From positions 1 to 64,000 of the forward strand of contig WQYA01000006.1 of assembly GCA_009781495.1 (NCBI GenBank): a DNA stretch of 64,000 nt, written 5' to 3'. This document shows positions 1-64,000 of this stretch, piece after piece (the stretch's first letter is position 1; each line of letters begins with the position of its first letter). The notes under the pieces are model-generated. The model was not told the DNA's origin. It searched no databases and saw only the letters and a program-made list of their open reading frames with translations. A program made the position numbers and the translations under genes. The stretch is from Cystobacterineae bacterium (GTDB lineage: Bacteria > Myxococcota > Myxococcia > Myxococcales > Myxococcaceae).

Positions 1-186
1 CGAGGGGGTCGCGAGTGCTGCAGGAGCCCCGCAGGGCCCCGGAGGGTGTTTTTTTGGTTACTTTTTTGTCACACAAAAAAGTGACTCGCCGGTAGGCGAA
101 ACCTACTGCCGCCGCGCAGCGGAGACGGCCGGGCCGCAGGCCCAGCACCAATAACCCCGCCCGGGAGGGCAAAACAAAAAACCCCT
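1..186. repeat. Intergenic repeat-like region with 13-bp hairpin
   Basis: No gene is visible here. A near-perfect inverted repeat pairs 57-69 (GTTACTTTTTTGT) with 73-85 (ACAAAAAAGTGAC) around a 3-base loop, followed by GC-rich sequence with smaller palindromes (for example around 125-145 and 158-170). From memory the GTTACTTTT.../...AAAAGTGAC design followed by a CGCC-rich tail is a widespread dispersed intergenic repeat type in proteobacteria. It lies just past the stop of the minus-strand SDR gene and may also act in transcript 3' end formation. No second copy was seen in this window. Confidence 0.45.
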
Positions 187-1215
187 TTAGTCCCCACGCA
201 ATTTTTCTAGCCTTCCTTTGGTGCCGGCCACATGCCCTGGCGGCATACGCTGCAAAATGAAGGCAATGGTGTCTTGCAAAGTCTCATATATGTCGTGAGG
301 ACGGTAGTCGAGCAACTGCTGGGCCTTCGTGCTTTCCAACCAAAACCAGTGCTCCCCTATGTCCACTTCCTGCGCATCTAAATCCGGCTCCCTCCCCTTC
401 CAGTCCGCCCACTTGCCCAACATTTTCGCCCCCAAAATGTTCAACGTCTTGGGCAAACGCAGCAGGGGCATGGACACCCCGGAAAGTCTGGAAACACGCT
501 CGAAAAATTCCCTCATGCTGAAGTTCAACCCCACCAAATGCCGCCCATATAACTCTCCCTTCCTCAAGGCGTTGAAGGCAACTTGGGCCACATCCCTTAC
601 GTCCGCGACGGAAATGCCGCCGTTGGGCAAAGCCGGAATGTCCCCCTGCAAAAACTTCGCAACCGTCCACGTGGAGGAAAGCCGCTCGTCCCCCGGCCCC
701 ATCAGCAAACTGGGGTTGAGCACCACCAGAGGAATTTCATATTTCGGGCACAACTCAAGCGCCAATTTCTCTTCAAAAATTTTGGACAAATAATAGGGCC
801 ACCGCCCAACCACATCCAGAGGGTAGGGCGCCTCCTCATTCAACACGCACTCCGTCTTGGAAACCGCAATGGTCCCCGAAGTCGACATTAAAATGAAACG
901 CGGCTTTTTCTTCAGCTTGGAAATGTCGTGCAGCAAGTCGCGCGTGCAGTCGACGTGGAGTTCATACATCTGCCGCGCATCCTTGTCGCGAAAACTGACG
1001 CGCCCAGCCAGGTGGTAAATGGCATCCACACCTTCAAGCGCAGCGCGCACCAACTCCCGGTTCTTCAAATCCCCTTGCCTAAACTCCACCCCCTCGGGCA
1101 AAGCCTGGGAAGGAATACTCCTGCCTATGAGACGTATTTTGTGCCCATCCGCCAGCAATAACGGCAACAAATGCGCCCCTAAAAAACCGGTGCCTCCTGT
1201 AACCAGAATGTTCAT
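187..1215 (-). CDS. NAD-dependent epimerase/dehydratase (SDR family)
   Basis: Extended SDR of 342 residues. The N-terminal dinucleotide-binding motif TGGTGFLGAH is at residues 6-15, and the catalytic Tyr-x-x-x-Lys is at Y141-K145 (YYLSK). The substrate cannot be read from the sequence. Its ATG overlaps the stop of the upstream four-domain lipid enzyme by 4 bases (ATGA), so the two are almost certainly co-translated and probably act in one pathway. I infer reduction or epimerisation of a lipid or lipid-linked intermediate; a nucleotide-sugar epimerase is the alternative. It is the last gene of the minus-strand run. Confidence 0.85.
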   Translation of the reverse strand: MNILVTGGTGFLGAHLLPLLLADGHKIRLIGRSIPSQALPEGVEFRQGDLKNRELVRAALEGVDAIYHLAGRVSFRDKDARQMYELHVDCTRDLLHDISKLKKKPRFILMSTSGTIAVSKTECVLNEEAPYPLDVVGRWPYYLSKIFEEKLALELCPKYEIPLVVLNPSLLMGPGDERLSSTWTVAKFLQGDIPALPNGGISVADVRDVAQVAFNALRKGELYGRHLVGLNFSMREFFERVSRLSGVSMPLLRLPKTLNILGAKMLGKWADWKGREPDLDAQEVDIGEHWFWLESTKAQQLLDYRPHDIYETLQDTIAFILQRMPPGHVAGTKGRLEKLRGD

Positions 1216-4200
1216 CCCAGTGTCTCCGTCTGTTTCTCATCCAAATTCTCTAAGTCCAAAACCTTCCCCTTCGCTAACTGGCGTACCGCCTCCTCCGCAA
1301 TACGCGCAATCCAACGGTAGGCCTCGGAGCGCACCATGTTGGCAACATGCGCAGACATGGTTTGTATGCGCAAGGCAGGCCCAATGCGCACTTCCAACTC
1401 TTTGCTTTTGGGCAAAAGACTGCCCTTGGGCAAGGCGTTGAAGGAGCCGCGTATATATATGGGCAATACGTCGACGTTGGCCATGAGAGACAAATAGCCT
1501 ACCGTCGGCTTAAATTCGAGAATCTCCCCCGTCTTGGAGCGCGTCCCCTCAGGGAAAATAAGCAGGTTGTAGCCCTGCGTCAGAGACTCTGCCGCATAGC
1601 GCAGGGACTCGCGCAAGGCCCCTTGGCGCTCCATCGGAATGAGGTTTGTAAAATTTTCAAAATAAAACCTCTTCACGCTGCGGTTGAAAAAATAGTCGCG
1701 CGCCGCCAACGTCACCAAGTGCCCACCATGCTCCCCCAATGCCAACTTCACCAGGCCCATGTCCAAATGGCTGCTGTGGTTGGCAACCACCAAAAAATTT
1801 CTGTTTTGGGGAATAAAAGGCTTGCCTTCAACACGAATGTTAAACATGCGCTCATAAAGCGCCTGCTGGCCCAAAGCCAAAAACTTCCGCCCCGCTTTGG
1901 AAACCACTTCGGGAATTTGAAAGTCGTTAATGCTGGTTTCTTCCTCTCGTTTGGGCGCAGGCGGTTTGGGAGGCGCTTCTTTCTTGCGCCCGGACTGCAG
2001 GGCACGCCCTAAGTCGTCGACGGTTTGAATTTTCGTTAAGTCTAAACCTTGGCTTACCCAACCTGTTTGCTCTAATGCTACGGTTAACTCACTTAACATT
2101 AATGAGTCCATCCCCAAATCATCTACCAGCTTGGAAGAAAGCTGTATTTCTTGGGCAGACTTTTGCGAAGTCTGCGCAATCAGTTGCACCAAACTCTCCA
2201 TGTGCTCATCCAACACCTCCTTCTTGCCTCGACGCCCCCTCAACAAAGTCTGGTTTCGCGCTTCAAGGCGTTTCACAATCTCCAACACCTCCTTGCGCTT
2301 CACTTTGCGCGTGGACGTCCTCGGCAAAACACCTTCCCAAAAATAGAGCGCCTTCACACGGCGGTAGAGAGGCAGGGAGCCTGAAATTTTTCTAAAATGC
2401 TCCTCCAATTCGCGTATGGCCTCCGCACGCCCCTTCTCGGAAACATCCGGCACGCATAGGCAGGCCACCTTCTCCCCTCCCTCCTCTGAAGGAAAGCCCA
2501 CAATGGAAAGCTCCTTTATAAAGTCGTGCTTCTCATAAAGCACCTCCAACTCGTCCGGGTAGACATTCTTTCCGTTGGCGTCAATAATGACGTCCTTCTT
2601 CCGGCCTACCAAAAAGAGACGGCCGTCGGTGTCCAAATAGCCTAAGTCCCCTGTGTAAAGCCAACCGGCTTTTAGCACCGCGTCGGTTGCCTCCCTGTCC
2701 TCAAAATAACCCGCCATAATGTTGGGGCCCTTGGCCAAAACCTCCCCTACCCCGTCGTTGTCCGGGTTTAAAATTTTCAGAGAAATGCCCGGCAATACGC
2801 GCCCGACGGAGCCTGGCACCAACTTGTTGTCCGCCTTAAAAATCGTCAACACCGGCGAGGACTCTGTCAGGCCATAGCCTTCGGACATTGAAAAACCAAA
2901 ACCGTGAAACTTCTCATGCACATCCTTGGGCAAACTGGAGCCGCCGGAAACCAAATAGCGCATGCGCCCACCCAGCTTCTGGTGTATGGGCCAAAACAAA
3001 AGCTTTCCTAAGTTAATGTCGCGGTAGTCGCGAAGCTGCCGGTTAAACTCCAAAAGCACATCCATCACCTCCTCCACCACCGCAGGCTTCTGCGCAAGCT
3101 CCTGCACTATTTTCCTGTCAAACAATTGCCATACGGCGGGGACGCCTACCATGGCCGTCACCCGTTTGCTGTCCAGCGCTTCGGAAATTTTGTCGCTGGT
3201 TAATTCGTCCAAATAATTCACCTCTGCACCACTCACAAAGGGCACCAAAAGGCCCGCGGAAAATTCAAAGCTGTGGTGCAGCGGCAAAACAGACAACAAC
3301 CCCTCCCCCGCCCTTAACTCAAAAATACCCGCCAGCTTGGCCGCAAGCCAGGTGAAATTCTCATGCGTCAACATGACGCCCTTGGGCATCCCCGTCGTGC
3401 CTGAAGTAAACAACAACGAGGCCACGTCGCTTCCACTCAGCTTGGGCCTTTGCACGGCCACATCGGCGCCTTCCATGCCTTCGGCCAGGCTGATGCAGCG
3501 CACATTTATTTTCGTCAAGGCTTTGAGGAGGGTTGGAAGTCGCTCAAACACTTCTTCGGAAAACAAACAAGCGCCGGCCTTGGAGCGCTCTGCAATGTTG
3601 AGAATTTCCTTCAAGGAAAAGTCCGCATCCAAAGGTACGGCCGTTGCCCCGGCCAGGAGAATTCCAAAATAGGAAATGGCCCACTCCGGTCGGTTCTCTG
3701 AAAGCAACAATACCTGCGTCTTGGGTGAAATTCCCTCGGAGGCCAGGCGAGAGGCCACACGCCCTGCATAGTGGCGTACTTCTCCAAAAGTAAACCGCGT
3801 CTGCTCCCCCTCCTTGCCCAAATAACGAAAAGCCACACGGTGGTGAAAAGCAAAAGCCGAAGCATCCAAAAGCTCCAACAAGTCGCGGTAGGGAGGCATC
3901 GCCCTGCGTTTTTTCCGCTCCTCCTCCAGGTTGGGGAATACCCATTTCTCCAGGCCCGGGAGGTGGGTTTCAAGGAAATATTTGCGCCAATTCAGCTTCT
4001 CAGGACTCCAAAAAACCTTGTTCCTGTCTTGGAGGCTCAGCGAAGCAAACAACTCCCGCGTGTTGTCGCAGCGGAACAAATAGCGGTGTTGCCAAATGAA
4101 GGGCAGAAAAATGTCGACAATGTTCTGCACCGCTTCGGCTTGGTCCCCTATGTCCTCAAGCCCACTTTGCGCCCTCTCTATCCAGGACAATACCTTCGGC

Positions 4201-5594
4201 ATCCCCCAATTCGGCTTCACCTCTTCCAACCAGGTTTTGGCTTTCTCACTCGCTTGTATGAAAAAAGGCGCGGAGCTTAGGTTGAAGGACTGGAGGCCTA
4301 CCGTCCGAGGCTCTATGCGCGCTTTCAAACGGTTCATCCACTCATTGCCGGACTTACGCTCGCGAAAATGTTTGCGCCGGTAGAGGCCTACCAACTCGAC
4401 GGCGCGTGAAGCGAAACAAGGGCTGGAATCCCCGGAGGCCACATGGAAAATACGCCGGGCCGGTGTGGCAATGGCTTGGGCTGTGGCCGCAACCACTGCG
4501 CTGGCTACCAAGTCTACGGGAATCATATCCAAAATGGTTTGTGTTCCCGCGGGGACGCTGCGGTGGCCTTTCAACAACACAAAACACAGGGGCGCAGAAG
4601 TGGTGAAGCCTTCGTTCCACCCGGGGAAAGGAAAACGCAAAGCGCTTTCCACAATGGAAGGACGCAAAATCGCAAAATGCAAGTCGGAAGCCTGGGCTAT
4701 AACTTGTTCCCCCAGGGACTTGGTATAGGTATAGGTGTTGGGCCACCCCCAAAACTTCGCCCGCTCCATCCCTACTTCTGTTAGCTGGAGAGAAACCCAA
4801 AGCCGACGCTCGCGGTTAATGGCCATGCGCAGCGTGCGCTCGTCATGAAAGTCCTTGCCCTCTTTCTCCAAGCGCTTTTGGGCGCGCTCCTGAAATTGGG
4901 TGCTCAACGCCTTGTCTTCCGCCGTCTCCCGCACGCGCGCAATGGCCTTGGCGCAATCCTTCAACTCCTGCTCCAAAGAAAACTCCGCCTCCTTGAGTTC
5001 CTCCTTCTTGGGGAAATAGCCCACAATGGGCTCATCCTCAAAAACCAGGCCGGAGCGCTCCCCTGCGACAAATGCCGTGGAAACATGTATCAGCGGTATT
5101 TTTAAATGCTGACAAAAGGCGACGGCATTCTGTACACCCTTAACGTTAGCGTCTAAACCTACTTGTAGGGAGGGGTTAAAACTTACCAGGCCGGCACAGT
5201 TGATGAATGCCGATAACTCCCCCTGTAACCCCTCCGCTTGCGCCTCCCCCATACCCAGCCAGGCGTCTGTAATGTCCCCCTCTATTACCTCACACTTCTT
5301 CTCAATCAATTGCAGCGCCCCCCCCTCGCCATATTTCTCGCGCAGGGGGCTGAAGGGCTCGCTGGGCACCACACGCTCTATAAACCGACGCCGCGCATCG
5401 TTCAGCGAGCCTTTGCGCACCAACACATAAACCTTGTTCAGCTGCTCCCCATATTTGTCCAACAACAGGGACAAAACCACTTTGCCTAAAAAGCCCGTCA
5501 CCCCCGTCAGCAACAAATTCTTGGACGCAAATACTTGGCCCATGTGGAGTTGGGGCAAGGGGGGCTTGGGTGAAGAAACTTCGGCTGCTTCCAT
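1212..5594 (-). CDS. Four-domain lipid enzyme: acyl reductase - AMP ligase - ACP - acyltransferase (ElbD-like)
   Basis: A 1460-residue multienzyme. Domain order: (1) NAD(P)-binding thioester/fatty-acyl reductase, TGVTGFLGK near 30 and YTKS near 290; (2) acyl-CoA/AMP ligase, FTSGTTGMPKG near 730; (3) acyl carrier protein with phosphopantetheine serine in DLGMDSLML near 1161; (4) PlsC-type acyltransferase with NHSSHLD near 1273 and FPEGTRSK near 1350. All signatures look intact. The set suggests activation of a fatty acid, loading on the ACP, reduction to an alcohol or aldehyde, and transfer to a glycerol-type acceptor. This matches, from memory, ElbD of Myxococcus xanthus ether-lipid synthesis. 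The start was set at the ATG preceded by AAGGAG with 9-base spacing; an in-frame TTG at 5621 is less likely. It follows ftsY. Confidence 0.85.
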   Translation of the reverse strand: MEAAEVSSPKPPLPQLHMGQVFASKNLLLTGVTGFLGKVVLSLLLDKYGEQLNKVYVLVRKGSLNDARRRFIERVVPSEPFSPLREKYGEGGALQLIEKKCEVIEGDITDAWLGMGEAQAEGLQGELSAFINCAGLVSFNPSLQVGLDANVKGVQNAVAFCQHLKIPLIHVSTAFVAGERSGLVFEDEPIVGYFPKKEELKEAEFSLEQELKDCAKAIARVRETAEDKALSTQFQERAQKRLEKEGKDFHDERTLRMAINRERRLWVSLQLTEVGMERAKFWGWPNTYTYTKSLGEQVIAQASDLHFAILRPSIVESALRFPFPGWNEGFTTSAPLCFVLLKGHRSVPAGTQTILDMIPVDLVASAVVAATAQAIATPARRIFHVASGDSSPCFASRAVELVGLYRRKHFRERKSGNEWMNRLKARIEPRTVGLQSFNLSSAPFFIQASEKAKTWLEEVKPNWGMPKVLSWIERAQSGLEDIGDQAEAVQNIVDIFLPFIWQHRYLFRCDNTRELFASLSLQDRNKVFWSPEKLNWRKYFLETHLPGLEKWVFPNLEEERKKRRAMPPYRDLLELLDASAFAFHHRVAFRYLGKEGEQTRFTFGEVRHYAGRVASRLASEGISPKTQVLLLSENRPEWAISYFGILLAGATAVPLDADFSLKEILNIAERSKAGACLFSEEVFERLPTLLKALTKINVRCISLAEGMEGADVAVQRPKLSGSDVASLLFTSGTTGMPKGVMLTHENFTWLAAKLAGIFELRAGEGLLSVLPLHHSFEFSAGLLVPFVSGAEVNYLDELTSDKISEALDSKRVTAMVGVPAVWQLFDRKIVQELAQKPAVVEEVMDVLLEFNRQLRDYRDINLGKLLFWPIHQKLGGRMRYLVSGGSSLPKDVHEKFHGFGFSMSEGYGLTESSPVLTIFKADNKLVPGSVGRVLPGISLKILNPDNDGVGEVLAKGPNIMAGYFEDREATDAVLKAGWLYTGDLGYLDTDGRLFLVGRKKDVIIDANGKNVYPDELEVLYEKHDFIKELSIVGFPSEEGGEKVACLCVPDVSEKGRAEAIRELEEHFRKISGSLPLYRRVKALYFWEGVLPRTSTRKVKRKEVLEIVKRLEARNQTLLRGRRGKKEVLDEHMESLVQLIAQTSQKSAQEIQLSSKLVDDLGMDSLMLSELTVALEQTGWVSQGLDLTKIQTVDDLGRALQSGRKKEAPPKPPAPKREEETSINDFQIPEVVSKAGRKFLALGQQALYERMFNIRVEGKPFIPQNRNFLVVANHSSHLDMGLVKLALGEHGGHLVTLAARDYFFNRSVKRFYFENFTNLIPMERQGALRESLRYAAESLTQGYNLLIFPEGTRSKTGEILEFKPTVGYLSLMANVDVLPIYIRGSFNALPKGSLLPKSKELEVRIGPALRIQTMSAHVANMVRSEAYRWIARIAEEAVRQLAKGKVLDLENLDEKQTETLG

Positions 5595-5623
5595 CTGCAA
5601 AAACTCCTTCTCGCCGGGCAAAC

Positions 5624-7051
5624 TTAGGGCTCCTCAAACAAAGCTTCCACAAATTCTGCGGGCGAAAACGGCCTCAAGTCCTGGGCCCTCTCCCCTATGC
5701 CTATAAAACCTACCGGTAATTTTAACTCGTCACAAATGCCGATAACCACCCCACCCTTCGCCGTCCCGTCCAATTTCGTCAGCACTATCTGCGTTACGGC
5801 TACCGCTTCGGAAAATTGCTTCGCCTGGGCAATGGCATTTTGCCCCATCGTCGCATCCAATACCAACAATACCTGGTGGGGGGCCCCGGCTTGGGCTTTG
5901 CCCAATACCCGGTGAATTTTGCGCAACTCCTCCATCAACGGCTGCTTCGTATGCAAACGCCCCGCCGTGTCTACCACCACCAGCTGCGCGGCCTCCTCCC
6001 TCGCCTTCTTCACCCCCTCAAAGGCTACCGAGGCGGGGTCCCCCTCCTCCTTGCCTTGTACCAAGAGGGCCCCCGTACGCCCAGCCCAAACCTCCAACTG
6101 CTCCGTCGCCGCCGCACGGAAAGTGTCTGCGGCCGCTAATACCACCTTCCTCCCCTGCGCCTTGGCCTGCGCCGCCAGCTTGCCTATGCTCGTCGTCTTT
6201 CCGGAGCCGTTGACGCCTACCACCATCCATACCTCGGGGCCCTCCAGGGGGGGGGCAGAGGGGGCAGGGGGGAGGTTTAATATCGCCGCAATCTCCGCCT
6301 TCAACAAATGCCGTATGGCCTCCAAATCCGCCAACTCCTTCTTCTTCGCCTTGGCCTCTATGCCGGCCAAGAGGCGCGAAGCCGTATGCACCCCTATGTC
6401 TGCTGAAAATAAAAGCTCCTCTAACTCTCCCAAAAGGGCGGCGTCTATGCTGCGCGGCGTACCCCCAAACAGCCCCCCTAGCCTGGCTAAAAACCCCTCC
6501 TTGCGGGTTTTCATAAGGCCCTCCGACAACGTCTTCCCCGCCTCCCTGGCTGCCTTCTCCCTCTCCTCCTCCTCTTGCCTCTGCTTGGCCAAGCGCGCCT
6601 CCTCCTCCCGCCGCAAAGCCTCCTCCGCCTCTTGCCGTTGCTTCTCCGCCTTGGCCTGGGCCTCGGCCTCCTTCTTCTGGCGGTAGGCCAAACGCTTGGC
6701 CTCCTCCTCCTGCTCCTTCAGGGCCCGCGCTTGGGCCTCAAAAGCTTCGCGGGCCTCTTTTTCCTTCTGCGCCTTGGCCTGGGCCTCCAGTTGCTGGCGC
6801 TCGGCCCGGAGAAGCTCCGCCTGGCTGGGCGCTTCGTCGGCTGCGCGTTTTTCCTTTTGCGGCAAGGTGGGGGGGGCTATGCGCTGGGCCACCGTCGCGG
6901 AGCGCTCTTCGAGGGCAAGCTGTTGGCGAAGCCGGGTACGCCGCCGCTTCCAGAGAAAGGCAAGCAGCAACAACAGCAACAGCCCTACCCCGGCGGCCAC
7001 CCCTGCCCACCCCAACCCTAAGGCCTGTAAAGCGTCCGAAAATGTTTCCAT
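5624..7051 (-). CDS. ftsY: Signal recognition particle receptor FtsY
   Basis: SRP receptor GTPase that docks ribosome-SRP complexes at the inner membrane. 475 residues: a predicted N-terminal membrane segment (about 13-33), a long Glu/Lys/Ala-rich charged region (about 40-180), then the NG domain. Visible GTPase motifs are GVNGSGKTTS near 279, DTAGR near 360 and TKLDG near 425. The anchored N-terminus plus acidic A domain is typical of membrane-tethered FtsY. The coding sequence contains runs of eight or more C/G near 6247-6275, in the linker before the GTPase. No good ribosome-binding site is visible. The next gene starts about 30 bases beyond the stop. Confidence 0.95.
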   Translation of the reverse strand: METFSDALQALGLGWAGVAAGVGLLLLLLLAFLWKRRRTRLRQQLALEERSATVAQRIAPPTLPQKEKRAADEAPSQAELLRAERQQLEAQAKAQKEKEAREAFEAQARALKEQEEEAKRLAYRQKKEAEAQAKAEKQRQEAEEALRREEEARLAKQRQEEEEREKAAREAGKTLSEGLMKTRKEGFLARLGGLFGGTPRSIDAALLGELEELLFSADIGVHTASRLLAGIEAKAKKKELADLEAIRHLLKAEIAAILNLPPAPSAPPLEGPEVWMVVGVNGSGKTTSIGKLAAQAKAQGRKVVLAAADTFRAAATEQLEVWAGRTGALLVQGKEEGDPASVAFEGVKKAREEAAQLVVVDTAGRLHTKQPLMEELRKIHRVLGKAQAGAPHQVLLVLDATMGQNAIAQAKQFSEAVAVTQIVLTKLDGTAKGGVVIGICDELKLPVGFIGIGERAQDLRPFSPAEFVEALFEEP

Positions 7052-7096
7052 AGCTAGGGGGCATACCCAAAAGAAGGGGGTTTGGGAATTTTTGCT

Positions 7097-7639
7097 TTAT
7101 AGGGGGAGTGTCAAAAACTTCTGCGCCAGCTTATAAAAGAAAATAACCACCACAAGCCCCACCCCTAAAAATACCCAGGCCATGGGGCCTGTCAGAAAAA
7201 ACCTCGCCGGTTTGCGCGCGTCTGCCCGAGGCGTGGGCCACGCCGAGGGGGGGGTGTGCGCAAAAACCGCCTCCACATGGCCGTCGGCATAGTCCCTCAG
7301 GCGCGCATATTGCGCCAAAAACGAGGCCTCGTCCTTTTCCGTCACCTTTTTCAACTGCTGCGCGTCTATCAACTCCAGGTTTTGGCTTTGCGCAAAACCC
7401 AGCAACACCTCAAAGGCCTTGAGGGCTTTTTCCGTATCTCCGCCCAGGGACAAGCCCAGGGCATGGAAACAACGCTCGCCTTCCTTCACGCGGCGTATCC
7501 AACAATCCATGGAGGGCGCCAAAGGCCAAAGCCAGTGGCCGTCTGTTTGGGGAAGGGCGCCTTGGGCGCAAAGCTGTGCCTCTGTTTCTTCAAGGCCATA
7601 GGCGCCGTCTTGTTTCTGCAGAAAAAATTCATAACGCAT
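7097..7639 (-). CDS. Hypothetical protein with C-terminal membrane anchor
   Basis: 180 residues, family not recognised. Most of the protein is soluble; a single hydrophobic segment sits at about 150-172 (LTGPMAWVFLGVGLVVVIFF), followed by a short KLAQK tail, so it looks like a tail-anchored membrane protein with its bulk in the cytoplasm. It lies between the PBP1A gene (46 bases upstream) and ftsY (45 bases downstream) on the same strand and is probably co-transcribed. No nucleotide-binding or metal-binding motif is evident. The ribosome-binding site is weak. Confidence 0.7.
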   Translation of the reverse strand: MRYEFFLQKQDGAYGLEETEAQLCAQGALPQTDGHWLWPLAPSMDCWIRRVKEGERCFHALGLSLGGDTEKALKAFEVLLGFAQSQNLELIDAQQLKKVTEKDEASFLAQYARLRDYADGHVEAVFAHTPPSAWPTPRADARKPARFFLTGPMAWVFLGVGLVVVIFFYKLAQKFLTLPL

Positions 7640-7685
7640 AGGCGTAGCGGACCCTAACCCCTGGGGGGCCCCCTTGGAATCAACC

Positions 7686-10247
7686 TCAGGGGGTTTCCAT
7701 GAAAAAGCGGTGGGAGTCCATTTCTCCCTTGGCGCTGGTTTGCTGCTTGGGCTCGGTGCCCTTCACAAAATACATTTCGGTGGCGTCGCGCGGCGCTGTC
7801 CCTGAGGAGGCCAAGAGGCCGTTGCTTTTGTCAATGCGTACACGTAGGAGGTTAGCGTCAGGGGGGGGCATAAACTCGGACTGGGGGTAGCCCTCTAGGG
7901 CCCCCTTCATATAGGCCAACCATAGGGGTAAAGCCGCCCTACCCCCGGTTTCATAGCGCCCTAGGGGGTGCTCATTCTTGTCATAGCCTACCCATACCAC
8001 CGTCACCAAGTCCTGCGTAAACCCGGCAAACCATGCATCAAAAGAGTCATTCGTCGTGCCCGTCTTCCCGGCGGCGGGTTTTTTGAGGGCCTGGGCCGCA
8101 GCGCCCGTACCTTCGCGTACAACGGAGCGCAGGAGGTCCGTCGTCAAAAAAGCCGTCTCCTTGGAAAGCACCCGCTCGCCCTCCTCAAACAAGGCGGCAT
8201 AGCCTGCCGCCATGCGGTCTGTCAGCGGGGCCCAAACATCGTCATAGGCGGTATGGTCTTCCAGCGTCCTGCCAAAACGGTCTTCAATTTTGCGCACCAT
8301 CCACGAAGGTGTTTTGAGGCCGCCTCTGTTGAAAACGGCATAGGCATTGGCCAACTCTATGGGCTTGACGCAGGAGCTGCCGAGGGCTGCTGAAAAGTCA
8401 GAGTTCAAGGGCGTCGTAAACCCAAAACGCGCATGCCACTCTTCCATGGACTTGACGCCCACCGCAATGAAGGTTTTCACCGCGGGAATATTCATAGAGA
8501 GGGTAATGGCCGTGCGCAACGTCACATCCCCCACAAAATTTTGGCCATAGTTGGCCGGCTTCCAACGTGTCTCGTTTTCGGTGTCGTCATAGACAATGGG
8601 GCTGTCGACAAGCACCGTCGCCTGCGTCCATTTGAGTTGCTCCATGGCCGCGGAGTAGACAAAGGGTTTGAAGGAGCTGCCCGGTTGGCGGCAGGCTTGG
8701 AAGGCGCGGTTAAACTCGTTGGCATCAAAGTCATAGCCGCCCACCATCGCCACCACATAGCGGCGGTGGGGGTCCAGGGAAACCAGGGCCGTCTGCAACT
8801 CGGGCTCCTGCTCCAATTTCAGCCAGGCCTTCGTGCCCTCCGCCGCCCTTTCAAATTCCTCCGGGGGCGCTTTGTCAAACAGCGTTTTGGCTTCCACCAC
8901 ACGCACCACCACCACATCGTCCAAACGTAGGGCGGCGCCCACCTTGGAAATAAGGGCATTGGGGTAATATTGGTCAGGGTTAAGCTTACGCGCCCAGCGC
9001 ATGCCGGCTAAGGGTAACAAACCCTCCTCCTCCCCTATTTTAATTTTGGCCCACTGCCCATTGCCCCCAAGGGCTACGACGCGGCCTATATAAAGCGCAT
9101 TCTCCTTGAGGGGCTTGCCCGCCAAAACCTTCTTCACCTGCTCGTCCAACTCGTTTTGGGCCTGCGCACCCTCCACACGTTTGAGGGGGCCGCGGTAGCC
9201 TTGGCGCTTGTCCACGGAAAGCAATTCCTGCAACACCGCCTCCTGGGCCATGCGCTGCTTCTCCGCATCCATCGCCGTAAACACTTTGAGGCCCCCCCTC
9301 AGCAGGGCCGGGTTGCCCCAACGTTCCACCACATAGCGGCGTACTTCCTCGGTGTAGTAGGGGGCAAATTCGTGGAAGACGTCTTCTACGCCATATACCT
9401 CTATGGGCGCCCCCTCCGCCTCCTCCCTCTCCGCCTCCCCTATCATCCCCTCTTCAAACATACGCCTCAACACATAGCCCCGGCGACGCTTCGCATCCTC
9501 CGGGTTTCTGAAGGGGGAATATTTGGAGGGCGCTTGCGGCAGCCCCGCCAAAAGCGCCATCTGCGCCAAGGAGAGTTCCGCTACACCTTTGCGAAAATAA
9601 TTCTCCGCGGCGGACTGTATGCCATAGCTGTGGTGCCCCAAATAAACATTGTTCAAATAGAGGTAGAGTATCTCTTCCTTGCTGAGCGCCGCCTCCAGGC
9701 GAAAAGCCAACATGGCTTCGCGGAGTTTGCGCCCCAAAGTCTTGGCGGTCGCGGTTTTGTAGCCCTCGGCCTGAATCATAATGGCTTTGGCCGTCTGCTG
9801 CGTCAGCGTGGAGCCGCCTTGCATGGAGCCGGAGCCCAAGGCTTTGGCAAGCACCGTCTTATAGGCCGCACGGGCCGTACCCAACAAGTCCACACCAAAA
9901 TGATCGAAAAACTGGCTGTCCTCAGAGGCGACAAATGCCTGCACCAGACGCTTGGGAATGCGCTCATAGGGAATCACTTTGCGGCGCTCTGCATAAAACT
10001 CCCCTACCAATACCCCCTCTGCGCTGAATATTTCCGTTAAAACAGGGGGGTGGTAGTCGGCCACACTGGGGACTTCGGCCAACCCAGGCGAAAACTCAAT
10101 ATAAATGACAGCTGCTGCCGCCACCACCACCGTCACAGCCGTCAATAACAAAAATATAAACATCCTCCAAAGCCAGCCAAGCCAGGAGCGGCGCGGCATT
10201 TGGAATACACGTCTCATAAAAGTCGATGGCGTCTTCTTTTTCTTCAT
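7686..10247 (-). CDS. Penicillin-binding protein 1A family (glycosyltransferase/transpeptidase)
   Basis: Bifunctional class A PBP, 853 residues, polymerising and crosslinking peptidoglycan in the periplasm. One N-terminal membrane segment (about 20-50) is followed by the GT51 glycosyltransferase (EDSQFFDHFG near 106, then GGSTLTQQ) and the transpeptidase with SSFK near 522, SMN near 582 and KTGTTN near 727, so all catalytic motifs are intact. An inserted OB-like region between the domains fits the PBP1A subfamily. The ATG overlaps the stop of the upstream pseudouridine synthase (ATGA), implying co-translation. Confidence 0.95.
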   Translation of the reverse strand: MKKKKTPSTFMRRVFQMPRRSWLGWLWRMFIFLLLTAVTVVVAAAAVIYIEFSPGLAEVPSVADYHPPVLTEIFSAEGVLVGEFYAERRKVIPYERIPKRLVQAFVASEDSQFFDHFGVDLLGTARAAYKTVLAKALGSGSMQGGSTLTQQTAKAIMIQAEGYKTATAKTLGRKLREAMLAFRLEAALSKEEILYLYLNNVYLGHHSYGIQSAAENYFRKGVAELSLAQMALLAGLPQAPSKYSPFRNPEDAKRRRGYVLRRMFEEGMIGEAEREEAEGAPIEVYGVEDVFHEFAPYYTEEVRRYVVERWGNPALLRGGLKVFTAMDAEKQRMAQEAVLQELLSVDKRQGYRGPLKRVEGAQAQNELDEQVKKVLAGKPLKENALYIGRVVALGGNGQWAKIKIGEEEGLLPLAGMRWARKLNPDQYYPNALISKVGAALRLDDVVVVRVVEAKTLFDKAPPEEFERAAEGTKAWLKLEQEPELQTALVSLDPHRRYVVAMVGGYDFDANEFNRAFQACRQPGSSFKPFVYSAAMEQLKWTQATVLVDSPIVYDDTENETRWKPANYGQNFVGDVTLRTAITLSMNIPAVKTFIAVGVKSMEEWHARFGFTTPLNSDFSAALGSSCVKPIELANAYAVFNRGGLKTPSWMVRKIEDRFGRTLEDHTAYDDVWAPLTDRMAAGYAALFEEGERVLSKETAFLTTDLLRSVVREGTGAAAQALKKPAAGKTGTTNDSFDAWFAGFTQDLVTVVWVGYDKNEHPLGRYETGGRAALPLWLAYMKGALEGYPQSEFMPPPDANLLRVRIDKSNGLLASSGTAPRDATEMYFVKGTEPKQQTSAKGEMDSHRFFMETP

Positions 10248-11278
10248 CGGCTTTCTTCTTTCTTTTCCTTTTGCGCTTTCTTTTCAAGGCCCAAAAGCGC
10301 AAGCCCCCCCTCCTGCTTGTGGACACCAAAACCCATGTTCTCCAAAACCATGCCCAACTCCGAGGGCAATGGGGAAAACAGGCGCATCCCTTCCCCGTCC
10401 TTCGGGTGTGCAAACTCCAATGCACAGGCATGCAGAAACATGCGGCCAAGCCCCCAATGCTTCTTCGCCAGGCGGTTAAACGCAAAGTCGCCATAGCGGG
10501 TGTCGCCCAGCACGGGGCGACTCCAAGAGGAAAAATGCCGACGTATTTGGTGGGTACGCCCTGTTTCCAAAGCCACGGACAACAAGCTGCACCCGCTTTG
10601 GCACTCCAATTGCCGCCACAATGTCCGCGCTTCCTGCATACGCCTGCCGTGCTTTAGCTTAGAAGCATAACTCTGCTGACGCTCCGCTAGGGCCACCTCT
10701 ATCCTCCCCCTTGGGCTTGGCATCTTCCCCTGTACCAGTGCGAGGTAACGTTTGTATACCTTCCCCTCCGTTAATAACTTCGTAAAATGCACCATGGCCG
10801 GACGGCGCTTGGCCACCACCAAAACGCCCGAAGTATCCTTGTCCAAACGGTGCGCAGGGCTTGCCGAAAAACCATTGCGAATGGCCTTGGGCCCCAAATA
10901 GGCCCGCACAAAATCCACCACCGTCCCATGGGGTATGCCGCTGCCGGGGTGCACAGCCATGCCGGCAGGTTTGTCCAGCACCAAAATCCAATCGTCCTCA
11001 TGCAAAATGCCCATCGGAATGTGTGTCTTCAGGGGGGCTTGGGGTTTAGGGGAAACCTCGCCCACAGGCGCACTCAAAGCCTCCAAAGGCTTGCGTATGC
11101 TCACCACATCCCCCACAGCGAGACGCTGCTCGGGCTTCACCCGCTTGTTGTTGAGACGAAGGTTTTTCGTCCTAACCAGTTTAAACAAGTGCGAGGCGGG
11201 GACATTGGGAAATTGCTTCCGAAGGAATTTGTCCAGTCGTATGCCGACATCATCTTCGGAAATGGAAAGTTCAAACAT
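10244..11278 (-). CDS. rluD: RluA/RluD-family 23S rRNA pseudouridine synthase
   Basis: Converts uridines of large-subunit rRNA to pseudouridine. 344 residues: an N-terminal S4-type RNA-binding domain (about 1-70, GIRLDKFLRK) and a catalytic domain with the signature HRLDKDTSG near 143, containing the catalytic Asp. The ATG at 11278 was chosen because it starts directly at the S4 domain; an upstream in-frame start would add 14 residues. RluD is the best guess within the family, but RluA/RluC cannot be excluded. The C-terminus is Lys/Glu-rich and overlaps the PBP gene start. Confidence 0.85.
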   Translation of the reverse strand: MFELSISEDDVGIRLDKFLRKQFPNVPASHLFKLVRTKNLRLNNKRVKPEQRLAVGDVVSIRKPLEALSAPVGEVSPKPQAPLKTHIPMGILHEDDWILVLDKPAGMAVHPGSGIPHGTVVDFVRAYLGPKAIRNGFSASPAHRLDKDTSGVLVVAKRRPAMVHFTKLLTEGKVYKRYLALVQGKMPSPRGRIEVALAERQQSYASKLKHGRRMQEARTLWRQLECQSGCSLLSVALETGRTHQIRRHFSSWSRPVLGDTRYGDFAFNRLAKKHWGLGRMFLHACALEFAHPKDGEGMRLFSPLPSELGMVLENMGFGVHKQEGGLALLGLEKKAQKEKKEESR

Positions 11279-11403
11279 GAATAGAAGCCTGTGCTTTCCA
11301 TATCGCTTGGCAGCGGCCAAGCCAAGTCTACAACCAAAAAAAATGAGGGGGCCGCTATTTTCGGGTTGGAAAGAATGCGCAAAGCACAGATAAACGCCAG
11401 CCT

Positions 11404-12570
11404 ATGTCTCCAACGTCTCAGAGGATTGAAAGCTTGTTGAAGAATGGTTCCAAAAAGTGGAACCAACTGCGCCAGGAAGGAAAAATTGCCGAGGACTATA
11501 CGGGAGCCACCTTTGTCCAGCTTTTCTCTGCTAACGCCAACTTGGCAGAGCTTTGCTTGGCCGGCTCCGAGTGGGAAGCCTGTGACTTGTCGCGCGTCTC
11601 CTTTCGCAATACGGATTTGTCCAACGCCTATTTCCACGGCGGACGCCTGCAGGACTGTGACTTTCGCAACGCCCAACTGGACGGCGCTACCTTTGAAAAC
11701 CTCAAACTTGTACGCTGTAATTTTTCAGGGGCGAAGGGGTTGAAGGCTTTGGAGTTGCTCGCTGTGGATATGGACGCTGTCGTTGGCCTTGAGGAGCTCG
11801 ACGAGGAAGAAGACGAGGAGGAGAAGCTCCCCCCCCCTCCCCCTACCCCGGCATTCGCCCAAAACTTTCGCCCTTTTGACACCCTGGAGCAACTTTTTCA
11901 AAAAGGGCTGCGCCGTTTGGAGCAAATACCCCTCTGGGTTTTGGATGTGTATGAGTTGGCCCCCCCGCTGCCCTCCCAGGCCCCTACTACCTTAAGTCCC
12001 GAAGGACTTTTGCGCGACTTTGCAAAAGCCAAACTCACCGGCCCAAAACCCACCGTGACGGAAACCGGCTTGCAACGCGCTCAAGCCGCCCTCACACAAA
12101 ACAACGCGGATGTTGCCTGCGCCATCGTCTATCTGCACCGCATGGGCGTTGCATTTTCTTGCAGCGAAACGGTGCTGCGCTCCTTGCACCATGCTTTTCG
12201 AGAAACCATTGAGGTGGACGACTTGACGGGTGCTGTGGACCCACGGCTTGTCCATGCACTGCACCTTTCCGGGGCAAAGCAGGAGTTGCTGGGCAGTTTG
12301 GACGAATTGCGCATGCGCCTGAGTGCAGCCCAACTCTTCACCGCCTTATTGCAAGCCGAGCTTTCTCCTCACAACCCCCTCTGGAAAGAGGCCGTCGAAA
12401 ACGACGAAACCGCCACCTCCCTCAGCCAAATGGCCGCAGGAGGCGACTTGGGCTTTCTGGAGGAAGCTTTTCGCATTTTCGCCGGCCTGCCCGAAGAAAT
12501 TCAACTTCAACGCCTCGCCTATTTGTCGGTTTCCACCCAAATTGTCGAAGGCCTGCTCAGCAAACGCTGA
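11404..12570 (+). CDS. Pentapeptide-repeat protein
   Basis: 388 residues. The N-terminal half (about 35-115) has pentapeptide repeats of the A(D/N)LXX kind, for example ANLAELCLAG, TDLSNAYFHG and AQLDGATFEN, expected to form a quadrilateral beta-helix. A strongly acidic stretch (LDEEEDEEE near 138) and a run of prolines (about 147-152, encoded by a C8 tract near 11829) separate it from a helical C-terminal half of no recognised family. Function unknown. It is divergent from the rluD-like gene across about 125 bases and convergent with the TPR gene. No signal peptide, so probably cytoplasmic. Confidence 0.8.
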   Translation: MSPTSQRIESLLKNGSKKWNQLRQEGKIAEDYTGATFVQLFSANANLAELCLAGSEWEACDLSRVSFRNTDLSNAYFHGGRLQDCDFRNAQLDGATFENLKLVRCNFSGAKGLKALELLAVDMDAVVGLEELDEEEDEEEKLPPPPPTPAFAQNFRPFDTLEQLFQKGLRRLEQIPLWVLDVYELAPPLPSQAPTTLSPEGLLRDFAKAKLTGPKPTVTETGLQRAQAALTQNNADVACAIVYLHRMGVAFSCSETVLRSLHHAFRETIEVDDLTGAVDPRLVHALHLSGAKQELLGSLDELRMRLSAAQLFTALLQAELSPHNPLWKEAVENDETATSLSQMAAGGDLGFLEEAFRIFAGLPEEIQLQRLAYLSVSTQIVEGLLSKR

Positions 12571-12646
12571 AAGCTTTTCTAGAAGCCGACAGGCCACCCT
12601 TACCAACCGGCGCAGAGCTTGGCGTGCTGCACACAGTCTTTTTGGC

Positions 12647-14998
12647 TCATTTGTTGGCAGGAGCACGCTTCTGCATTTTGGATGCACATTCTCCTTGCTG
12701 CACCCAAGCGGGAACGGACAAATAGCTTGTCGCCAGTTTTTGCAAACGCTCCTTGTCTTCAGCCTCTGCTAAAACCTCCAAAACATCCCCTAAACGGCAA
12801 TAGGCCGTCTCAAAGGTATAGTCTTCTCTTATAACCTGCTCATAGGCTTCTTTGCTTTTGGGCAAATCCCCCGCCTTCTCGTGCGTTATGCCCAACTCTA
12901 TGTAGGCCTGCACCACATTGGCTTTGTCTTTCCCAAACTCAGAGGCAGCCTCCGTATAGAGGGCAATGGCTTTGGAATAATCCTTCTTGTCCTCGCGAAC
13001 AATCCGCGCCAACAGCATTTTGGCTTCGGGATTTTTGGTGGTGGAGTTGGCTGTCGCCACTTGCAATACCGAAATGGCATCCTCTGCCTTGCGTTGCGCT
13101 AAGAGGATTTTTGCCAACAAAACCGGAATGACGGGGTTGCGCGGCATCAACGACTGGGCTTTGCGAAGCCCTTCTTCTGCTTCCTTGGAGGCGAGCTCCT
13201 TGCGCATCCACAGACGCGCCAGCTCTATTTGAAAATAGACACGTGCGGAGGGGGCTACCAAAATGGCCTGGTTTATCTGCTTAATGGCGCCCTCCACATC
13301 CCCTTCGGCAGCAAGCCTTTGGGCGCGCACAAGTTGCAACTCCGGGTTTTGGCTGTCTATGCGAGCGGCATCCTCAGCCGCTGCAATTTTCTTCGCATTC
13401 TCAGCCCTGTTGGTGCCAATGCCTGTCCTGTTTCCCAACGCTTCTTGAAACTCTGACTTAAAAGAAGACAAATCCGCAGAGACGCGCGCAACCAAAAAGG
13501 CATTCAACATATGCGCCATGGCTTCTTGGCGTACTGAAAGCCCCAATTTGCCACCCAACAGCTTGCTTAAGTCTTCAGCGGCAGCAATGTAGGAAAGGCC
13601 AGGCTCTGCCTGCTCCAATATCGCCCAACTGCGGCCTATCAGCGAATCCGGATGGGTGCTTTCATATTTGAGAGCACGCCCATAGAGACGCCCGGCCTCT
13701 GAAGTGTTGCCTTTCTGGCGAGCAAGCCTGGCCAACATGGCATAAATCCGCGGCTCATCCGGAGCAAAGGTTTGCGCCTTCTCCAAACTTTCGCTGGCCG
13801 CATCCAAATCCCCCAAACCCATTTGCAAAGTCCCCAATGTCATCAACAACATCGCCGGCTTCTTGCCTTCGCTTTCGTGTTTTTGAACCAAACCCGCCAG
13901 CGTAGCCTCTGCCTGCTGGCCCTTGCCGCGGTAATAGTCTAACAAGGCCTCCGCCATGTAGGTGTAGGCAAATACCTCGCCACTCTGCTTCGCTATGGCC
14001 AAATGGCGCTCCGCCTCGCGCAAAGCCTCATCCCCCCCCGCATGCTCCCCCCAGCGTAGGGCTTGGGCATAGGCCAAATAGGCATGCGCAGGGACAGAGC
14101 TCTTATCCAACTCAAGCGCCTTGCGAGCTTCATCCGCCGCTTTTTGATAGGCCGTATGGTTGTCACGCCTGAACTGCTCCAGCGCAGAGCGTAAATGGCT
14201 GGTTACCTTGAGTTGCTTTTCTTGCTGATTCTGTCCCACCCAATAATAGATTAGCAGCCCGAAAACCCCCCCTATAACAATGACCAAACTCCATAAAGCC
14301 ACATTCGGGCCCCCCCGCTTCTTCGGCTCCTCTTCCTCCATTTCCATAGGAGGTATCCATTGGGGCCGACGTACAGGAGGGGCAGAGGGGGGCGTCCTGG
14401 ACGGAGGCGCAGAAGACGTCTGTGGACTGTCCACCTTTTGAGGCGGAGAACTTGGAACTGCCGCCTGCGACCTCGAAGGCGAAGGCGGATTCGAAGGCGA
14501 AGGCGGACGTGAAGGAGAAGGCGGACTCGAAGGCGAAAAAGTGGGTTCTGCGACTACCGTAGGCGGAGGTAGGGGCATTGCAATGCCCCAGTTGGACAAA
14601 ACAGCTTGCGTCTGCATGTCGGTCAAATCCGCTCGCGCAGCAGCCAGCAACTTGGCTGTGCCCTCCTCTGTCTCACCCAACTTCATTTGCAAATGGCCAC
14701 ACAACCTCAAAGCCCCAATGTCGTTGGGCGCCATTTGCAATGCCACTTGGGCTTCCTCTTTCGCTTTGGCTTCCTTCCCCTGGGCCACATAAACTTCGGC
14801 AAGCAAGAGGTGGGGCTTGGGGCTGCTTGCGTTGACACGTGCCCCCCTTCTGCACACCACCATGGCTTCCATATAGCGGCCCATCGCGAGATAGGCCTCC
14901 GCCAGCGGTTGCCAGGCTTCCGAAGTGGGGTTGGCTGCGAAAGATTGTTCTAATTTTGCAAGTTCTGCTGCTGAGACGGTTTTAGAAGGAGGGGACAT
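12647..14998 (-). CDS. Membrane-anchored TPR protein
   Basis: 783 residues. N-terminal TPR-like helical repeats (about 15-140), a Pro/Ser-rich linker with short repeated PPSPS units (about 155-215), an Arg/Lys and acidic patch, one membrane segment near 233-252 (LWSLVIVIGGVFGLLIYYWV), then a long array of TPR repeats to the C-terminus. By the positive-inside pattern the N-terminal TPRs are cytoplasmic and the C-terminal array periplasmic. Such two-sided TPR proteins act as scaffolds; the partner is not visible. It is convergent with the pentapeptide gene and reads away from the tRNA gene. Confidence 0.8.
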   Translation of the reverse strand: MSPPSKTVSAAELAKLEQSFAANPTSEAWQPLAEAYLAMGRYMEAMVVCRRGARVNASSPKPHLLLAEVYVAQGKEAKAKEEAQVALQMAPNDIGALRLCGHLQMKLGETEEGTAKLLAAARADLTDMQTQAVLSNWGIAMPLPPPTVVAEPTFSPSSPPSPSRPPSPSNPPSPSRSQAAVPSSPPQKVDSPQTSSAPPSRTPPSAPPVRRPQWIPPMEMEEEEPKKRGGPNVALWSLVIVIGGVFGLLIYYWVGQNQQEKQLKVTSHLRSALEQFRRDNHTAYQKAADEARKALELDKSSVPAHAYLAYAQALRWGEHAGGDEALREAERHLAIAKQSGEVFAYTYMAEALLDYYRGKGQQAEATLAGLVQKHESEGKKPAMLLMTLGTLQMGLGDLDAASESLEKAQTFAPDEPRIYAMLARLARQKGNTSEAGRLYGRALKYESTHPDSLIGRSWAILEQAEPGLSYIAAAEDLSKLLGGKLGLSVRQEAMAHMLNAFLVARVSADLSSFKSEFQEALGNRTGIGTNRAENAKKIAAAEDAARIDSQNPELQLVRAQRLAAEGDVEGAIKQINQAILVAPSARVYFQIELARLWMRKELASKEAEEGLRKAQSLMPRNPVIPVLLAKILLAQRKAEDAISVLQVATANSTTKNPEAKMLLARIVREDKKDYSKAIALYTEAASEFGKDKANVVQAYIELGITHEKAGDLPKSKEAYEQVIREDYTFETAYCRLGDVLEVLAEAEDKERLQKLATSYLSVPAWVQQGECASKMQKRAPANK
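14461..14535 (-). repeat. Short tandem repeat coding for a Pro/Ser linker
   Basis: Imperfect tandem copies of an 18-21 base unit rich in GAAGGCGAAGGCGGA (plus strand) encode the PPSPS repeats of the TPR protein linker. In-frame unit gain or loss would change linker length without breaking the gene. Confidence 0.7.
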
Positions 14999-15140
14999 TT
15001 GAGAGGATGCTTCGGGAAAAGGCCAAATGGTTTATGTTCGAAGTCTGCTAAGCGCTAGTACTCTGGCTTCTTAGCACGTTTCCTGCCACACCCGCAAACG
15101 CTTGCTCGCACCTCATTTTGAAATGTTAGCTGGTGTCTCC

Positions 15141-15169
15141 TTGACAACAACCCAGCCCTCAACTATGCG
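15141..15169 (+). promoter_or_regulatory. Sigma-70-like promoter of the tRNA-Ala gene
   Basis: A perfect TTGACA (15141-15146), a 17-base spacer and TATGCG (15164-15169) lie 11 bases before the first base of the tRNA. Spacing and position fit a housekeeping promoter. Confidence 0.7.
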
Positions 15170-15180
15170 CAGCGGTGGAT

Positions 15181-15256
<76 letters not shown>

Positions 15257-15262
15257 AATATT

Positions 15263-15312
15263 TAGCCCCCCCCTTTGGGTGTCTATTGACGGGCTATAAA
15301 AGTTTTATTTTT
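15263..15312 (+). terminator. Possible terminator downstream of tRNA-Ala
   Basis: TAGCCC and GGGCTA can pair around a 21-base loop, followed by TAAAAG and a T-rich stretch. The stem is short and the loop long, so this is tentative. Confidence 0.3.
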
Positions 15313-15394
15313 TTATTTCCTCACCATAAGTTCATCAAATATTCATAGAAACAGGCCAGCATCATGGCGTGCCGCACACATTGGAGGCCAGAGG

Positions 15395-18300
15395 ATGAAC
15401 TCAGGTATGGAATTGAAACAGAAAACACGCGCGCTGCTTTGGATGCTGTGGACGTTTTTCGGCCTGCTGCCCTTGGGCGCGCCGGCCGCACCCCAATATG
15501 GCGAAGCCGCCCTCGTCGCCGAGTGGAGCTATGGCAGCAACCCCACCCCCCCAACCCCTGTCCCCGCAACAGACGGAGAAAATGCCGACAGCGCAACCCT
15601 TCGCAATTGGAAAAATGCTGACATGACTTATAGCAGCTCCAGCCTGGCCGTCAGCGGCTGGACAGGAGACGGCGATAAATATTGGCTGCTCTCCTTCTCC
15701 TCAAAAAACTTCGAAAACCTCACCCTCTCCCTCTCCCAACGCTCCTCGGGAACCGGGCCCAGGGACTTTCAACTTCAATACTCTGTCGACGGAAACCAAT
15801 GGAATAACATTGCAAATACCAGCGTCACCTCCAGCAATTTGACAACGACTTTCAACAACCTCCCCTTGCCTGCTGAAATGAATGACTTGGAGCAAGCCTA
15901 TCTGAGGCTTTTGCTGGTCTCCAACTTGAGTTCCCGCGCCGGTACGGGGGCATATGCGCCGACAGAAAGCATTGCTTCCGGCGGCATCAGCAATATCAAC
16001 AACATCTCCATCATCGGCAGGTATGTCGGCGAAAGCGGCCCCACCACTGAAAAAACCGCCCCGGTTGCTGCTAACCCCCCTACCGGCGCTGTTGAGCTGA
16101 ATACCCTGGTTGCCCTCTCCTCTAATACCCAGGATGCCCTTATCAGCTATAGCCTTAACGGTAGCGGTTATGTCCCTTATACCGAACCCTTTGCCCTCCC
16201 CTCCCTCCCTGCTGCCGTTAGCGCCTATGCCCATAAGGAAGGCATGGACGACAGCGACATCTCTACCTTTGTATATACCTTGAAAAAAACCGTTGTGCCC
16301 TTCGAGGAATATTATCCCTATTTCGGCCAACTCCATGCCCATACCAGCAACTCCGACGGGACCGGCAGCTTTGAACAGGCCTATGCCATGGCCAGAGACT
16401 TGGCCGGGCTTGACTTCTTCGCGGTGACGGACCACTCCAACTATTTCGACAACGCCTCCAACCTGGGCCATATGTCCACCGGGGGCGGCATTAACGAGCG
16501 TTGGGCAACCGGTTTGGAGGTCGCCGAGGCCTTCAACGCCGACGGCGCCTTCGTCGCCCTTTTGGGCTTCGAAATGACGTGGAGCAACCGGGCCTATGGC
16601 CATATGAATACTTTTAATACCCTAGGTTATGTTAGCACCAACAACCCGGTTTATAACGCGGCCGGCGGCGTCGGCCTTCGGGCTTATTATAACCTGTTGG
16701 CGCAATACCCTTCCTCCATCAGTATGTTTAACCACCCGGGCACAACGTTTGGCGACTTCAGCAACTTCGCCTATCGTACCGCGGCGGCCGACAAAGCCAT
16801 CTGCCTCATTGAGGTGGGCAACGGCGAGGGAAGCAACCAACAACTCAACAGAGGCTATTGGCGCTCCGACGAATATTATGACAACGCCTTGGCCAAAGGC
16901 TGGCACCTGGCCCCAACCAACAACCAGGACAACCACACCGCCAGCTGGGGCACCTCCAACAAACACCGAGTCGTGGCCCTCGCGAAGGAACTGAACCGCG
17001 AAAACATTTATGACGCGCTTTCCAACCGACGTGTCTATGCCAGCGAGGACGATAATTTTAGACTGGACTACACCCTTAACGGCATGCCGATGGGCACCAT
17101 TTTCGAAGAGACGCCGGACAGCCTCGAATTTTCCATTCGACTGGCGGACCCCGACGAAGGCGTCGGCATGGTTTATATTGTAAGCAAAAACGGCGTCGTT
17201 TTGGATTCGAAGTACGTTGCTGAGCAAGCGTATGTTTGGACTTTCACGCTGCCGCCGGAATATGAATTCTATTATGTCAAAGTCGTCCAAGACGATGGGG
17301 ATAGGATTTTATCCGCCCCTATTTGGATAAGGGACGTAGAAATAGAGGAGGTGGGCATCAGCGGGCTAACGGTTGCTGCCGGCCCCCATTATGTGGGCTC
17401 TCCCGTACAAACCACCCTTGAAATTTTTAATAACGCTAACCGTATTCTAACGGTTAACAATATTCGCTATATGCTCGACGAAACGCTTGTGAAAAGCGTT
17501 GACAACCCCGGCTATGTCAACGCCGAGTCGGTGCTTTCCTATGCCAACACGGTGATTCCCAGCAGTGAGGGCCAACAGACGCTGAGGGTGGTGGTCACCA
17601 CCGACAGGGGCGTGTTTGAGAAAAGCGCCACATTCAACGCCTTCGACGCTGCAAACATGCCGGTGGTTGTGGTGGATGCCGCCCACAGCAATGCCTATGT
17701 CAACGGCGACTATGCGAACAACATCCGCGCGCTCGGCGCCTCGGCCCTCAACAACGGCATTCAATTGAAGCAGGCCGACGTGTTGGACGCAGACGCGCTC
17801 CAAAACGCAAAAGGGCTCGTTATAAATCCACCCCAACGTACCATGGAGTATGTGTTTAGGGAGGAGGAGTTGAGCGCTCTGAGGGCTTATGCCGAAGCGG
17901 GCGGCAACTTTATCATTAGCGGCCGGGCGGACTATGGCGACCCCACGAATGACGCTCAAACTTCGAGGATGATAAACAGCGTCCTTGCCGCTATTGGCGC
18001 AACCACCCGCATCAACGACGATGAGGTGGTGTGGAACAACAACACCACCTTTCAGTTTGTCACCGACAACTATAACAGGAATCATCCCCTGCTAAAAAAT
18101 TTGGAGCTGAGCAGGGGCATGCGTTTTTATAGCGGAGCTTCGCTCATTATAAATGCGGACAGAGTGGCCGACGGAACGGTGCTCCCCATGCTCAACGCCC
18201 TGGACGGTTGCCTTTCCTTCGACTCGGACGGGCAGAACGACGCGACACCCGCTGGAAGCGGCAGAAACATGTCTCTGCTCGTCAGCGAAAAGTTGCCCGG

Positions 18301-19273
18301 CGGGGGGACGGCCTATATCAGCGGCTCGGTATTTATGAGCGACTTTGAAAGCGCCTATGACAACCCCCTTCTTGCAGAGGCCATGTTGAAGGCGATGGTG
18401 GCTCCCAAGCAGCTCGTTACCCCCATCGCCGAGGTTCGCCGTGCACCTATGAGTGAGCGCTTCACCGTGGAAGCTACGGTTACGACGGCAACTTTCGGTG
18501 CGCAGCCCCATTCGTATTTTGCTTATACCATGTATGTTCAAGACGAGACGGGGGGTATTGCCCTATACCCCATTCACAGCGAGCCTTTTGAGGTGGGGCA
18601 GAAAGTGCGCGTCACCGGCAGCTTAGGGGTTTATGAGGGCGAGCTTCAGCTGGTGATGGAAGAGGTGTCTAGGGATGTCACCCTCCTCGACGGGACCCTA
18701 AACCCTAGGGACCCCCTACCACTTTCTACCGCTGACAGCATGGACGCTGCTTATCAGGGCCTGCTCGTCTCAACGCAGGGTACGGTAACCCGTGTTGTCA
18801 GCGCCGACGGGGTTATTGGGGACATTTATCTCCAAGACGAAAGCGGCGTGGAAGCCCATATCCTCATCAACGGATATATCGGCTATTCCGGAGACGGCGC
18901 GGAAGTGGAGGACTTTGTCAAAGTCGGCGCAGAAATATCCGTCGTCGGCATCGCCTCCGAAGGACTGGACGGCCTTCGTCTGCGGGTACGCGACCGCAGT
19001 GAAATAAGGCTGGGGAAGTCAGAAGCGCCAGGCGGCGAGGAGCCGGGGACTGGGGAGCCGGGCGGCGAAGCGTCAGGCGGTGAAGCGTCGGGGGGTGGGG
19101 TGTCGGAGGGTGAGGAGCCGGGGGGTGAGGAGCCGGGGGGTGGGGTGTCCGGCGAAGAGCCCCTCCATGTCAAGAAGCCGCACGCCGGCTGCTCCTCGGC
19201 CTCGGGGGCGCCCTTGGCCATGTTGGCCCTTGTTTTCTGGGGCTTGGCTCGAAGGCGCAGAGTGAGGGGCTAA
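15395..19273 (+). CDS. Secreted PHP-domain metallohydrolase with MYXO-CTERM-like tail
   Basis: 1292 residues. Signal-like N-terminus (about 10-32, ending GAPAAP), a beta-rich domain, then a chitobiase-C-like module ending near 298. The PHP domain follows: HAHTSNSDG near 314 and TDHSNYFD near 347 are metal-binding motifs, with HPG and NNQDNHT further on, as in the CehA/McbA-type family. After this come an Ig-like segment, a domain starting PVVVVDAAHSNAYVNGDYAN, an OB-like module, a Gly/Glu/Pro-rich repeat linker and a tail: GCSSASG near 1265, a membrane segment, then RRRR. That tail resembles MYXO-CTERM sorting signals. Substrate unknown; phosphoester cleavage at the cell surface is inferred. 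GGAGG precedes the ATG by 7 bases. Confidence 0.75.
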   Translation: MNSGMELKQKTRALLWMLWTFFGLLPLGAPAAPQYGEAALVAEWSYGSNPTPPTPVPATDGENADSATLRNWKNADMTYSSSSLAVSGWTGDGDKYWLLSFSSKNFENLTLSLSQRSSGTGPRDFQLQYSVDGNQWNNIANTSVTSSNLTTTFNNLPLPAEMNDLEQAYLRLLLVSNLSSRAGTGAYAPTESIASGGISNINNISIIGRYVGESGPTTEKTAPVAANPPTGAVELNTLVALSSNTQDALISYSLNGSGYVPYTEPFALPSLPAAVSAYAHKEGMDDSDISTFVYTLKKTVVPFEEYYPYFGQLHAHTSNSDGTGSFEQAYAMARDLAGLDFFAVTDHSNYFDNASNLGHMSTGGGINERWATGLEVAEAFNADGAFVALLGFEMTWSNRAYGHMNTFNTLGYVSTNNPVYNAAGGVGLRAYYNLLAQYPSSISMFNHPGTTFGDFSNFAYRTAAADKAICLIEVGNGEGSNQQLNRGYWRSDEYYDNALAKGWHLAPTNNQDNHTASWGTSNKHRVVALAKELNRENIYDALSNRRVYASEDDNFRLDYTLNGMPMGTIFEETPDSLEFSIRLADPDEGVGMVYIVSKNGVVLDSKYVAEQAYVWTFTLPPEYEFYYVKVVQDDGDRILSAPIWIRDVEIEEVGISGLTVAAGPHYVGSPVQTTLEIFNNANRILTVNNIRYMLDETLVKSVDNPGYVNAESVLSYANTVIPSSEGQQTLRVVVTTDRGVFEKSATFNAFDAANMPVVVVDAAHSNAYVNGDYANNIRALGASALNNGIQLKQADVLDADALQNAKGLVINPPQRTMEYVFREEELSALRAYAEAGGNFIISGRADYGDPTNDAQTSRMINSVLAAIGATTRINDDEVVWNNNTTFQFVTDNYNRNHPLLKNLELSRGMRFYSGASLIINADRVADGTVLPMLNALDGCLSFDSDGQNDATPAGSGRNMSLLVSEKLPGGGTAYISGSVFMSDFESAYDNPLLAEAMLKAMVAPKQLVTPIAEVRRAPMSERFTVEATVTTATFGAQPHSYFAYTMYVQDETGGIALYPIHSEPFEVGQKVRVTGSLGVYEGELQLVMEEVSRDVTLLDGTLNPRDPLPLSTADSMDAAYQGLLVSTQGTVTRVVSADGVIGDIYLQDESGVEAHILINGYIGYSGDGAEVEDFVKVGAEISVVGIASEGLDGLRLRVRDRSEIRLGKSEAPGGEEPGTGEPGGEASGGEASGGGVSEGEEPGGEEPGGGVSGEEPLHVKKPHAGCSSASGAPLAMLALVFWGLARRRRVRG
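19019..19155 (+). repeat. Gly/Glu/Pro-rich tandem repeat within the PHP protein
   Basis: Repeated 15-base-like units (GGTGAGGAGCCGGGG and variants) encode GGEEP, GGEAS and GGGVS pentapeptides. They form the flexible linker between the OB-like module and the sorting tail. In-frame copy-number change is likely. Confidence 0.75.
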
Positions 19274-19285
19274 AACCAACCCCCC

Positions 19286-19588
19286 CTAGGAAGAAAGGCT
19301 GTCCCCTTCTGCTATAGCCCCCTCCTCAACAATTGCCTTCACGACGGGACGCTTCGTCGAGCGACAACTGCGGCACCAGGGCTGGTTGCGTAGGGTGTTG
19401 TTGGGCATCTTCCTCAGCCCAAACTCCGCCAGCGGCTTCAATTCCTTGCAGCACAAACACGTCAAACGAATGTGGACGGGCGTTCCTTCCATATCAAATA
19501 ACTCCGTACTTCGGCGCATACGCTTGGGAGGCGGGGGCGCAGAAGCTTCTTCAGGGAAGGGTAGGGGCGTGGGTTTGCTTGAAGTCAT
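19286..19588 (-). CDS. Small zinc-ribbon-like protein
   Basis: 100 residues. A proline-rich N-terminus is followed by paired cysteines, CLCC at about 44-47 and CRSC at about 72-75, spaced as in a zinc ribbon or treble-clef finger. A clear ribosome-binding site (AAGGAG, 5 bases before ATG) supports it as a real gene. It starts 18 bases beyond the stop of the 5'-nucleotidase-like gene, so is probably in the same transcript. Nucleic-acid binding is possible but not shown. Confidence 0.65.
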   Translation of the reverse strand: MTSSKPTPLPFPEEASAPPPPKRMRRSTELFDMEGTPVHIRLTCLCCKELKPLAEFGLRKMPNNTLRNQPWCRSCRSTKRPVVKAIVEEGAIAEGDSLSS

Positions 19589-19606
19589 AACAGCTCCTTG
19601 GAAATT

Positions 19607-21355
19607 TCAACCACCACTCCCACAGGAGTTTAAAACCCTCGGCTCCCGCGGCGCAAGCAAAGGCTTTTGCTTTTGTCGCCAAAAACGCAAAAGCACCTCC
19701 CTCATCTCCCCCTGCAACTTCACCCGACGCATGGGCATCCCCACTGCCAAAGCCTCTAGGCCACCCCCCCCCTGCGCTAGAAAATCCGGCATCGCTACCC
19801 AATAAAACGCCCCCTCCTCTATGCCCCGCCTCCGCCCATCCTCCCCCAGCAATTGCGCCCTTACCAGCCTGCGGCCTGAAGGCGCACAGCCTATCTCCAA
19901 CTCCACCCCCGCTATGTCAAAACCCCAACCCCCCTGCCCAAACGCTAACTGCATCAGCCACTTCAACTCCTTGCCCGAAAAACGCACCAGCGCCACCCGG
20001 CTCTCATAGGGCATGCTCTCATAAAACCGCCCCGCCAAAAGTAGCCCCGCCTCTAAGTCCCTATGGAAGGCCCGGCGGCTCATCAACCCTACGTCCGCCT
20101 GCGTCGCCAACCACAAACCCTCCGCCCATAGCCCCCCCAGGGCCGAGGCCTCCCCCCCCAGCGAAAGCCGCTCCCCTATTTCTACCCCCAGGGCCTCCTG
20201 CCCCTTCTCCTTGGACTGCCGCGCCAAAGGCTCCAACAACGCCTTCAGCCGAGCGTCCACCTTCAGCGCCTTCCCGAAAAACAACGCCGGCTCCGCTGCC
20301 TCCCCCGCCTCCCCAGCCCCCTCGCAACTTTGGCTGCTCGGCCACACCCTCTCGCAAATGGCTATCTCCCCCTGCAACTGCGTCCTCTCCCGCAAAAGCC
20401 GGCGCTCCGTGGGGCTCCAATAGAGGTGCAACAATGCAAAATGCCGGCCCATACCCCGGGGCTGCAATACCGGTATTCCCTTAAAATAATCCCCCAGCGG
20501 CGTGTGCCCACCCCCTAATACCACCACGTCTATTAACCCCTCAGGAAGGGCCTCTAATAAACCCCCTAGCTCCCCCTCCCCCAGCCCACAACCCCCCTCC
20601 CCCCACCGGCACCACTCCCCCCCGGCATGCAATACCAATACCACCACGTCCGCCCCCTTCTCCCGAAGGGCTATGGCCCCCTCCTCCGCCGCTAGGGCCA
20701 TATCCCCAAAATAAAGGCCCTCCAAATGGGAAGCATGGCCAAATCGGACAGCGTTGGGCGCCGTTAGCCCTAAAAAACCTATGTGTAAACCCTGCCTCTC
20801 TAGCATGTGCAGCTTGCCCCCCCCCAGCCAGGCGGGACGGCCACCATCGGCCTTTGCGTAAATGTTGGCGGAGCTCCATGGAAATTTCGCGCGGGACAGG
20901 CAAGCCTTCAGCGTACCCTGCGCATCCTCCCCCTCGGGCGTCCCGGGAGGGCCCAGGGGGCCATAGGCAAAGTCATGGCTGCCAAGGGCCGCAAAGTCCA
21001 AACCCATCAGCGAAAAAACCTCCACCACCGGCTGCCCCTTCTGCTGGGCTACGGCCCACTCCCCCCAAATGCTGTCCCCTGCGTCTACCCATAGCGTACG
21101 CTCGGGGAAGGCCTCCCTCAACACGGACAACATGGAAAAAAACGTCAACGCCCCCCCCTGGGGCAAGGCCCCTTCCGCGCCGGGCGTCGTCGCCAACAGT
21201 TGCCCATGCCAGTCGCTGGTCGCCGCCAACACCAAATGCAGGGCCTCCGCCGAGGGCAAGCTGCGCTTGGGCACCGTGTCGCGCAAGGACGCTGTCGTGC
21301 AGGAAAAACCCAACAGCGCCAACACCGCTGCCAAGGCGTGTTTTCTCATGCCCAC
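19607..21355 (-). CDS. 5'-nucleotidase/UshA-like metallophosphatase, probable lipoprotein
   Basis: 582 residues. The N-terminus (MRKHALAAVLALLGFSC) is a signal peptide with a plausible lipobox Cys. The metallophosphatase half carries DWHG near 52, DAGDSIWG near 97, LGSHDFAYG near 123, LHAGG and GGHTPLGDY; the C-terminal half matches the 5'-nucleotidase substrate domain (RVALVRFSGKELKWLM, GFDIAGVELE). The usual GNHE metal ligand Asn is Ser here (GSHD), which may weaken metal binding. Expected role: hydrolysing nucleotides or related phosphoesters in the periplasm. It may form an operon with the zinc-ribbon gene. Confidence 0.8.
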   Translation of the reverse strand: MGMRKHALAAVLALLGFSCTTASLRDTVPKRSLPSAEALHLVLAATSDWHGQLLATTPGAEGALPQGGALTFFSMLSVLREAFPERTLWVDAGDSIWGEWAVAQQKGQPVVEVFSLMGLDFAALGSHDFAYGPLGPPGTPEGEDAQGTLKACLSRAKFPWSSANIYAKADGGRPAWLGGGKLHMLERQGLHIGFLGLTAPNAVRFGHASHLEGLYFGDMALAAEEGAIALREKGADVVVLVLHAGGEWCRWGEGGCGLGEGELGGLLEALPEGLIDVVVLGGGHTPLGDYFKGIPVLQPRGMGRHFALLHLYWSPTERRLLRERTQLQGEIAICERVWPSSQSCEGAGEAGEAAEPALFFGKALKVDARLKALLEPLARQSKEKGQEALGVEIGERLSLGGEASALGGLWAEGLWLATQADVGLMSRRAFHRDLEAGLLLAGRFYESMPYESRVALVRFSGKELKWLMQLAFGQGGWGFDIAGVELEIGCAPSGRRLVRAQLLGEDGRRRGIEEGAFYWVAMPDFLAQGGGGLEALAVGMPMRRVKLQGEMREVLLRFWRQKQKPLLAPREPRVLNSCGSGG

Positions 21356-21361
21356 AGCTTA

Positions 21362-21604
21362 GCCTAAGGGTAGGGGAATTTCATTCCGCGCCAAAAACAT
21401 TTTTTAGCTTCCAAGGGGGGGGTATTTCTCCTGGGGGGTTGTTTTCTGGGCCTTCGGCCGGGGGGGGGGTTAACATTCCCCTATGGGGAGGGAAGGGTTT
21501 ATGTAAGCCCGCTATAGGTAAAAATAACCCCCCACTGCTGGGGTAAAAAATATTTCTAAAATGAGCCGGGCTTTAGGCCTAAAAATAACCCCCCCTCTTT
21601 TTTT
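21362..21604. other. Intergenic region with several poly-G tracts
   Basis: No gene seen. The stretch has G runs of eight or more at about 21414-21422 and 21463-21472, short palindromes (CCCCTATGGGG near 21478) and AT-rich patches. It separates the 5'-nucleotidase promoter side from the HIT gene stop, with both genes on the minus strand. Confidence 0.5.
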
Positions 21605-21961
21605 TTAGCCGGGAGGCCAGCCCAGGGGGCGGCCGGCCAGGAGGTGGAGGTGGAGGTGGAATACGGTTTGGCCGCCATAGGCGTTGCAGTTGTAGACGAG
21701 ACGGTAGCCGTCCTCCGCATGGCCCTGTTGGCGCGCAAGCTGCGCGGCTGCCCAGGCCAGTCGCCCGGCCAGCGCACAGTCCGCTTCCGTCAGCGCGTCC
21801 GCACTCGCTATGTGGCGTTTGGGAATAAACAGGGCATGCAGGGGCGCTTGAGGGCGCACGTCGGCAAAACCCAATACCTCGTCGTCCTCATAGAGTCTCT
21901 TCACGGGCAAGTCGCCACGCGCCGCTTTGCAAAACAAACACTCCAAATGTACGTCTGCCAT
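21605..21961 (-). CDS. HIT-family nucleotide hydrolase/transferase (HinT-like)
   Basis: 118 residues, usual for HinT-type proteins. The histidine-triad motif HLHLHLL is at about 102-108 and an N-terminal CLFC pair (about 8-11) is typical of the family; IPKRHIAS at about 46-53 is also conserved. Expected to hydrolyse AMP-linked phosphoramidates in the cytoplasm. Start: the ATG at 21961 has GAAGGAGG 4-5 bases upstream; a much longer in-frame reading upstream overlaps the aminotransferase and was rejected. It follows the aminotransferase by 35 bases. Confidence 0.9.
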   Translation of the reverse strand: MADVHLECLFCKAARGDLPVKRLYEDDEVLGFADVRPQAPLHALFIPKRHIASADALTEADCALAGRLAWAAAQLARQQGHAEDGYRLVYNCNAYGGQTVFHLHLHLLAGRPLGWPPG

Positions 21962-21996
21962 GGGGCCTCCTTCGGGTTTAGGGGGGGGGGTGTAGT

Positions 21997-23130
21997 CTAC
22001 CATAAACCGGCCAATACTTGGGCCATACGTGAGGCGGCTTCTTCGAAGGCGGCTTCTTCGGCCAGGAGGGAAACCACCATAAACCCCCGCACCGGAAAGT
22101 CGAAAAAATAACCCGGCCATACCACCACCCCCGCCTCCACCAAAGCCAAAGCCAATGCCTCCTCGTCGGGCGCTATGGGTATACGCAATACCGCTGTCCA
22201 CCCGGCCTCGCGCGGCCACAACTGCCATGCGGCGCCGGGCGGCACAAGCCTCGCCAGACAAGTGTGGTTGTGGGTGCAGCGCGTCTCCACCCGCGACTGA
22301 AAAGCCTCCGCCAAAGGCAACCACGCGGGCAGGGCTTCCTGTACGGGGGTGGACACACACAAATAGGCGTCGGCCAGCCACAGCCAGCGCCGCAGGGCCT
22401 CCTGCACCAGCGGCTGGGGGCCCAGCACCCACGTCCAGGCCAGTTTGTGCTGCGGCAAACCCAACCACTTGGAGAGGCCGCCCAACACAAATGTTAGGCA
22501 CTGCCAGGGGCGCCCTGCCAGGCTGTGTTGCCGGAGGGCGAATACCTGGTCCACCACGAGGGCCAGGCCGTGTTGCACGCAAAAAGTTTCCAGCGCCAAC
22601 ACCTCCTCGGGCAAAAGGCAACAGCCCGTCGGCGCTTGGGGGCTGCTCGCCACAATGGCCTTCGTATGCGGGCCGACCCTCTCCTCCAGCAAGGGTATGT
22701 CCCAGCGGAAAGCGCCCTCCTCTAAACGCAGGGGGTAGGCTATGTGGTGTAGGCCTTCAAACCCTACCAGGGGCTCTAACAGGGGGTAGCTGGGTAGCCC
22801 TACCAACACCTCCTCGCCACTGTCCCCTAGGAGTTTAAATATCAACCCTAAGGCCTCACTGCTGCCGCTTGTCAAACACAGTTGCTCAAAAAGTTCCGCA
22901 AAACCCAAAGCCTTGGCCAGGGCTTTGCGCGCCTGTATCAACCCCTGGGCCTCGGGGGTATAGCGGGGGGAGGGGGGCAATTCCACCAGGGGGCTTAGGC
23001 CTACCGAGGTAGGGTTGTTTTCTGTCAACGCCGTCAGCAGGGGTTTCTCGCGTGCGGCTTCCAGGGCCAAAGCCCAAGGGCTGGGCTGCATGGCAAAAGC
23101 GGTACGTGAAGAGAAGTGAAAAGGAGGCAT
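21997..23130 (-). CDS. PLP-dependent class I/II aminotransferase
   Basis: 377 residues of fold-type I aminotransferase. Motifs: NPTSVGLSPLVELPPSPRY at the N-terminus, SSPQAPTGC (the NPxNPTG-like segment), VVDQVF (usual DEVY, here with Gln), and the PLP lysine in GGLSKWLGLPQHK. The substrate is not predictable. A TTG 36 bases upstream extends the frame; the ATG was preferred although neither has a good ribosome-binding site. It is probably co-transcribed with the HIT gene. Confidence 0.8.
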   Translation of the reverse strand: MPPFHFSSRTAFAMQPSPWALALEAAREKPLLTALTENNPTSVGLSPLVELPPSPRYTPEAQGLIQARKALAKALGFAELFEQLCLTSGSSEALGLIFKLLGDSGEEVLVGLPSYPLLEPLVGFEGLHHIAYPLRLEEGAFRWDIPLLEERVGPHTKAIVASSPQAPTGCCLLPEEVLALETFCVQHGLALVVDQVFALRQHSLAGRPWQCLTFVLGGLSKWLGLPQHKLAWTWVLGPQPLVQEALRRWLWLADAYLCVSTPVQEALPAWLPLAEAFQSRVETRCTHNHTCLARLVPPGAAWQLWPREAGWTAVLRIPIAPDEEALALALVEAGVVVWPGYFFDFPVRGFMVVSLLAEEAAFEEAASRMAQVLAGLW

Positions 23131-23208
23131 GGCATCAGCAAAGCCCAAGCTTTCTTTTGCTGGCAAGCTTGAAATGCACGCGGCGCGGGCGCCCCTTAGC
23201 CTGGGTGC

Positions 23209-23532
23209 CTAAAACCCGGTTTGCACCATAGCGCAGGCCACCTGGCGAATTAACTCCCTGCGTATTTCCCTACGCGCCAAGTCCAGCACCTTGGCAGAAG
23301 GCGTTGTTGCCAGTTTGTGTTGGGCACACAGCAGCACCTCCTCTATTCTCTCGGGCGCAATTTGAAACCACTGTCTGCCGCCCCGCGACAAAAACGAGTC
23401 CAAACCACCGGCCTCCAACTGCGCCTTCAACAAGCGCCTGGCCTCCCACAACAACGTCAAATCCATCAATTCACCCATGGCGTGCTGGTTGTCACTCGGT
23501 TTTGGGGTGAAGTCCAATTTGCAAACATTCAT
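23209..23532 (-). CDS. Small hypothetical protein
   Basis: About 107 residues with no recognised family: mainly helical, charged, with one tract rich in Arg/Glu (LARREIRRELIRQ) near the C-terminus. Start chosen at MNVCKLD because GGAG lies 9 bases upstream; a longer frame from a TTG at 23610 exists. It is the first gene of a minus-strand run ahead of the aminotransferase. Confidence 0.5.
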   Translation of the reverse strand: MNVCKLDFTPKPSDNQHAMGELMDLTLLWEARRLLKAQLEAGGLDSFLSRGGRQWFQIAPERIEEVLLCAQHKLATTPSAKVLDLARREIRRELIRQVACAMVQTGF

Positions 23533-23654
23533 GTCGCACATCTCCAGAGAATTTTTAATGCGAGCGGCTTCGCTTTGCCGAAAAAAAGTCCTTTTCTTGA
23601 CTTCTCTCAAACGTGCAGGGGGGTTGTTTCTCTTCGGGCCAGGGCCTACATGGA

Positions 23655-23784
23655 CGCTGAACCGGTCTTATCCGCTGCAACACGCGGGTGGAAATGTGGA
23701 GGCCAGAAAGCTGGTCTGCCCCCTGTCCAATCCCCCATAGAGGCGTCTGGCTATACGCACTTCAACCTAAAACCGTTCTGGAGG
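23655..23784 (+). repeat. Intergenic repeat family, copy 1 (internally deleted)
   Basis: This segment aligns with the reverse complement of copies at 38398-38616 and 46759-46926. Shared blocks are GTCCAATC, GAGGCGTCTGG-like and TTCAACC...CTGGAGG. Relative to copy 3 it lacks the central hairpin. It lies between the small hypothetical gene and hprK. Confidence 0.7.
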
Positions 23785-23899
23785 CCAATATGTTCCGCGA
23801 GAGGCTTGGCGGTCGCTGAACGTGCTCTCTTTGTGCCGCGTCTTGCGAGAAGCCGGGTATTTGTTATAGCCTTAGCCAGCCCTAGGTTTGGGGGCGCCT

Positions 23900-24898
23900 A
23901 TGGAGACAACGGCACCCACAGAAATTCCTGTTTCGCGCCTTTTGGAGTCCGAGGCGCGGGAGTTAAAACTCACTTTGCTTGTCGGCAAAGCCGGCCTTTG
24001 GCGTCCCATTGCGGACCCGCGCATTCAAAAGCCGGGGCTGGCGCTAACGGGTTTGGACGAGGTGTTGCACCCCTCCAGGGTACAAGTTTTTGGGAATACC
24101 GAGTTGAGTTATTTGAAAACCCTCAGCGTTGCGGAGCAAAACAAGGCGCTTCAAACTTTTTGGGAAACAGAAGTCTCTTGCATTGTCGTTACCAAGGGCA
24201 TGTCCATTCCGGTTTCTCTTCGCAAAGGCTGCGCCAAGGCACGGTTGCCCCTCTTCAAAACGCCTTTGCAGTCCGCGCAGTTTATTGCCCAAATTCAGAC
24301 ATTCCTTGAGGAAGCGCTCTCGGCAACGGGCAGCGTGCACGGCGTCCTCTTGGACATTTATGGCGTCGGCATCCTTTTGGTGGGTGAAAGCGGCATTGGA
24401 AAGAGCGAGTTGGCTTTGGACTTGGTCAGCCTGGGCCACCGCCTCGTCGCAGACGACATGGTTCTCTTGAGGCGGAGGCGTGAGGGCAGCGTCTATGGCC
24501 ATGTCAGCGAGCGGTTGATGCACCACATTGAAATTCGTGGCCTTGGAATTATTAACATTAAGGACTTATTCGGCGTCTCCTCCGTGCGGCCGCGCAAAAA
24601 AATCGACTTGGTCATTGAGTTGAAAGAGTGGGACAACAACGCCCAGTTTGATCGCATCGGCACCGAGGAAAAAACCCGGCGGCTGCTGGACATTGAGCTT
24701 CCCAACATTGCTTTGCCTGTGCGTACAGGGCGCAATTTGAGCACCATTATTGAAGTCGCCGCGCGAAACCACCTGCTCAAACTCCAGGGGCACCACTCTG
24801 CCAAAGAGTTTGTCAAAAACCTCCGCAAGCGCATTCTCGCCCCCAAACCCCCTCCTCCCGGCATACTCGACAGCAGCGACGAAGAGCCCATTGCCTAG
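23900..24898 (+). CDS. hprK: HPr kinase/phosphorylase
   Basis: 332 residues, normal for HprK, which phosphorylates HPr on a regulatory Ser and can reverse the reaction. An N-terminal DRTGG-like domain is followed by the kinase core: P-loop GESGIGKSE near 160 and the family signature EIRGLGIINIKDLFG near 206. The ATG at 23900 is used; a TTG four codons upstream is possible. No ptsH, ptsI or EII gene is in view, as in many proteobacteria where HprK serves a regulatory PTS. The next gene, the PilY1-like one, begins 110 bases on. Confidence 0.9.
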   Translation: METTAPTEIPVSRLLESEARELKLTLLVGKAGLWRPIADPRIQKPGLALTGLDEVLHPSRVQVFGNTELSYLKTLSVAEQNKALQTFWETEVSCIVVTKGMSIPVSLRKGCAKARLPLFKTPLQSAQFIAQIQTFLEEALSATGSVHGVLLDIYGVGILLVGESGIGKSELALDLVSLGHRLVADDMVLLRRRREGSVYGHVSERLMHHIEIRGLGIINIKDLFGVSSVRPRKKIDLVIELKEWDNNAQFDRIGTEEKTRRLLDIELPNIALPVRTGRNLSTIIEVAARNHLLKLQGHHSAKEFVKNLRKRILAPKPPPPGILDSSDEEPIA

Positions 24899-25008
24899 GG
24901 CCGCCCTGTTTTAAAAAGAATGGCAATGGAAACTTTAGGGCCGCATTTTTGAATGACGAGCCGAAGGCCGGTTTTTTGCCGAGCTTTTTCGAAGCCAAAG
25001 GAGTCTGA

Positions 25009-27945
25009 ATGGAACGCGCAAAGCCTGTTTGGTTCCTCAGCGCAGTGGTATGTCTGCTTTTGGGAATATTTCCATGGAAGGCATGGGCTCAGTCTGCGCC
25101 CACTTGCCTTGGCAGCGCAGACACCAACCAGCAAGGGCTTTTTGGTGTACAAGCGTTTGTTGAATTTCGAAATGCACAATTTCTTTCCGCAAGCGAAATT
25201 GCTTTTACAAATATAAGACAGGAAGCGGTGGCGCGATCTGTTGTGCTTTCCAAAGAAATTCCTGTGAATTTGGCAGATGATTATACCATTAGCCGCGTGG
25301 TATTTGAAAAATCAACATTGAATACGAATTGCAATGCTTGCCCTACTTGCGAGCTTATCGAATTTCAAATTTCGCTGAATTGCAACACATGCGTACGAAA
25401 TGCAAACGGGACCGTCACTTGTGTTCAAAACAGTCAACCCCAGTGGATAACCCTTGGGTTTAACCCGGCAGACATTCGAAAACGGGTTGAATTAGACACC
25501 CTTGGCATGGGTTTTATAGGCTCGCAGCTGTGTTGGAGAGCGAGGCTGACCGCCAAACCCACGGAAAGACCCGATTGCAGGCCGACATTCAAAAACATAT
25601 ATGTTGGATACCAAGCTGTAAAATCAGGGGAATACAGTCGTTCCTCCCCCATGCCTGTCGCCAACATGGCCTTTCTTGCCTCCTACATCACCCCCAGGAG
25701 TCAATTTGATTCAGAAGTTTCCTCGCGAGCCGTCACCAACCTTAAAGATTATTCTCGCCGAGGCATGGTGCGGGCCTATGAGCTTTATGACCCTGAATTT
25801 CCTGAAAAAACAACGAAAAAACTCCGATGGAGTCTCAAAAGTGGCATTTCGACTCCCGACTTTTTGGACCATGGAGGTGTTCGCTATCACCAAAAAGGAC
25901 CCTTGCAAACACAGGGCACTTGGGCTCCACTGGAATTGGATGTATTTGATGAATATTTCAGTCTAGAAAAATGTAAGACACCAGAAAATATTCTCCTATA
26001 TGATTTGAACCGAAGCAATTCGTGTGACAACAAGGACCCGGTTATCCTAAAGAATTGGCTGATAGGTTTGGATGCGGATGGAGCTCTTCGTGCCTATGGC
26101 GCCATTCCAACCGCGTTTGACTTGTCAACGCCGGCATTTATCAGCATGCCCGTGGCGCCGCCGCCTTGGGTGCGCATGGCATCTCAAGCAGAAATCAACA
26201 ATTATAGACTGTGGAATGGGGGGCGAAAAAGTTCAGATAAGGCTTTGCTTTGGTTGGGTTCTACAACAGGCGAGATATATGGCATTGACGCCGGAACTTA
26301 TTATCCAGACGAACAAGACGGTTGCCTCACCTCCGTTCGACATCATCGAGGTTATTTTCAACCTTTGCCTGGATGCCCCAAAAACACAGATGGCAGCCTC
26401 AAAAGGTATACCGGAGAACTTGAATGGTTTCCAGGCGTCGGCAAAGTCAAAACGGTTTATCGCCCATGGACCTTTAGAGCTAACTATATTTATGAATACA
26501 ACACAAAATATTATGGAACAGAATATCAATCGCGATTTTCCGTTTTGCGCCCTTCCATCAACGCTTCGCTTTCATTTGTTGACGTTGATTTTATGTCACC
26601 TCAAATGAAAATGCAGCACGACTTTGAGAACCCTAACTTGCCGTTAACCTGGGAATTGGACCAAGGTTTGGGATATAGGCCCAAAGGGGGGCATTCGCTC
26701 ATTGCCATCAGCAGTGGGCCCAACCAAAGTCTTTTTCAAACCATATTTTCCGGTAGAGATGAGCGTTTATATTATTTATGGGAATTGGATTTCAAAACAA
26801 ACAAAAACGTTCAAGAGTTTTTTGACAATGCTTCTCAATATTTCAAACCTGCTTTCAACAGAAACAGTTCAAGACATACACCTTTGACAGGCAGGTTTAT
26901 GTTCAACAAACCCACCCCATCTCTTGAAGTAGGTATTGCCAAGTGGATGGCGGTTGTGGGCTCTGACTATCACCCAGGCGTGGATGGCGCTGGAAGACTT
27001 TTGGCCGGCGCCATTTATTTTATTGATTTATATACAGGCGAATTGATGGATTTATCTTCCTATATTCCCGGACCCAATTGGGTTGGATTGACTTTGTTGG
27101 AGCCGGGGGAAGGGGTGGGAGGAGAAATTGTTGGTTTGGATTTGCAAAATCAATCTGTTGAAAGGCCCAAACCAGAGACCGACGGCATCTATGACGTCAT
27201 TTATATTCCAACAACATTTGGGCGTGTCTATAGACTTAATTTGTTAAAATATGACAACAACAGCAACGACAGGTTTGGAGACCCCTTCAGCAAATGCAAA
27301 ATCATTGATATTCCTGAAATCCTTGGCAGGGTTTCTAACCTCAACTCTGAAGATTTAAAACGTCAGGGAATCTATAGCAACCTTGCTGTATATAAAGATG
27401 GGAAAACCGTCCGCATCTATGTTGGGACTGCGGATAATCCGGATATATATGATAAAGAAATAGACCCCCCGGCGGCAGTTTATTATGTGCTTGCCTTTGA
27501 GTTGGATGAGTCGTCCGTCGGAACAGCCGCGTGTACCCCTGCAAAACCTCTTTGGATAAGAGAGCTTCCCCCCGGGGAGAAGGTTTGGGGGGGCATCAGC
27601 GTGGCGGCCAAAGAAATTGTCGTCGGCACTGCAACCGGCGGTTCATCCGACATTTGCGGATTGGATTCCAAAACACAAGGAAACCTCTATGTCCTGGCAT
27701 CCACCACAGGGGAATTGAATCAACCTCCCAAAGCAGGTCAAATTGTTGCGCCTCCCGTTGCCTTTGATGGGCACTATCTTTATGTCGATGCAGAAAACAA
27801 TTTTGAAATTATTGCTTCAGAAGGTGTTGCTGGTTGGAACAACAATCCCGAAGGCTCCCAAAGCATCCAAACATCGAGCATGAAGTTATTAGAGCAGAGT
27901 TTTGAACAAGACATTCGCCAAAAGAAGCCATCCAACACACCCTAA
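25009..27945 (+). CDS. PilY1-like type IV pilus tip/biogenesis protein
   Basis: 978 residues. Signal peptide (about 5-28, ending KAWAQS), a Cys-rich N-terminal region with CNACPTC and CNTC (about 110-135), then a long beta-rich part ending in segments typical of the PilY1 C-terminal propeller: FIDLYTGELM, DVIYIPTTFGRVYRLNL, WGGISVAAKEIVVGTATG. I identify it partly by position: four pilin-like genes follow directly. Expected on the cell surface or pilus tip, in adhesion or control of pilus retraction. The usual N-terminal von Willebrand domain is not evident. AT content is higher than in the flanks. Confidence 0.65.
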   Translation: MERAKPVWFLSAVVCLLLGIFPWKAWAQSAPTCLGSADTNQQGLFGVQAFVEFRNAQFLSASEIAFTNIRQEAVARSVVLSKEIPVNLADDYTISRVVFEKSTLNTNCNACPTCELIEFQISLNCNTCVRNANGTVTCVQNSQPQWITLGFNPADIRKRVELDTLGMGFIGSQLCWRARLTAKPTERPDCRPTFKNIYVGYQAVKSGEYSRSSPMPVANMAFLASYITPRSQFDSEVSSRAVTNLKDYSRRGMVRAYELYDPEFPEKTTKKLRWSLKSGISTPDFLDHGGVRYHQKGPLQTQGTWAPLELDVFDEYFSLEKCKTPENILLYDLNRSNSCDNKDPVILKNWLIGLDADGALRAYGAIPTAFDLSTPAFISMPVAPPPWVRMASQAEINNYRLWNGGRKSSDKALLWLGSTTGEIYGIDAGTYYPDEQDGCLTSVRHHRGYFQPLPGCPKNTDGSLKRYTGELEWFPGVGKVKTVYRPWTFRANYIYEYNTKYYGTEYQSRFSVLRPSINASLSFVDVDFMSPQMKMQHDFENPNLPLTWELDQGLGYRPKGGHSLIAISSGPNQSLFQTIFSGRDERLYYLWELDFKTNKNVQEFFDNASQYFKPAFNRNSSRHTPLTGRFMFNKPTPSLEVGIAKWMAVVGSDYHPGVDGAGRLLAGAIYFIDLYTGELMDLSSYIPGPNWVGLTLLEPGEGVGGEIVGLDLQNQSVERPKPETDGIYDVIYIPTTFGRVYRLNLLKYDNNSNDRFGDPFSKCKIIDIPEILGRVSNLNSEDLKRQGIYSNLAVYKDGKTVRIYVGTADNPDIYDKEIDPPAAVYYVLAFELDESSVGTAACTPAKPLWIRELPPGEKVWGGISVAAKEIVVGTATGGSSDICGLDSKTQGNLYVLASTTGELNQPPKAGQIVAPPVAFDGHYLYVDAENNFEIIASEGVAGWNNNPEGSQSIQTSSMKLLEQSFEQDIRQKKPSNTP

Positions 27946-27958
27946 GGGGTTGATGCAT

Positions 27959-28624
27959 ATGAAAAAGCAACGCGGGTTTGTTTTATTGTTGGTTTTAGGC
28001 GTTGTGCTGGGGCTCACCTTGGCCATTTTGTTTTCCTTGTTAACTGTTCAAAAACAATCCGATATTCAGGGGATGAGCAAAAGAAACAAAATGGCTCAAT
28101 ATGCAGCGGAAGCGGGGTTGAATGAAGGGCGAGAGATTTTGCGTCTTGCAAGTGAACAAGCGGCTTCGCAAGGAAATGCAAATGTATCTGATATATTAGA
28201 CAGGTTTGCTGTTGTGAGGGATTTTAGTGATTTGGGTGAATGGCATGATTTATTTTGTTATTCTGAACCACCCGCTCAAGAATGTAACCTATGGGCCCCC
28301 TTTAATTTCAGCAAAGATACAACCGTTTTGACAGCAGACTTAAACAGCAAATTTGGCAAATTGGATGCAGAAGACTTATGGGGAGGAAGTGTTCGCTATA
28401 GAGTTTTTGCCTATGTGGACAGCACGGACATTCTTTCCATGAAAATAACAGATGGTGCACCCATTATATTGCTAGGCTTAGGCGAAGTATTGGGCAATGC
28501 AGGACAGTCCTATCGCATCTACAAACGCGGGACTGTCGTATATGAAAGAGACAACACCGTGCCTGTTTTGAGTGGCGGCGCTACCTATAAAGGAGGCGAA
28601 GGCAATGCGTTTCTGGCACGATAA
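27959..28624 (+). CDS. PilX-like minor pilin
   Basis: 221 residues starting with a short basic leader cleaved after Gly (MKKQRG/FVLLL) and a hydrophobic helix; position 5 is Leu, not Glu, as expected for PilX/GspK-type minor pilins. The ATG at 27959 was chosen because AAGGGG lies 9 bases upstream; it is 13 bases after the pilY1-like stop. The end overlaps the next gene by 20 bases. Confidence 0.75.
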   Translation: MKKQRGFVLLLVLGVVLGLTLAILFSLLTVQKQSDIQGMSKRNKMAQYAAEAGLNEGREILRLASEQAASQGNANVSDILDRFAVVRDFSDLGEWHDLFCYSEPPAQECNLWAPFNFSKDTTVLTADLNSKFGKLDAEDLWGGSVRYRVFAYVDSTDILSMKITDGAPIILLGLGEVLGNAGQSYRIYKRGTVVYERDNTVPVLSGGATYKGGEGNAFLAR

Positions 28625-29201
28625 ACGTCTGGTTTTTTCCCGTCATAGGGACAGCCGTTTTGATAAAGGAATCACCCTTCTTGAAGTCCTCGTGTCTGCT
28701 GCTTTGTTAATGTTAGGAATTTTCGTTGCCATGGGGTTGTCAAATGTTGTGAATAAAAATGAAAGAAATTATCATTTGTCATTGACAGCCAACAAGGTGG
28801 CGCAACATTTGCTGGAAACCGTGGTTTCCGAAAATTGCCTATTAAATCCAACGACTCAAGTTTGCCAAAACCTAACCGACAGAAGTGGAATTCCCTTTTC
28901 TTTGTGGGTGACGCCTGAGGGAGAGATTCAATATACAAACCCGCCAAACGAAGACAACGGCATTGAATTTGAGGCCAGGTTTGACGTCCAAACAACGAAT
29001 GGTTGTCTCTCGGGAACATCCCTTGTCAATTGTGTGGCAAACCTGGGAACGAACAACAACACGGAAGCCTGGGCTTTGGACAGGAATTTGATTGGGGAGG
29101 CGCCTGGAAATCTGCACAATGTACGGATAACAGTTAGTTATGTAGACCCTTTTAACAGAAGTATTCGTTTTACGAGTTATCAAACCAGAATGGTCCCTTA
29201 A
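28605..29201 (+). CDS. PilV-like minor pilin
   Basis: 198 residues with a prepilin site: ...FDKG/ITLLEVLVSAALLML, Glu at +5, followed by the N-terminal membrane helix. The start at 28605 has AGGAGG 8 bases upstream and lies inside the end of the pilX-like gene, indicating translational coupling. Cys pairs in the globular part may form a disulfide. Role: a minor pilin in the priming complex. Confidence 0.75.
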   Translation: MRFWHDKRLVFSRHRDSRFDKGITLLEVLVSAALLMLGIFVAMGLSNVVNKNERNYHLSLTANKVAQHLLETVVSENCLLNPTTQVCQNLTDRSGIPFSLWVTPEGEIQYTNPPNEDNGIEFEARFDVQTTNGCLSGTSLVNCVANLGTNNNTEAWALDRNLIGEAPGNLHNVRITVSYVDPFNRSIRFTSYQTRMVP

Positions 29202-29253
29202 TGAATGATAACTGACTTTATATAATACAGTTATTACACAGGAAATGATTCAA

Positions 29254-30558
29254 ATGAAAATCTCTGTTTCTAAAATATCAACAAAAGGAATGACCCTCAT
29301 AGAAACACTGATTGGAATCAGCATCGCCATTGGTTTGCTGGCGGCAACACTCTATGTAGGAACAGAGCTGCACAGAAAATCCTCCTGGAAAGAAGATGCC
29401 TTGGCTTTGCACAGCACGGGAATGCAAATTCTTCAATCGCTTGAGGAGCGTGTGTTGAATGCAGGGAATGGATTTGGCTCAGGCTTGCTGATAATGGCTG
29501 GGGAACAACATCGCTATGCCATTGAAGTATATCCTTGTAGAAATGAGTGTGTGGCTGCACAAAACTATGGGCCCTATAGGAACATGCTGTCAGACAAACG
29601 CTCTGATGAAATTCAAATTCTCCGCGTTTCTCCCAATTATGCTCGAAACATTCTCTATGAGATGAAGGATGCACAAAACTCCATCTCCAAATATGCAACG
29701 GGAGCAACACCCAACAATGTTGCCACAGAGTTTATATGGGAGCCGAATTGGATATATGCCATTAAAGAAAGAAACAACTCTTGGGGGTGCGCTCTTCGAC
29801 TGAGCATAGAGACTGAAAACAATCAAAACATTATTTCATGCACAGACTATAATAACTCCAATTTCTGCAGATGTATTGCATTGCAACCTCCGACAAGGCC
29901 GATGGGGCAACTTTGGTCTCGAAATATGTTTAGGGATTGGCTGGTAGGCCCTTTGGATGGGTTTAGCGCACGCATAAAATTTACAAATCAGATACCTCGA
30001 CTTGAAATAACAGACTCTTTTGTAGATGTGGGCTCTGTGGATGGAACAACCCTTGGAAGCGCTTGGTGGACAGACCGGACAAAGGCAAGCCGGGCTGTTT
30101 TGAGTTTGAATGCCCAGCTGGGGATTCCAGACCCTGCCAATCCAAACCAATTGCTTTGGTTCCCAGACGCAAGTCGAAATCACCCCTATATTTCCTTGTG
30201 CACACGAAGCGGCTTTTATACCGCTGAACTTGCACGTTGTTCTGAAATTGTTCAAAATGTGTTTGGCGGGTTGGACCCTGATTTGGATATTGAAGGTGTT
30301 CAAAACGCATTGATGCGCCGCGTTCGCGCGGTTCGTTTGATTTTGGTTGTTCAATCCCCAAGAGTAGATGCCCAAAAAATCAGCTGGGATGGCAGCGCTT
30401 TTGAAGTCAACGCCGATGGGACGTTTCAGAATGGAAAACTCACGCGAAGATTTGAAAAAATCATCTGGCCTCCCAATCTTCAGCAATCTTTTGAAAAAGG
30501 AAATATTCCAGAGGAAGGCAGCGGTATAGGTGGTGTTCTCTTTCCTCTCAATCCATAA
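29254..30558 (+). CDS. PilW-like minor pilin
   Basis: 434 residues. Prepilin motif KG/MTLIETLIGISIAIGL with Glu at +5, then a large globular domain, as for PilW. The ATG at 29254 has AGGA about 10 bases upstream; an ATG three codons earlier is nearly on top of that site. It lies 52 bases after the pilV-like gene and 15 before the next. Confidence 0.75.
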   Translation: MKISVSKISTKGMTLIETLIGISIAIGLLAATLYVGTELHRKSSWKEDALALHSTGMQILQSLEERVLNAGNGFGSGLLIMAGEQHRYAIEVYPCRNECVAAQNYGPYRNMLSDKRSDEIQILRVSPNYARNILYEMKDAQNSISKYATGATPNNVATEFIWEPNWIYAIKERNNSWGCALRLSIETENNQNIISCTDYNNSNFCRCIALQPPTRPMGQLWSRNMFRDWLVGPLDGFSARIKFTNQIPRLEITDSFVDVGSVDGTTLGSAWWTDRTKASRAVLSLNAQLGIPDPANPNQLLWFPDASRNHPYISLCTRSGFYTAELARCSEIVQNVFGGLDPDLDIEGVQNALMRRVRAVRLILVVQSPRVDAQKISWDGSAFEVNADGTFQNGKLTRRFEKIIWPPNLQQSFEKGNIPEEGSGIGGVLFPLNP

Positions 30559-30573
30559 ACCAGGTTGTTTCTA

Positions 30574-31260
30574 ATGAGCGACAAAGCAATTTACAGCCAA
30601 CTTCCTTTTTATAAAACAAAACCCAAAAGACGAGATGGGTTTACGCTTGTTGAGCTGCTGCTTATTCTGACCATTGTCAGCATTCTCATCGGCGTGTCTG
30701 TGGCTGTTTGGAATAAAGTCACTTTGCAACAAGAACAGAACCGTTTTGTTTTTGGTTTGCGTTGGCTGATGATGGAGGCTCGCCAAAAAGCCATCACAGA
30801 AAACCTGCCGGTTCGAATTGCCATTGAATGGAAAGACAGAGCGAATTATTATGCAAAATCCATTTCATGGCTGCAACTTCCTTGCAACTTTGAAGAAGGC
30901 CCTCTGTCCCGGAAAACCTGTCCCACAGAAGCCTGTGTGGGAACCCTCATGGACACCGACTTAACCCGCTGCACGCCCGTTTCAAAAAGCGAAAAACTGA
31001 ATGCGCCCGCAGGAATTCGAATGCATGGGTTTGTGCCAACGGTTTGCTTCCTTGGAGGCTCTGGATTGCTTTCTCAGGATTGTCAGACACAAAGTTCCAA
31101 GCAAGGGGCAGGCATAGAGTCTTATTTTCCCCTCTATATTGACAATAGAGATATTGGCTATAGCCCACGCTATTATTATTATATACACCAATTTACTTCC
31201 TATATAGAACTCATCAATTGCAACAACCCTGAAGACGCAAACAACTCCATTTGCTATTAG
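30574..31260 (+). CDS. FimT/FimU (GspH)-type minor pilin
   Basis: 228 residues with prepilin site RRDG/FTLVELLLILTIVSILI, Glu at +5. The tract LRWLMMEARQKAITENLPV after the helix is the usual FimT/GspH-like continuation. The leader is unusually long (about 25 residues). Start set at the ATG 30574. It ends the pilus cluster; the next gene is convergent. Confidence 0.75.
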   Translation: MSDKAIYSQLPFYKTKPKRRDGFTLVELLLILTIVSILIGVSVAVWNKVTLQQEQNRFVFGLRWLMMEARQKAITENLPVRIAIEWKDRANYYAKSISWLQLPCNFEEGPLSRKTCPTEACVGTLMDTDLTRCTPVSKSEKLNAPAGIRMHGFVPTVCFLGGSGLLSQDCQTQSSKQGAGIESYFPLYIDNRDIGYSPRYYYYIHQFTSYIELINCNNPEDANNSICY

Positions 31261-31367
31261 ACTTTTGGGCTTCACGCAACGCGTCGACTTTGGAAATGAC
31301 ACACTCCATGCGAATGCTTTTGGGTTTGCTCCCCTTCTGAGGGTGTATGTTTTTGAGTGTTTTAGGC

Positions 31368-32201
31368 TCAGGGGGTCTTCAAAAAGTGCATAAGGGCCTG
31401 GGGGAAGGCCGGGGTAGGCTCCAGCCTATGTTCTCCACCGTCCACCACCCAAAGCGTCAAATGGCGACGTTGTTGGGGGCACAGCCAGGCCTTCTGCTCT
31501 ATGGGCCGTCTGAAGAGGAAGGGGGGGTTGCCCAACTCAAGGGGCATACACGCTCCTTCGCTGGCCCAATGTTCCAACATGGAGGCAACGGAGGGGAAGC
31601 TGGAGGCTTGGGGGTGAAGTTTTCCGCCCTCCAGCGGCACCAAGGCATCGCTGCTGCCGTGTACATGTAAAACCGAGGGGCCCGAGTTAGAGAGGGCGGG
31701 GCATAAGGTGGGTGGGGCGCCTGCCACAGCCACCAGTTTGGAGAAACGTTCCGGGGCCTCACAAGCCAATTGGTAGGCCATAAAGGCGCCATTGGAGAGT
31801 CCCACCAGCATAACACGGGTTGTGTCCAGGGGAATGCGTTGGGCAATATCGTCGAGGACGGCCAACACATAGGCGGCGTCGTTGGGGGACTGGCCGTCCT
31901 GGTTGCAGCAACTGGCATTGGCATCCCAATAGAGTTGTCCGGCTTTGTTGTGGGTTCCCTTGGGCCAAGCATAGGCAAAGCCCGCTTTGCGCAATTCGGT
32001 TTGAATGCGGAAGAAGCGCTCTTGCACCTCGGGCGTGGTGTCATAGGCGTGCAAAAGCACCACCAGCGGAAGCGGCTTGGGGCTGGATTTGTCCGGCATC
32101 CAAAGCACATAGGGGCGCTCAGGAAAGTTTTGGGGGGCAAAACTTTGCGAGTTGGTGCAGGCGAGGAAGAAAAGCAAACACAAAATTCCCAGCATTCTCA
32201 T
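31368..32201 (-). CDS. PHB depolymerase/feruloyl-esterase-like lipoprotein
   Basis: 277 residues. Lipoprotein signal MRMLGILCLLFFLAC. Alpha/beta-hydrolase features: the nucleophile elbow GLSNGAFMAY near 136, a late Asp region (SSDALVPLEGG) and a C-terminal His (GGEHRLEP). Similar to LpqC/PHB-depolymerase-like esterases. Substrate unknown. Its ATG overlaps the stop of nagZ (ATGA). Confidence 0.75.
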   Translation of the reverse strand: MRMLGILCLLFFLACTNSQSFAPQNFPERPYVLWMPDKSSPKPLPLVVLLHAYDTTPEVQERFFRIQTELRKAGFAYAWPKGTHNKAGQLYWDANASCCNQDGQSPNDAAYVLAVLDDIAQRIPLDTTRVMLVGLSNGAFMAYQLACEAPERFSKLVAVAGAPPTLCPALSNSGPSVLHVHGSSDALVPLEGGKLHPQASSFPSVASMLEHWASEGACMPLELGNPPFLFRRPIEQKAWLCPQQRRHLTLWVVDGGEHRLEPTPAFPQALMHFLKTP

Positions 32202-33328
32202 GGCGCGGTTGGGTCTTTCTGCAGGGGTTGAAGGAATTGGCTTTCAGGGCAAGCTTTCCAATTGTCCCAAAAGGCCTCACGCAAAGCGCGGTGCTCGGCA
32301 GAGTCCAACATGGAAAAGCGTTGCAAAGCTCCTTTGACGAAGCGTTCGCAAAATTGTTTTCGCTTTTCATGGGAGAGTTGCCGTTGTTCTTTGGAGAGGG
32401 CGCCTTCGGCAATGGCCTTTGCAAGGGCGTCCACAGCTTGCTTGCGTTGCTGTGCGCTGTTGCAAAGCAAAAGGAGGTTGGAGCCGGCGGCAATGGCCTG
32501 CACGGCTGCCTTTTCCATGGGCCAATTCAGCATAATGGCGCCCATGCCCATGTCGTCGGCGACAATAAGTCCCTCAAACCCCATTTCCTCCCGCAAAAGC
32601 CCTCTCAGCAGGGTGGGGCTCAGGCTTGAAGGCCAAGCGGTATCCATAGCCTGGTAGCGTACATGTGCCGGCATAACAGCGGCCAGTCCTGCCTTGGCAT
32701 AAGCGGCAAAAGGAATCCATTCGCGGCTCCTCAAAAAAGCTTCGTCGTGGGCAATGGACGGCAGGAAAAAATGGGAGTCCTGTTGTGCGTCGCCCTGTCC
32801 GGGGAAGTGTTTGGCGCAGGAGGCGACGCCTTGGCTCTCAAGGCCCCTTGCGAAAGCCAAGCCCAGTTGCGCCACTTGGCCCGCTTGGCTATGGAAGCAG
32901 CGGTCTCCAATGGCGGTATTGTCGGGGTTGGTGTCAATGTCCAAGACGGGGGCGAGGTTCCAGTCTATGCCGAGGGCCGAAAGTTCAAACCCCACGAGGG
33001 CGCCCGCCTGCTGGGCCAAGTATGGCTCCGTAGGTTTTCCAAGCCTACGCATAGGGGGAAGGTGGGTAATAGGAGGGGTGCGTAGCCTGGCAACGCGGCC
33101 GCCTTCCTGGTCTACCGCGAGAATGAGGGGGCGTTGGGCATAGGTTTTGAGCTCGAAAACCAGCTTGGCCACTTGTGCGGGAGACTCCATGTTGCGTCCA
33201 AACAAAATGAAGCCCGCCACGCCCTCATCCATTTGTCTGCGCAAGCTGTCTGAAAGTTCCGTCCCATCAAAGCCAAACAAGCACAGTTGCATTGCTTCAT
33301 GGCGTGCATCCATCTCTTGCATGTGCAT
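32198..33328 (-). CDS. nagZ: Beta-N-acetylhexosaminidase NagZ (GH3)
   Basis: 376 residues. Removes N-acetylglucosamine from muropeptides in cell-wall recycling. The GH3 motif KHFPGQGD...DSH (about 170-183) and the nucleophile segment ADDMGMGAI (about 257-265) are intact. The ATG shares one base with the pdxA stop (TAATG). No signal peptide, as expected for a cytoplasmic enzyme. Confidence 0.9.
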   Translation of the reverse strand: MHMQEMDARHEAMQLCLFGFDGTELSDSLRRQMDEGVAGFILFGRNMESPAQVAKLVFELKTYAQRPLILAVDQEGGRVARLRTPPITHLPPMRRLGKPTEPYLAQQAGALVGFELSALGIDWNLAPVLDIDTNPDNTAIGDRCFHSQAGQVAQLGLAFARGLESQGVASCAKHFPGQGDAQQDSHFFLPSIAHDEAFLRSREWIPFAAYAKAGLAAVMPAHVRYQAMDTAWPSSLSPTLLRGLLREEMGFEGLIVADDMGMGAIMLNWPMEKAAVQAIAAGSNLLLLCNSAQQRKQAVDALAKAIAEGALSKEQRQLSHEKRKQFCERFVKGALQRFSMLDSAEHRALREAFWDNWKACPESQFLQPLQKDPTAP

Positions 33329-34275
33329 TATTTCCCGGGGGTAGAGAAGGCAAAGGCTTTGGCATAGCGGGCGGCGCGCAAAAGCGCCTGTACCATGGGG
33401 TGGGGGTTGGCTTTGTTTTGCCCTGCAATGTCATAGGCGACACCGTGGTCCGGCGAAGTGCGCGGCAAGGGCAGGCCCAAAGTCACATTCACGGTATTTT
33501 CAAAGTCAAGGGCCTTGGCAACACACAGGCCCTGGTCATGGTACATGGCCAACACCGCGTCAAAAGGCTGCGCGGCAAGGCTTGCAAAAAAACCGTCCGC
33601 AGGGAAAGGGCCCTTGCAAAAAAGCCCCAGGCTGGAGGCCTTCTTGAGTGCAGGCAGGAGAATGCGTTGCTCCTCGTCCCCGCGCAAACCACCCTCGCCG
33701 GCATGGGGGTTGAGCGCCAACATGGCAAGGCGCGCCGTCCGTCCCAGCAAAGCCGAAAGTGTGGAAGACAGCAATTGAAGTTGGGCCGTCAACCCTTCCA
33801 CGTTGAGCGCTTGGGGCACTTGGGCAATGGGCAAATGGTTGGTGGCCAAGGCGACACGCAGCTTGGGGCCGTCCATTAACATGAGGACGGAGCACCCGAA
33901 AGCCTCCGCCAACCATTCGGTATGCCCCACAAACTCAACGCCCGTGCGCAAAATGGCTTCTTTGGAAACCGGCGCGGTACACAAGGCCTCCAAGCTTTTG
34001 GCTTTGGCGGCGGCAATGGCTGCATTCACATAGTCCAGCTGTGCCCTGCCCCCAGCCAAAGAGGGGCAGCCGGGTTTTCTGTCTTCGGGCGGCAGGTGGC
34101 TTATGGCATGAAGCTCTATCTCCTTGGGCAGCAGAGACGCCAAGGAAGCATCCCCAAAAACAACGGGCGTCAAAGCCTGCCTCAACTCGGAGTGCAACAA
34201 GGCCTTGCTGAGGACTTCCGCAGAAATGCCCGAAGGGTCTCCCGCGCTGATGCCAATGCGAGGCAAGCGGCTCAA
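33328..34275 (-). CDS. pdxA: 4-hydroxythreonine-4-phosphate dehydrogenase PdxA
   Basis: 315 residues, pyridoxal-phosphate synthesis. N-terminal signature GISAGDPSGISAEV, central VGHTEWLAEAFG with a metal-ligand His, and C-terminal MYHDQGL and SPDHGVAYDIAG are all family hallmarks. Start overlaps the SurA-like stop by 4 bases. Confidence 0.93.
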   Translation of the reverse strand: MSRLPRIGISAGDPSGISAEVLSKALLHSELRQALTPVVFGDASLASLLPKEIELHAISHLPPEDRKPGCPSLAGGRAQLDYVNAAIAAAKAKSLEALCTAPVSKEAILRTGVEFVGHTEWLAEAFGCSVLMLMDGPKLRVALATNHLPIAQVPQALNVEGLTAQLQLLSSTLSALLGRTARLAMLALNPHAGEGGLRGDEEQRILLPALKKASSLGLFCKGPFPADGFFASLAAQPFDAVLAMYHDQGLCVAKALDFENTVNVTLGLPLPRTSPDHGVAYDIAGQNKANPHPMVQALLRAARYAKAFAFSTPGK

Positions 34276-35219
34276 AGTTTCTCCTCAATAATGGCTTGGG
34301 CGCGGAGCTCTTGGGAATAGTGCCTCGCATAGGTTTCCATCTGCTCCTGTATGAGTTTTTGCCTCAAGCTTTCTTTCACTTCCTCCAAGGAAGCCAAAGG
34401 CAAAGCGCGGCGGTCTTCCATTTTAATAATGTGGAAGCCCAAATTCGTCCTGACGGGCTCGGAGACTTGGCCTGTTTCGAGGGCAAAGGCCGCATTCTCA
34501 AACTCCGGCATCATCACCCCCCGTTTGAAATAGCCCAAGTCCCCCCCCATGGCAGCAGAGGAGCCCTCGCCATGTTGCTTGGCCAAAGCAGCAAAATCCG
34601 CGCCAGGGGCTCTGGCCAGAGAAACCATGTTTTGGGCCTTGGCCAAAGCAGCTTGTGTGGCCTGCGCGTCTGCATTGCTGTCGAGGCGAATGAGTATATG
34701 CCTGGCATGAAGCTCCACCTCGCTGCTTTCGGACTTTGCCCACCGCTCATAGGCCGCTTTCACATCCTCATCTGTAACGTTCACTTTGCTTTGCAGTTTG
34801 ACGCGAATCAACTTCATGCGCCCCAACTGTGCTTTTAACTGTGCACGGTAGGCGACAAGCGTCAAACCTTCACGTGCCAAAAGAGACTCCAGCTGCTCCA
34901 AGTTGACGTTGTTTTGGCGTAGAATGTCTTCAACAGCCAGGTTGAGCTCCTCGTTGGTGGTTTCAAGCGCCAGTGCTTTTGTTTGAGCGTCCATCAACTT
35001 TTCGTCAATGAGCGACGAGAGAATGAGTTTTTGTGCGGCACGGTATTTCTCCGCGTCCAAAAGGTGGGGCGAAGGAATTTCTTGGCGCAAGCGCTTCTCT
35101 AGGGCGGACCAGGGGATAATTTCGCCGTTGACAACGGCGGCGACTCTGTCAACCAACTCGCGGCTGCTTGCAAATGCGGCAAAGCAGAAGAGGAAACAAC
35201 CCAACAAACCTTTTCTCAT
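34272..35219 (-). CDS. SurA-like periplasmic peptidyl-prolyl isomerase
   Basis: 315 residues: signal peptide (about 1-18, FAAFASS), SurA N-terminal domain, one rotamase (PpiC) domain at about 165-260 (ARHILIRLDS, GGDLGYFKRG, FHIIKMEDRR), and a C-terminal helix. SurA guides outer-membrane proteins through the periplasm. The pair surA-pdxA is a common gene order in proteobacteria, which supports the call. The ATG overlaps the stop of the second foldase gene. Confidence 0.85.
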   Translation of the reverse strand: MRKGLLGCFLFCFAAFASSRELVDRVAAVVNGEIIPWSALEKRLRQEIPSPHLLDAEKYRAAQKLILSSLIDEKLMDAQTKALALETTNEELNLAVEDILRQNNVNLEQLESLLAREGLTLVAYRAQLKAQLGRMKLIRVKLQSKVNVTDEDVKAAYERWAKSESSEVELHARHILIRLDSNADAQATQAALAKAQNMVSLARAPGADFAALAKQHGEGSSAAMGGDLGYFKRGVMMPEFENAAFALETGQVSEPVRTNLGFHIIKMEDRRALPLASLEEVKESLRQKLIQEQMETYARHYSQELRAQAIIEEKL

Positions 35220-36211
35220 GGGGTTTCCTCACTAGCACGTTTGCTTGGCCAAGTGGCAGCCAGCAAAGCATGGTTGATTTCTATATGAGCCTGGCTTTTC
35301 AGCTTCTTCAAAAAATCCGCCTTCATTTGAGTGCCGTATTCTGAAATTAACCTGGCTTCAATAGACTTTCGGACTTTGTTAAAGGGGATGCGTTGAGGGC
35401 GGAATTTTTTGTGCACCCAAAAGAGGTGCCACCCAAAAGGCGAAGGAATCGCATTGGATACTTCGTTGGCGCGCATGGAAAACAGGGTTTCATCCAAAGG
35501 CGAGGGCATGACGTTTTTCCCAAAACGGCCCAGCTTCCCCCCATTTTCGGCTTCGGGGGCAATGGAATATTGCCGCGCCAACTTCTCAAAAGAGCGCCCC
35601 GCTCTCAAAAGGCGCAGCAATTTGTTGGCCTCTTGTTGTGTTTTCACCACAATTTGGCTGGCTTCAATCTCTGCAGGAGCAAAGAAAAGCTCCGCGTTGT
35701 CTTCATAGAAGCTGCGCAATTCCTCTTCCGTAATGGCAATACGCTCGAAGACTTCTTTGGAGAGCAGCGCCTCAATGGCCATTTGTTCCGCCGTTATTTT
35801 TTCTAAATGGGCCATGCGAAAACCCTGAGTGTCCACTTGGGCCTGGGCCATATGCTCCAGAAAACCAGCCATCAGCACTTGAATGTGTTGTTTCACCTGG
35901 GCTTCATTCGGAAAAAGTTGTTGTCGCTTGGCTTCTTGGAGCAGAAGGGTTTTGTAGATGAGCTCTTCCAGCAACAGCTCCGGGGAGAGGGAAGGCTTGG
36001 CCATCTCCTCTTCTTCACCCCAAACCCCCACTGCCAACTCACGCTCCATGTCTCCAAGCAGCAACACCTCGCCGTTGACTTGGGCAAGCCAATGGGCCGG
36101 CAACTTGGGCAACGGCGGAGGGGCGGCAGGCTTGTCACAGGGGCATGCGCCCAGCAACAGGACGGCCAAAAGGGCCTTAGGGAAGTTTTTGAGGTTGAGA
36201 GGATCCAACAT
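35216..36211 (-). CDS. PpiC/SurA-type lipoprotein foldase
   Basis: 331 residues. Lipoprotein signal with lipobox LLGAC at about 17-21 from the ATG used; a longer frame (36268) would bury the signal. SurA-type N-terminal helices precede a rotamase domain with QIVVKTQQEA, GGKLGRFGK and FGWHLFWVHKK. Together with the next gene it gives two linked periplasmic foldases, one lipid-anchored. Confidence 0.8.
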   Translation of the reverse strand: MLDPLNLKNFPKALLAVLLLGACPCDKPAAPPPLPKLPAHWLAQVNGEVLLLGDMERELAVGVWGEEEEMAKPSLSPELLLEELIYKTLLLQEAKRQQLFPNEAQVKQHIQVLMAGFLEHMAQAQVDTQGFRMAHLEKITAEQMAIEALLSKEVFERIAITEEELRSFYEDNAELFFAPAEIEASQIVVKTQQEANKLLRLLRAGRSFEKLARQYSIAPEAENGGKLGRFGKNVMPSPLDETLFSMRANEVSNAIPSPFGWHLFWVHKKFRPQRIPFNKVRKSIEARLISEYGTQMKADFLKKLKSQAHIEINHALLAATWPSKRASEETP

Positions 36212-36479
36212 GGGAGTATGCGCAAAAGCCACGCCTTGAATAGAAATGCACCGCTGCCGAGGAAGCAAGGTATTTTCGTGTTGTCCACCTCAATAAGGAA
36301 AATCCTTTTTTTTAGGCTTGCTTTGTAGGCATGGCTCCACCGAGGGTTTGGCCCACGCGCCTTCTGGGGGAGAGGTAGGGCCTCCTTGTGGCATTGAGCA
36401 CAACTTGTGGCAAAAACCCACACTTTGAAGGCTGTAGCCTTGACAATCTAGAAAAAAGGGAAGAAATCTCTCGGCCGGT

Positions 36480-37204
<725 letters not shown>

Positions 37205-37208
<4 letters not shown>

Positions 37209-37630
37209 GCATTCAGCAGGGCGACGGTATGGACGATGAAATTGTGGCCATTAACGTGACGCCTCTGGTGGACGTCGTCTTGGTGCTGCTCATTATTTTT
37301 ATGGTTACGGCCAGCTTCATTATTAAGGAAACCGTGGAGGTGGATTTGCCCAAAGCGGCCAATACCGGCGAAACCGTTCAGGGCCTCATCTCCATCGTCA
37401 TCGACAAGGAAGGGAATTTCTTCCTGGACGGTACACAGGTGGATGAGCCCGCTTTGAAACAACACATCCGCAACAGCGTCCTCAAAGACAAAGAAAGCAG
37501 AGCCATTGTCTCGGCTGACCAGGCCCTCGCTTATGGCCGAGTTATGCACGTTATTGACATTGTTAAGGGCGAAGGCATCGCTAAATTCGCACTCAACATC
37601 CAAAAGGAAGCCTCCGCCGCCTCCGAATAA
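37205..37630 (+). CDS. exbD: ExbD/TolR-family protein
   Basis: 141 residues: short cytoplasmic N-terminus, one membrane helix PLVDVVLVLLIIFMV with the essential Asp, and a periplasmic domain. Translation coupled to exbB by ATGA overlap. Confidence 0.9.
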
Positions 37631-37635
37631 ATGCC

Positions 37636-38391
37636 ATGCAAAGCCCTTTCTCCGAAAACCCCAAAGGACGTTTCTGGGCCTTGGCTTTTGTTCCGCTTTC
37701 TGTGGGCATCCACCTCGCCGGACTTTGGCTGCTGGGGCCACACCCCCCTTCCATAACCCCTCACCGGCCTGTGGAAATAGAAATTATTCATACGGCGCCG
37801 CCACCTCCCCCGCCTCCAACCCCCCTGGAAAAACCCACGCCTCCCCAACCCCTGCCCCCAACCCCTAAACCTCCCCCGGCCCCTAAACCTCCCCCCGCTA
37901 AGCCCCCCCCACAGGCCCTCCCTCCCCCCACCAACTCAGAGCCCCCCAAAACCAACAGCCCTCCCCCCATCGTCGCCGGCCTCTCCCTCTCCTCTACAAC
38001 GGAGGCGGGCACCTTCTCGGCCCCCGTCGGCAATACCACCTATGGCTCTATGCAGGGGCCCGCATCCAACCCCACAGAAGTGAAACCCTATAGGGCTGAA
38101 ACCTATGCCCTCCCCTCAGAGGTGGATGAACAGCCTTCCGTCCTCTCGGAATTTAAACTCCCCTACCCGGAAGAGGCCCGTAAGGCCGGCATTGAGGGTA
38201 CCGTGCGCCTGCGGCTCTGGCTCGACGCCCAGGGAAAAGTCAACCGCGTCAAAGTCCTCCGCAGCGTGGGCTATGGCCTCGATGAGGCCGCTCAAAACGC
38301 CATTGTCCAATTTAAATTTAAACCGGCTAAAAAGGGCGGTAAGCCTAGCCCTATTAACATCATTTATGACTTCCACTTCTTCTTGGACTAG
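37636..38391 (+). CDS. tonB: TonB energy transducer
   Basis: 251 residues: N-terminal membrane helix (about 15-35), a long Pro/Lys-rich periplasmic spacer (about 50-115) encoded with C-rich runs, and a C-terminal TonB domain with YPEEARKAGIEGTVRLRLWL and LDEAAQNAIVQFKFKPA. Spans the periplasm to energise outer-membrane receptors; none is encoded here. It lies 5 bases after exbD. Confidence 0.92.
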   Translation: MQSPFSENPKGRFWALAFVPLSVGIHLAGLWLLGPHPPSITPHRPVEIEIIHTAPPPPPPPTPLEKPTPPQPLPPTPKPPPAPKPPPAKPPPQALPPPTNSEPPKTNSPPPIVAGLSLSSTTEAGTFSAPVGNTTYGSMQGPASNPTEVKPYRAETYALPSEVDEQPSVLSEFKLPYPEEARKAGIEGTVRLRLWLDAQGKVNRVKVLRSVGYGLDEAAQNAIVQFKFKPAKKGGKPSPINIIYDFHFFLD

Positions 38392-38397
38392 GGGGGG

Positions 38398-38616
38398 GGA
38401 GGCTGAAGCAAGTGCCTCAAACACCTCCATGCCCCATGGGAGGGGGGGGAACGAGCCACCACATACGGTTACCATTTATGAGCCATGCCCCATGGGAGGG
38501 GGGGAGGGGGTTTATGCCGACAGAAACCCCCTTAGCCCCAGCTCGCTGGCCCCTACCTTTCCACATCTCCACCCGTGTGTCGCAGCAGCTCCATTCAACC
38601 TTAAACCCCTCTGGAG
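38398..38616 (-). repeat. Intergenic repeat family, copy 2
   Basis: Plus strand ends in TTCAACCTTAAACCCCTCTGG, matching the right end of copy 1, and its interior (GGGTTTATGCCGACAGAAACC, CCCCAGCTCGC, CTCCACCCGTGTGTCGCA) matches copy 3. It carries an extra internal direct repeat: CATGCCCCATGGGAGGGGGG occurs at about 38427 and again at about 38484. Lies downstream of tonB. Confidence 0.7.
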
Positions 38617-38828
38617 GGAGGGGGGGAGTTGAACTCTCTACAGCCGCCCAGGGGGGGCCAAGGGCCTCTTTGCCTCGTTGGACGGGGGGGCTATAAAAAA
38701 AATGCGGGGTACTTGCTCTTTTTCATGCATAGGCCACCCCCGCAGACTAGAAATAGAAACAGAAGGAACGCCCCACGTTTCGTGTTTCCAAAGGGCTGAA
38801 GGAGGCCTTCCCCCCGACTCCTCGCCCG

Positions 38829-38860
38829 CCCGGATGCCCTTTGGGTATCCGGGTTTTTTT
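38829..38860 (+). terminator. Rho-independent terminator
   Basis: An 11-bp stem (38829-38839 with 38843-38853, one G-T pair), a 3-base loop and seven T bases. It works on the plus strand only. It lies 440 bases past tonB and touches the stop codon of the convergent GlmS-like gene; it could end a long tonB transcript or a separate small RNA. Confidence 0.8.
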
Positions 38861-39959
38861 ATAGGCTTCCTTGGGGGTCGCTCGTTACCGCCTTGCACAG
38901 CGCACGGGGGCTGTCCACATTCAGCCCGCGGCCGCACGCCAGGCGGTAGGCCAACAGTTGTAAGGGGGCTACGAAAAGCAAGGGCGACAAAAATAGGTCG
39001 GCCTCGGGCAGGGTGTGCACCCGCATGCCCTCCCCGGGCTCTAGGGGCTTCTGCGTCAATACCCATAGGGGGCCCCCACTCCTGCGTATTTCCCCTAACG
39101 TACCCTTCATTAACTCAAACCCCTCCTGGGGTAGGGAAGGCATTAACATAAGGCTGGGTATGCGGGGTTCTACCAAGGCCATAGGGCCATGCCTAAACTC
39201 CCCCCCTGCAAACCCCTCCGCATGTAAATAGGCCGTCTCCTTTAATTTTAACGCCCCCTCTAAGGCAATAGGGTAGGCCGGTCCCTTGCCTATCACCAAC
39301 AAATGCCCCGCCTCCCGCAGGGCCAAAGCCATTTCCTGTACAAAACCACCCTCCTCCAACACCTGGCGCATTTTGTCGGGAAGCGCGGCAAAGGCTTGCA
39401 GGTGCTTTTCCAGCCATTCCCTGGGCAGGCGCCCACGCACCACCCCCAAATGCAAGGCCAACAAAAATACCGCCGCAAATTGCGCTGCAAATACCTTGGT
39501 GGAGGCGATGGCTTTCTCCGGCCCCGCCCCCAACAAAAAGGCCGCATGCGCCAGGCGCGTGGCTGTGGAATTCTCTACGTTGCAAATGGCCAAAGTCCTC
39601 GCCCCCGCCTCCCGGGCCTTCTGCATGGCTTCCAAACTGTCACGGGTTTCCCCGGACTGGGAGAGGCCTACCGCCAGGCAATGCTCCAACGGCAGCCGCG
39701 CGCTCATACGGTATTCATGGGCATATTCCACTTGGCAGGGCAGCCCCGCCAGCGCCTCTATCATCCACTTGCCCGCCAGGCTGGCATGGTAGCTGGTGCC
39801 GCAAGCTAAAAATAAAATACGCTCACAGCTGGCCCCCTCCCCGCTGAATAGGCCCCCACCGTCCCCCTCTAATAAACCTTTGCTGCGCTCCACCAATGCC
39901 GCCAATACCGCCGGCTGCTCCATTATCTCCTTCAACATGTGGTGCTCAAATAAACTCAT
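38859..39959 (-). CDS. GlmS-like double-SIS isomerase lacking the glutaminase domain
   Basis: 366 residues, against about 600 for full GlmS. It begins at the interdomain linker (SLFEHHMLKEIMEQP) and contains both SIS domains: CGTSYHAS, GLSQSGETRDS, FAGGEFRHGPMAL and the C-terminal DSPRALCKAVT with the catalytic-type Lys. The glutamine amidotransferase half is absent, and the ATG has its own GGAGG 5 bases upstream, so this is not a frameshifted full gene. It may make or break glucosamine-6-phosphate using ammonia, like NagB-II deaminases. Adjacent glmU suggests UDP-GlcNAc synthesis. Confidence 0.8.
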   Translation of the reverse strand: MSLFEHHMLKEIMEQPAVLAALVERSKGLLEGDGGGLFSGEGASCERILFLACGTSYHASLAGKWMIEALAGLPCQVEYAHEYRMSARLPLEHCLAVGLSQSGETRDSLEAMQKAREAGARTLAICNVENSTATRLAHAAFLLGAGPEKAIASTKVFAAQFAAVFLLALHLGVVRGRLPREWLEKHLQAFAALPDKMRQVLEEGGFVQEMALALREAGHLLVIGKGPAYPIALEGALKLKETAYLHAEGFAGGEFRHGPMALVEPRIPSLMLMPSLPQEGFELMKGTLGEIRRSGGPLWVLTQKPLEPGEGMRVHTLPEADLFLSPLLFVAPLQLLAYRLACGRGLNVDSPRALCKAVTSDPQGSL

Positions 39960-40001
39960 AGGGGCCTCCAACTAGGGGGGGGTTAGCCCTATACCCTAGG
40001 G

Positions 40002-41411
40002 CTAGGGCTTGGGCTTCCGCTTCTTCTCTTTCAAACGCCCCGCATAGTCCAGTTTGTTTTGCTGCGGTATGCGGGAAATCGCCAAGGCCCCCTCCGGCAC
40101 GTCCTGCGTCACCGTGGCGCCTGCCGCTACCCAGGCGTTGTCCCCTATGCATACGGGGGAAACCAACTGCACGTCGGAGCCTATAAATGCCCCCTTCCCT
40201 ATGCGGCTGCGGTGCTTGGCAAACCCGTCATAGTTGCACGTAATGGTTCCAGCCCCCACATTCGTGGCCTCCCCTATGTCCACGTCCCCCAAATAGCTTA
40301 AGTGGTTGGCTTTGGCCCCCTTGGAAAGCACGGCGTTTTTGGTTTCTACGAAGTTGCCTATGTGCACGGCTTCCTCCAGCCGCGTGCCGGGACGCAGCCG
40401 CGCGAAGGGGCCCAGCATACACCCCGGGCCCACCACCGCCCCCTCCAATACGCAATAGGGCTTGAGGTGCGTGCCTGCGCCTATATGGCAGTCCGTTATA
40501 TGGCTGCCTTGGTCTATTTTTATAGCCTCTTCTAATCGGCTATTGCCCCCTATAAATACTTGGGGGCCTAGGGTACACCCCTGGCCTATTTCTACCCCCG
40601 CCTCTATCCATGTGCTTTGGGGGCAAAGCAACGTCACCCCCGCCAGCATGTGCCTGTGGAGTATACGCCGGCGCATGCCGTCCGTCGCCTGGGCCAGTTG
40701 CACCTTGTCGTTGACCCCCATGGCTTCGGCTTCGGGAATGCAGAGGGTTTCTATCCCCCCCTCCCCCCCACCCCTTGCCGCTGCCGCTACTATGTCGGTT
40801 AAATAAAACTCCCCCGTCAAAGGGTTGGGCGAAAGCGCTTCAAGGGCCTTCCAGAGAAAGGCGGACTGTACCACATAGCAGCCAACATTCACTTCGCGCA
40901 AGGCACGCTGCGCTTCGGTGGCGTTCTTCTCCTCTATTACCGCAACCGCCCGGCCGTCTTGGCGCCATATGCGGCCATAGCCGTGCGGGTTGTCCAACAT
41001 GCTGGTGAGAAAACTCAGCAGGGCCCCCTCCTTGCGGTGTAACGCTAACAGCCTCCCTAAACTGCCCTCCTCCAATAAGGCCGTATCCCCTGCCATGAGT
41101 AATATGTCCCCTTTAAACTCTGCTAAAACCCCCTTAGCGGCCAGTACGGCGTCGGCTGTGCCGCGCTGCGCTTTTTGCACGGCAAAATGCAAAGGGGCTT
41201 TGTCCAAAACGGCGCGCAGGTTTTCTTCTACGCGCTCGCGTTGGTGGCCAACCACGGCAACCAGCGGCGCTGCGCCCAGTTTTTCAGCAAGCGCCAAAGG
41301 CCAATAGGCCAGGGGTTTACCCAACAGGGGGTGGAGTACTTTGGGGAGGGGAGCGTGCATGCGCTCTCCTTTGCCTGCACACAAAACAACGGCTGCCAGA
41401 GGAGGAAACAT
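40002..41411 (-). CDS. glmU: Bifunctional GlmU (acetyltransferase/uridyltransferase)
   Basis: 469 residues. N-terminal uridyltransferase with LCAGKGERMHAPLPK near 11-25; C-terminal left-handed beta-helix acetyltransferase with hexapeptide repeats, SYLGDVDIGEATNVGAGTI and NYDGFAKHRSRIG. Makes UDP-GlcNAc from glucosamine-1-phosphate. It is followed 42 bases later by the GlmS-like gene. Confidence 0.95.
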   Translation of the reverse strand: MFPPLAAVVLCAGKGERMHAPLPKVLHPLLGKPLAYWPLALAEKLGAAPLVAVVGHQRERVEENLRAVLDKAPLHFAVQKAQRGTADAVLAAKGVLAEFKGDILLMAGDTALLEEGSLGRLLALHRKEGALLSFLTSMLDNPHGYGRIWRQDGRAVAVIEEKNATEAQRALREVNVGCYVVQSAFLWKALEALSPNPLTGEFYLTDIVAAAARGGGEGGIETLCIPEAEAMGVNDKVQLAQATDGMRRRILHRHMLAGVTLLCPQSTWIEAGVEIGQGCTLGPQVFIGGNSRLEEAIKIDQGSHITDCHIGAGTHLKPYCVLEGAVVGPGCMLGPFARLRPGTRLEEAVHIGNFVETKNAVLSKGAKANHLSYLGDVDIGEATNVGAGTITCNYDGFAKHRSRIGKGAFIGSDVQLVSPVCIGDNAWVAAGATVTQDVPEGALAISRIPQQNKLDYAGRLKEKKRKPKP

Positions 41412-41593
41412 AGCCCCATGCTGAGTCTAAATTTGAAAAACTGCCAATAAAAAACTGGGGAGGGGTACGTTTCTGGACGTTTGCACAAGCCCGAAAATGC
41501 CTGGGCATCTACGAAAGAGAATTGGGAGGGAAAGGTGGAGGGAATGTGGCCAATCCTCCATTGAAAGTGCTAGGTATAAAAACGGTGGAGCAG

Positions 41594-43015
41594 ATGGATG
41601 AAAAAATGCCGGCCCTCTGTGCCGTTGTTCCTGGCCTGGTGCTTGAGGGGCGGTGGCGGCTCGTAGAGCACATCGGCAAGGGCGCCATGGGTGTCGTCTT
41701 TCGCGGGGTGGACTTGCAAAAAAAGCGCGGCATCGCCGTCAAATTTCTGGCTGCCAAACACTGTGACAAGCCCAATGTGTTGGCGCGCTTTGAGCGTGAG
41801 GCGCGCCTGATGACCACCCTACGCCACCCCAATATTGTCCGCCTCTATGGCGTGGGACGCCACGGCGTACAGCCCTATATCATCATGCCTTTCTTGCGCG
41901 GGCTGACGTTGGCGCAAGTGCTCGAATGCCGAAAAGGCAAGCTTTCATGCGAGGAGGCTTTGGCCGTTGTGGGGCAAATGGCCGCGGGACTTTCTTTCAT
42001 TCACCACCACGGGCTTGTCCACAGGGACATTAAGCCGCAAAACGTCTTCGTCAACCGAAATGGGCGCGTCACCATTTTGGACTTGGGGGTTGCGCGCGAC
42101 AAGTCGGAGCCTGGGCTTACCAAACCCGGTACACTCGTCGGGACACCCTATTATATGGCGCCGGAGCAAATCAGCGGGAAAACCGAAGTCGACAAACGTA
42201 GCGACGTCTATGCCCTGGCCGCAATGACTTTTGAGTTGCTGGTGGGAAGGCCCCCCTTTATTGGGACGGACCCTTTCGAAATCCTCCGCGCCCACAAACA
42301 CAAACCGCCACCGGATGCTTCGCGCCTGTCTTCCCAAGTCGACTCGGCTGTGGCCCGAGAAATTTCCTGCGGGCTCGCCAAAAACAAAGCGGAGCGCCCC
42401 CAAAGCGCTTCAGAGTTTTATGCCAACCTCAAAGTCCTCATCGACTTTCATGCAGAGGTGGACTTGGCCCAAGCCTTCCCCTTCCTCAATGAGTCCCCCA
42501 AACGTATTCCCAAAACCAACCTGTCGCAGGAGCATGCAGCTTCAGAAACTTTGGCCCAAAAACCCGCTGCCAACATGGACAAAACCATAGACAAAGTTGC
42601 CCATGGAAATACCGGCGAAAAAAACTTTAAAGCCCTAGACAAAAATACCCACGGGTATGCCAACGAAAAAACCTTTAAATCCCTCAACAAAGTCGCCCAT
42701 GGAAATACCGACGAAAAAACCTTTGGGGGAGAAAAAATACACGCGGCTTCTTTTGAGAATGAAAACACCCCTCTGCCGGAGCCTATGCTCCCCCAAGGCT
42801 TCGGGGAGTTAAAGGTGGTCAGCACCTATAAGGGTTCTACCATACCCGCTCAGCTGTGGTTGAATGGTAAACCTCAGGATAATACCCCTATTTCCCTAAC
42901 CCTCCCCCCGGGGGAATACCTCCTTCGACTGATGCGCCCCCAAGGCCCCCCCGTGGAGCGGCGCATGCACGTCTCCGAGGGACAAAGGCGACTGTTTCGC
43001 ATTGACTTGCCTTGA
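41594..43015 (+). CDS. Ser/Thr protein kinase with 16-residue repeats and PEGA-like tail
   Basis: 473 residues from the ATG used (a TTG at 41522 would add 24). Kinase motifs: G-loop GKGAMGVVFRG, VAIK-type Lys in AVKFLA, HRDIKPQN, DLGVA (for DFG), and GTPYYMAPEQ; all essential residues present. Three 16-residue repeats (VAHGNTGEKNFKALDK-like) follow, then a C-terminal beta domain (PAQLWLNGKPQ, LPPGEYLLRL) that resembles PEGA. No membrane segment is evident, so cytoplasmic. Modulates unknown targets. Divergent from glmU and directly upstream of the molybdate genes. Confidence 0.88.
   Translation: MDEKMPALCAVVPGLVLEGRWRLVEHIGKGAMGVVFRGVDLQKKRGIAVKFLAAKHCDKPNVLARFEREARLMTTLRHPNIVRLYGVGRHGVQPYIIMPFLRGLTLAQVLECRKGKLSCEEALAVVGQMAAGLSFIHHHGLVHRDIKPQNVFVNRNGRVTILDLGVARDKSEPGLTKPGTLVGTPYYMAPEQISGKTEVDKRSDVYALAAMTFELLVGRPPFIGTDPFEILRAHKHKPPPDASRLSSQVDSAVAREISCGLAKNKAERPQSASEFYANLKVLIDFHAEVDLAQAFPFLNESPKRIPKTNLSQEHAASETLAQKPAANMDKTIDKVAHGNTGEKNFKALDKNTHGYANEKTFKSLNKVAHGNTDEKTFGGEKIHAASFENENTPLPEPMLPQGFGELKVVSTYKGSTIPAQLWLNGKPQDNTPISLTLPPGEYLLRLMRPQGPPVERRMHVSEGQRRLFRIDLP
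42596..42739 (+). repeat. Three 48-base tandem repeats in the kinase gene
   Basis: Units begin at 42596, 42644 and 42692 and encode VAHGNTGEKNFKALDK, NTHGYANEKTFKSLNK and VAHGNTDEKTFGGEK. They lie between the kinase and the C-terminal domain. Units 1 and 3 are more alike at the DNA level than either is to unit 2. Confidence 0.8.
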
Positions 43016-43062
43016 GAGCGCCCCTTGTCAACACACCCCTTTCAAAAGACGCATTCGAAACC

Positions 43063-43881
43063 ATGAAGCGCAACCCTTCCGTGCTCGTTGGCTGTCTCTA
43101 CAAAATAACTCTGTGTGCCGCATTGCTCATCGGAAGCAACTGTACGTGCCAGAAGTCAACACCTTCCGCACAACAAGACAAGCTGGTTGTTTTTGCGGCA
43201 GCTTCGCTGCGGGAGGCATTCAACGCCATGGGCGAGCAATTCAGGAGCACCCACCCCAACGTCGAATTGACATTCCATTTTTCCGGGACTCAGGAGCTTC
43301 GGACACAAATAGAACACGGCGCATCCGCGGACATATTTGCCTCTGCGGACTTGCGGCAAATGGACAAACTTGCTCAGCAGGGGCATGTCCTGCCTCCCGT
43401 TATTTTCACTCAAAACAAGCTGGCTGTTGTGGTGGCCAAAGAATCGGCTCCTCACATTCAAAAGCTGTCGGACTTGCCCTCGGCTTCTCGTATTGCTGTG
43501 GGTGTGCCTGAAGTGCCTATTGGCCAATATACGCTTCAACTGCTTGGCCGCATGGGCGCTGAGTTTCAAACACGCATAGAGGCCAAAGTGGTTTCCAGAG
43601 AATTCAACGCAAAACAAATTCTTGCCAAAGTGCGTCTGGGCGAAGCACAAGCAGGTTTTGTATATAGGACGGATGCTTTGTCCGCACCGGAGCTGGCTGT
43701 GGTGGAAATTCCGGACAAGCTCAACCCGGTGGTAAAATATCCCATGGCCGTCATCCGCAACACCTCCCATTCTCAACTTGCACAGGCATGGGTGGATTTT
43801 GTACTTTCAGAGGCCGGCCAAAGCATATTAGAAGACGCTGGGTTTATGCCGCTGGAGACGAAACACCCAATTGGACATTGA
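43063..43881 (+). CDS. modA: Molybdate ABC transporter substrate-binding protein ModA
   Basis: 272 residues: signal peptide with several Cys near 22-30 (possible lipoprotein), then the ModA fold: VFAAASLREAF, FSGTQELRTQIE, GASADIFASAD and the C-terminal FVLSEAGQSILEDAGF. Binds molybdate or tungstate in the periplasm. The ATG at 43063 was chosen over a TTG overlapping the kinase stop, since it places the signal peptide properly. modB follows with a 3-base gap. Confidence 0.9.
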   Translation: MKRNPSVLVGCLYKITLCAALLIGSNCTCQKSTPSAQQDKLVVFAAASLREAFNAMGEQFRSTHPNVELTFHFSGTQELRTQIEHGASADIFASADLRQMDKLAQQGHVLPPVIFTQNKLAVVVAKESAPHIQKLSDLPSASRIAVGVPEVPIGQYTLQLLGRMGAEFQTRIEAKVVSREFNAKQILAKVRLGEAQAGFVYRTDALSAPELAVVEIPDKLNPVVKYPMAVIRNTSHSQLAQAWVDFVLSEAGQSILEDAGFMPLETKHPIGH

Positions 43882-43884
43882 AGC

Positions 43885-44688
43885 GTGCGCCTCAAATTCG
43901 AAAATTTCACCCTTCGTGCTGTCGGTTTTTTGTTGGCCGCATTCCTGGTTTTTCCTGTTTTGGCTTTGTTTGTGGCTTCTGCACCGCGGGAGCTTCTCTT
44001 GGGCCTCCAACACCCCCTCGTCTGGCCGGCCCTACGACTTAGCCTCCTCACCACCACCACCACCACCCTTGTGGTTGTTTTCTTGGGGACTCCTTTGGCT
44101 TGGTCCCTTGCCCAATCCAAACGAAAAGGCATTCAATTCATAGAAACCCTGCTGCAACTTCCTCTTGTCATTCCACCTTCTGTTGCCGGTATCGCCATGT
44201 TGCTCGCATTCGGCAACCGTGGCTTGTTGAGCGCTCTTCTGCACCCTGCAGGCAACTCATTGGCTTTCACAACAACGGCCGTCATTATGGCGCAAGTGTT
44301 TGTGTCTGCGCCTTTGTTCATCCAATCCGCCAGCAGCGCTTTTCGGAGAATAGACGCAAAGCTTGTGGTGGTTGCGCAAACTTTCGGGGCTTTGCCATGG
44401 AGCGTTTTTTTTCGTGTTGCGCTCCCGCTTGCCCTGCCCGGGCTTGCCGCTGGAGCGGCCGTCAGCTGGTCTCGGGCTTTGGGCGAGTTTGGAGCAACGC
44501 TCATGTTTGCCGGCAACCTGGAAGGTAAAACCCAAACTTTGCCATTGGCCATTTATACGGCATTCACATCCGACATACGTGCCGCACAAGCCATCTCCAT
44601 TATTCTCGTCCTTGTCGCTTTTGCGCTTTTGTTGCTGATGCGTGTTTTTATGAAAAAGGCAGAAAGAAAATTCGACGGCATGCCATGA
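43885..44688 (+). CDS. modB: Molybdate ABC transporter permease ModB
   Basis: 267 residues with five to six membrane segments and the permease EAA-like loop (RRIDAKLVVVAQTFGALPW). GTG start three bases after the modA stop. Overlaps modC by 4 bases. SRALGEFGATLMFAGN near the end is a ModB hallmark. Confidence 0.92.
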   Translation: MRLKFENFTLRAVGFLLAAFLVFPVLALFVASAPRELLLGLQHPLVWPALRLSLLTTTTTTLVVVFLGTPLAWSLAQSKRKGIQFIETLLQLPLVIPPSVAGIAMLLAFGNRGLLSALLHPAGNSLAFTTTAVIMAQVFVSAPLFIQSASSAFRRIDAKLVVVAQTFGALPWSVFFRVALPLALPGLAAGAAVSWSRALGEFGATLMFAGNLEGKTQTLPLAIYTAFTSDIRAAQAISIILVLVAFALLLLMRVFMKKAERKFDGMP

Positions 44689-45425
44689 AAAAACAGGGCG
44701 GACTGCACATAGACATTTCTGCTCAAATCGGCCCTCTGCTGGTTGAAGTTGCCTTTGGCATAGGGAATGAAACCCTGGTGCTTGCGGGGCCCAATGGGGC
44801 TGGAAAAACAACGCTCCTCTTGCTGATTCTCGGCGCGCTTGAGTGCAAAAAAGCCCACATTCAAATGGGTGAAACCCTTGTCGCGGACACTGCGCTGAAA
44901 ATCCACGTCCCCACAGAGGACAGAAACATCGGCTATGTTCCTCAGGACTATGCTTTGTTTCCACATTTGAGTGTCCGCGAGAATGTGGCGTTTGCGTTGC
45001 GTTGCCGTTCTTCTCAAAAGAAATCTCTTGAGATGGAGGCCGCACTTCAAAATTTTGGCCTGTCGGCTTTGGCAGACAAAAAACCGCACATGTTGTCCGG
45101 CGGAGAAAAACAACGCGTTGCACTTGCACGGGCTTTGTCTCTCAAACCTCATGCCCTGCTTCTGGATGAACCTCTTTCTGCTCTGGACATTCGTTCTCGA
45201 AAATCAACACGCGAATTCCTCCTTGGCACACTAAAAAACCTCTCTGTGCCAAGCATTGTCGTGACGCACGACGCTCTGGAGGCACGTTTGCTTGGACAAC
45301 GCATCGCTGTTATGGAATCCGGAAAAATAACGCAAATGGGCACATGGGAGGAGCTTGCGAAAAACCCTCAATCCACCTTTGTCGAAGAATTGGTTGGCGC
45401 CAACAAAAACCTTCGTGAGGGTTGA
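44685..45425 (+). CDS. modC: Molybdate ABC transporter ATPase ModC (short form)
   Basis: 246 residues: Walker A GPNGAGKTT, signature LSGGEKQRVALARAL, Walker B LLLDEPLSALD, and H-loop VVTHD. It ends soon after the ATPase core, so the C-terminal molybdate-binding TOBE/Mop domain present in longer ModC proteins is missing. The 3' end overlaps the convergent MFS gene by 58 bases. Confidence 0.88.
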   Translation: MKKQGGLHIDISAQIGPLLVEVAFGIGNETLVLAGPNGAGKTTLLLLILGALECKKAHIQMGETLVADTALKIHVPTEDRNIGYVPQDYALFPHLSVRENVAFALRCRSSQKKSLEMEAALQNFGLSALADKKPHMLSGGEKQRVALARALSLKPHALLLDEPLSALDIRSRKSTREFLLGTLKNLSVPSIVVTHDALEARLLGQRIAVMESGKITQMGTWEELAKNPQSTFVEELVGANKNLREG

Positions 45426-46627
45426 GCGGGGATTCTCACAAGCAAAACAATGGCCGCAACCAAAGCAACCGCGCCGGAACCTGCAAAAGCCACCCCCCCA
45501 CCCAACTTGTCCCAAACCATTCCAAAGGTGGTGCTCGCAAGCAGGGCAGCAAACCCAATCAACATGTTATAGGCGCCAAAAGCTTTCCCTTTGGCTTTGC
45601 CGTCGGCAAGCTCCGCAATGAGTGCTTTTTCAGCCCCCTCCATAAGGCCGGAAGACACCCCATAAATAACAGCAAAACCCCAAAGCCATGGCAGCGTCTG
45701 CGCAAACCCCATCATCGACCAGGTGAGCGCATAGACAACCCAACCCAAGGCCAAAATATTTCTCTTCCCATAACGGTCAGCAAGGCGTCCGCCCGCCGTT
45801 GCCGTGCTTGCTTTCATCAGGTGTATGGCAAACCAAAGCAGGGGAAGCAGCATGGGAGAAGCACCCAACTTCGCCGCCTTCACGAGAATAAATGCGTCCG
45901 TGGCATTCGCAAAAGCAAAGAGGGTGATGGGCAAAAGTGCCCGCTTCAAAGGCGCCGGCAATGCAGAGGACACCTGGGCCTTGGCAGAAGGCAAAAGCTG
46001 TCTTTGAGGCTCCCTCGTCAACACCAAAACCAACATGGCAAGCACACCCGGCACAGCCGCCCACAAAAACACTGTGCGCATCTGCTGCGCGCTGGCGCTC
46101 TCGGCCGTCGTCGCACCCAGCAACCACAACAAAACCATGCTGAGCAAAGTCCCCAGGGCCGCACCCGAATGGTCCATGGCTCGGTGAAAACCATAGGCCC
46201 GTGCACGTATGGCAGGCGCCGTGGCATCGGCAATCAACGCATCCCGAGGCGTTGTCCTCACACCCTTGCCAACCCTGTCAAAAACGCGAACCAAAAGCAC
46301 ATGCCAAGGCGCCAAAGCAAAAGCAACCAGGGGGCGGACGGCTGTGGAAACTCCATAGCCAAAGAGGACGAGCGGCTTGAGGCGAGACCGTCTGTCTGCA
46401 ACAACACCCGTGAAATATTTCAAAACATTTGCCACCAAATCCGCCGCGCCTTCCACCAACCCAATAAACGCATTTGTCGCGCCAAGCGTTGTCAGGAATA
46501 TGGGCAGCAGAGGGAAAATGGCCTCGCTCGAAACGTCCGTCAGCAAACTGACCCACCCAAGCCCTATAACGGTTGCCGGTAAGCTTCGGTTCTTCTTTAA
46601 ATGGCTATCTGCCGTCTTTAAGCCCAT
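45368..46627 (-). CDS. MFS transporter
   Basis: 419 residues, about 12 hydrophobic segments. N-terminal SLLTDVSSEAIFPLLPIF and the loop GKGVRTTPRDALIAD fit a family of bacterial MFS exporters of unknown substrate. Its 3' end overlaps modC head-on by 58 bases. Confidence 0.85.
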   Translation of the reverse strand: MGLKTADSHLKKNRSLPATVIGLGWVSLLTDVSSEAIFPLLPIFLTTLGATNAFIGLVEGAADLVANVLKYFTGVVADRRSRLKPLVLFGYGVSTAVRPLVAFALAPWHVLLVRVFDRVGKGVRTTPRDALIADATAPAIRARAYGFHRAMDHSGAALGTLLSMVLLWLLGATTAESASAQQMRTVFLWAAVPGVLAMLVLVLTREPQRQLLPSAKAQVSSALPAPLKRALLPITLFAFANATDAFILVKAAKLGASPMLLPLLWFAIHLMKASTATAGGRLADRYGKRNILALGWVVYALTWSMMGFAQTLPWLWGFAVIYGVSSGLMEGAEKALIAELADGKAKGKAFGAYNMLIGFAALLASTTFGMVWDKLGGGVAFAGSGAVALVAAIVLLVRIPAQPSRRFLLAPTNSSTKVD

Positions 46628-46922
46628 GGATACCTTTTGCCGCTAAAACCAAAAGCGCTGCAAGCATTCTTAGCAATAAAACCTCCCCAAGGGCTCCCTC
46701 CCTTGTGTTCCTATATTTTTCCTCTGAATAGCCCCCTTCTTCTTCTCTGCCTTGAAATCTCCAGACCGGTTTCCGGCTGAGGTGAGTACAACCAGACGCT
46801 TCCATGGGTGATTGGACGGGGGTGAGGGGGTTTCTGCTGGCAGAAACCTCCTCACCCCCAGCTCGCAAGCCTCCAAAACTCCACCTGTGTACCGCAACGG
46901 CTCACAGCAACATAAAACCACC
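46628..46922. other. Intergenic region between phoU-like and MFS genes
   Basis: No gene was seen. Most of it (from 46759) is intergenic repeat copy 3; the rest should hold the promoter of the minus-strand MFS gene, but no convincing -35/-10 pair was found. Confidence 0.5.
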
Positions 46923-46926
46923 CTAG
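46759..46926 (-). repeat. Intergenic repeat family, copy 3 (most complete hairpin)
   Basis: Contains a perfect inverted repeat GGTTTCTGC/GCAGAAACC in the middle and shares blocks with the other two copies: GTCCAATC on the minus strand, CCCCAGCTCGC, CTCCACCTGTGT. The left end (CTCCAGACCGGTTTCCGGCTG) resembles the inverted ends of copies 1 and 2; the right end reaches the stop codon of the phoU fusion gene. Confidence 0.7.
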
Positions 46927-48026
46927 AGTGAAGTGAGCGTTTCTATTTGCTTGCGCAGCTCATCGCGAATGTTGCGAAAGGCAGAAAGTTTCTCTTCTTC
47001 AGAGCCTCCCATGCTTGCCGGGTTCATCAGTGGCCAAGCAAGCCTGTGCAAAATGTTCGCGGGGACAGAACACTCGTCTTTGGAGCATAACCTTATAAAC
47101 GTGTCTATGTCCCCCATTGCTATGTCCGCAAACCCTTTGGGTCGCTGGGCAGAAATGTCAACGCCTATCTCTTTCATCACCCGAATCGCCAGTGGATGGA
47201 CTTGCTTGCCCGGAGTCAACCCCGCACTCCAAATGCGTACAGAAGACGGCAACAACTTGCGCGCCAAACCCTCCGCCATTTGGCTTTGTATGGCGTTTTC
47301 AACACAAACAAACAAAATCCCTCGCGGAAGGCGCGGCTCGTTGGCATTTCCAAGACGCCCAAGGTGTCGAATGTCCGTCGCCTTCACCATGAATACCACC
47401 ATCTCCGCCAAATTCGTGGCATGGTCGCCTATGCGCTCAAGGTATTTCGAGACCGATTGAATCTTCGTCGCCCTATAAATGTTTCGGACATCCTCCATCA
47501 TATAAGTCAGCATCTCCCGGAAAATTTGCCCATAATAGAAATCCAGAGATTGGTCCTGTTCAATAACTTGCCTCGCCTGCTCCGCATCGCGGCTGACAAA
47601 AGCATCCAGAGCGCTGCGCGTCATCCCTTGCGCAATCTCCGCCATGTGCTGCAAATCCACATAGGGCTTGAGGGAAGGCACCATGTTCAACTCAATCACC
47701 CGCTCGCAAATGTTGACGCCCAAATCTCCAATGCGCTCAATGTCGGTCACCATCTTCATCACCGTGGTGATGGCGCGCAAGTCGGAGGCAACGGGTTGTC
47801 GCTTCGCCAAAACCCTCAAACAGAGCTCGTCAATGTCTATTTCCAGCTTGTTCACCTCGCTGTCCAACTCCATCATCCGGTGCGCCAACTCGCTGTCTCT
47901 TTTCAACAAGGCTTGGAGGCCTCCGGCAATCATCTCCTCCACCTTCGCCCCCATGAGAAGCAGTTGCTCGCGGATTTTGCGAAGCTCACCGTCATATTCT
48001 TGTGCTGTATGCTTGAATGTCATCAT
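46923..48026 (-). CDS. phoU: PhoU fused to a degenerate LMW-phosphatase/ArsC-like domain
   Basis: 367 residues against about 220 for PhoU. The N-terminal 215 residues are the two three-helix bundles of PhoU with metal-binding acidic clusters (DLRAITTVMKMVTDIERIGD; KYLERIGDHATNLAE). From about 232 a low-molecular-weight phosphatase/arsenate-reductase fold follows (ILFVCVENAIQSQMAEG). The P-loop Arg (C-x5-R) is Gln and the usual Asp-Pro general acid is Asn-Pro (PLMNPAS), so catalysis is unlikely; two cysteines (CSKDEC) remain. I infer a phosphate- or phosphoprotein-sensing role in the Pho switch. The start at 48026 has GAGG 9 bases upstream; an ATG at 48035 is the alternative. Confidence 0.85.
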   Translation of the reverse strand: MMTFKHTAQEYDGELRKIREQLLLMGAKVEEMIAGGLQALLKRDSELAHRMMELDSEVNKLEIDIDELCLRVLAKRQPVASDLRAITTVMKMVTDIERIGDLGVNICERVIELNMVPSLKPYVDLQHMAEIAQGMTRSALDAFVSRDAEQARQVIEQDQSLDFYYGQIFREMLTYMMEDVRNIYRATKIQSVSKYLERIGDHATNLAEMVVFMVKATDIRHLGRLGNANEPRLPRGILFVCVENAIQSQMAEGLARKLLPSSVRIWSAGLTPGKQVHPLAIRVMKEIGVDISAQRPKGFADIAMGDIDTFIRLCSKDECSVPANILHRLAWPLMNPASMGGSEEEKLSAFRNIRDELRKQIETLTSL

Positions 48027-48038
48027 TGCCAACATGCC

Positions 48039-48914
48039 TCATCCAAATCGGCCCGTAATATAGTCTTCCGTTCTCTGGTTGCCTGGTTTCGTGAAAAGAA
48101 TGTCGGTGTCATTGAACTCCACCAGCTCACCCATATAAAAAAACGCCGTGTACTGAGACACTCGGGCGGCTTGTTGCATGTTGTGCGTTACAATGACAAT
48201 GGTGCAAACTTTTCCAATGCTGTGAATGAGTTCCTCAATGCGTGAGGTTGCAATGGGGTCCAAAGCAGAGCATGGCTCATCCATCAACAATATTTCCGGC
48301 TTCAACGCCAAGGCCCTCGCAATGCAAAGGCGCTGCTGCTGTCCTCCGGACAAACTCGCTCCGGAACGGTTGAGGATGTCCTTCACCTCACCCCACAAGG
48401 CCGCCTGCTCCAACACCTGCTCCACCAACTCATCCGGACGCGAAACCTTCACGCCGTTGAGTTTCAAACCAGCCAGCACATTCTCCCTAATCGACATCGT
48501 TGGAAAGGGGTTTGGCCTTTGAAAAACCATCCCGACTCGGCTTCGAATTTTGACCGGGTCTATCTTCCTGTCATAAATATCCACACCATCCAACAACACT
48601 CTTCCCGCAACATGTGCCTTGGGCACCACCTCATGCATGCGGTTGAGACACCGGATGAATGTGGATTTTCCACAACCTGAGGGGCCTATAATGGCGGTTA
48701 CCCTTTTGTCGGCTACAGATAGGGATACGCCCTTAATAATTTCTGTCTTCCCAAACCATGCCCTCAAATCCTTAACCTGCATCTTCCCCAAAGCCCCCAC
48801 CTCCTCCCCTTGGCTACGCAGTATCCTCTCTTTGCTTAAGGGCGCTTCTTCTTCGGAAATAGCCACGGCTCCTCCCGTGTCCCTAAGCTGAAACATTTGC
48901 TTTGCCGTTATCAT
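48039..48914 (-). CDS. pstB: Phosphate ABC transporter ATPase PstB
   Basis: 291 residues: Walker [11 protein letters not shown]-loop [12 protein letters not shown], signature [15 protein letters not shown], Walker [14 protein letters not shown]-loop VTHNM, and ending DYITGRFG as in other PstB. About 45 residues precede the ATPase core. Start 48914 overlaps the pstA stop by 4 bases; the longer upstream frame lies within pstA and was rejected. Confidence 0.95.
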
Positions 48915-49753
48915 CGTGCATGACTCCGTGAGCTTGTAAGCAACTTCGCAGCAAGATTTAAAATGAGAACCATCACCACAAGGACCAGCGCAGCCGCCCA
49001 CGCTTGCTGATGCCATTCTTCATAGGGAGAGCCTGCATACTCATAAATTTGAACGGGCAAAGAGCTGATGCGTTTGTTTAAATGGACGGACCAGAATGGA
49101 TAGCTTCCCGCCGTAAACAAAAGCGGCGCCGTCTCGCCAAAAGCCCTCGCTATGGCAAGCATGACGCCTGTAGCAATTCCGGACATGCCCGCAGGCAACA
49201 CCACTCTCAAAATAACACGCCACTTCGCCATCCCCAATGCGAGGCCGGCTTCCCGCAGGGAATTGGGAACCAGTTTTATCAATTCTTCTGTCGTCCGAAT
49301 AATGGTTGGCAACATCAAAATACCCAGGGCGATGCCGCCTGCAAAAGCAGAAGGGCTGCGCATGGGCAATACAACCAAGGTGTAGACAAAAATGCCGATG
49401 AGAATGGAGGGAACTCCGGACATGACGTCCGCACAGAAACGCACCAGCTTCCCAAAAGGATTGGCGCCAAATTCAGAAAGGTAGACGCCTGCAAATACCC
49501 CCACTGGAATTCCAAATATGCTCGCTATGGCTAAAAGTACAAAACTTCCTAAAAGTGCATTGCCAATACCCCCACCCAACTCCCCTACGGGTTTTGGAAG
49601 CTCTATGAAAAAACTCCAATTTAACCCCCCAACGCCCTTAAGCAAAACATAGGCAAGCAAACTGAACAACGGAATGACCGCAAACAATGTTGCAAGAATG
49701 CACCATGAACGCATCACCCCATCAACAAATTTTCGCCGTTGGTAGACTCCCAT
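48911..49753 (-). CDS. pstA: Phosphate ABC transporter permease PstA
   Basis: 280 residues, six hydrophobic segments. The permease loop [18 protein letters not shown] and [21 protein letters not shown]-type region (N-terminal periplasmic) are characteristic. Starts one base after the pstC stop, with GGAG about 9 bases upstream. Confidence 0.93.
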
Positions 49754-49754
49754 T

Positions 49755-50756
49755 TCACAAACTCCGTTCAGCACCCGGTATGCGCCCAACACGCCAAACC
49801 AGCAGCTTGGAAGCAATGTTGAGAATCAGCGTGACGGCAAACAGGACAAGCCCCAGCTCTGCCAAAACAGACAGGTAGAGTTCATCAGAAGCCCCAGAAT
49901 AGTCATTGGCAATCATGCTCGCTATGGTTGCTGCCGGTGCAAACAACGAAGCAGAAATTTCAGCGCGGTTTCCAATCAACATCGTCACAGCCATCGTCTC
50001 CCCCAACGCCCGACCAAACCCCAAAACAATGGCTCCAACAATGCCTGAAACCACATTCGGCAACACCGCAACACGTATGGTTTCCCAACGCGTTGCTCCC
50101 AAAGCAAGCACCCCTTCGCGATAGCCTTTGGGGACCGAAGCCATCACATCCCTGCTCACAGAAGCAACGGTTGGCAAAATCATAATGGCAAGGACAATGC
50201 CTGCGGCAAGCATCCCACGCCCATTCCCTTGAGGCACCCCCTGGAAGAGAGGAAGGAAGCCGAGTGTTTGCGTTAAAATGGGATAGACGGTTTTAAGAAG
50301 CCATGGGGCCAATACAAACATGCCCCACAACCCATAGACAATGCTTGGAATGGCAGCCAACAACTCGACAAGAAGACTCAAAGGTTTTGTCAGCCAACCC
50401 GGTGCAAGCTCTGAAAGAAAAATGGCTACCCCCAAGGCAATGGGAATCACCAGCAACAAAGCGATGACGGAAGAAACCACTGTTCCAAAAACAAATGGGA
50501 ATGCACCAAATATTTCCTGGACGGGATTCCAATCTCTTTCCACAAGGAAACCAAAACCAAAACGCTGAATGGACAATGCAGACGCACGTGTCATCTGAAT
50601 CACCATCGCAGCGAGCAAAAAGACAGCCGAAGCTGCAAACACAGCGCTCATCCACTTGAAAACCCCATCCCCAAAATTCCTGCCGCCCTTGCCGTGGTGC
50701 TCGCCGAGTTCCAGCTTCGGCACTTCTTTAGAATGATTAATACGAGTTTGATGCAT
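49755..50756 (-). CDS. pstC: Phosphate ABC transporter permease PstC
   Basis: 333 residues, six predicted segments (first near 33-57). GFGRALGETMAVTMLIGN and the EAA-like loop PKGYREGVLALGATRWETI identify PstC. It begins only 7 bases after the pstS stop. Confidence 0.94.
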   Translation of the reverse strand: MHQTRINHSKEVPKLELGEHHGKGGRNFGDGVFKWMSAVFAASAVFLLAAMVIQMTRASALSIQRFGFGFLVERDWNPVQEIFGAFPFVFGTVVSSVIALLLVIPIALGVAIFLSELAPGWLTKPLSLLVELLAAIPSIVYGLWGMFVLAPWLLKTVYPILTQTLGFLPLFQGVPQGNGRGMLAAGIVLAIMILPTVASVSRDVMASVPKGYREGVLALGATRWETIRVAVLPNVVSGIVGAIVLGFGRALGETMAVTMLIGNRAEISASLFAPAATIASMIANDYSGASDELYLSVLAELGLVLFAVTLILNIASKLLVWRVGRIPGAERSL

Positions 50757-50763
50757 GTCTTTT

Positions 50764-51873
50764 TCAGCTCTTCGTCATCAGCAACACCTGTTTGCCTGAG
50801 TGCATTTCGCGAAGTTTCGCTTCTATTTTTGTCACGACTTGAATGGGCAGCGGCGCATAGTGGAGAGCTGCACCAAACTTCTGGCCATCATGAACGGCCC
50901 ACCATAAGAATTTGGCAAGCTCCACGCCTTGAGTTGCGTCAGCCTGCTCTTCATAAACCAGGACATAAGTAAAAGAAGAAATGGGGTAGCTCAGCTCTCC
51001 TGGAGCATCCACAATGGACACTCTCAAATCCTCAGGTATTTGGGCAACCACGTTTTCTGCCGCAGCACTTATGCTTTCAAGCGAAGGCTCGACAAACTGC
51101 TTCTGGGCATTCTGCACCAAAGCATAGGCAAGTCCTGACTGTTTGGCATATGCCAACTCAATATAGCCAATGCTCCCAGGCGTCATTTTCATCTGCCCAG
51201 AAACACCTTCGTTGCCTTTTGCACCCAGGCCAACGGGGAATTTCACACTCTTTCCGGCGCCCACTTTCTCTTTCCAAGAGGCGTTCGTCTTCGAAAGGTA
51301 TTCTGTAAACACGGCCGTCGTTCCACTGCCATCTGTTCTGTAGACAACAGAAATGGGCTGATTGGGCAATGTCACACCGTCATTCAGCTTAGCAATGGCA
51401 GCGTCGTTCCATTTTTGAATCTCCCCAAGAAAAATCTTCGCCATCACCTCGGAAGAAAGCTTCAAACTGGAAACCTCCGCCAGGTTATATGCGACAACCA
51501 CAGCTCCAAGCGTTGTTGGAATGTGAAGAATTTTTCCCGAAGCTTTGGCAAGCTCCTCATTCGTCATCGGGGCATCGCTTCCACCAAAGTCGATGATTTT
51601 CTCCGTAATCTGCCGAATCCCTCCACCTGAACCAATGGATTGGTAGTTGACGCGAATACGTGGGTCCACCTTTTGGTATTCGGCCATCCACTTGGAATAG
51701 AGAGGATAGGGGAAGGATGCTCCCGCCCCCTGAATTTCTATGGTCTTTTCATTCTGCGTCAAAATTTTCGAAGTGTCGCTTGTCTTGTCAACCGTCGTGT
51801 CCGAGGGTTTGCACCCCATGGAAACCCCAAGCACGGCAACCGCAATGCAACCCACTTTCTGCATCGTCCGCAT
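50764..51873 (-). CDS. pstS: Phosphate-binding protein PstS (lipoprotein)
   Basis: 369 residues: signal MRTMQKVGCIAVAVLGVSMG then Cys, then the PstS fold: GAGASFPYPLYSKWM, SIGSGGGIRQ, DFGGSDAPM and DGSGTTAVFTEYL bind phosphate. The ATG at 51873 has AAGGA with 8-base spacing. A Pho box lies upstream (51911-51928). Confidence 0.95.
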   Translation of the reverse strand: MRTMQKVGCIAVAVLGVSMGCKPSDTTVDKTSDTSKILTQNEKTIEIQGAGASFPYPLYSKWMAEYQKVDPRIRVNYQSIGSGGGIRQITEKIIDFGGSDAPMTNEELAKASGKILHIPTTLGAVVVAYNLAEVSSLKLSSEVMAKIFLGEIQKWNDAAIAKLNDGVTLPNQPISVVYRTDGSGTTAVFTEYLSKTNASWKEKVGAGKSVKFPVGLGAKGNEGVSGQMKMTPGSIGYIELAYAKQSGLAYALVQNAQKQFVEPSLESISAAAENVVAQIPEDLRVSIVDAPGELSYPISSFTYVLVYEEQADATQGVELAKFLWWAVHDGQKFGAALHYAPLPIQVVTKIEAKLREMHSGKQVLLMTKS

Positions 51874-51910
51874 TGTTTTGTTCCTTTCAAACATGGCTTA
51901 TTTCAGGCGT

Positions 51911-51928
51911 GTGACATTTTGATGACAG
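51911..51928 (-). promoter_or_regulatory. Pho box upstream of pstS
   Basis: Minus strand reads CTGTCAT-CAAA-ATGTCAC: two 7-base half-sites separated by 4 bases, the PhoB arrangement, ending 37 bases before the pstS ATG. Confidence 0.8.
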
Positions 51929-51947
51929 CCGCAAAAGAGCTTGCGGC
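51928..51947 (-). other. Hairpin between the porin and pstS genes
   Basis: GCCGCAA and TTGCGGC form a perfect 7-bp stem around a 6-base loop, just before the Pho box. No T run follows, so it is not an obvious terminator; it may attenuate read-through or stabilise the porin mRNA end. Confidence 0.5.
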
Positions 51948-51953
51948 CCTCTG

Positions 51954-53186
51954 TCAAAACGCAACCTGCCCCGCGAGAATAAATTCATTGCTTGGCTTGA
52001 GTTCTCTGTATTGCACTCGGCCATAGGCGAGCTGAAACTTCACCTCGTGCTTGCGCAAATAATAGTTGAGTCCCACGTCATATTGCCAGGAGCGGTCTTT
52101 TCCCCCTGCAGCCGTCTTCAGCTGAACGTTCGGGTCCATATAGCCGATGCGGAAACAAGGCTGCAAAACATCCAAAAATGTCCAGGCAATGGCGCCATAA
52201 AATCCCTGTCCATTCACGGATGGAGCCGAATTCTTCACGTCATGCGCACGAATGTATTCCGCTTGAAACAAGAATGGACCGTTTTCATAGCGCACGTCCA
52301 CCTCATATCTGTCTTTGGCGTTTGTCTTGCGGGAGCCAAGCGTCATATAGGCAACGCCTGCAATCACAAGTCCCTGGACAGGATAAGCTTCCAGCCTCAC
52401 GGCAATGTCTTTGGCGTTGTCGACGTCCAAAACATTTTGGCCTGCACCATTGAAAACTCCCGCTGAATAACCAAAGTATTTAAAGTTTTTTGAAAACCTT
52501 ATTCCCAAATCTCTCTTGTCGCCAAATTCTCTTGAAACCATGGCGCGCTCCGGGAAGAGAATTCTCGAAGAGGAATTGTAGCCTTCCCAACTCACCGGAA
52601 TTTTAAACTGCCCAAGTGAAATATCGACATAGGGGCTCTTCACCGTAATAAAAAAGTCCTGAAGAATGGAAACAGCGGAGCTGCCAGGCTGCTTCACCGT
52701 CACGGACGAACCATCGGCGCCTTTTACGTTTACAGTGGTATCTTTAAATTCCAGCAGTTTTGCTGGGTCTATCATCGCTGCATAACTGATGAGACCAGGG
52801 ACAATATCCCCTTTGGCATGAAGCTCAGCACGGCGCAGACGAAACGTTGTTGACGTCTCCTCTGCGCGTTGCGCAACAAACCAACCTTGCAATAAAATGC
52901 CCGGACGGAAAAAACCTTCTGTGCCGACACCCAATTGTTTGGGGTCTGGTTTGTCCGAAACAGCCACGGGCGCAGGAGTGGGCGTCGGTGGTGGGGTTTC
53001 AACCGGCGGTTGAGACGGTGTTTCTGCCTCCTCCGCGGGCAAATTTGCTTCTAGAGTTTCTTCTAAAGTTTGTTCTGAAGTCTCTTCTGAAACTTTTTGC
53101 CCACCCTCGTTTTGAGCGCTGGCCATTAGGGCGCCACAGAAAACAAACATCGCCACACTTCGAATCAGGTTCTTCCATTTTTGCAT
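51954..53186 (-). CDS. Phosphate-selective porin (OprO/OprP-like)
   Basis: 410 residues: signal peptide (about 1-24, ALMASAQ), a Glu/Pro/Thr-rich spacer (about 25-75), then a beta-barrel with FFRPGILLQGWFV, FRLRRAELHAKGDI, QFKIPVSWEGYNSS and an aromatic C-terminal residue (LAGQVAF). Expected to pass phosphate across the outer membrane; its position inside the Pho operon agrees. GAGGA is 4 bases before the ATG. Confidence 0.88.
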   Translation of the reverse strand: MQKWKNLIRSVAMFVFCGALMASAQNEGGQKVSEETSEQTLEETLEANLPAEEAETPSQPPVETPPPTPTPAPVAVSDKPDPKQLGVGTEGFFRPGILLQGWFVAQRAEETSTTFRLRRAELHAKGDIVPGLISYAAMIDPAKLLEFKDTTVNVKGADGSSVTVKQPGSSAVSILQDFFITVKSPYVDISLGQFKIPVSWEGYNSSSRILFPERAMVSREFGDKRDLGIRFSKNFKYFGYSAGVFNGAGQNVLDVDNAKDIAVRLEAYPVQGLVIAGVAYMTLGSRKTNAKDRYEVDVRYENGPFLFQAEYIRAHDVKNSAPSVNGQGFYGAIAWTFLDVLQPCFRIGYMDPNVQLKTAAGGKDRSWQYDVGLNYYLRKHEVKFQLAYGRVQYRELKPSNEFILAGQVAF

Positions 53187-53229
53187 ACATTCCTCGCTTT
53201 TCTAGCGGGACATGTATGTGCTCTGGCAT

Positions 53230-53247
53230 GTGACAGTAAGGTGACGA
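53230..53247 (-). promoter_or_regulatory. Pho box upstream of the porin gene
   Basis: Minus strand reads TCGTCAC-CTTA-CTGTCAC, a 7+4+7 arrangement, followed 10-12 bases later by an AT-rich CATACAT that could be the -10. It lies 43 bases before the porin ATG. Confidence 0.8.
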
Positions 53248-53273
53248 GGAAGCAAAGTCTTCGCGGCAAAACT

Positions 53274-55043
53274 TCAGGCAACACTCTGCGCAACCGGCAA
53301 GGTGAAATGAAACGTGGAACCCTTGCCCGGCGTGCTCTCCACGGAAACCCACCCATGCATGGCTTCTACGAGGTGTTTGACAATGGATAAACCAAGCCCT
53401 GTGCCTCCCACTTCACGCGAACGCCCAGCATCCACTCTATAGAAGCGCTCAAACAAGCGAGGAAGATGTTGGGCTTCAATACCCTGACCTGCATCCCTCA
53501 CCGACACGCGCACAAATTCATGCAACACCTCAACCCCAATGTGCACAGGCGTGTCTTCGGCGCCATATTTTATCGCATTGTCCAAAAGGTTGGAGAGCAC
53601 CTGTTCCAACCTTCTTCTGTCTGCGCGAACAAATGGCGTGCTTTCTGGAATTGCTTTTGAAAAACGCATGCTCTTGGCATCGGCTTGTTTTTGAAACATC
53701 GACAGCGTCTGCGAAATGCTGTCTTCCAAATCAACGTCTTCCAGGGCCAGTCTAAATTCTTTGGACTCAATGTGAGAGAAGTCGAGCAAGTCCTCCACGA
53801 GTTGATGCAAACGCTCGGTGTTCCGCTCAATAATGCCAATAAACTCATCCGAGAGTTCCGGTTGAACTTCAACAATTCTGCGCAGCGTTTCTGCGGATGA
53901 ACGCACAGCGGCAATGGGCGTGCGAAGCTCGTGTGAAACGTTTGCAACAAAATCTCGACGCAAGGTTTCAAGACGACGCAAGTCTGTCACATCCACGAAG
54001 ACAGCCAACATTCCTTGTGGCTCTCCTTTGAATGCGGACGCATGGACCAACAAGCGCCGAGAATGGACCTCAAATTCAGCGGAAACCGGCTCTGTTGAAA
54101 ACTTGGCCTCGTCCATAATCCGCTTCAATGTCGCGTTGCGGATAAGCTCAAGTTGGGACTTTCCGGTCACATCCACACTCAAGTGGAGCAAATTGCGCAA
54201 CGCCATGTTTGCAAACACCACGCGCCCATCCTTGCCAAGCAACAAAACACCTTCCTGCATCCCTTCCAAAACCCGGTTCATCAAATCGCGCTCTTTCCTG
54301 AGCTCATCCAGCGCATTTTGAAGCTCACTTGCAAGTTGGTTTAACACGCGGCCCAGTTCCGCAAACTCGTCTCTGCCTTCTATGTGCGTGCGCTCAGTCA
54401 AATCTCCTGAGGCCATTTTTCTCGCTGAGCTGGTCAATCGTCGGACATTTTTCGACATCCAAAAAGACAAAAAAATCGTCAAAAAAACCGAAACCAGAAA
54501 AGCAATTCCTGTGGCGCTCAAAATGGAGTTGCGCAGATTTTTCAGAGCGAGCTCAACTTCCGTCAGCGGTTTTGCAAAACGAATGGCACCCACCACAACA
54601 CCCTCCCTCTGAAACGGAACTGCCATATAAATCATCCGTTGCTTCAGCGTGCTGCTCCAGCGGACAGAAAAGCCTTGCCCACCCGAAAAAGCTTGCTGTA
54701 CTTCCGGTCTGTCGGCATGCGCTTGGGCATGCGCAATTTCGCTCATGTCCATTCCAGAGTCGCCGAGAACGGTCCCATCTTTCAGAAGAATGGTTACCCG
54801 GCCTTCTCCACGAGCACTCAAATCATCCGCAAGAGCCTTCCACTGGGTCTGTTCATCAAAGCTTGCTTCAAAAGCCGAGGCTTCTTTTTCCAGGAAGTTG
54901 AGGCGAACCTGCAAGTCATTTCGAATTCGAGCGGTTAAATCCGCATCCAACACCCGGGACAAATAGGTGTCTGCAACAAGAAACGAAACCACCAACACAG
55001 CAACCACAACAAGAAACAACTTGGAACGCATGTCCAACTTCAC
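53274..55043 (-). CDS. phoR: Phosphate sensor histidine kinase PhoR
   Basis: 589 residues: membrane segment about 10-30, periplasmic domain to about 160, second segment about 163-185, HAMP, PAS, then HisKA ([12 protein letters not shown]) and HATPase ([37 protein letters not shown]). It overlaps phoB by 4 bases. Unlike the E. coli PhoR it has a large periplasmic domain. Confidence 0.92.
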
Positions 55044-55738
55044 AAATCATCCTCTTTGGGCAATTCTGCAAAACGATAACCAACGCCGCGGATGGTTTCA
55101 ATATAGTCCCCCGCCAGCCCAATTTTCTCACGCAAGCGCTTGACGTGCGTATCCACAGTCCTCGTGGTGATGTCCGCCTCTATCCCCCAAACATTATCCA
55201 AAAGCGACGTGCGACTTTGTACACGGTTTTTGCGCTCATAAAGCGTTACCAACAGCCTGAATTCAATCGCCGTTAATTCAACCTCCTTCCCATCCACAAA
55301 AACCCTGTGCGCCTCCCGCTCTATGCACAGCTTTCCAAACCGAATGGGCAATGGGGCAACACCCTCCCCTCGGGCCCTCCTCAGAATGGCGTCCAGGCGC
55401 AACAACAACTCCCGGACACTGAATGGCTTTGTGAGGTAGTCGTCAGCCCCCAATTCAAACCCGAGAATCCTGTCAATCTCCTCACCCTTCGCTGTTAACA
55501 TCAGAATGGGAATGGATTGAGTCGCAGCATCCTTCTTGAGAATTTTGCAAACTTCCGTTCCCGCAATGTCCGGCAACATCAAATCCAAAATGATAAACTC
55601 CGGGGACCTCTCTCGCGCAAGTTGAATTCCTTGGCGACCACGAAGCGCAGAGGAAACTTCGTGGCCCGCTTGGCGCAAATTGAATTCCAGAATTCTTTGC
55701 AAATCCGTTTCGTCTTCTATGACCAATATGTGAGCCAT
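55040..55738 (-). CDS. phoB: Phosphate response regulator PhoB
   Basis: 232 residues: receiver domain with acidic pair (VIEDE), phospho-acceptor Asp in FIILDLMLPD, and Lys in YLTKPF; C-terminal winged-helix DNA-binding domain (TAIEFRLLVTLYER, TVDTHVKRLREKIG). Start at MAHILVIED; the longer frame upstream was rejected as it covers the Pho box. Confidence 0.94.
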   Translation of the reverse strand: MAHILVIEDETDLQRILEFNLRQAGHEVSSALRGRQGIQLARERSPEFIILDLMLPDIAGTEVCKILKKDAATQSIPILMLTAKGEEIDRILGFELGADDYLTKPFSVRELLLRLDAILRRARGEGVAPLPIRFGKLCIEREAHRVFVDGKEVELTAIEFRLLVTLYERKNRVQSRTSLLDNVWGIEADITTRTVDTHVKRLREKIGLAGDYIETIRGVGYRFAELPKEDDL

Positions 55739-55765
55739 CTTAAGTTTTGAGCTATGCTCTCTTTT

Positions 55766-55794
55766 GTTACGTTTTGATGACACGAGGGTAACAA
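55766..55794 (-). promoter_or_regulatory. Triple Pho box upstream of phoB
   Basis: On the minus strand three half-sites spaced by 11 bases: TTGTTAC-CCTC-GTGTCAT-CAAA-ACGTAAC, followed about 10 bases later by ATAGCT as a possible -10. Suggests autoregulation of phoB. Confidence 0.75.
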
Positions 55795-55857
55795 ACGGTC
55801 GACAAGCGCCTGCTCCCTCCCCGCCACCGCCCCCCACTTCCCTATGCCCCACGTGGC

Positions 55858-57120
55858 CTAGGAGCCTTGCTCCAAAGCCGGAAATTCCAGGCCTTCAATT
55901 TCTTGCATGGACTTGCCCGCTATCCCTTGCAAGTCCCCATACATTCCAAGCGTCGCCTCAACCACCTTGCCAATTTGCATCTCCCGCTTGGCCCATTGCT
56001 TCATCATGGCTTTGCGCTCCTTTTCCAAATCCTCCTGCATCAGAGAAAAGGCTTCCACAATGGCTTCTATGCGTTGACGAAAACCAGAGCCCATGAGGTA
56101 TTGGTAAACCATTTCTGTCTTCGTCTGTTTCCCTGCAGAAGCTTGTTGGGCCATGCCAACTTGAAGCAATGCATGACGAAGGCTGGTTGCCAATGGAAGC
56201 ACCACGCGAGGACTCGCAACCCATATGCCTTCTATAAAATCAAATGTGTCCATGCCCTTCGGGAGGACTTGGCTGATGAGCACCGCAACTTCGGCCTTCG
56301 CCGCACGCTGGTCTTCGCGTAATTTTGAAAGCCAAGTCTCATGCCAATTCTTCGTGCGCTTCGCTTCCCAAAGAATGAGGCCACAAGCCTGGCCACTTTG
56401 AGTGTAGACATATTGCAGCAGGTCCCCACCCCATTCGCCTTTGGGAACAGGTTGAATAGAATCCGTGGGGAACGCGTCTTTGAGACATTTTTCAAGCTCC
56501 AACTCTTGGACTTCGCCTTGCAACTGCTGAGAGCCTTGCTCCGCTTTCTGCTTCAGTTCTTCAATTTTCTTCTGCATGGAAACGATGAGTTGCTCCCGCT
56601 CCATCGCCTTTAGCCTAAACCCCTCCTCTAATTCTTTTTGAGCTAAAAAACGTACTTTCTCTAACTCCTCCGAAATACGTTTCTCAATGGTCAGCTCGAC
56701 TTCCCTTTTGGCATCGTCCAGCTCCCTTTGCTTTTTCATGAATTCCGCTTGCGTCTTTTGCGCCTCAGTCAACTTCTCATTCTGCACTTTCAATACCGTC
56801 TGCACCTCCACCAACTCCTGCGCCTTCTTCTCAAACTCCGCAGCCCAAACGCGTTTGGCTTTCTCAGACTCTTCAGCCACCAGCTGCGTGCGCTCTTCCT
56901 TCAGACGCGAAAGCACCTGCTCCTCTATGCTGTGCTTGGCCTTCGCTATTTGTTTTTCTTTTTCGAGAATGTTTTCTTCACGCAATAAAATATCTTTTTC
57001 TTGCTTGGCCAACTTTGCTTCAAATTGCTGCCGCGTGGCAGCAACCAGCGGAGCAGCCAAAGACTCCGTGAGACGAATCTCTGTCTTGCAATTTGGACAA
57101 ACAAGCTTGGGCTCTGTCAT
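55858..57120 (-). CDS. DUF2130 coiled-coil protein
   Basis: 420 residues. Zinc-like CPNC near the N-terminus (LVCPNCKTEIRL), a long Glu/Lys/Gln-rich coiled coil (about 30-210), then the DUF2130 core (ECLKDAFPTDSIQPVPKGEWGGD is abbreviated here to LKDAFPTDSI and KGEWGGDLLQ; ILWEAKRTKNW). The core resembles a nuclease-like fold, role unknown. The ATG at 57120 follows GGAGAG; the longer frame was rejected. Confidence 0.85.
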   Translation of the reverse strand: MTEPKLVCPNCKTEIRLTESLAAPLVAATRQQFEAKLAKQEKDILLREENILEKEKQIAKAKHSIEEQVLSRLKEERTQLVAEESEKAKRVWAAEFEKKAQELVEVQTVLKVQNEKLTEAQKTQAEFMKKQRELDDAKREVELTIEKRISEELEKVRFLAQKELEEGFRLKAMEREQLIVSMQKKIEELKQKAEQGSQQLQGEVQELELEKCLKDAFPTDSIQPVPKGEWGGDLLQYVYTQSGQACGLILWEAKRTKNWHETWLSKLREDQRAAKAEVAVLISQVLPKGMDTFDFIEGIWVASPRVVLPLATSLRHALLQVGMAQQASAGKQTKTEMVYQYLMGSGFRQRIEAIVEAFSLMQEDLEKERKAMMKQWAKREMQIGKVVEATLGMYGDLQGIAGKSMQEIEGLEFPALEQGS

Positions 57121-57175
57121 GTTGCTCTCCGGCGATAAAAGCGTTTTTAGCTCAACATGTTCAGGCAGGCCACCC

Positions 57176-58153
57176 TCACCTGCTCTGCTCCGCCTCAACC
57201 AACAGGCGAGCAACATCTTCCGCCGCATGTTTCGCTCGCCAACGCAGGAGGCGGGCGGCCTTCTCCGGGTTTGCGCTGCTTATGGCAATATCCGAAGGAC
57301 GCATTGCAGCTCTGTTTTGTTGGACATGCTCTTCCCAGTTAAGGCCGCAACATTTGAAGACAGTGGCCGTAAATTCCCTCAAAGAACAGGTGCGGCCGGT
57401 GGCGATAATATAATCATCCGCAATTTCGCTCTGCAGCATGGCCCACATGGCTTCCACATATTCAGGCGCCCAACCCCAGTCACGAACAATGTCCATATTG
57501 CCAAGAATCAGCGTCTCCCTTGCACCAGCAGCAATACGACATGCGGTGCGTACTATTTTTTGTGTGACGAAGCGTTCTGAACGCAAGGGGGATTCATGAC
57601 TGAACAGGATTCCGGAGCAAGCAAAGAGGCCATAGGCCTCACGGTAGTTGGCTACCTGCCAGAAAGCGGCGGCTTTGCCCACGGCATAGGGACTAAGAGG
57701 ATGGAAAGGTGTTGTCTCAGTCGCCGGCTCCAACGTGTTGCCAAAACACTCACTGGAGCCAGCATTGTAATAGCGGATTTTCCCCCCCAGAAAGCGAATG
57801 GCCTCAAGCAGCGTCAGGTTGGCTGTGCCTATGCTGGAAAAAGTGTCCACCGGCTGCTCAAAAGAAAGCCCTACCGAGCTTTGCCCGGAGAGGTTGTATA
57901 TTTCATGCGGCTGCGCCTTGGTAATGGCAACAAGGACGCTGCGGAAATCAGCCGGGTTGGCCGACAAAGTCTGCACAGCATCCTGAATGCCCAATGCACG
58001 CAAATTGGCGAATGAAGCGAACTGCGTATCGCGTGACGCACCAAAAACCCTATAGCCCTTGTCCAGCAAAAAACGCGCGAGATAGGCGCCATCCTGACCG
58101 GAAACACCGAAAATCAATGCATGCTTGGTTATGCGTGCGTCCTGCATGGTCAT
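57176..58153 (-). CDS. GDP-mannose 4,6-dehydratase-like SDR (second copy)
   Basis: 325 residues: dinucleotide motif [30 protein letters not shown], catalytic SSE and [15 protein letters not shown]. It is closely parallel to Gmd along its length but shorter and more divergent, so may be a GDP-hexose-modifying paralogue (such as an RMD-type reductase). Its ATG overlaps the gmd stop by 4 bases. Confidence 0.8.
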
Positions 58154-59355
58154 TCCTTCGTTTCATGCACGGCAAAACCTGTCTGCAGGCACAGGCTGTC
58201 ACGCCGAGCGCCAGCAAAATCTTCCTCCACCATTTCACGCACCAAATCAACAAATGGGGTTTGGGGCTGCCAACCCAACTTTTCGCGAGCCTTTGCCGCA
58301 TCACCAAGCAGGGTTTCCACTTCTGTGGGCCTGAAATAACGAGAATCTACACGCACAATGACCGAACCGGGCCGCAGAGCAGGATTGTTGTTCAACTTGG
58401 CAAGAATATTGTTGAAAAAAGCCTTATGGGTTGCACTCTCTTCTCCGGCGGCCTGGCGTTCTATCAAATCAATTAAGGGGCGCTGGTCAAAAACAACCAC
58501 CCTTCCCACTTCATTCACCCCCTCACCTTCCCAAGCAAGCGTCAAACCCAAGGTAGATGCTGCCAGTTCAATGAATTCACGCACCGAATGCTGTTCTCCC
58601 GTGGCGATGACATAATCCTCAGGCTTGTCCTGTTGGAGCATCAGCCACATCATCTCCACATAGTCCTGGGCATGGCCCCAGTCGCGTAGGACGCTCAAAT
58701 TGCCCATATAAAGACAATCATCCAAACCCAGGACGATGCGCGGAAGGGCACGGGTGATTTTGCGTGTAACAAAGGTTTCGCCCCGCAGGGGGGATTCGTG
58801 GTTGAAGAGGATACCGTTACAGGCATATATGCCATAGGCCTCACGGTAGTTAACCGTAACCCAATAGCCATAGAGTTTAGCGCAGGCATAGGGGGAGCGG
58901 GGATAGAACGGGGTAGTTTCTTTTTGGGGCACTTCCTGTACAAGGCCATATAGCTCAGAGGTAGAGGCCTGGTAGACACGGGTTTTCTTTTCCAAGCCCA
59001 GGAGGCGGACGGCTTCCAAAACGCGCAAAGTGCCAAGGCCATCGACATCGGCCGTGTATTCCGGCAACTCGAAGGAAACCCGCACATGGCTTTGAGCGCC
59101 GAGGTTATATATTTCGTCGGGCTGAATTTCCTGCACCAGGCGGATGATATTCGTGCTGTCCGTCAAATCGCCATAATGCAGAAAAAAGCGTTTATCCTTG
59201 ACATGCGCACCCTGGTAAATGTCGTCTAGGCGCTGGGTATTGAAGAGCGAGGAGCGGCGTTTCATGCCGTGGACCTCATAGCCCTTGGCAAGCAACAACC
59301 GCGCCAAATAGGCGCCGTCCTGGCCGGTTATGCCCGTAATCAGTGCTTTTTTCAT
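58150..59355 (-). CDS. gmd: GDP-mannose 4,6-dehydratase
   Basis: 401 residues: [52 protein letters not shown] and [20 protein letters not shown], all Gmd hallmarks, with catalytic Thr/Ser-Glu-Tyr-Lys set intact. Longer than usual at the C-terminus. Makes GDP-4-keto-6-deoxymannose for fucose, rhamnose or perosamine in surface polysaccharide. Confidence 0.93.
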
Positions 59356-59933
59356 GTTAGGTATTCCACAAAGAAAGTGTTGAAGTTAGAAAACTCAAGT
59401 TGCCTTTAGACCAGAGAGGCTTCAAAAACACGATAAATTTCATTATGTGCAGACTTGTTTTGGGTGAGGGCGGTGTGTCAAATCATGTGGATATATTGAC
59501 GGAGGTCCCCCAAAACCCGCGGGAGCAACCTCGGCCCGAGAGGCCATATGCTAAGGCAATAAGGGGTGACGGCTTGGGAGCCTTCTGCTAAATGAGCGAG
59601 CCTGGACCACACGTATTTCACCCAATAGGAGATAGGAGAACGTGGGGATGTTTGTTCTGTTGAAAAAAAACAATCAAGATCCTACCTTGCCCATTTGTCT
59701 AGCTATAGCAGAAAGGCTTGTTCGCAAAAATTTCGGCTCACAAGTTGATGGGTGCGATGCCAAGCAAAAGCTTCGAACAGCTCGCCAGAACGGCTGGCTT
59801 GGATATTTGCCATGCATTGAAAAGACGGCTGGATACACCTTGAATCCTCTAGTCGAATCCGGGCGATGTTTCTTTGGGGGCCTTCCACAGAAACACCTCC
59901 CGGATATTTCCAACCACTGTGAAAGAGTTCGAC
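59356..59933. other. Intergenic region of the divergent polysaccharide genes
   Basis: 578 bases between the minus-strand gmd and the plus-strand pyruvyltransferase-like gene. A 103-residue plus-strand frame (59642-59953) has no recognised similarity and overlaps the next gene; I do not call it. No clear JUMPStart/ops element was found. Confidence 0.4.
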
Positions 59934-62417
59934 ATGAGAATAGCCCTACTTAACGATACGGCGGCGGAGGCACATTGGGGCTGCAACGCCGTATCGGATG
60001 CACATGCTCGAATGTTGGGCCGCGCAGGACACGAAGTGGCCGAACGTTTCTTTATCGGCTGGAACCACGGCATTTCGAAACCGTGGGAACCTTCCTCCGT
60101 CGATCATCTGCTACGCGATGACAGTTTTCGGCAGCGCATAGAGGGTGTTGATGCAGTTGTCCTGAACGGTGAAGGCACCCTACATCACACCAACGGACTC
60201 GCGTGGCTGGCCGCACTTGGTGCTGCTCAGCGATTGGGAAAAATCACGTTGTTGGTGAATGCCGTTTATCAGGACAGTGAATCTCATGAAGACGTCATCG
60301 CGAAATTGGACGATTTTACTGTGAGAGACATCTATTCGCTCGAATATGCAAAATCGAGAGGGTTGTCGGCAAGACTTGTTCTTGACTCCAGCTACGCTGC
60401 ATCATTCACAAATGACAAACTCGCCGACCTCTCTGGAAAGGTTGTATTGACAGATTGGCATCCCTTTCGAACGAGCGATGTCGGCGAAACCATCAAAAAA
60501 CGTGCCTCGGAACACCATGAAAACGTTTTTTTCTTGCCGTTTGCGCGGGCTGATGCGGCCAGGACATGGAGCAAGGGGCCCGCAACATTGTCTACTGCGG
60601 CAGTATTTCATACCGCTAGACACCATGGGGTCTGTTTTGCCATAAAAGCGAAAGTCCCTTTTGTCGCTCTTCCTTCAAACACCTGGAAAATTGATGGGTT
60701 CTTGAAACAATATGGCCCCAAAATTCCGGTGGTCACTTCGTTTCAGGATTTAAAAGAGGCGGAAGCCTGGGCCATTTCAAACCGAGACTATTATGAAAAC
60801 CTTTTTCTACGAGTATCTGAAGAAATGCCGCTCGACACCTTTCGTTGCCTTGGGGTGGAGGAGAAGGATGAGATGGGAGAGCAGCGGGAAGTTGAGCGAC
60901 TTGCCGTTGACCTCAGCAATTATTCCAAAATGAGCCCTTTAATAAATCAAGAACAGGAAACCCAAGCGTTGTCCAAACGATTCATAGACATGCAAATAAA
61001 GTCCGGAGATAAGCTGCTTAGCCTGTGCGCACCACACACCAACAAAGACAACAATCCATCTCTGTCTGACAGCGTGAAGATGAATGAAGCAGCCATACAA
61101 AAACGCAAAAAACGTTTATTTATCTCAGGCGGACTCTTTTCATTGCTCAACATTTTTACCCTTAGGGAACAATTTCCTGAGGATGCTGAAGATGTTCTTT
61201 TATTGCCAAATGAACCGGGAAGTGAGTTGTTTTTTGATAGTCAACTAAAATTGGCGGAAAAAGGAAATTTTGCCAGGATCTTTCCAACCAATTTTCAAAT
61301 TGATGAGTTAAGGGGGCATATTGATTTTGAAGAAATTGACGAGGTATATACCACCTCAAACGTTCGTGTATATCCAGAAGTTAGAGATAAATTTCGGAAT
61401 GCGAAGTATTTTTTCCATGAAGCAGGGTTGACGTCATACATAAAATATTACAACGACAAGTCAATAAAAGGGGCATTTTTCCAATTAATGCACGACAAAT
61501 TTGGCTTCATCAACGACAATGATATCGACATAAAAAAGCTAGATAAAGATATTTTCTTGAAAATTGCTTCTGATATGTCGTGTTGCTATCCAATTCACAT
61601 ACCTTTTTCAAAGACAGACAAAGTAATATTATTTTTGAGTCAATATATTTTGTTTTTAGGCCTTGGTTCTGAACGAGCCGCTTCTCTATATAAAGAAAGC
61701 ATGCGACGTTTGATCGATCGTGGATATAAACTTATATTTAAGGTTCATCCCCGTCATGCCCTAGAAATTCAAGCCTTATTACGAGATACATTTCCACCAT
61801 CGCATTTGTATTTTTTAGATAATATCCTCCCTTCAGAAATTTATGACTTTGACGTTGTTGCGGTTGTATCCTTTTCATCCGGCGGTTTGCTTACAATGAG
61901 CCACCTATACGACCTCCCCGCATTCCATATCGATTTTGACGCTGATTTTAATCTTGAACTCGAAAAATTCTTCCCGCGAGTTATCAGGGAATATACACCA
62001 AGCTTTGAAATTCTTTTGGGAAATGCTGCAGACAAAGCAAAAAATGAATGTCAGAAAATTTTGTGCGAAGTGTTTAATAAGTTCATGTCTGAGAAACCTT
62101 TGCTTTCTGATAATAAAAAATTGAAAGAAGGTCTGGATAACATTGTTGATCTTGCAAAGCATCAACTTGTTAAAAACCAGAAAGCGGCAATAACACATCG
62201 TCTTACGGAAACAGAACATCGCCTCGCAGAAACAGCACACCGTCTTGCAGAAACAGAACACCGTCTCGCAGAAACAGAACACTGTCTTAACAAAACCAGC
62301 GCACAACTCAATGTCGTCTTGACGTCGCGTTCTTGGTATCTGACAAAACCTCTGCGTTTTTTGGGTCGATTGCTACGCAGACTGCTCGGCCGTGGCAACC
62401 GAAAAGGTGACACGTGA
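59934..62417 (+). CDS. Fusion: polysaccharide pyruvyltransferase-like + polysialyltransferase-like protein
   Basis: 827 residues. Residues about 1-310 look like a polysaccharide pyruvyltransferase (LNDTAAEAHWGCNAVSDAH, VLNGEGTLHH, ATLSTAAVFHTARHHGVCFA). From about 384 a second domain resembles the alpha-2,8-polysialyltransferase family with KVHPRH and VVSFSSGGLL; the D/E-D/E-G motif is EAG here. The C-terminus has four heptads HRLAETE and ends SRSWYLTKPLR and a basic helix, typical of glycosyltransferase membrane-tether tails. AT content rises sharply at the domain join. Likely a surface-polymer glycosyltransferase; function inferred. Confidence 0.65.
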   Translation: MRIALLNDTAAEAHWGCNAVSDAHARMLGRAGHEVAERFFIGWNHGISKPWEPSSVDHLLRDDSFRQRIEGVDAVVLNGEGTLHHTNGLAWLAALGAAQRLGKITLLVNAVYQDSESHEDVIAKLDDFTVRDIYSLEYAKSRGLSARLVLDSSYAASFTNDKLADLSGKVVLTDWHPFRTSDVGETIKKRASEHHENVFFLPFARADAARTWSKGPATLSTAAVFHTARHHGVCFAIKAKVPFVALPSNTWKIDGFLKQYGPKIPVVTSFQDLKEAEAWAISNRDYYENLFLRVSEEMPLDTFRCLGVEEKDEMGEQREVERLAVDLSNYSKMSPLINQEQETQALSKRFIDMQIKSGDKLLSLCAPHTNKDNNPSLSDSVKMNEAAIQKRKKRLFISGGLFSLLNIFTLREQFPEDAEDVLLLPNEPGSELFFDSQLKLAEKGNFARIFPTNFQIDELRGHIDFEEIDEVYTTSNVRVYPEVRDKFRNAKYFFHEAGLTSYIKYYNDKSIKGAFFQLMHDKFGFINDNDIDIKKLDKDIFLKIASDMSCCYPIHIPFSKTDKVILFLSQYILFLGLGSERAASLYKESMRRLIDRGYKLIFKVHPRHALEIQALLRDTFPPSHLYFLDNILPSEIYDFDVVAVVSFSSGGLLTMSHLYDLPAFHIDFDADFNLELEKFFPRVIREYTPSFEILLGNAADKAKNECQKILCEVFNKFMSEKPLLSDNKKLKEGLDNIVDLAKHQLVKNQKAAITHRLTETEHRLAETAHRLAETEHRLAETEHCLNKTSAQLNVVLTSRSWYLTKPLRFLGRLLRRLLGRGNRKGDT
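61084..62010 (+). repeat. Direct repeat, copy A (polysialyltransferase-like domain)
   Basis: Matches 62824-63750 at a constant offset of 1740 bases with no gaps at the points checked. The first 36 bases are almost identical (GAATGAAGCAGCCATACAAA). Confidence 0.85.
62196..62288 (+). repeat. 21-base tandem repeat (HRLAETE heptads)
   Basis: Four full units starting at 62196, 62217, 62238 and 62259 plus a partial fifth, encoding a coiled-coil heptad near the fusion protein's C-terminus. In-frame copy-number change is possible. Confidence 0.85.
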
Positions 62418-62808
62418 AGGCGAATATTTCATCGCCTTCGTGCCCTGTTCTGGGTTGTTGTCCAAGCGGACATGGGCGGTTTACGTCAATATTTTCCGAA
62501 ACTTTTTCTGATTATGCAAGCCTACCAATTCCTCGGCTCAGTCCAACATGAGGGCAGGCCCCTTTTTAACCTTCTGACCCAACAGCTTGAGCAACACGAA
62601 CTTTCCGCCTTGCTCTCATATAGCCCGGCTTCCAGAAATTCAGACTGCCGAAGGTGCGCCGGTTTTTATCTGCAAAGAGGAGACGTTATCGTCACAATGT
62701 CATGCAATCAGCCATTCTCTCCGAATAAATATAACGCTAGGTCTTTCTTGTGTTATGCATCTTATTTAGGAGCATTTAGAATATCTCAGTCTTAATAGGA
62801 AATGAGTT
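62418..62808 (+). pseudogene. Possible decayed gene fragment
   Basis: 391 bases without a convincing intact gene. Plus-strand frames look protein-like in pieces: QHEGRPLFNLLTQQLEQHEL in the frame from 62472, then ARLPEIQTAEGAPVFICKEE in another frame near 62625-62690, as if one gene had been frameshifted. No family recognised. It separates the two polysialyltransferase-like copies. Confidence 0.3.
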
Positions 62809-64000
62809 ATGGAACGCAAAGAGAATGAAGCAGCCATACAAAAACGCAAAAAACGTGTATTTGTCTCAAGTGGGCTCTTTTCATTGCTTAACATTTTCAC
62901 ACTTAGAGAACAATTTCCCGAAGATGCGGACGATGTTCTCCTGATATCGGACGAGCCGGGAAATAACTCTTTCTATAAATATCACAAGGAGTTGGCCATT
63001 GGCAGAGGGTTCTCAGAAATCATGCCAACGAATTATGACTTCAGCACCTTGAACAAGCATATTCTATTTGACGAGGTTGATGAAGTTTACACCATATCCC
63101 ATTATTTTGTTCACCATGCAATCCAAGGAAAGTTCAAGCGGGCAAAGTATTTTTTCATTGAGGAAGGGTTAACCTCATATATTAAGTATTATGATGACCC
63201 ATCTGTTGCGGGGGCACTTTTCCTGTTGATGCATGATAAATTCGACTTCATAAATGACAAAAACATAAATATAAAAAAGCTAGATAAAAATATTTTTAGA
63301 AAAATTGCTTCTGATATATCGCTTCGCTCCCCAATTCATATACCCTTTTCAAAGTCAGATAAAGTAATATTATTTCTGAGTCAATATAATCTCTTTTTGA
63401 ATTTTGGGTCTGAACGTGCTGTTTCTTTATATAAAGAAAGCATGAGGCGTTTGATTGATCGTGGATATAAACTTATATTTAAGGTTCATCCTCGTCATAC
63501 AATCGAAATTCAATCTTTATTGAAAGATGTGTTCCCACCATCGCATCTATATTTTTTAGACAATATACTCCCTTCAGAAATTTATGATTTTGACGTTGTT
63601 GCGGTTGTATCCTTTTCATCTGGTGGTTTGCTTACAATGAGCCACCTATACAATATCCCAGCATTCCATATTGATTTTAATGCTGATTTTGATCTTGAAA
63701 TCGAAAAATTCTTCCCACGGGTTATCAAAGAATACACGCCTAATATTAGAGAAATTTTTGAATTAAAAAATGATATAGCAAAAGAAGAATGCAGGTATGC
63801 ATTGGACCAACAATTCAAAAAATTTCTCAAAAACAAACCGCTACTTTCAGAAAACGCAATGCTGCATGAGGATTTAGATGAAATCATAGAGCATGTCATA
63901 TATCAAACATCAAAAAACCTTAATAAACCTATAACGATATCAAAAAAACAAGTCAGAAAGCTTTGCGATACCTTGCGTATCTGGGACGTACCAAAATTTA
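62809..64000 (+). CDS. Polysialyltransferase-like protein, partial (runs off the window)
   Basis: 397 codons are read without a stop to the end of the window. Starts MERKENEAAIQKRKK; AGGA lies 8 bases before the ATG. Motifs match the D/E-D/E-G, HP and SS pattern of bacterial polysialyltransferases and related GT-B enzymes: IEEGLTSY, KVHPRH and VVSFSSGGLL. It is a stand-alone copy of the C-terminal domain of the preceding fusion gene. Sequence is AT-rich. The acceptor and donor are not shown. Confidence 0.7.
   Translation, partial: MERKENEAAIQKRKKRVFVSSGLFSLLNIFTLREQFPEDADDVLLISDEPGNNSFYKYHKELAIGRGFSEIMPTNYDFSTLNKHILFDEVDEVYTISHYFVHHAIQGKFKRAKYFFIEEGLTSYIKYYDDPSVAGALFLLMHDKFDFINDKNINIKKLDKNIFRKIASDISLRSPIHIPFSKSDKVILFLSQYNLFLNFGSERAVSLYKESMRRLIDRGYKLIFKVHPRHTIEIQSLLKDVFPPSHLYFLDNILPSEIYDFDVVAVVSFSSGGLLTMSHLYNIPAFHIDFNADFDLEIEKFFPRVIKEYTPNIREIFELKNDIAKEECRYALDQQFKKFLKNKPLLSENAMLHEDLDEIIEHVIYQTSKNLNKPITISKKQVRKLCDTLRIWDVPKF
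62824..63750 (+). repeat. Direct repeat, copy B (polysialyltransferase-like domain)
   Basis: Second copy of the domain duplication, gapless with 61084-62010. Differences are spread along the length, so the duplication is not recent or has been diversified. Confidence 0.85.

Follow-up and report, generated by a model that had tools for sequence, protein, structure and literature searches.

ElbD, ElbE and the Putative Nickel-Pincer Protein ElbC in a Genome-Reduced Genus of the Myxococcaceae: a Probably Retained Alkyl-Ether Lipid Pathway without Plasmalogens

Overview

The window, a stretch of 64,000 nucleotides, carries an ordinary myxobacterial elbD gene, and the encoded enzyme is essentially known. 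Comparative sequence analysis suggests that a genome-reduced genus has retained an alkyl-ether lipid pathway without plasmalogens (probability about 0.8). This reading, including the alkyl-ether product, takes the window protein as the orthologue of Myxococcus xanthus ElbD, inherited within the Myxococcaceae. On its own, the gene is a further ElbD in a known pathway; the value for follow-up lies in ElbC and in the reduced genome.

The window belongs to contig C6 of a draft genome (G000) of 2.27 Mb in 102 contigs, which is 88% complete. The two other genomes of the genus (G001 and G002) are of 2.1 and 2.7 Mb, and the 33 other genomes of the family examined range from 3.9 to 13.2 Mb. The genus sits in the Myxococcaceae, the same family as M. 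xanthus (Myxococcus, Corallococcus, Archangium, and Citreicoccus). The two named MAGs of the genus are WQTM01 (isolate Co191P4bin16) and WRKR01 (Th196P3bin117). The codes Co191 and Th196 stand for Cornitermes sp. and Termes hospes, in a study with five Myxococcaceae MAGs from termite guts (PMC7024585). Judged by its genus, the termite gut is the likely habitat of the window's own genome as well. The three genomes of the genus have one COX1-family gene each, compared with three in the large Myxococcaceae genome G024 and four in G009; that of G000 is a cbb3-type CcoNO fusion. A single COX1-family gene of this type would suit a low-oxygen life.

Domain organization of ElbD

The elbD reading frame is open from the ATG at 5594 to the stop at 1212 (Table 1). 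The sequence-only reading had described a reductase, an AMP ligase, an ACP, and a PlsC-type acyltransferase with their signature residues in one chain, and the Pfam matches and motifs bear this out. The reductase region contains GVTGFLGK at residue 31 and YTYTK at 288, and its matches include 7eoz, the solved structure of a fatty acyl-CoA reductase. The ligase has TSGTTGMPKG (the P-loop) at 730, YGLTE at 907, and TGDLG at 981; the ACP has GMDSL at 1161, with Ser1164 as the phosphopantetheine residue. The acyltransferase contains NHSSHLD at 1272 (HX4D at 1273) and PEGTRS at 1348. The key residues of these motifs are invariant in all four domains in an alignment of 19 sequences. Two further Pfam matches fell under their cut-offs: AMP-binding_C (residues 1015-1097), by a small margin, and the "Sterile" C-terminal domain of the fatty acyl reductases (residues 487-553). 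The domain order, which the sequence-only reading had proposed to compare with M. xanthus ElbD, is identical to the order given there (PMC9131029). The same four domains are listed for the elbD homologues of a study on sponges (PMC9426513).

Table 1. Features of the elbD region (positions in the window).
Feature	Position	Strand	Details
elbE, extended SDR (Epimerase family)	187..1215	-	4-nt overlap with elbD
elbD, acyl reductase - AMP ligase - ACP - PlsC-type acyltransferase	1212..5594	-	1460 aa
elbD, Acyltransferase domain	1452..1838	-	residues 1253-1381; Pfam E 1.8e-22
elbD, ACP domain (PP-binding)	2001..2195	-	residues 1134-1198; Pfam E 3.5e-6, above cut-off
elbD, AMP-binding (acyl-adenylating) domain	2703..3863	-	residues 578-964; Pfam E 4.8e-74
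elbD, acyl reductase (NAD_binding_4)	4497..5510	-	residues 29-366; Pfam E 2.8e-49
ftsY	5624..7051	-	29 nt upstream of elbD; not a pathway member
PBP1A gene	7686-10247		identity confirmed
RluA-family gene	10244-11320		identity confirmed

Phylogenetic analysis of ElbD

Homologues were searched in 60 related genomes (G000 and 59 others; all counts out of 60 below refer to this set), and ElbD was present in 54 of them (E<=1e-100). A quick phylogenetic tree of 78 rows was reconstructed. The window protein falls inside a set of 36 rows with an SH-aLRT support of 100, consisting of the window protein together with 33 rows labelled Myxococcota and two whose record titles give Pseudomonadota. Within this set the window protein and two termite MAG proteins group together, and the rest is of Myxococcaceae type; the copies of the Acidobacteriota form one separate set. 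The ElbD sequence of M. xanthus is absent from the tree and the fetched records, which include other Myxococcus species; the window protein is 55-57% identical to the copies of these. A horizontal gain of elbD was considered and rejected, since the tree places the window protein with the Myxococcaceae. No relative turned up among the viral contigs scanned. The stem branch of the genus is long (0.57), which leaves room for a functional shift. Domain order, family, partner gene, and tree placement together go further than the resemblance to ElbD that had been proposed from the letters of the DNA.

Organization of the elb genes

The gene after elbD is elbE. The two genes overlap by a 4-nt ATGA at 1212-1215, as had been read from the sequence, so that elbE begins inside the stop overlap of elbD. 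An SDR gene comes next after elbD, in the same orientation, in 20/20 fetched loci. It lies within 2 kb downstream in 73 of the 80 named loci, or 73 of the 74 with room to show it; six of the remaining loci end at contig ends, and in one (L138) elbE is about 9 kb away. In M. xanthus the gene following elbD is likewise elbE (PMC9131029). By this conserved position the SDR was assigned as ElbE, and the possibility that it is an unrelated gene was rejected.

Upstream of elbD, both G024 and the named Myxococcus locus L109 carry genes for an NAD epimerase, a HAD hydrolase, and a protein of 536 aa; these match elbA, elbB, and elbC of the published operon (PMC9131029). The search for other elb genes in the window's genome found elbB and elbC adjoining each other on contig C66, apart from elbD and elbE on C6. 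They are 64% and 71% identical, respectively, to the copies of G024, and G001 and G002 likewise have the pair side by side. The window's genome lacks the contiguous elbBCDE operon of the Myxococcus type. Contiguity is not obligatory, since elbD-elbE can lie apart from elbB and elbC (PMC9131029). Among the named loci, elbC is directly upstream of elbD in 57 of 80, and 11 end too early to show it. The other 12, out of 69 with upstream room, have no adjacent elbC; both termite MAGs are among these 12, and the split was rejected as a feature unique to the genus. The sequence-only reading had placed elbD outside any recognised ether-lipid cluster. This stands insofar as the operon is divided; it does not stand for the SDR, which is ElbE, nor for elbB and elbC, which are on another contig. 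The cluster is split, not missing, and the apparent puzzle dissolves.

The ftsY and PBP1A genes beside elbD were both confirmed. The genes ftsY, elbD, and elbE are co-directional, and the gap between ftsY and elbD holds a GAAGGAG element, a plausible ribosome-binding site. The order ftsY-elbD-elbE is repeated in two other genomes of the genus. Among the 80 named loci ftsY is near elbD in two, both from this genus. The neighbourhood is thus a genus-specific lineage rearrangement, and a functional meaning for it was rejected. In a separate scan for regulatory sites, promoter-like sites were at chance level, and terminator-like sites (33) were more frequent than in shuffled sequences (mean 20.2, sd 5.6).

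ElbC as a probable nickel-pincer protein

ElbC is labelled a protein of unknown function in PMC9131029. The ElbC of G024 matches NCBIfam NF052592 (NPN-dependent hydroxyacid isomerase, LarAH14/15/16) with 849 bits, and that of the window's genome with 832.8 bits, both over the cut-off of 740. The lysine of a GGHK motif, the histidine of LHR, and an HH pair are invariant in 13/13 aligned ElbC proteins; from structure alignments and general knowledge of LarA, we take these to be the cofactor lysine, the first catalytic histidine, and the nickel ligand, respectively. The best solved relatives, 9q2u and 9q3j, are titled as LarA-like proteins with a single catalytic histidine, and LarA groups 14 and 15 are described as having no second histidine (PMC12611868). 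By its sequence, ElbC appears to be a nickel-pincer protein of the LarA superfamily (group 14-16).

The presence of ElbC tracks that of ElbD across the 60 genomes. All 54 genomes with ElbD match NF052592 (E<=1e-100), 51 of them over the curated cut-off; the matches of G051, G052, and G055 are below it and look like contig-end fragments. Five of the six genomes without ElbD have no NF052592 match, and the sixth (G037) has a paralogue-like match under the cut-off. Since five of the six belong to one family and one to another, they amount to roughly two independent events. All three genomes of the genus have LarC, as do 57/60 genomes as a whole. It was not found in G004, G007, and G038, the last of which is 95% complete; all three have ElbC, which counts against the nickel reading. 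No substrate is given for LarA groups 14-16 in the available parts of two LarA studies (PMC12611868, PMC7583248), and LarAH14 of Frankia was inactive on the substrates tested (PMC7583248). In the literature searched, titles and abstract openings contained no link between ElbC and LarA, and nothing joined nickel-pincer with plasmalogen, or DUF2088 with fatty acyl.

Selection, CarF, and AGPS

Pairwise NG86 dN/dS values were calculated between members of the genus. They were 0.077 and 0.079 for elbD, 0.069 and 0.061 for elbC, 0.144 and 0.106 for elbE, 0.125 and 0.107 for ftsY, and 0.125 (one pair) for the PBP1A gene. The elbD and elbC genes are more constrained than ftsY; the constraint on elbE is weaker than that on ftsY in one comparison and about equal in the other.

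CarF/TMEM189 (PF10520), the desaturase of the aerobic plasmalogen pathway, was found in 0/3 genomes of the genus, and 30/33 other genomes of the family carry it; the absences of CarF and of AGPS rest on three MAGs that are 88, 94, and 99% complete. As AGPS query we took the G024 gene at the position expected for MXAN_1676 from the M. xanthus gene order, presumably its counterpart. An AGPS orthologue was found in 5/60 genomes (E<=1e-60), three at 76-100% identity and two at 33%; the three genomes of the genus gave no match at this threshold. Since close AGPS occurs in 3/60 genomes and ElbD in 54/60, ElbD without close AGPS is the rule among these relatives. Each genome of the genus has one PF02913 protein. 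That of G000 (contig C4) is a GlcD-like protein of 464 aa, with glcD as best match (290.8 bits; cut-off 567.9).

Possible pathway and alternative explanations

In M. xanthus, elbD mutants lose most ether lipids, and the i15:0 aldehyde depends on elbD (PMC9131029). Disruption of elbE reduces ether lipids and is not rescued by elbD; disruption of elbA has no effect; and disruption of elbB is only partly rescued by elbD, for which the authors blame polarity (PMC9131029). Such a partial rescue, with elbD as the only gene supplied, is consistent with a requirement for elbC and/or elbE. The ACS and ACP activities of ElbD were confirmed in vitro, while the reductase and acyltransferase activities were not seen, and the steps of the ElbD route to the alkyl ether lipid are termed unknown (PMC9131029). 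From the domains, a possible sequence of steps can be drawn. The AMP ligase would activate a fatty acid and load it onto ElbD's own ACP, and the reductase domain may convert the carrier-bound acyl chain to an aldehyde or alcohol. The acyltransferase domain would act on the glycerol backbone. ElbE (SDR), ElbC (nickel-pincer), and ElbB (HAD phosphatase) might then complete the ether bond without AGPS. Since no CarF was found, the expected product would be an alkyl-ether phospholipid, not a plasmalogen.

Carrying elbD is no proof of ether lipids: homologues occur in MAGs of Pontiella, but no ether lipids were detected in the members of that genus studied (PMC11868695). This precedent would allow that ElbD and ElbE of the window's genus have turned from membrane ether lipids to a storage or signalling product, such as a fatty alcohol, a wax ester, or another acyl compound. 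The set of reductase, ligase, ACP, and acyltransferase would suit such products too, and the long stem branch and the separation of elbDE from elbBC point the same way. However, elbB and elbC are also kept, elbC is under stronger constraint than elbD, and the match between ElbD and ElbC across the 60 genomes is complete, so we consider this explanation improbable. A decaying relic, or an artefact of assembly or binning, might be expected from a reduced draft genome, but it is practically discounted by a full-length gene with all motifs, a dN/dS of about 0.08, and the same gene order in the two other genomes of the genus.

Two other routes to the ether bond were weighed. ElbD might supply only a fatty alcohol, with the bond formed by a flavoprotein of the AGPS kind that has gone unrecognised, for example the GlcD-like protein on C4. 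A PF02913 protein is indeed present in every genome of the genus, and an AGPS operon of minor importance exists in M. xanthus (PMC9131029). The length and the sub-cut-off glcD match of the G000 protein, and the rarity of close AGPS orthologues among relatives that mostly have ElbD, make this route very improbable. Reductive ether formation by an enzyme of the Ger/PlsA type, with ElbD incidental, is scarcely probable. G002 does encode an acyl-CoA dehydratase activase/DUF2229 protein of 1,476 aa, in the size range of Ger (159 kDa, PMC11150832). However, no DUF2229 match was found in G000, G001, G024, G009, or G022. Proteins of the acyl-CoA dehydratase activase type also have other roles, which counts further against this route.

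For the preferred reading, the alkyl-ether pathway, the genus may serve as a natural experiment: small genomes keep elbB, elbC, elbD, and elbE, and neither the plasmalogen desaturase nor the AGPS route was found in them. This retention, with strong purifying selection on elbC and elbD, suggests that elbBCDE acts as the working unit for alkyl-ether lipids, with ElbC as an overlooked participant. A bolder proposal, tentative and on balance unlikely, is that ElbC is a nickel-pincer enzyme essential to the ElbD pathway. It would play the part that the AGPS flavin has in animals, abstracting a hydride from the C2 hydroxyl group of an acyl-glycerol intermediate and later returning it; the sn-1 ester could then be replaced by an ether or reduced to one. 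If true, this would explain ether lipids without AGPS in most ElbD-bearing Myxococcia, supply the missing function of LarA groups 14-16, and bring elbBCDE of the reduced genus near to a minimal set for ether lipids.

Comparison with known systems

The acyl-ACP--phospholipid O-acyltransferase with a fused ligase (NF006386) aligns in the ligase region; the match is partial, with 212.7 bits against a cut-off of 1221. The MXAN_1675-type reductase-acyltransferase of the AGPS operon shares the N-terminal acyl reductase and the C-terminal acyltransferase with ElbD; unlike ElbD, it has no ligase or ACP in the available description (PMC9131029). A putative orthologue of this type, taken from G024, was found in 3/60 genomes, none of them of the window's genus. 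The closest known system is ElbD of M. xanthus with its elbA-E operon. The window's genus differs from it in an operon of two parts, in ftsY upstream, and in CarF and AGPS, which were not found in its three genomes. Common to both systems are membership of the Myxococcaceae, genomic copies of elbB and elbC, and four domains in one chain with the reductase at the N-terminus and elbE adjoining (PMC9131029).

ElbC distribution and the taxonomic labels of related records

The elbC-elbB pair was located in the window's own genome (G000) and in G001 and G002, two other genomes of the same genus (see table). Across the 60 related genomes, the presence of ElbC, a LarA-superfamily (nickel-pincer) protein, tracks that of ElbD. 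In the search of these genomes, LarC was not detectable in the 95%-complete G038, yet a full ElbC is present there. If the nickel-pincer cofactor is required by ElbC, this absence is unexpected.

Two records carry questionable labels. The elbA-E genes of BNCN01000002.1 (L095), titled Comamonas sp. KCTC 72670, are very close to those of Myxococcus; therefore, this assembly is probably mislabelled or contaminated. The metagenome-assembled genome WQTM01000221.1 (L065) is titled only "Proteobacteria bacterium"; its ElbD and its kinship to the window's genus indicate that it belongs to the Myxococcaceae.

Coordinates of the features discussed
Feature	Location	Locus
180-aa protein adjoining ftsY	window 7097-7639
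ORF, 1292 aa	window 15395-19273
ORF, 978 aa	window 25009-27945
ORF, 437 aa	window 29245-30558
PhoU fused to arsenate-reductase-like (ArsC) domain	window 46923-48035
ABC ATPase, phosphate-transport-like	window 48039-49016
Binding protein, phosphate-transport-like	window 50764-51894
ORF, 847 aa	window 59874-62417
elbC-elbB	G000, C66:3086-5423	L168
elbC-elbB	G001, C101	L169
elbC-elbB	G002, C6	L170
cbb3-type CcoNO fusion	G000, C16:13800-18500	L188
Acyl-CoA dehydratase activase/DUF2229 protein, 1,476 aa	G002, C1	L190:2359-6789

Other genes of the window and the genus

The 180-aa protein has no match in Pfam or NCBIfam. Its G002 counterpart is 63% identical, and its gene, with a dN/dS of 0.26, is the fastest evolving among the genes measured. 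The 1292-, 978- and 437-aa ORFs showed no Pfam match at 1e-5, and the 847-aa ORF none in NCBIfam. The G+C content is about 0.55 over most of the window and drops to 0.43-0.38 at 60001-64000; the 978- and 437-aa ORFs also lie within a lower-G+C stretch. The PhoU-ArsC fusion lies beside the two phosphate-transport-like genes.

The CcoNO fusion is the sole COX1-family gene found in G000. G001 and G002 have one COX1 gene each, and larger relatives have several. The activase/DUF2229 protein occurs in one of the three genomes of the genus (G002), and its size resembles that of the Ger/PlsA enzymes, which make ether lipids or plasmalogens reductively.

Follow-up and report, generated by a model that had tools for sequence, protein, structure and literature searches.

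How does one glycosyltransferase domain come to stand twice in a surface-polysaccharide locus, each time joined to a different enzyme, and do the two copies serve to vary the polymer? The window considered here, i.e., the whole stretch of DNA analysed, opens a contig of 84,107 bases, of which it covers the initial 64,000, from a genome, hereafter G000, whose assembly amounts to 2.27 Mb and is 88% complete. G001 and G002 designate two other genomes of the same genus, in which genomes range from 2.1 to 2.7 Mb while those of the rest of the family mostly range from 5 to 13 Mb. With its reduced genome, the genus would be related to the Polyangiaceae and may be Pajaroellobacter-like. The locus is a surface-polysaccharide gene cluster of modular organisation. 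Upstream of the first fusion gene (gene A) lie two GDP-mannose-dehydratase-type genes; downstream of the second (gene B) follow a methyltransferase with a coiled coil and a tail like that of gene A, a multi-GT4 protein, two ORFs matching no Pfam family, a second methyltransferase, an ABC transporter (ATP-binding) and another glycosyltransferase. A defence-system library searched against the locus gave no match.

Two fusion genes and their common domain

The main features of the two genes and of the DNA between them are as follows.

59934..62417, + strand: gene A, 827 aa from the ATG (ORF, Pfam domains and syntenic G001 orthologue, L011:10078-12912)
60090..60674, + strand: PS_pyruv_trans domain (PF04230), residues 53-247 of gene A
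61062..62153, + strand: copy A of the polysialyltransferase-like GT-B domain, 36% GC (PF07388; homology with copy B)
62194..62289, + strand: 21-bp in-frame tandem repeat encoding HRLAETE heptads, 4.5 copies (sequence repeat analysis)
62325..62414, + strand: SRSWYLTKPLRFLGRLLRRLLG, amphipathic C-terminal tail of gene A, also present in the downstream methyltransferase gene
62418..62808, + strand: spacer between genes A and B (blastn/tblastx)
62471-62511 and 62560-62613, + strand: spacer debris of a fusion-gene 3' end and a GT4-gene 5' end (blastn/tblastx against G001)
62809..64000 in the window, + strand: gene B, 699 aa, running on to contig position 64908 (ORF; domains; L003:4809-6908)
62809..63906, + strand: copy B of the polysialyltransferase-like domain, 35% GC (PF07388; top Foldseek match of a low-confidence model, MhPST 5wc6)

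Genes A and B are two different fusions with one common domain. Gene A comprises, from the N-terminus onwards, a pyruvyltransferase-like domain, copy A, a coiled coil of 7-residue repeats and an SRSW tail. A preliminary description of this DNA had proposed that a pyruvyltransferase-like part is fused to one copy, and PF04230 indeed matches gene A with 41 bits for a cut-off of 25.3. As such, the N-terminal half of gene A resembles the polysaccharide pyruvyltransferases of the CsaB/WcfO type, but differs from them in being joined to a polysialyltransferase-like domain and in scoring only 26.7 bits with the CsaB equivalog TIGR03609, far under its cut-off of 213. Residues 1-376 share 83% aa identity with the G001 orthologue, and the 21-bp repeat counts 4.5 units in gene A versus 6.8 in that orthologue. 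No fusion of a pyruvyltransferase with a polysialyltransferase turned up in a search of the literature, which is weak evidence of absence.

The gene carrying the second copy had been taken for a stand-alone gene; its ORF, though, extends 908 bases beyond the window and its second half encodes a radical-SAM/SPASM domain. The SPASM domain PF13186 reaches 38.6 bits (cut-off 21.5) and the C-terminal half aligns with BtrN (E 1.9e-10), both features being those of BtrN-like SPASM radical SAM enzymes. Gene B departs from these enzymes in two respects, namely a radical SAM match under the Pfam cut-off and a cluster motif, CGFNWSIC, that reads C-X3-W-X2-C instead of C-X3-C-X2-C owing to a TGG codon, i.e., a single codon in one MAG. 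The motif CX3CX2C is present in the distant relatives L028 and L029.

Considering the repeat itself, positions 61082-62150 recur directly and gaplessly 1741 bp downstream, with 73% DNA and about 67% protein identity. For 61084-62149, identity is 72.6% at an offset of 1741 versus 31% at 1740 or 1742, and an independent repeat search (families D1 and D2) gave the same spacing; the gapless tandem duplication at constant offset is thus confirmed, with 1741 in place of the 1740 first given. Identity varies greatly along the repeat, 60-base stretches ranging between 48% and 95%. An assembly error is very unlikely and was rejected, since 27% of sites are different in the two copies, their flanks differ, and the A-type fusion occurs in a separately assembled genome.

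Domain family and catalytic motifs

The copies match PF07388 (bacterial polysialyltransferase, GT38-like), the family first proposed, with 43.7 bits for copy A, 59.7 for copy B and 58.2 for the single copy of G001 (cut-off 23.3). The residues with a likely catalytic role are the following.

61419..61427, + strand: E-A-G, acidic motif of copy A, with Ala at the catalytic-base position (sequence and alignment; base according to PMC5517516, PMC2169525)
63160..63168, + strand: E-E-G, intact acidic motif of copy B, in the loop that follows strand 5 in the model (alignment; model)
61746..61751, + strand: HP motif of copy A, donor phosphate and catalytic acid (alignment)
63487..63492, + strand: HP motif of copy B (alignment)
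61875..61880, + strand: Ser-Ser of copy A, positional equivalent of MhPST S339/T340 (alignment; PMC5517516)
63616..63621, + strand: Ser-Ser of copy B (alignment)

Across the alignment of the three copies, H227-P228 and S270-S271 are invariant, and the D/E-D/E-G motif reads EEG in copy B and G001 and EAG in copy A, in agreement with what had been read from the DNA. In MhPST, the Mannheimia polysialyltransferase, this acidic motif is placed after the fifth strand, its second acidic residue, E153, is the catalytic base, the E153A variant is essentially dead, and E152A lowers the activity about 300-fold (PMC5517516); activity is likewise lost in the E153A and G154A variants of the meningococcal enzyme (PMC2169525). 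Residue 119 of copy B corresponds roughly to profile position 131, which would fit the meningococcal E153 motif at a constant shift, the ends of the profile agreeing with the motif positions. An AlphaFold model from three sequences (pLDDT 52) exhibits two alpha/beta halves, and its best Foldseek match in the PDB is 5wc6 (E 3.4e-7, TM 0.40). The acidic motif follows strand 5 as in MhPST, although in so weak a model structural equivalences are approximate. PDB sequence searches with the domain returned no relative, two weak matches to a receptor being chance matches.

The domain thus resembles the GT38 polysialyltransferases (MhPST 5wc6, NmB SiaD, E. coli NeuS) in its Pfam match above cut-off, its best Foldseek match, the HP and Ser-Ser motifs and the D/E-D/E-G motif of copy B; it differs from them in its fusion to other enzymes, in lacking a sequence-level match to the PDB chains of the family and, for copy A, in lacking the base. 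Since Ala stands at the catalytic-base position, copy A has the appearance of a naturally occurring pseudo-enzyme devoid of its base, for which donor binding without catalysis is predicted, with the EAG reading resting on a single codon of one MAG, without reads. Copy B looks intact and is probably a working inverting glycosyltransferase.

Distribution, origin and mosaic structure of the domain

Within the phylum, the PF07388 domain occurs in two of 195 genomes, namely G000 and its congener G001, whether searched with Pfam or with our own profile; viral contigs, plasmids and phages were searched as well and yielded no relative. The G001 match, the sole one in the genome-contig scan, lies in record WQTM01000223 of the termite-gut MAG Co191P4bin16, where Co191 refers to Cornitermes, a litter-feeding termite, in a study listing four Polyangiaceae MAGs (PMC7024585). 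In G001, the domain is present as a single copy within a 944-aa orthologue of gene A, with the same neighbours on both sides. G002 has no copy and exhibits different genes at the corresponding position.

The GC content is 35-38% for the domain and 36% for the radical-SAM half of gene B, against about 49% elsewhere in gene A and 53% over the window as a whole. The domain, which in its phylum was found in this genus alone, was probably acquired horizontally. Given the low GC shared with the radical-SAM half, it would probably have been imported together with a gene like B and spliced into a pyruvyltransferase gene before the split of G000 and G001. Copy B sits in a 10.7-kb stretch otherwise unrelated to G001 and lower in GC than its flanks. 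The 3' extension of gene A and the start of a GT4 gene, intact after copy A in G001, persist as debris in the spacer of G000, from which it follows that a G001-like junction came first in G000 and that the earlier GT4 gene gave way to the stretch bearing gene B.

When the codons of the two copies and of their G001 counterpart are aligned, the closest pair of sequences changes twice among the informative sites, at columns 149 and 309. The mosaic raises the log-likelihood by 106, whereas none of 60 shuffles gained more than 14. On copy A, the segments are as follows, dS having been computed with segment ends at 148 and 313.

61170..61505, + strand: segment 1 (N-half), columns 37-148; closest pair B/G001 at dS 0.60, A synonymous-saturated against both
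61506..61985, + strand: segment 2 (C-half), columns 149-308; closest pair A/B at dS 0.65, G001 saturated
61986..62153, + strand: segment 3 (C-tail), beyond column 308; closest pair A/G001 at dS 0.70, B saturated

For three orthologous controls flanking the domain at the locus, dS is 0.57-0.66. Each segment thus combines one lineage common at species-level age with one much older allele. Recombination did take place within the domain, between the copies or with unseen relatives: the alignment strongly supports a three-part mosaic, produced when divergent alleles or copies later underwent homologous recombination. The first switch falls between the acidic motif (N-terminal half, acceptor side) and the HP and Ser-Ser motifs (C-terminal half, donor side). 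The breakpoints may thus lie near the boundary of the acceptor-binding and nucleotide-donor-binding halves, and the exchange would then have paired different acceptor and donor halves. That the repeats recombine had been suggested at the outset; this is supported for the past, as the mosaic indicates, and not for a recent or switching role, since the best-conserved segment between A and B (dS 0.65) is as divergent as the two species.

Recombining modular capsule polymerase genes are known, e.g., meningococcal siaD, where the polymer-determining glycosyltransferase is swapped by homologous recombination. Here the exchange takes place inside the domain itself and involves copies or alleles attached to different partners. 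The enzymes of this locus are of the modular, horizontally assembled type met with in surface-polysaccharide synthesis. Recombination that acts inside a glycosyltransferase domain, close to where its two substrate-binding halves meet, and across enzymes with different attached activities offers a concrete path to surface-polymer diversification.

Alternative explanations and possible roles of the copies

Altogether, we consider it reasonably probable that an imported domain entered two fusions and became mosaic by recombination, copy B being a working enzyme and copy A a binding module. A plain tandem duplication of the gene A domain, in place and in this species, after which both copies diverged and the N-terminal half of copy A accelerated upon loss of function, would account for the single copy at the same locus in the G001 orthologue and for the missing base in copy A. 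It predicts one tree along the domain, though, when the closest pair switches twice, and loss of constraint cannot cause the synonymous saturation of segment 1 of copy A against both other sequences while the rest stands at dS 0.65; with copy B lying, moreover, in the low-GC stretch foreign to G001, this scenario is unlikely. An active switch, as proposed at the outset, in which recombination of A with B removes or replaces the DNA between them and so alters the surface polymer, would find substrates in the stretches of 35, 34, 32 and 27 bp that remain identical at offset 1741 and a precedent in the past recombination visible in the mosaic. The predicted 1741-bp deletion product is in frame, the A and B ORFs being in register in the alignment, so that recombination could still yield a pyruvyltransferase-polysialyltransferase-radical SAM fusion; nothing points to its present occurrence. 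The dS values give no support to recent gene conversion or phase variation, and G001 was rejected as a deletion product, as it keeps an A-type tail and the spacer debris in G000 derives from an earlier G001-like junction. A switch operating today is accordingly quite improbable.

Very unlikely is the view that these are genuine polysialyltransferases whose product is polysialic acid or a polymer of some other nonulosonate, despite the PF07388 match, the conserved HP and Ser-Ser motifs and the EEG of copy B. No NeuB-family synthase was found at E<=10 in G000, G001 or G002 (88-99% complete), leaving a supply of CMP-sialic acid unaccounted for in these three genomes of the genus, in which respect they differ from GT38 systems; polysialic acid is hence an unlikely product. 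Moreover, no Arg stands at the spacing of MhPST R259, a tentative reading made without an MhPST alignment. In the main reading, as no nonulosonate synthase was found and the only cytidylyltransferase found in G000 with CTP_transf_3 is KdsB, the donor of copy B, predicted to be a CMP- or CDP-activated sugar, is plausibly CMP-Kdo; a CDP-linked donor is also plausible, with one CDP-glucose synthase model giving only matches under cut-off. In terms of annotation, PF07388 matches in genomes devoid of a nonulosonate pathway should not be taken as polysialic acid.

Returning to the reading with an imported and recombined domain, copy A would most likely act as a non-catalytic acceptor- or donor-binding module holding the pyruvyltransferase on the growing polymer, while the coiled coil and tail of gene A would place it at the membrane. 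With Ala at that position, copy A is the naturally occurring equivalent of the E153A variant made in the laboratory, and the A/B pair can therefore test whether a dead glycosyltransferase domain persists as a binding module. More speculatively, and rather doubtfully, the base-null domain may be a carrier module bringing the pyruvyltransferase to the polymer, with the acceptor half, the donor half and the attached enzyme as exchangeable cassettes traded by recombination.

The gene after B, a methyltransferase with heptad repeats and an amphipathic tail, and the ABC transporter gene of the locus recall the WbdD-type chain-length regulators of ABC-transporter O antigens, the coiled coil of WbdD taking part in chain-length control (PMC3482155). 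The methyltransferase of the locus lacks a kinase domain and is set beside WbdD by description, as an analogy only. Of note, each of the two fusions carries one defect, in the acidic motif for gene A and in the radical-SAM cluster motif for gene B.

Radical-SAM half of gene B

In the radical-SAM half of gene B (contig 62809-64908, i.e., L003:4809-6908 in the source-contig stretch reaching beyond the window), the cluster motif is C-X3-W-X2-C, the W codon being TGG, whereas relatives exhibit C-X3-C-X2-C; this half is probably inactive, or else the sequence is in error.

Heptad repeats

In-frame 21-bp tandem repeats encode HRLAETE heptads, possibly forming a coiled coil of variable length:

window 62194-62289, gene A
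L011:12352-12494, termite-gut congener G001
L003:7543-7587, source contig beyond the window

The number of units varies from species to species (gene A vs. G001), and the unit is present again in the methyltransferase gene downstream.

Neighbouring genes and the third congener

window 57176-59355, two GDP-mannose-dehydratase-type genes, side by side, of unequal lengths
L003:7962-11675, downstream 1237-aa protein with several GT4 domains

The gene pair is kept in G001, where the position counterpart to the second feature holds a 1305-aa multi-GT4 protein; these two multi-GT4 proteins share no DNA-level similarity. In the third congener, G002, another polysaccharide gene set occupies the same chromosomal position (L018, G002:C4:40001-60000), including a nucleotidyltransferase/HAD-phosphatase-like fusion, an epimerase and another PS_pyruv_trans-like protein scoring slightly under the Pfam cut-off.
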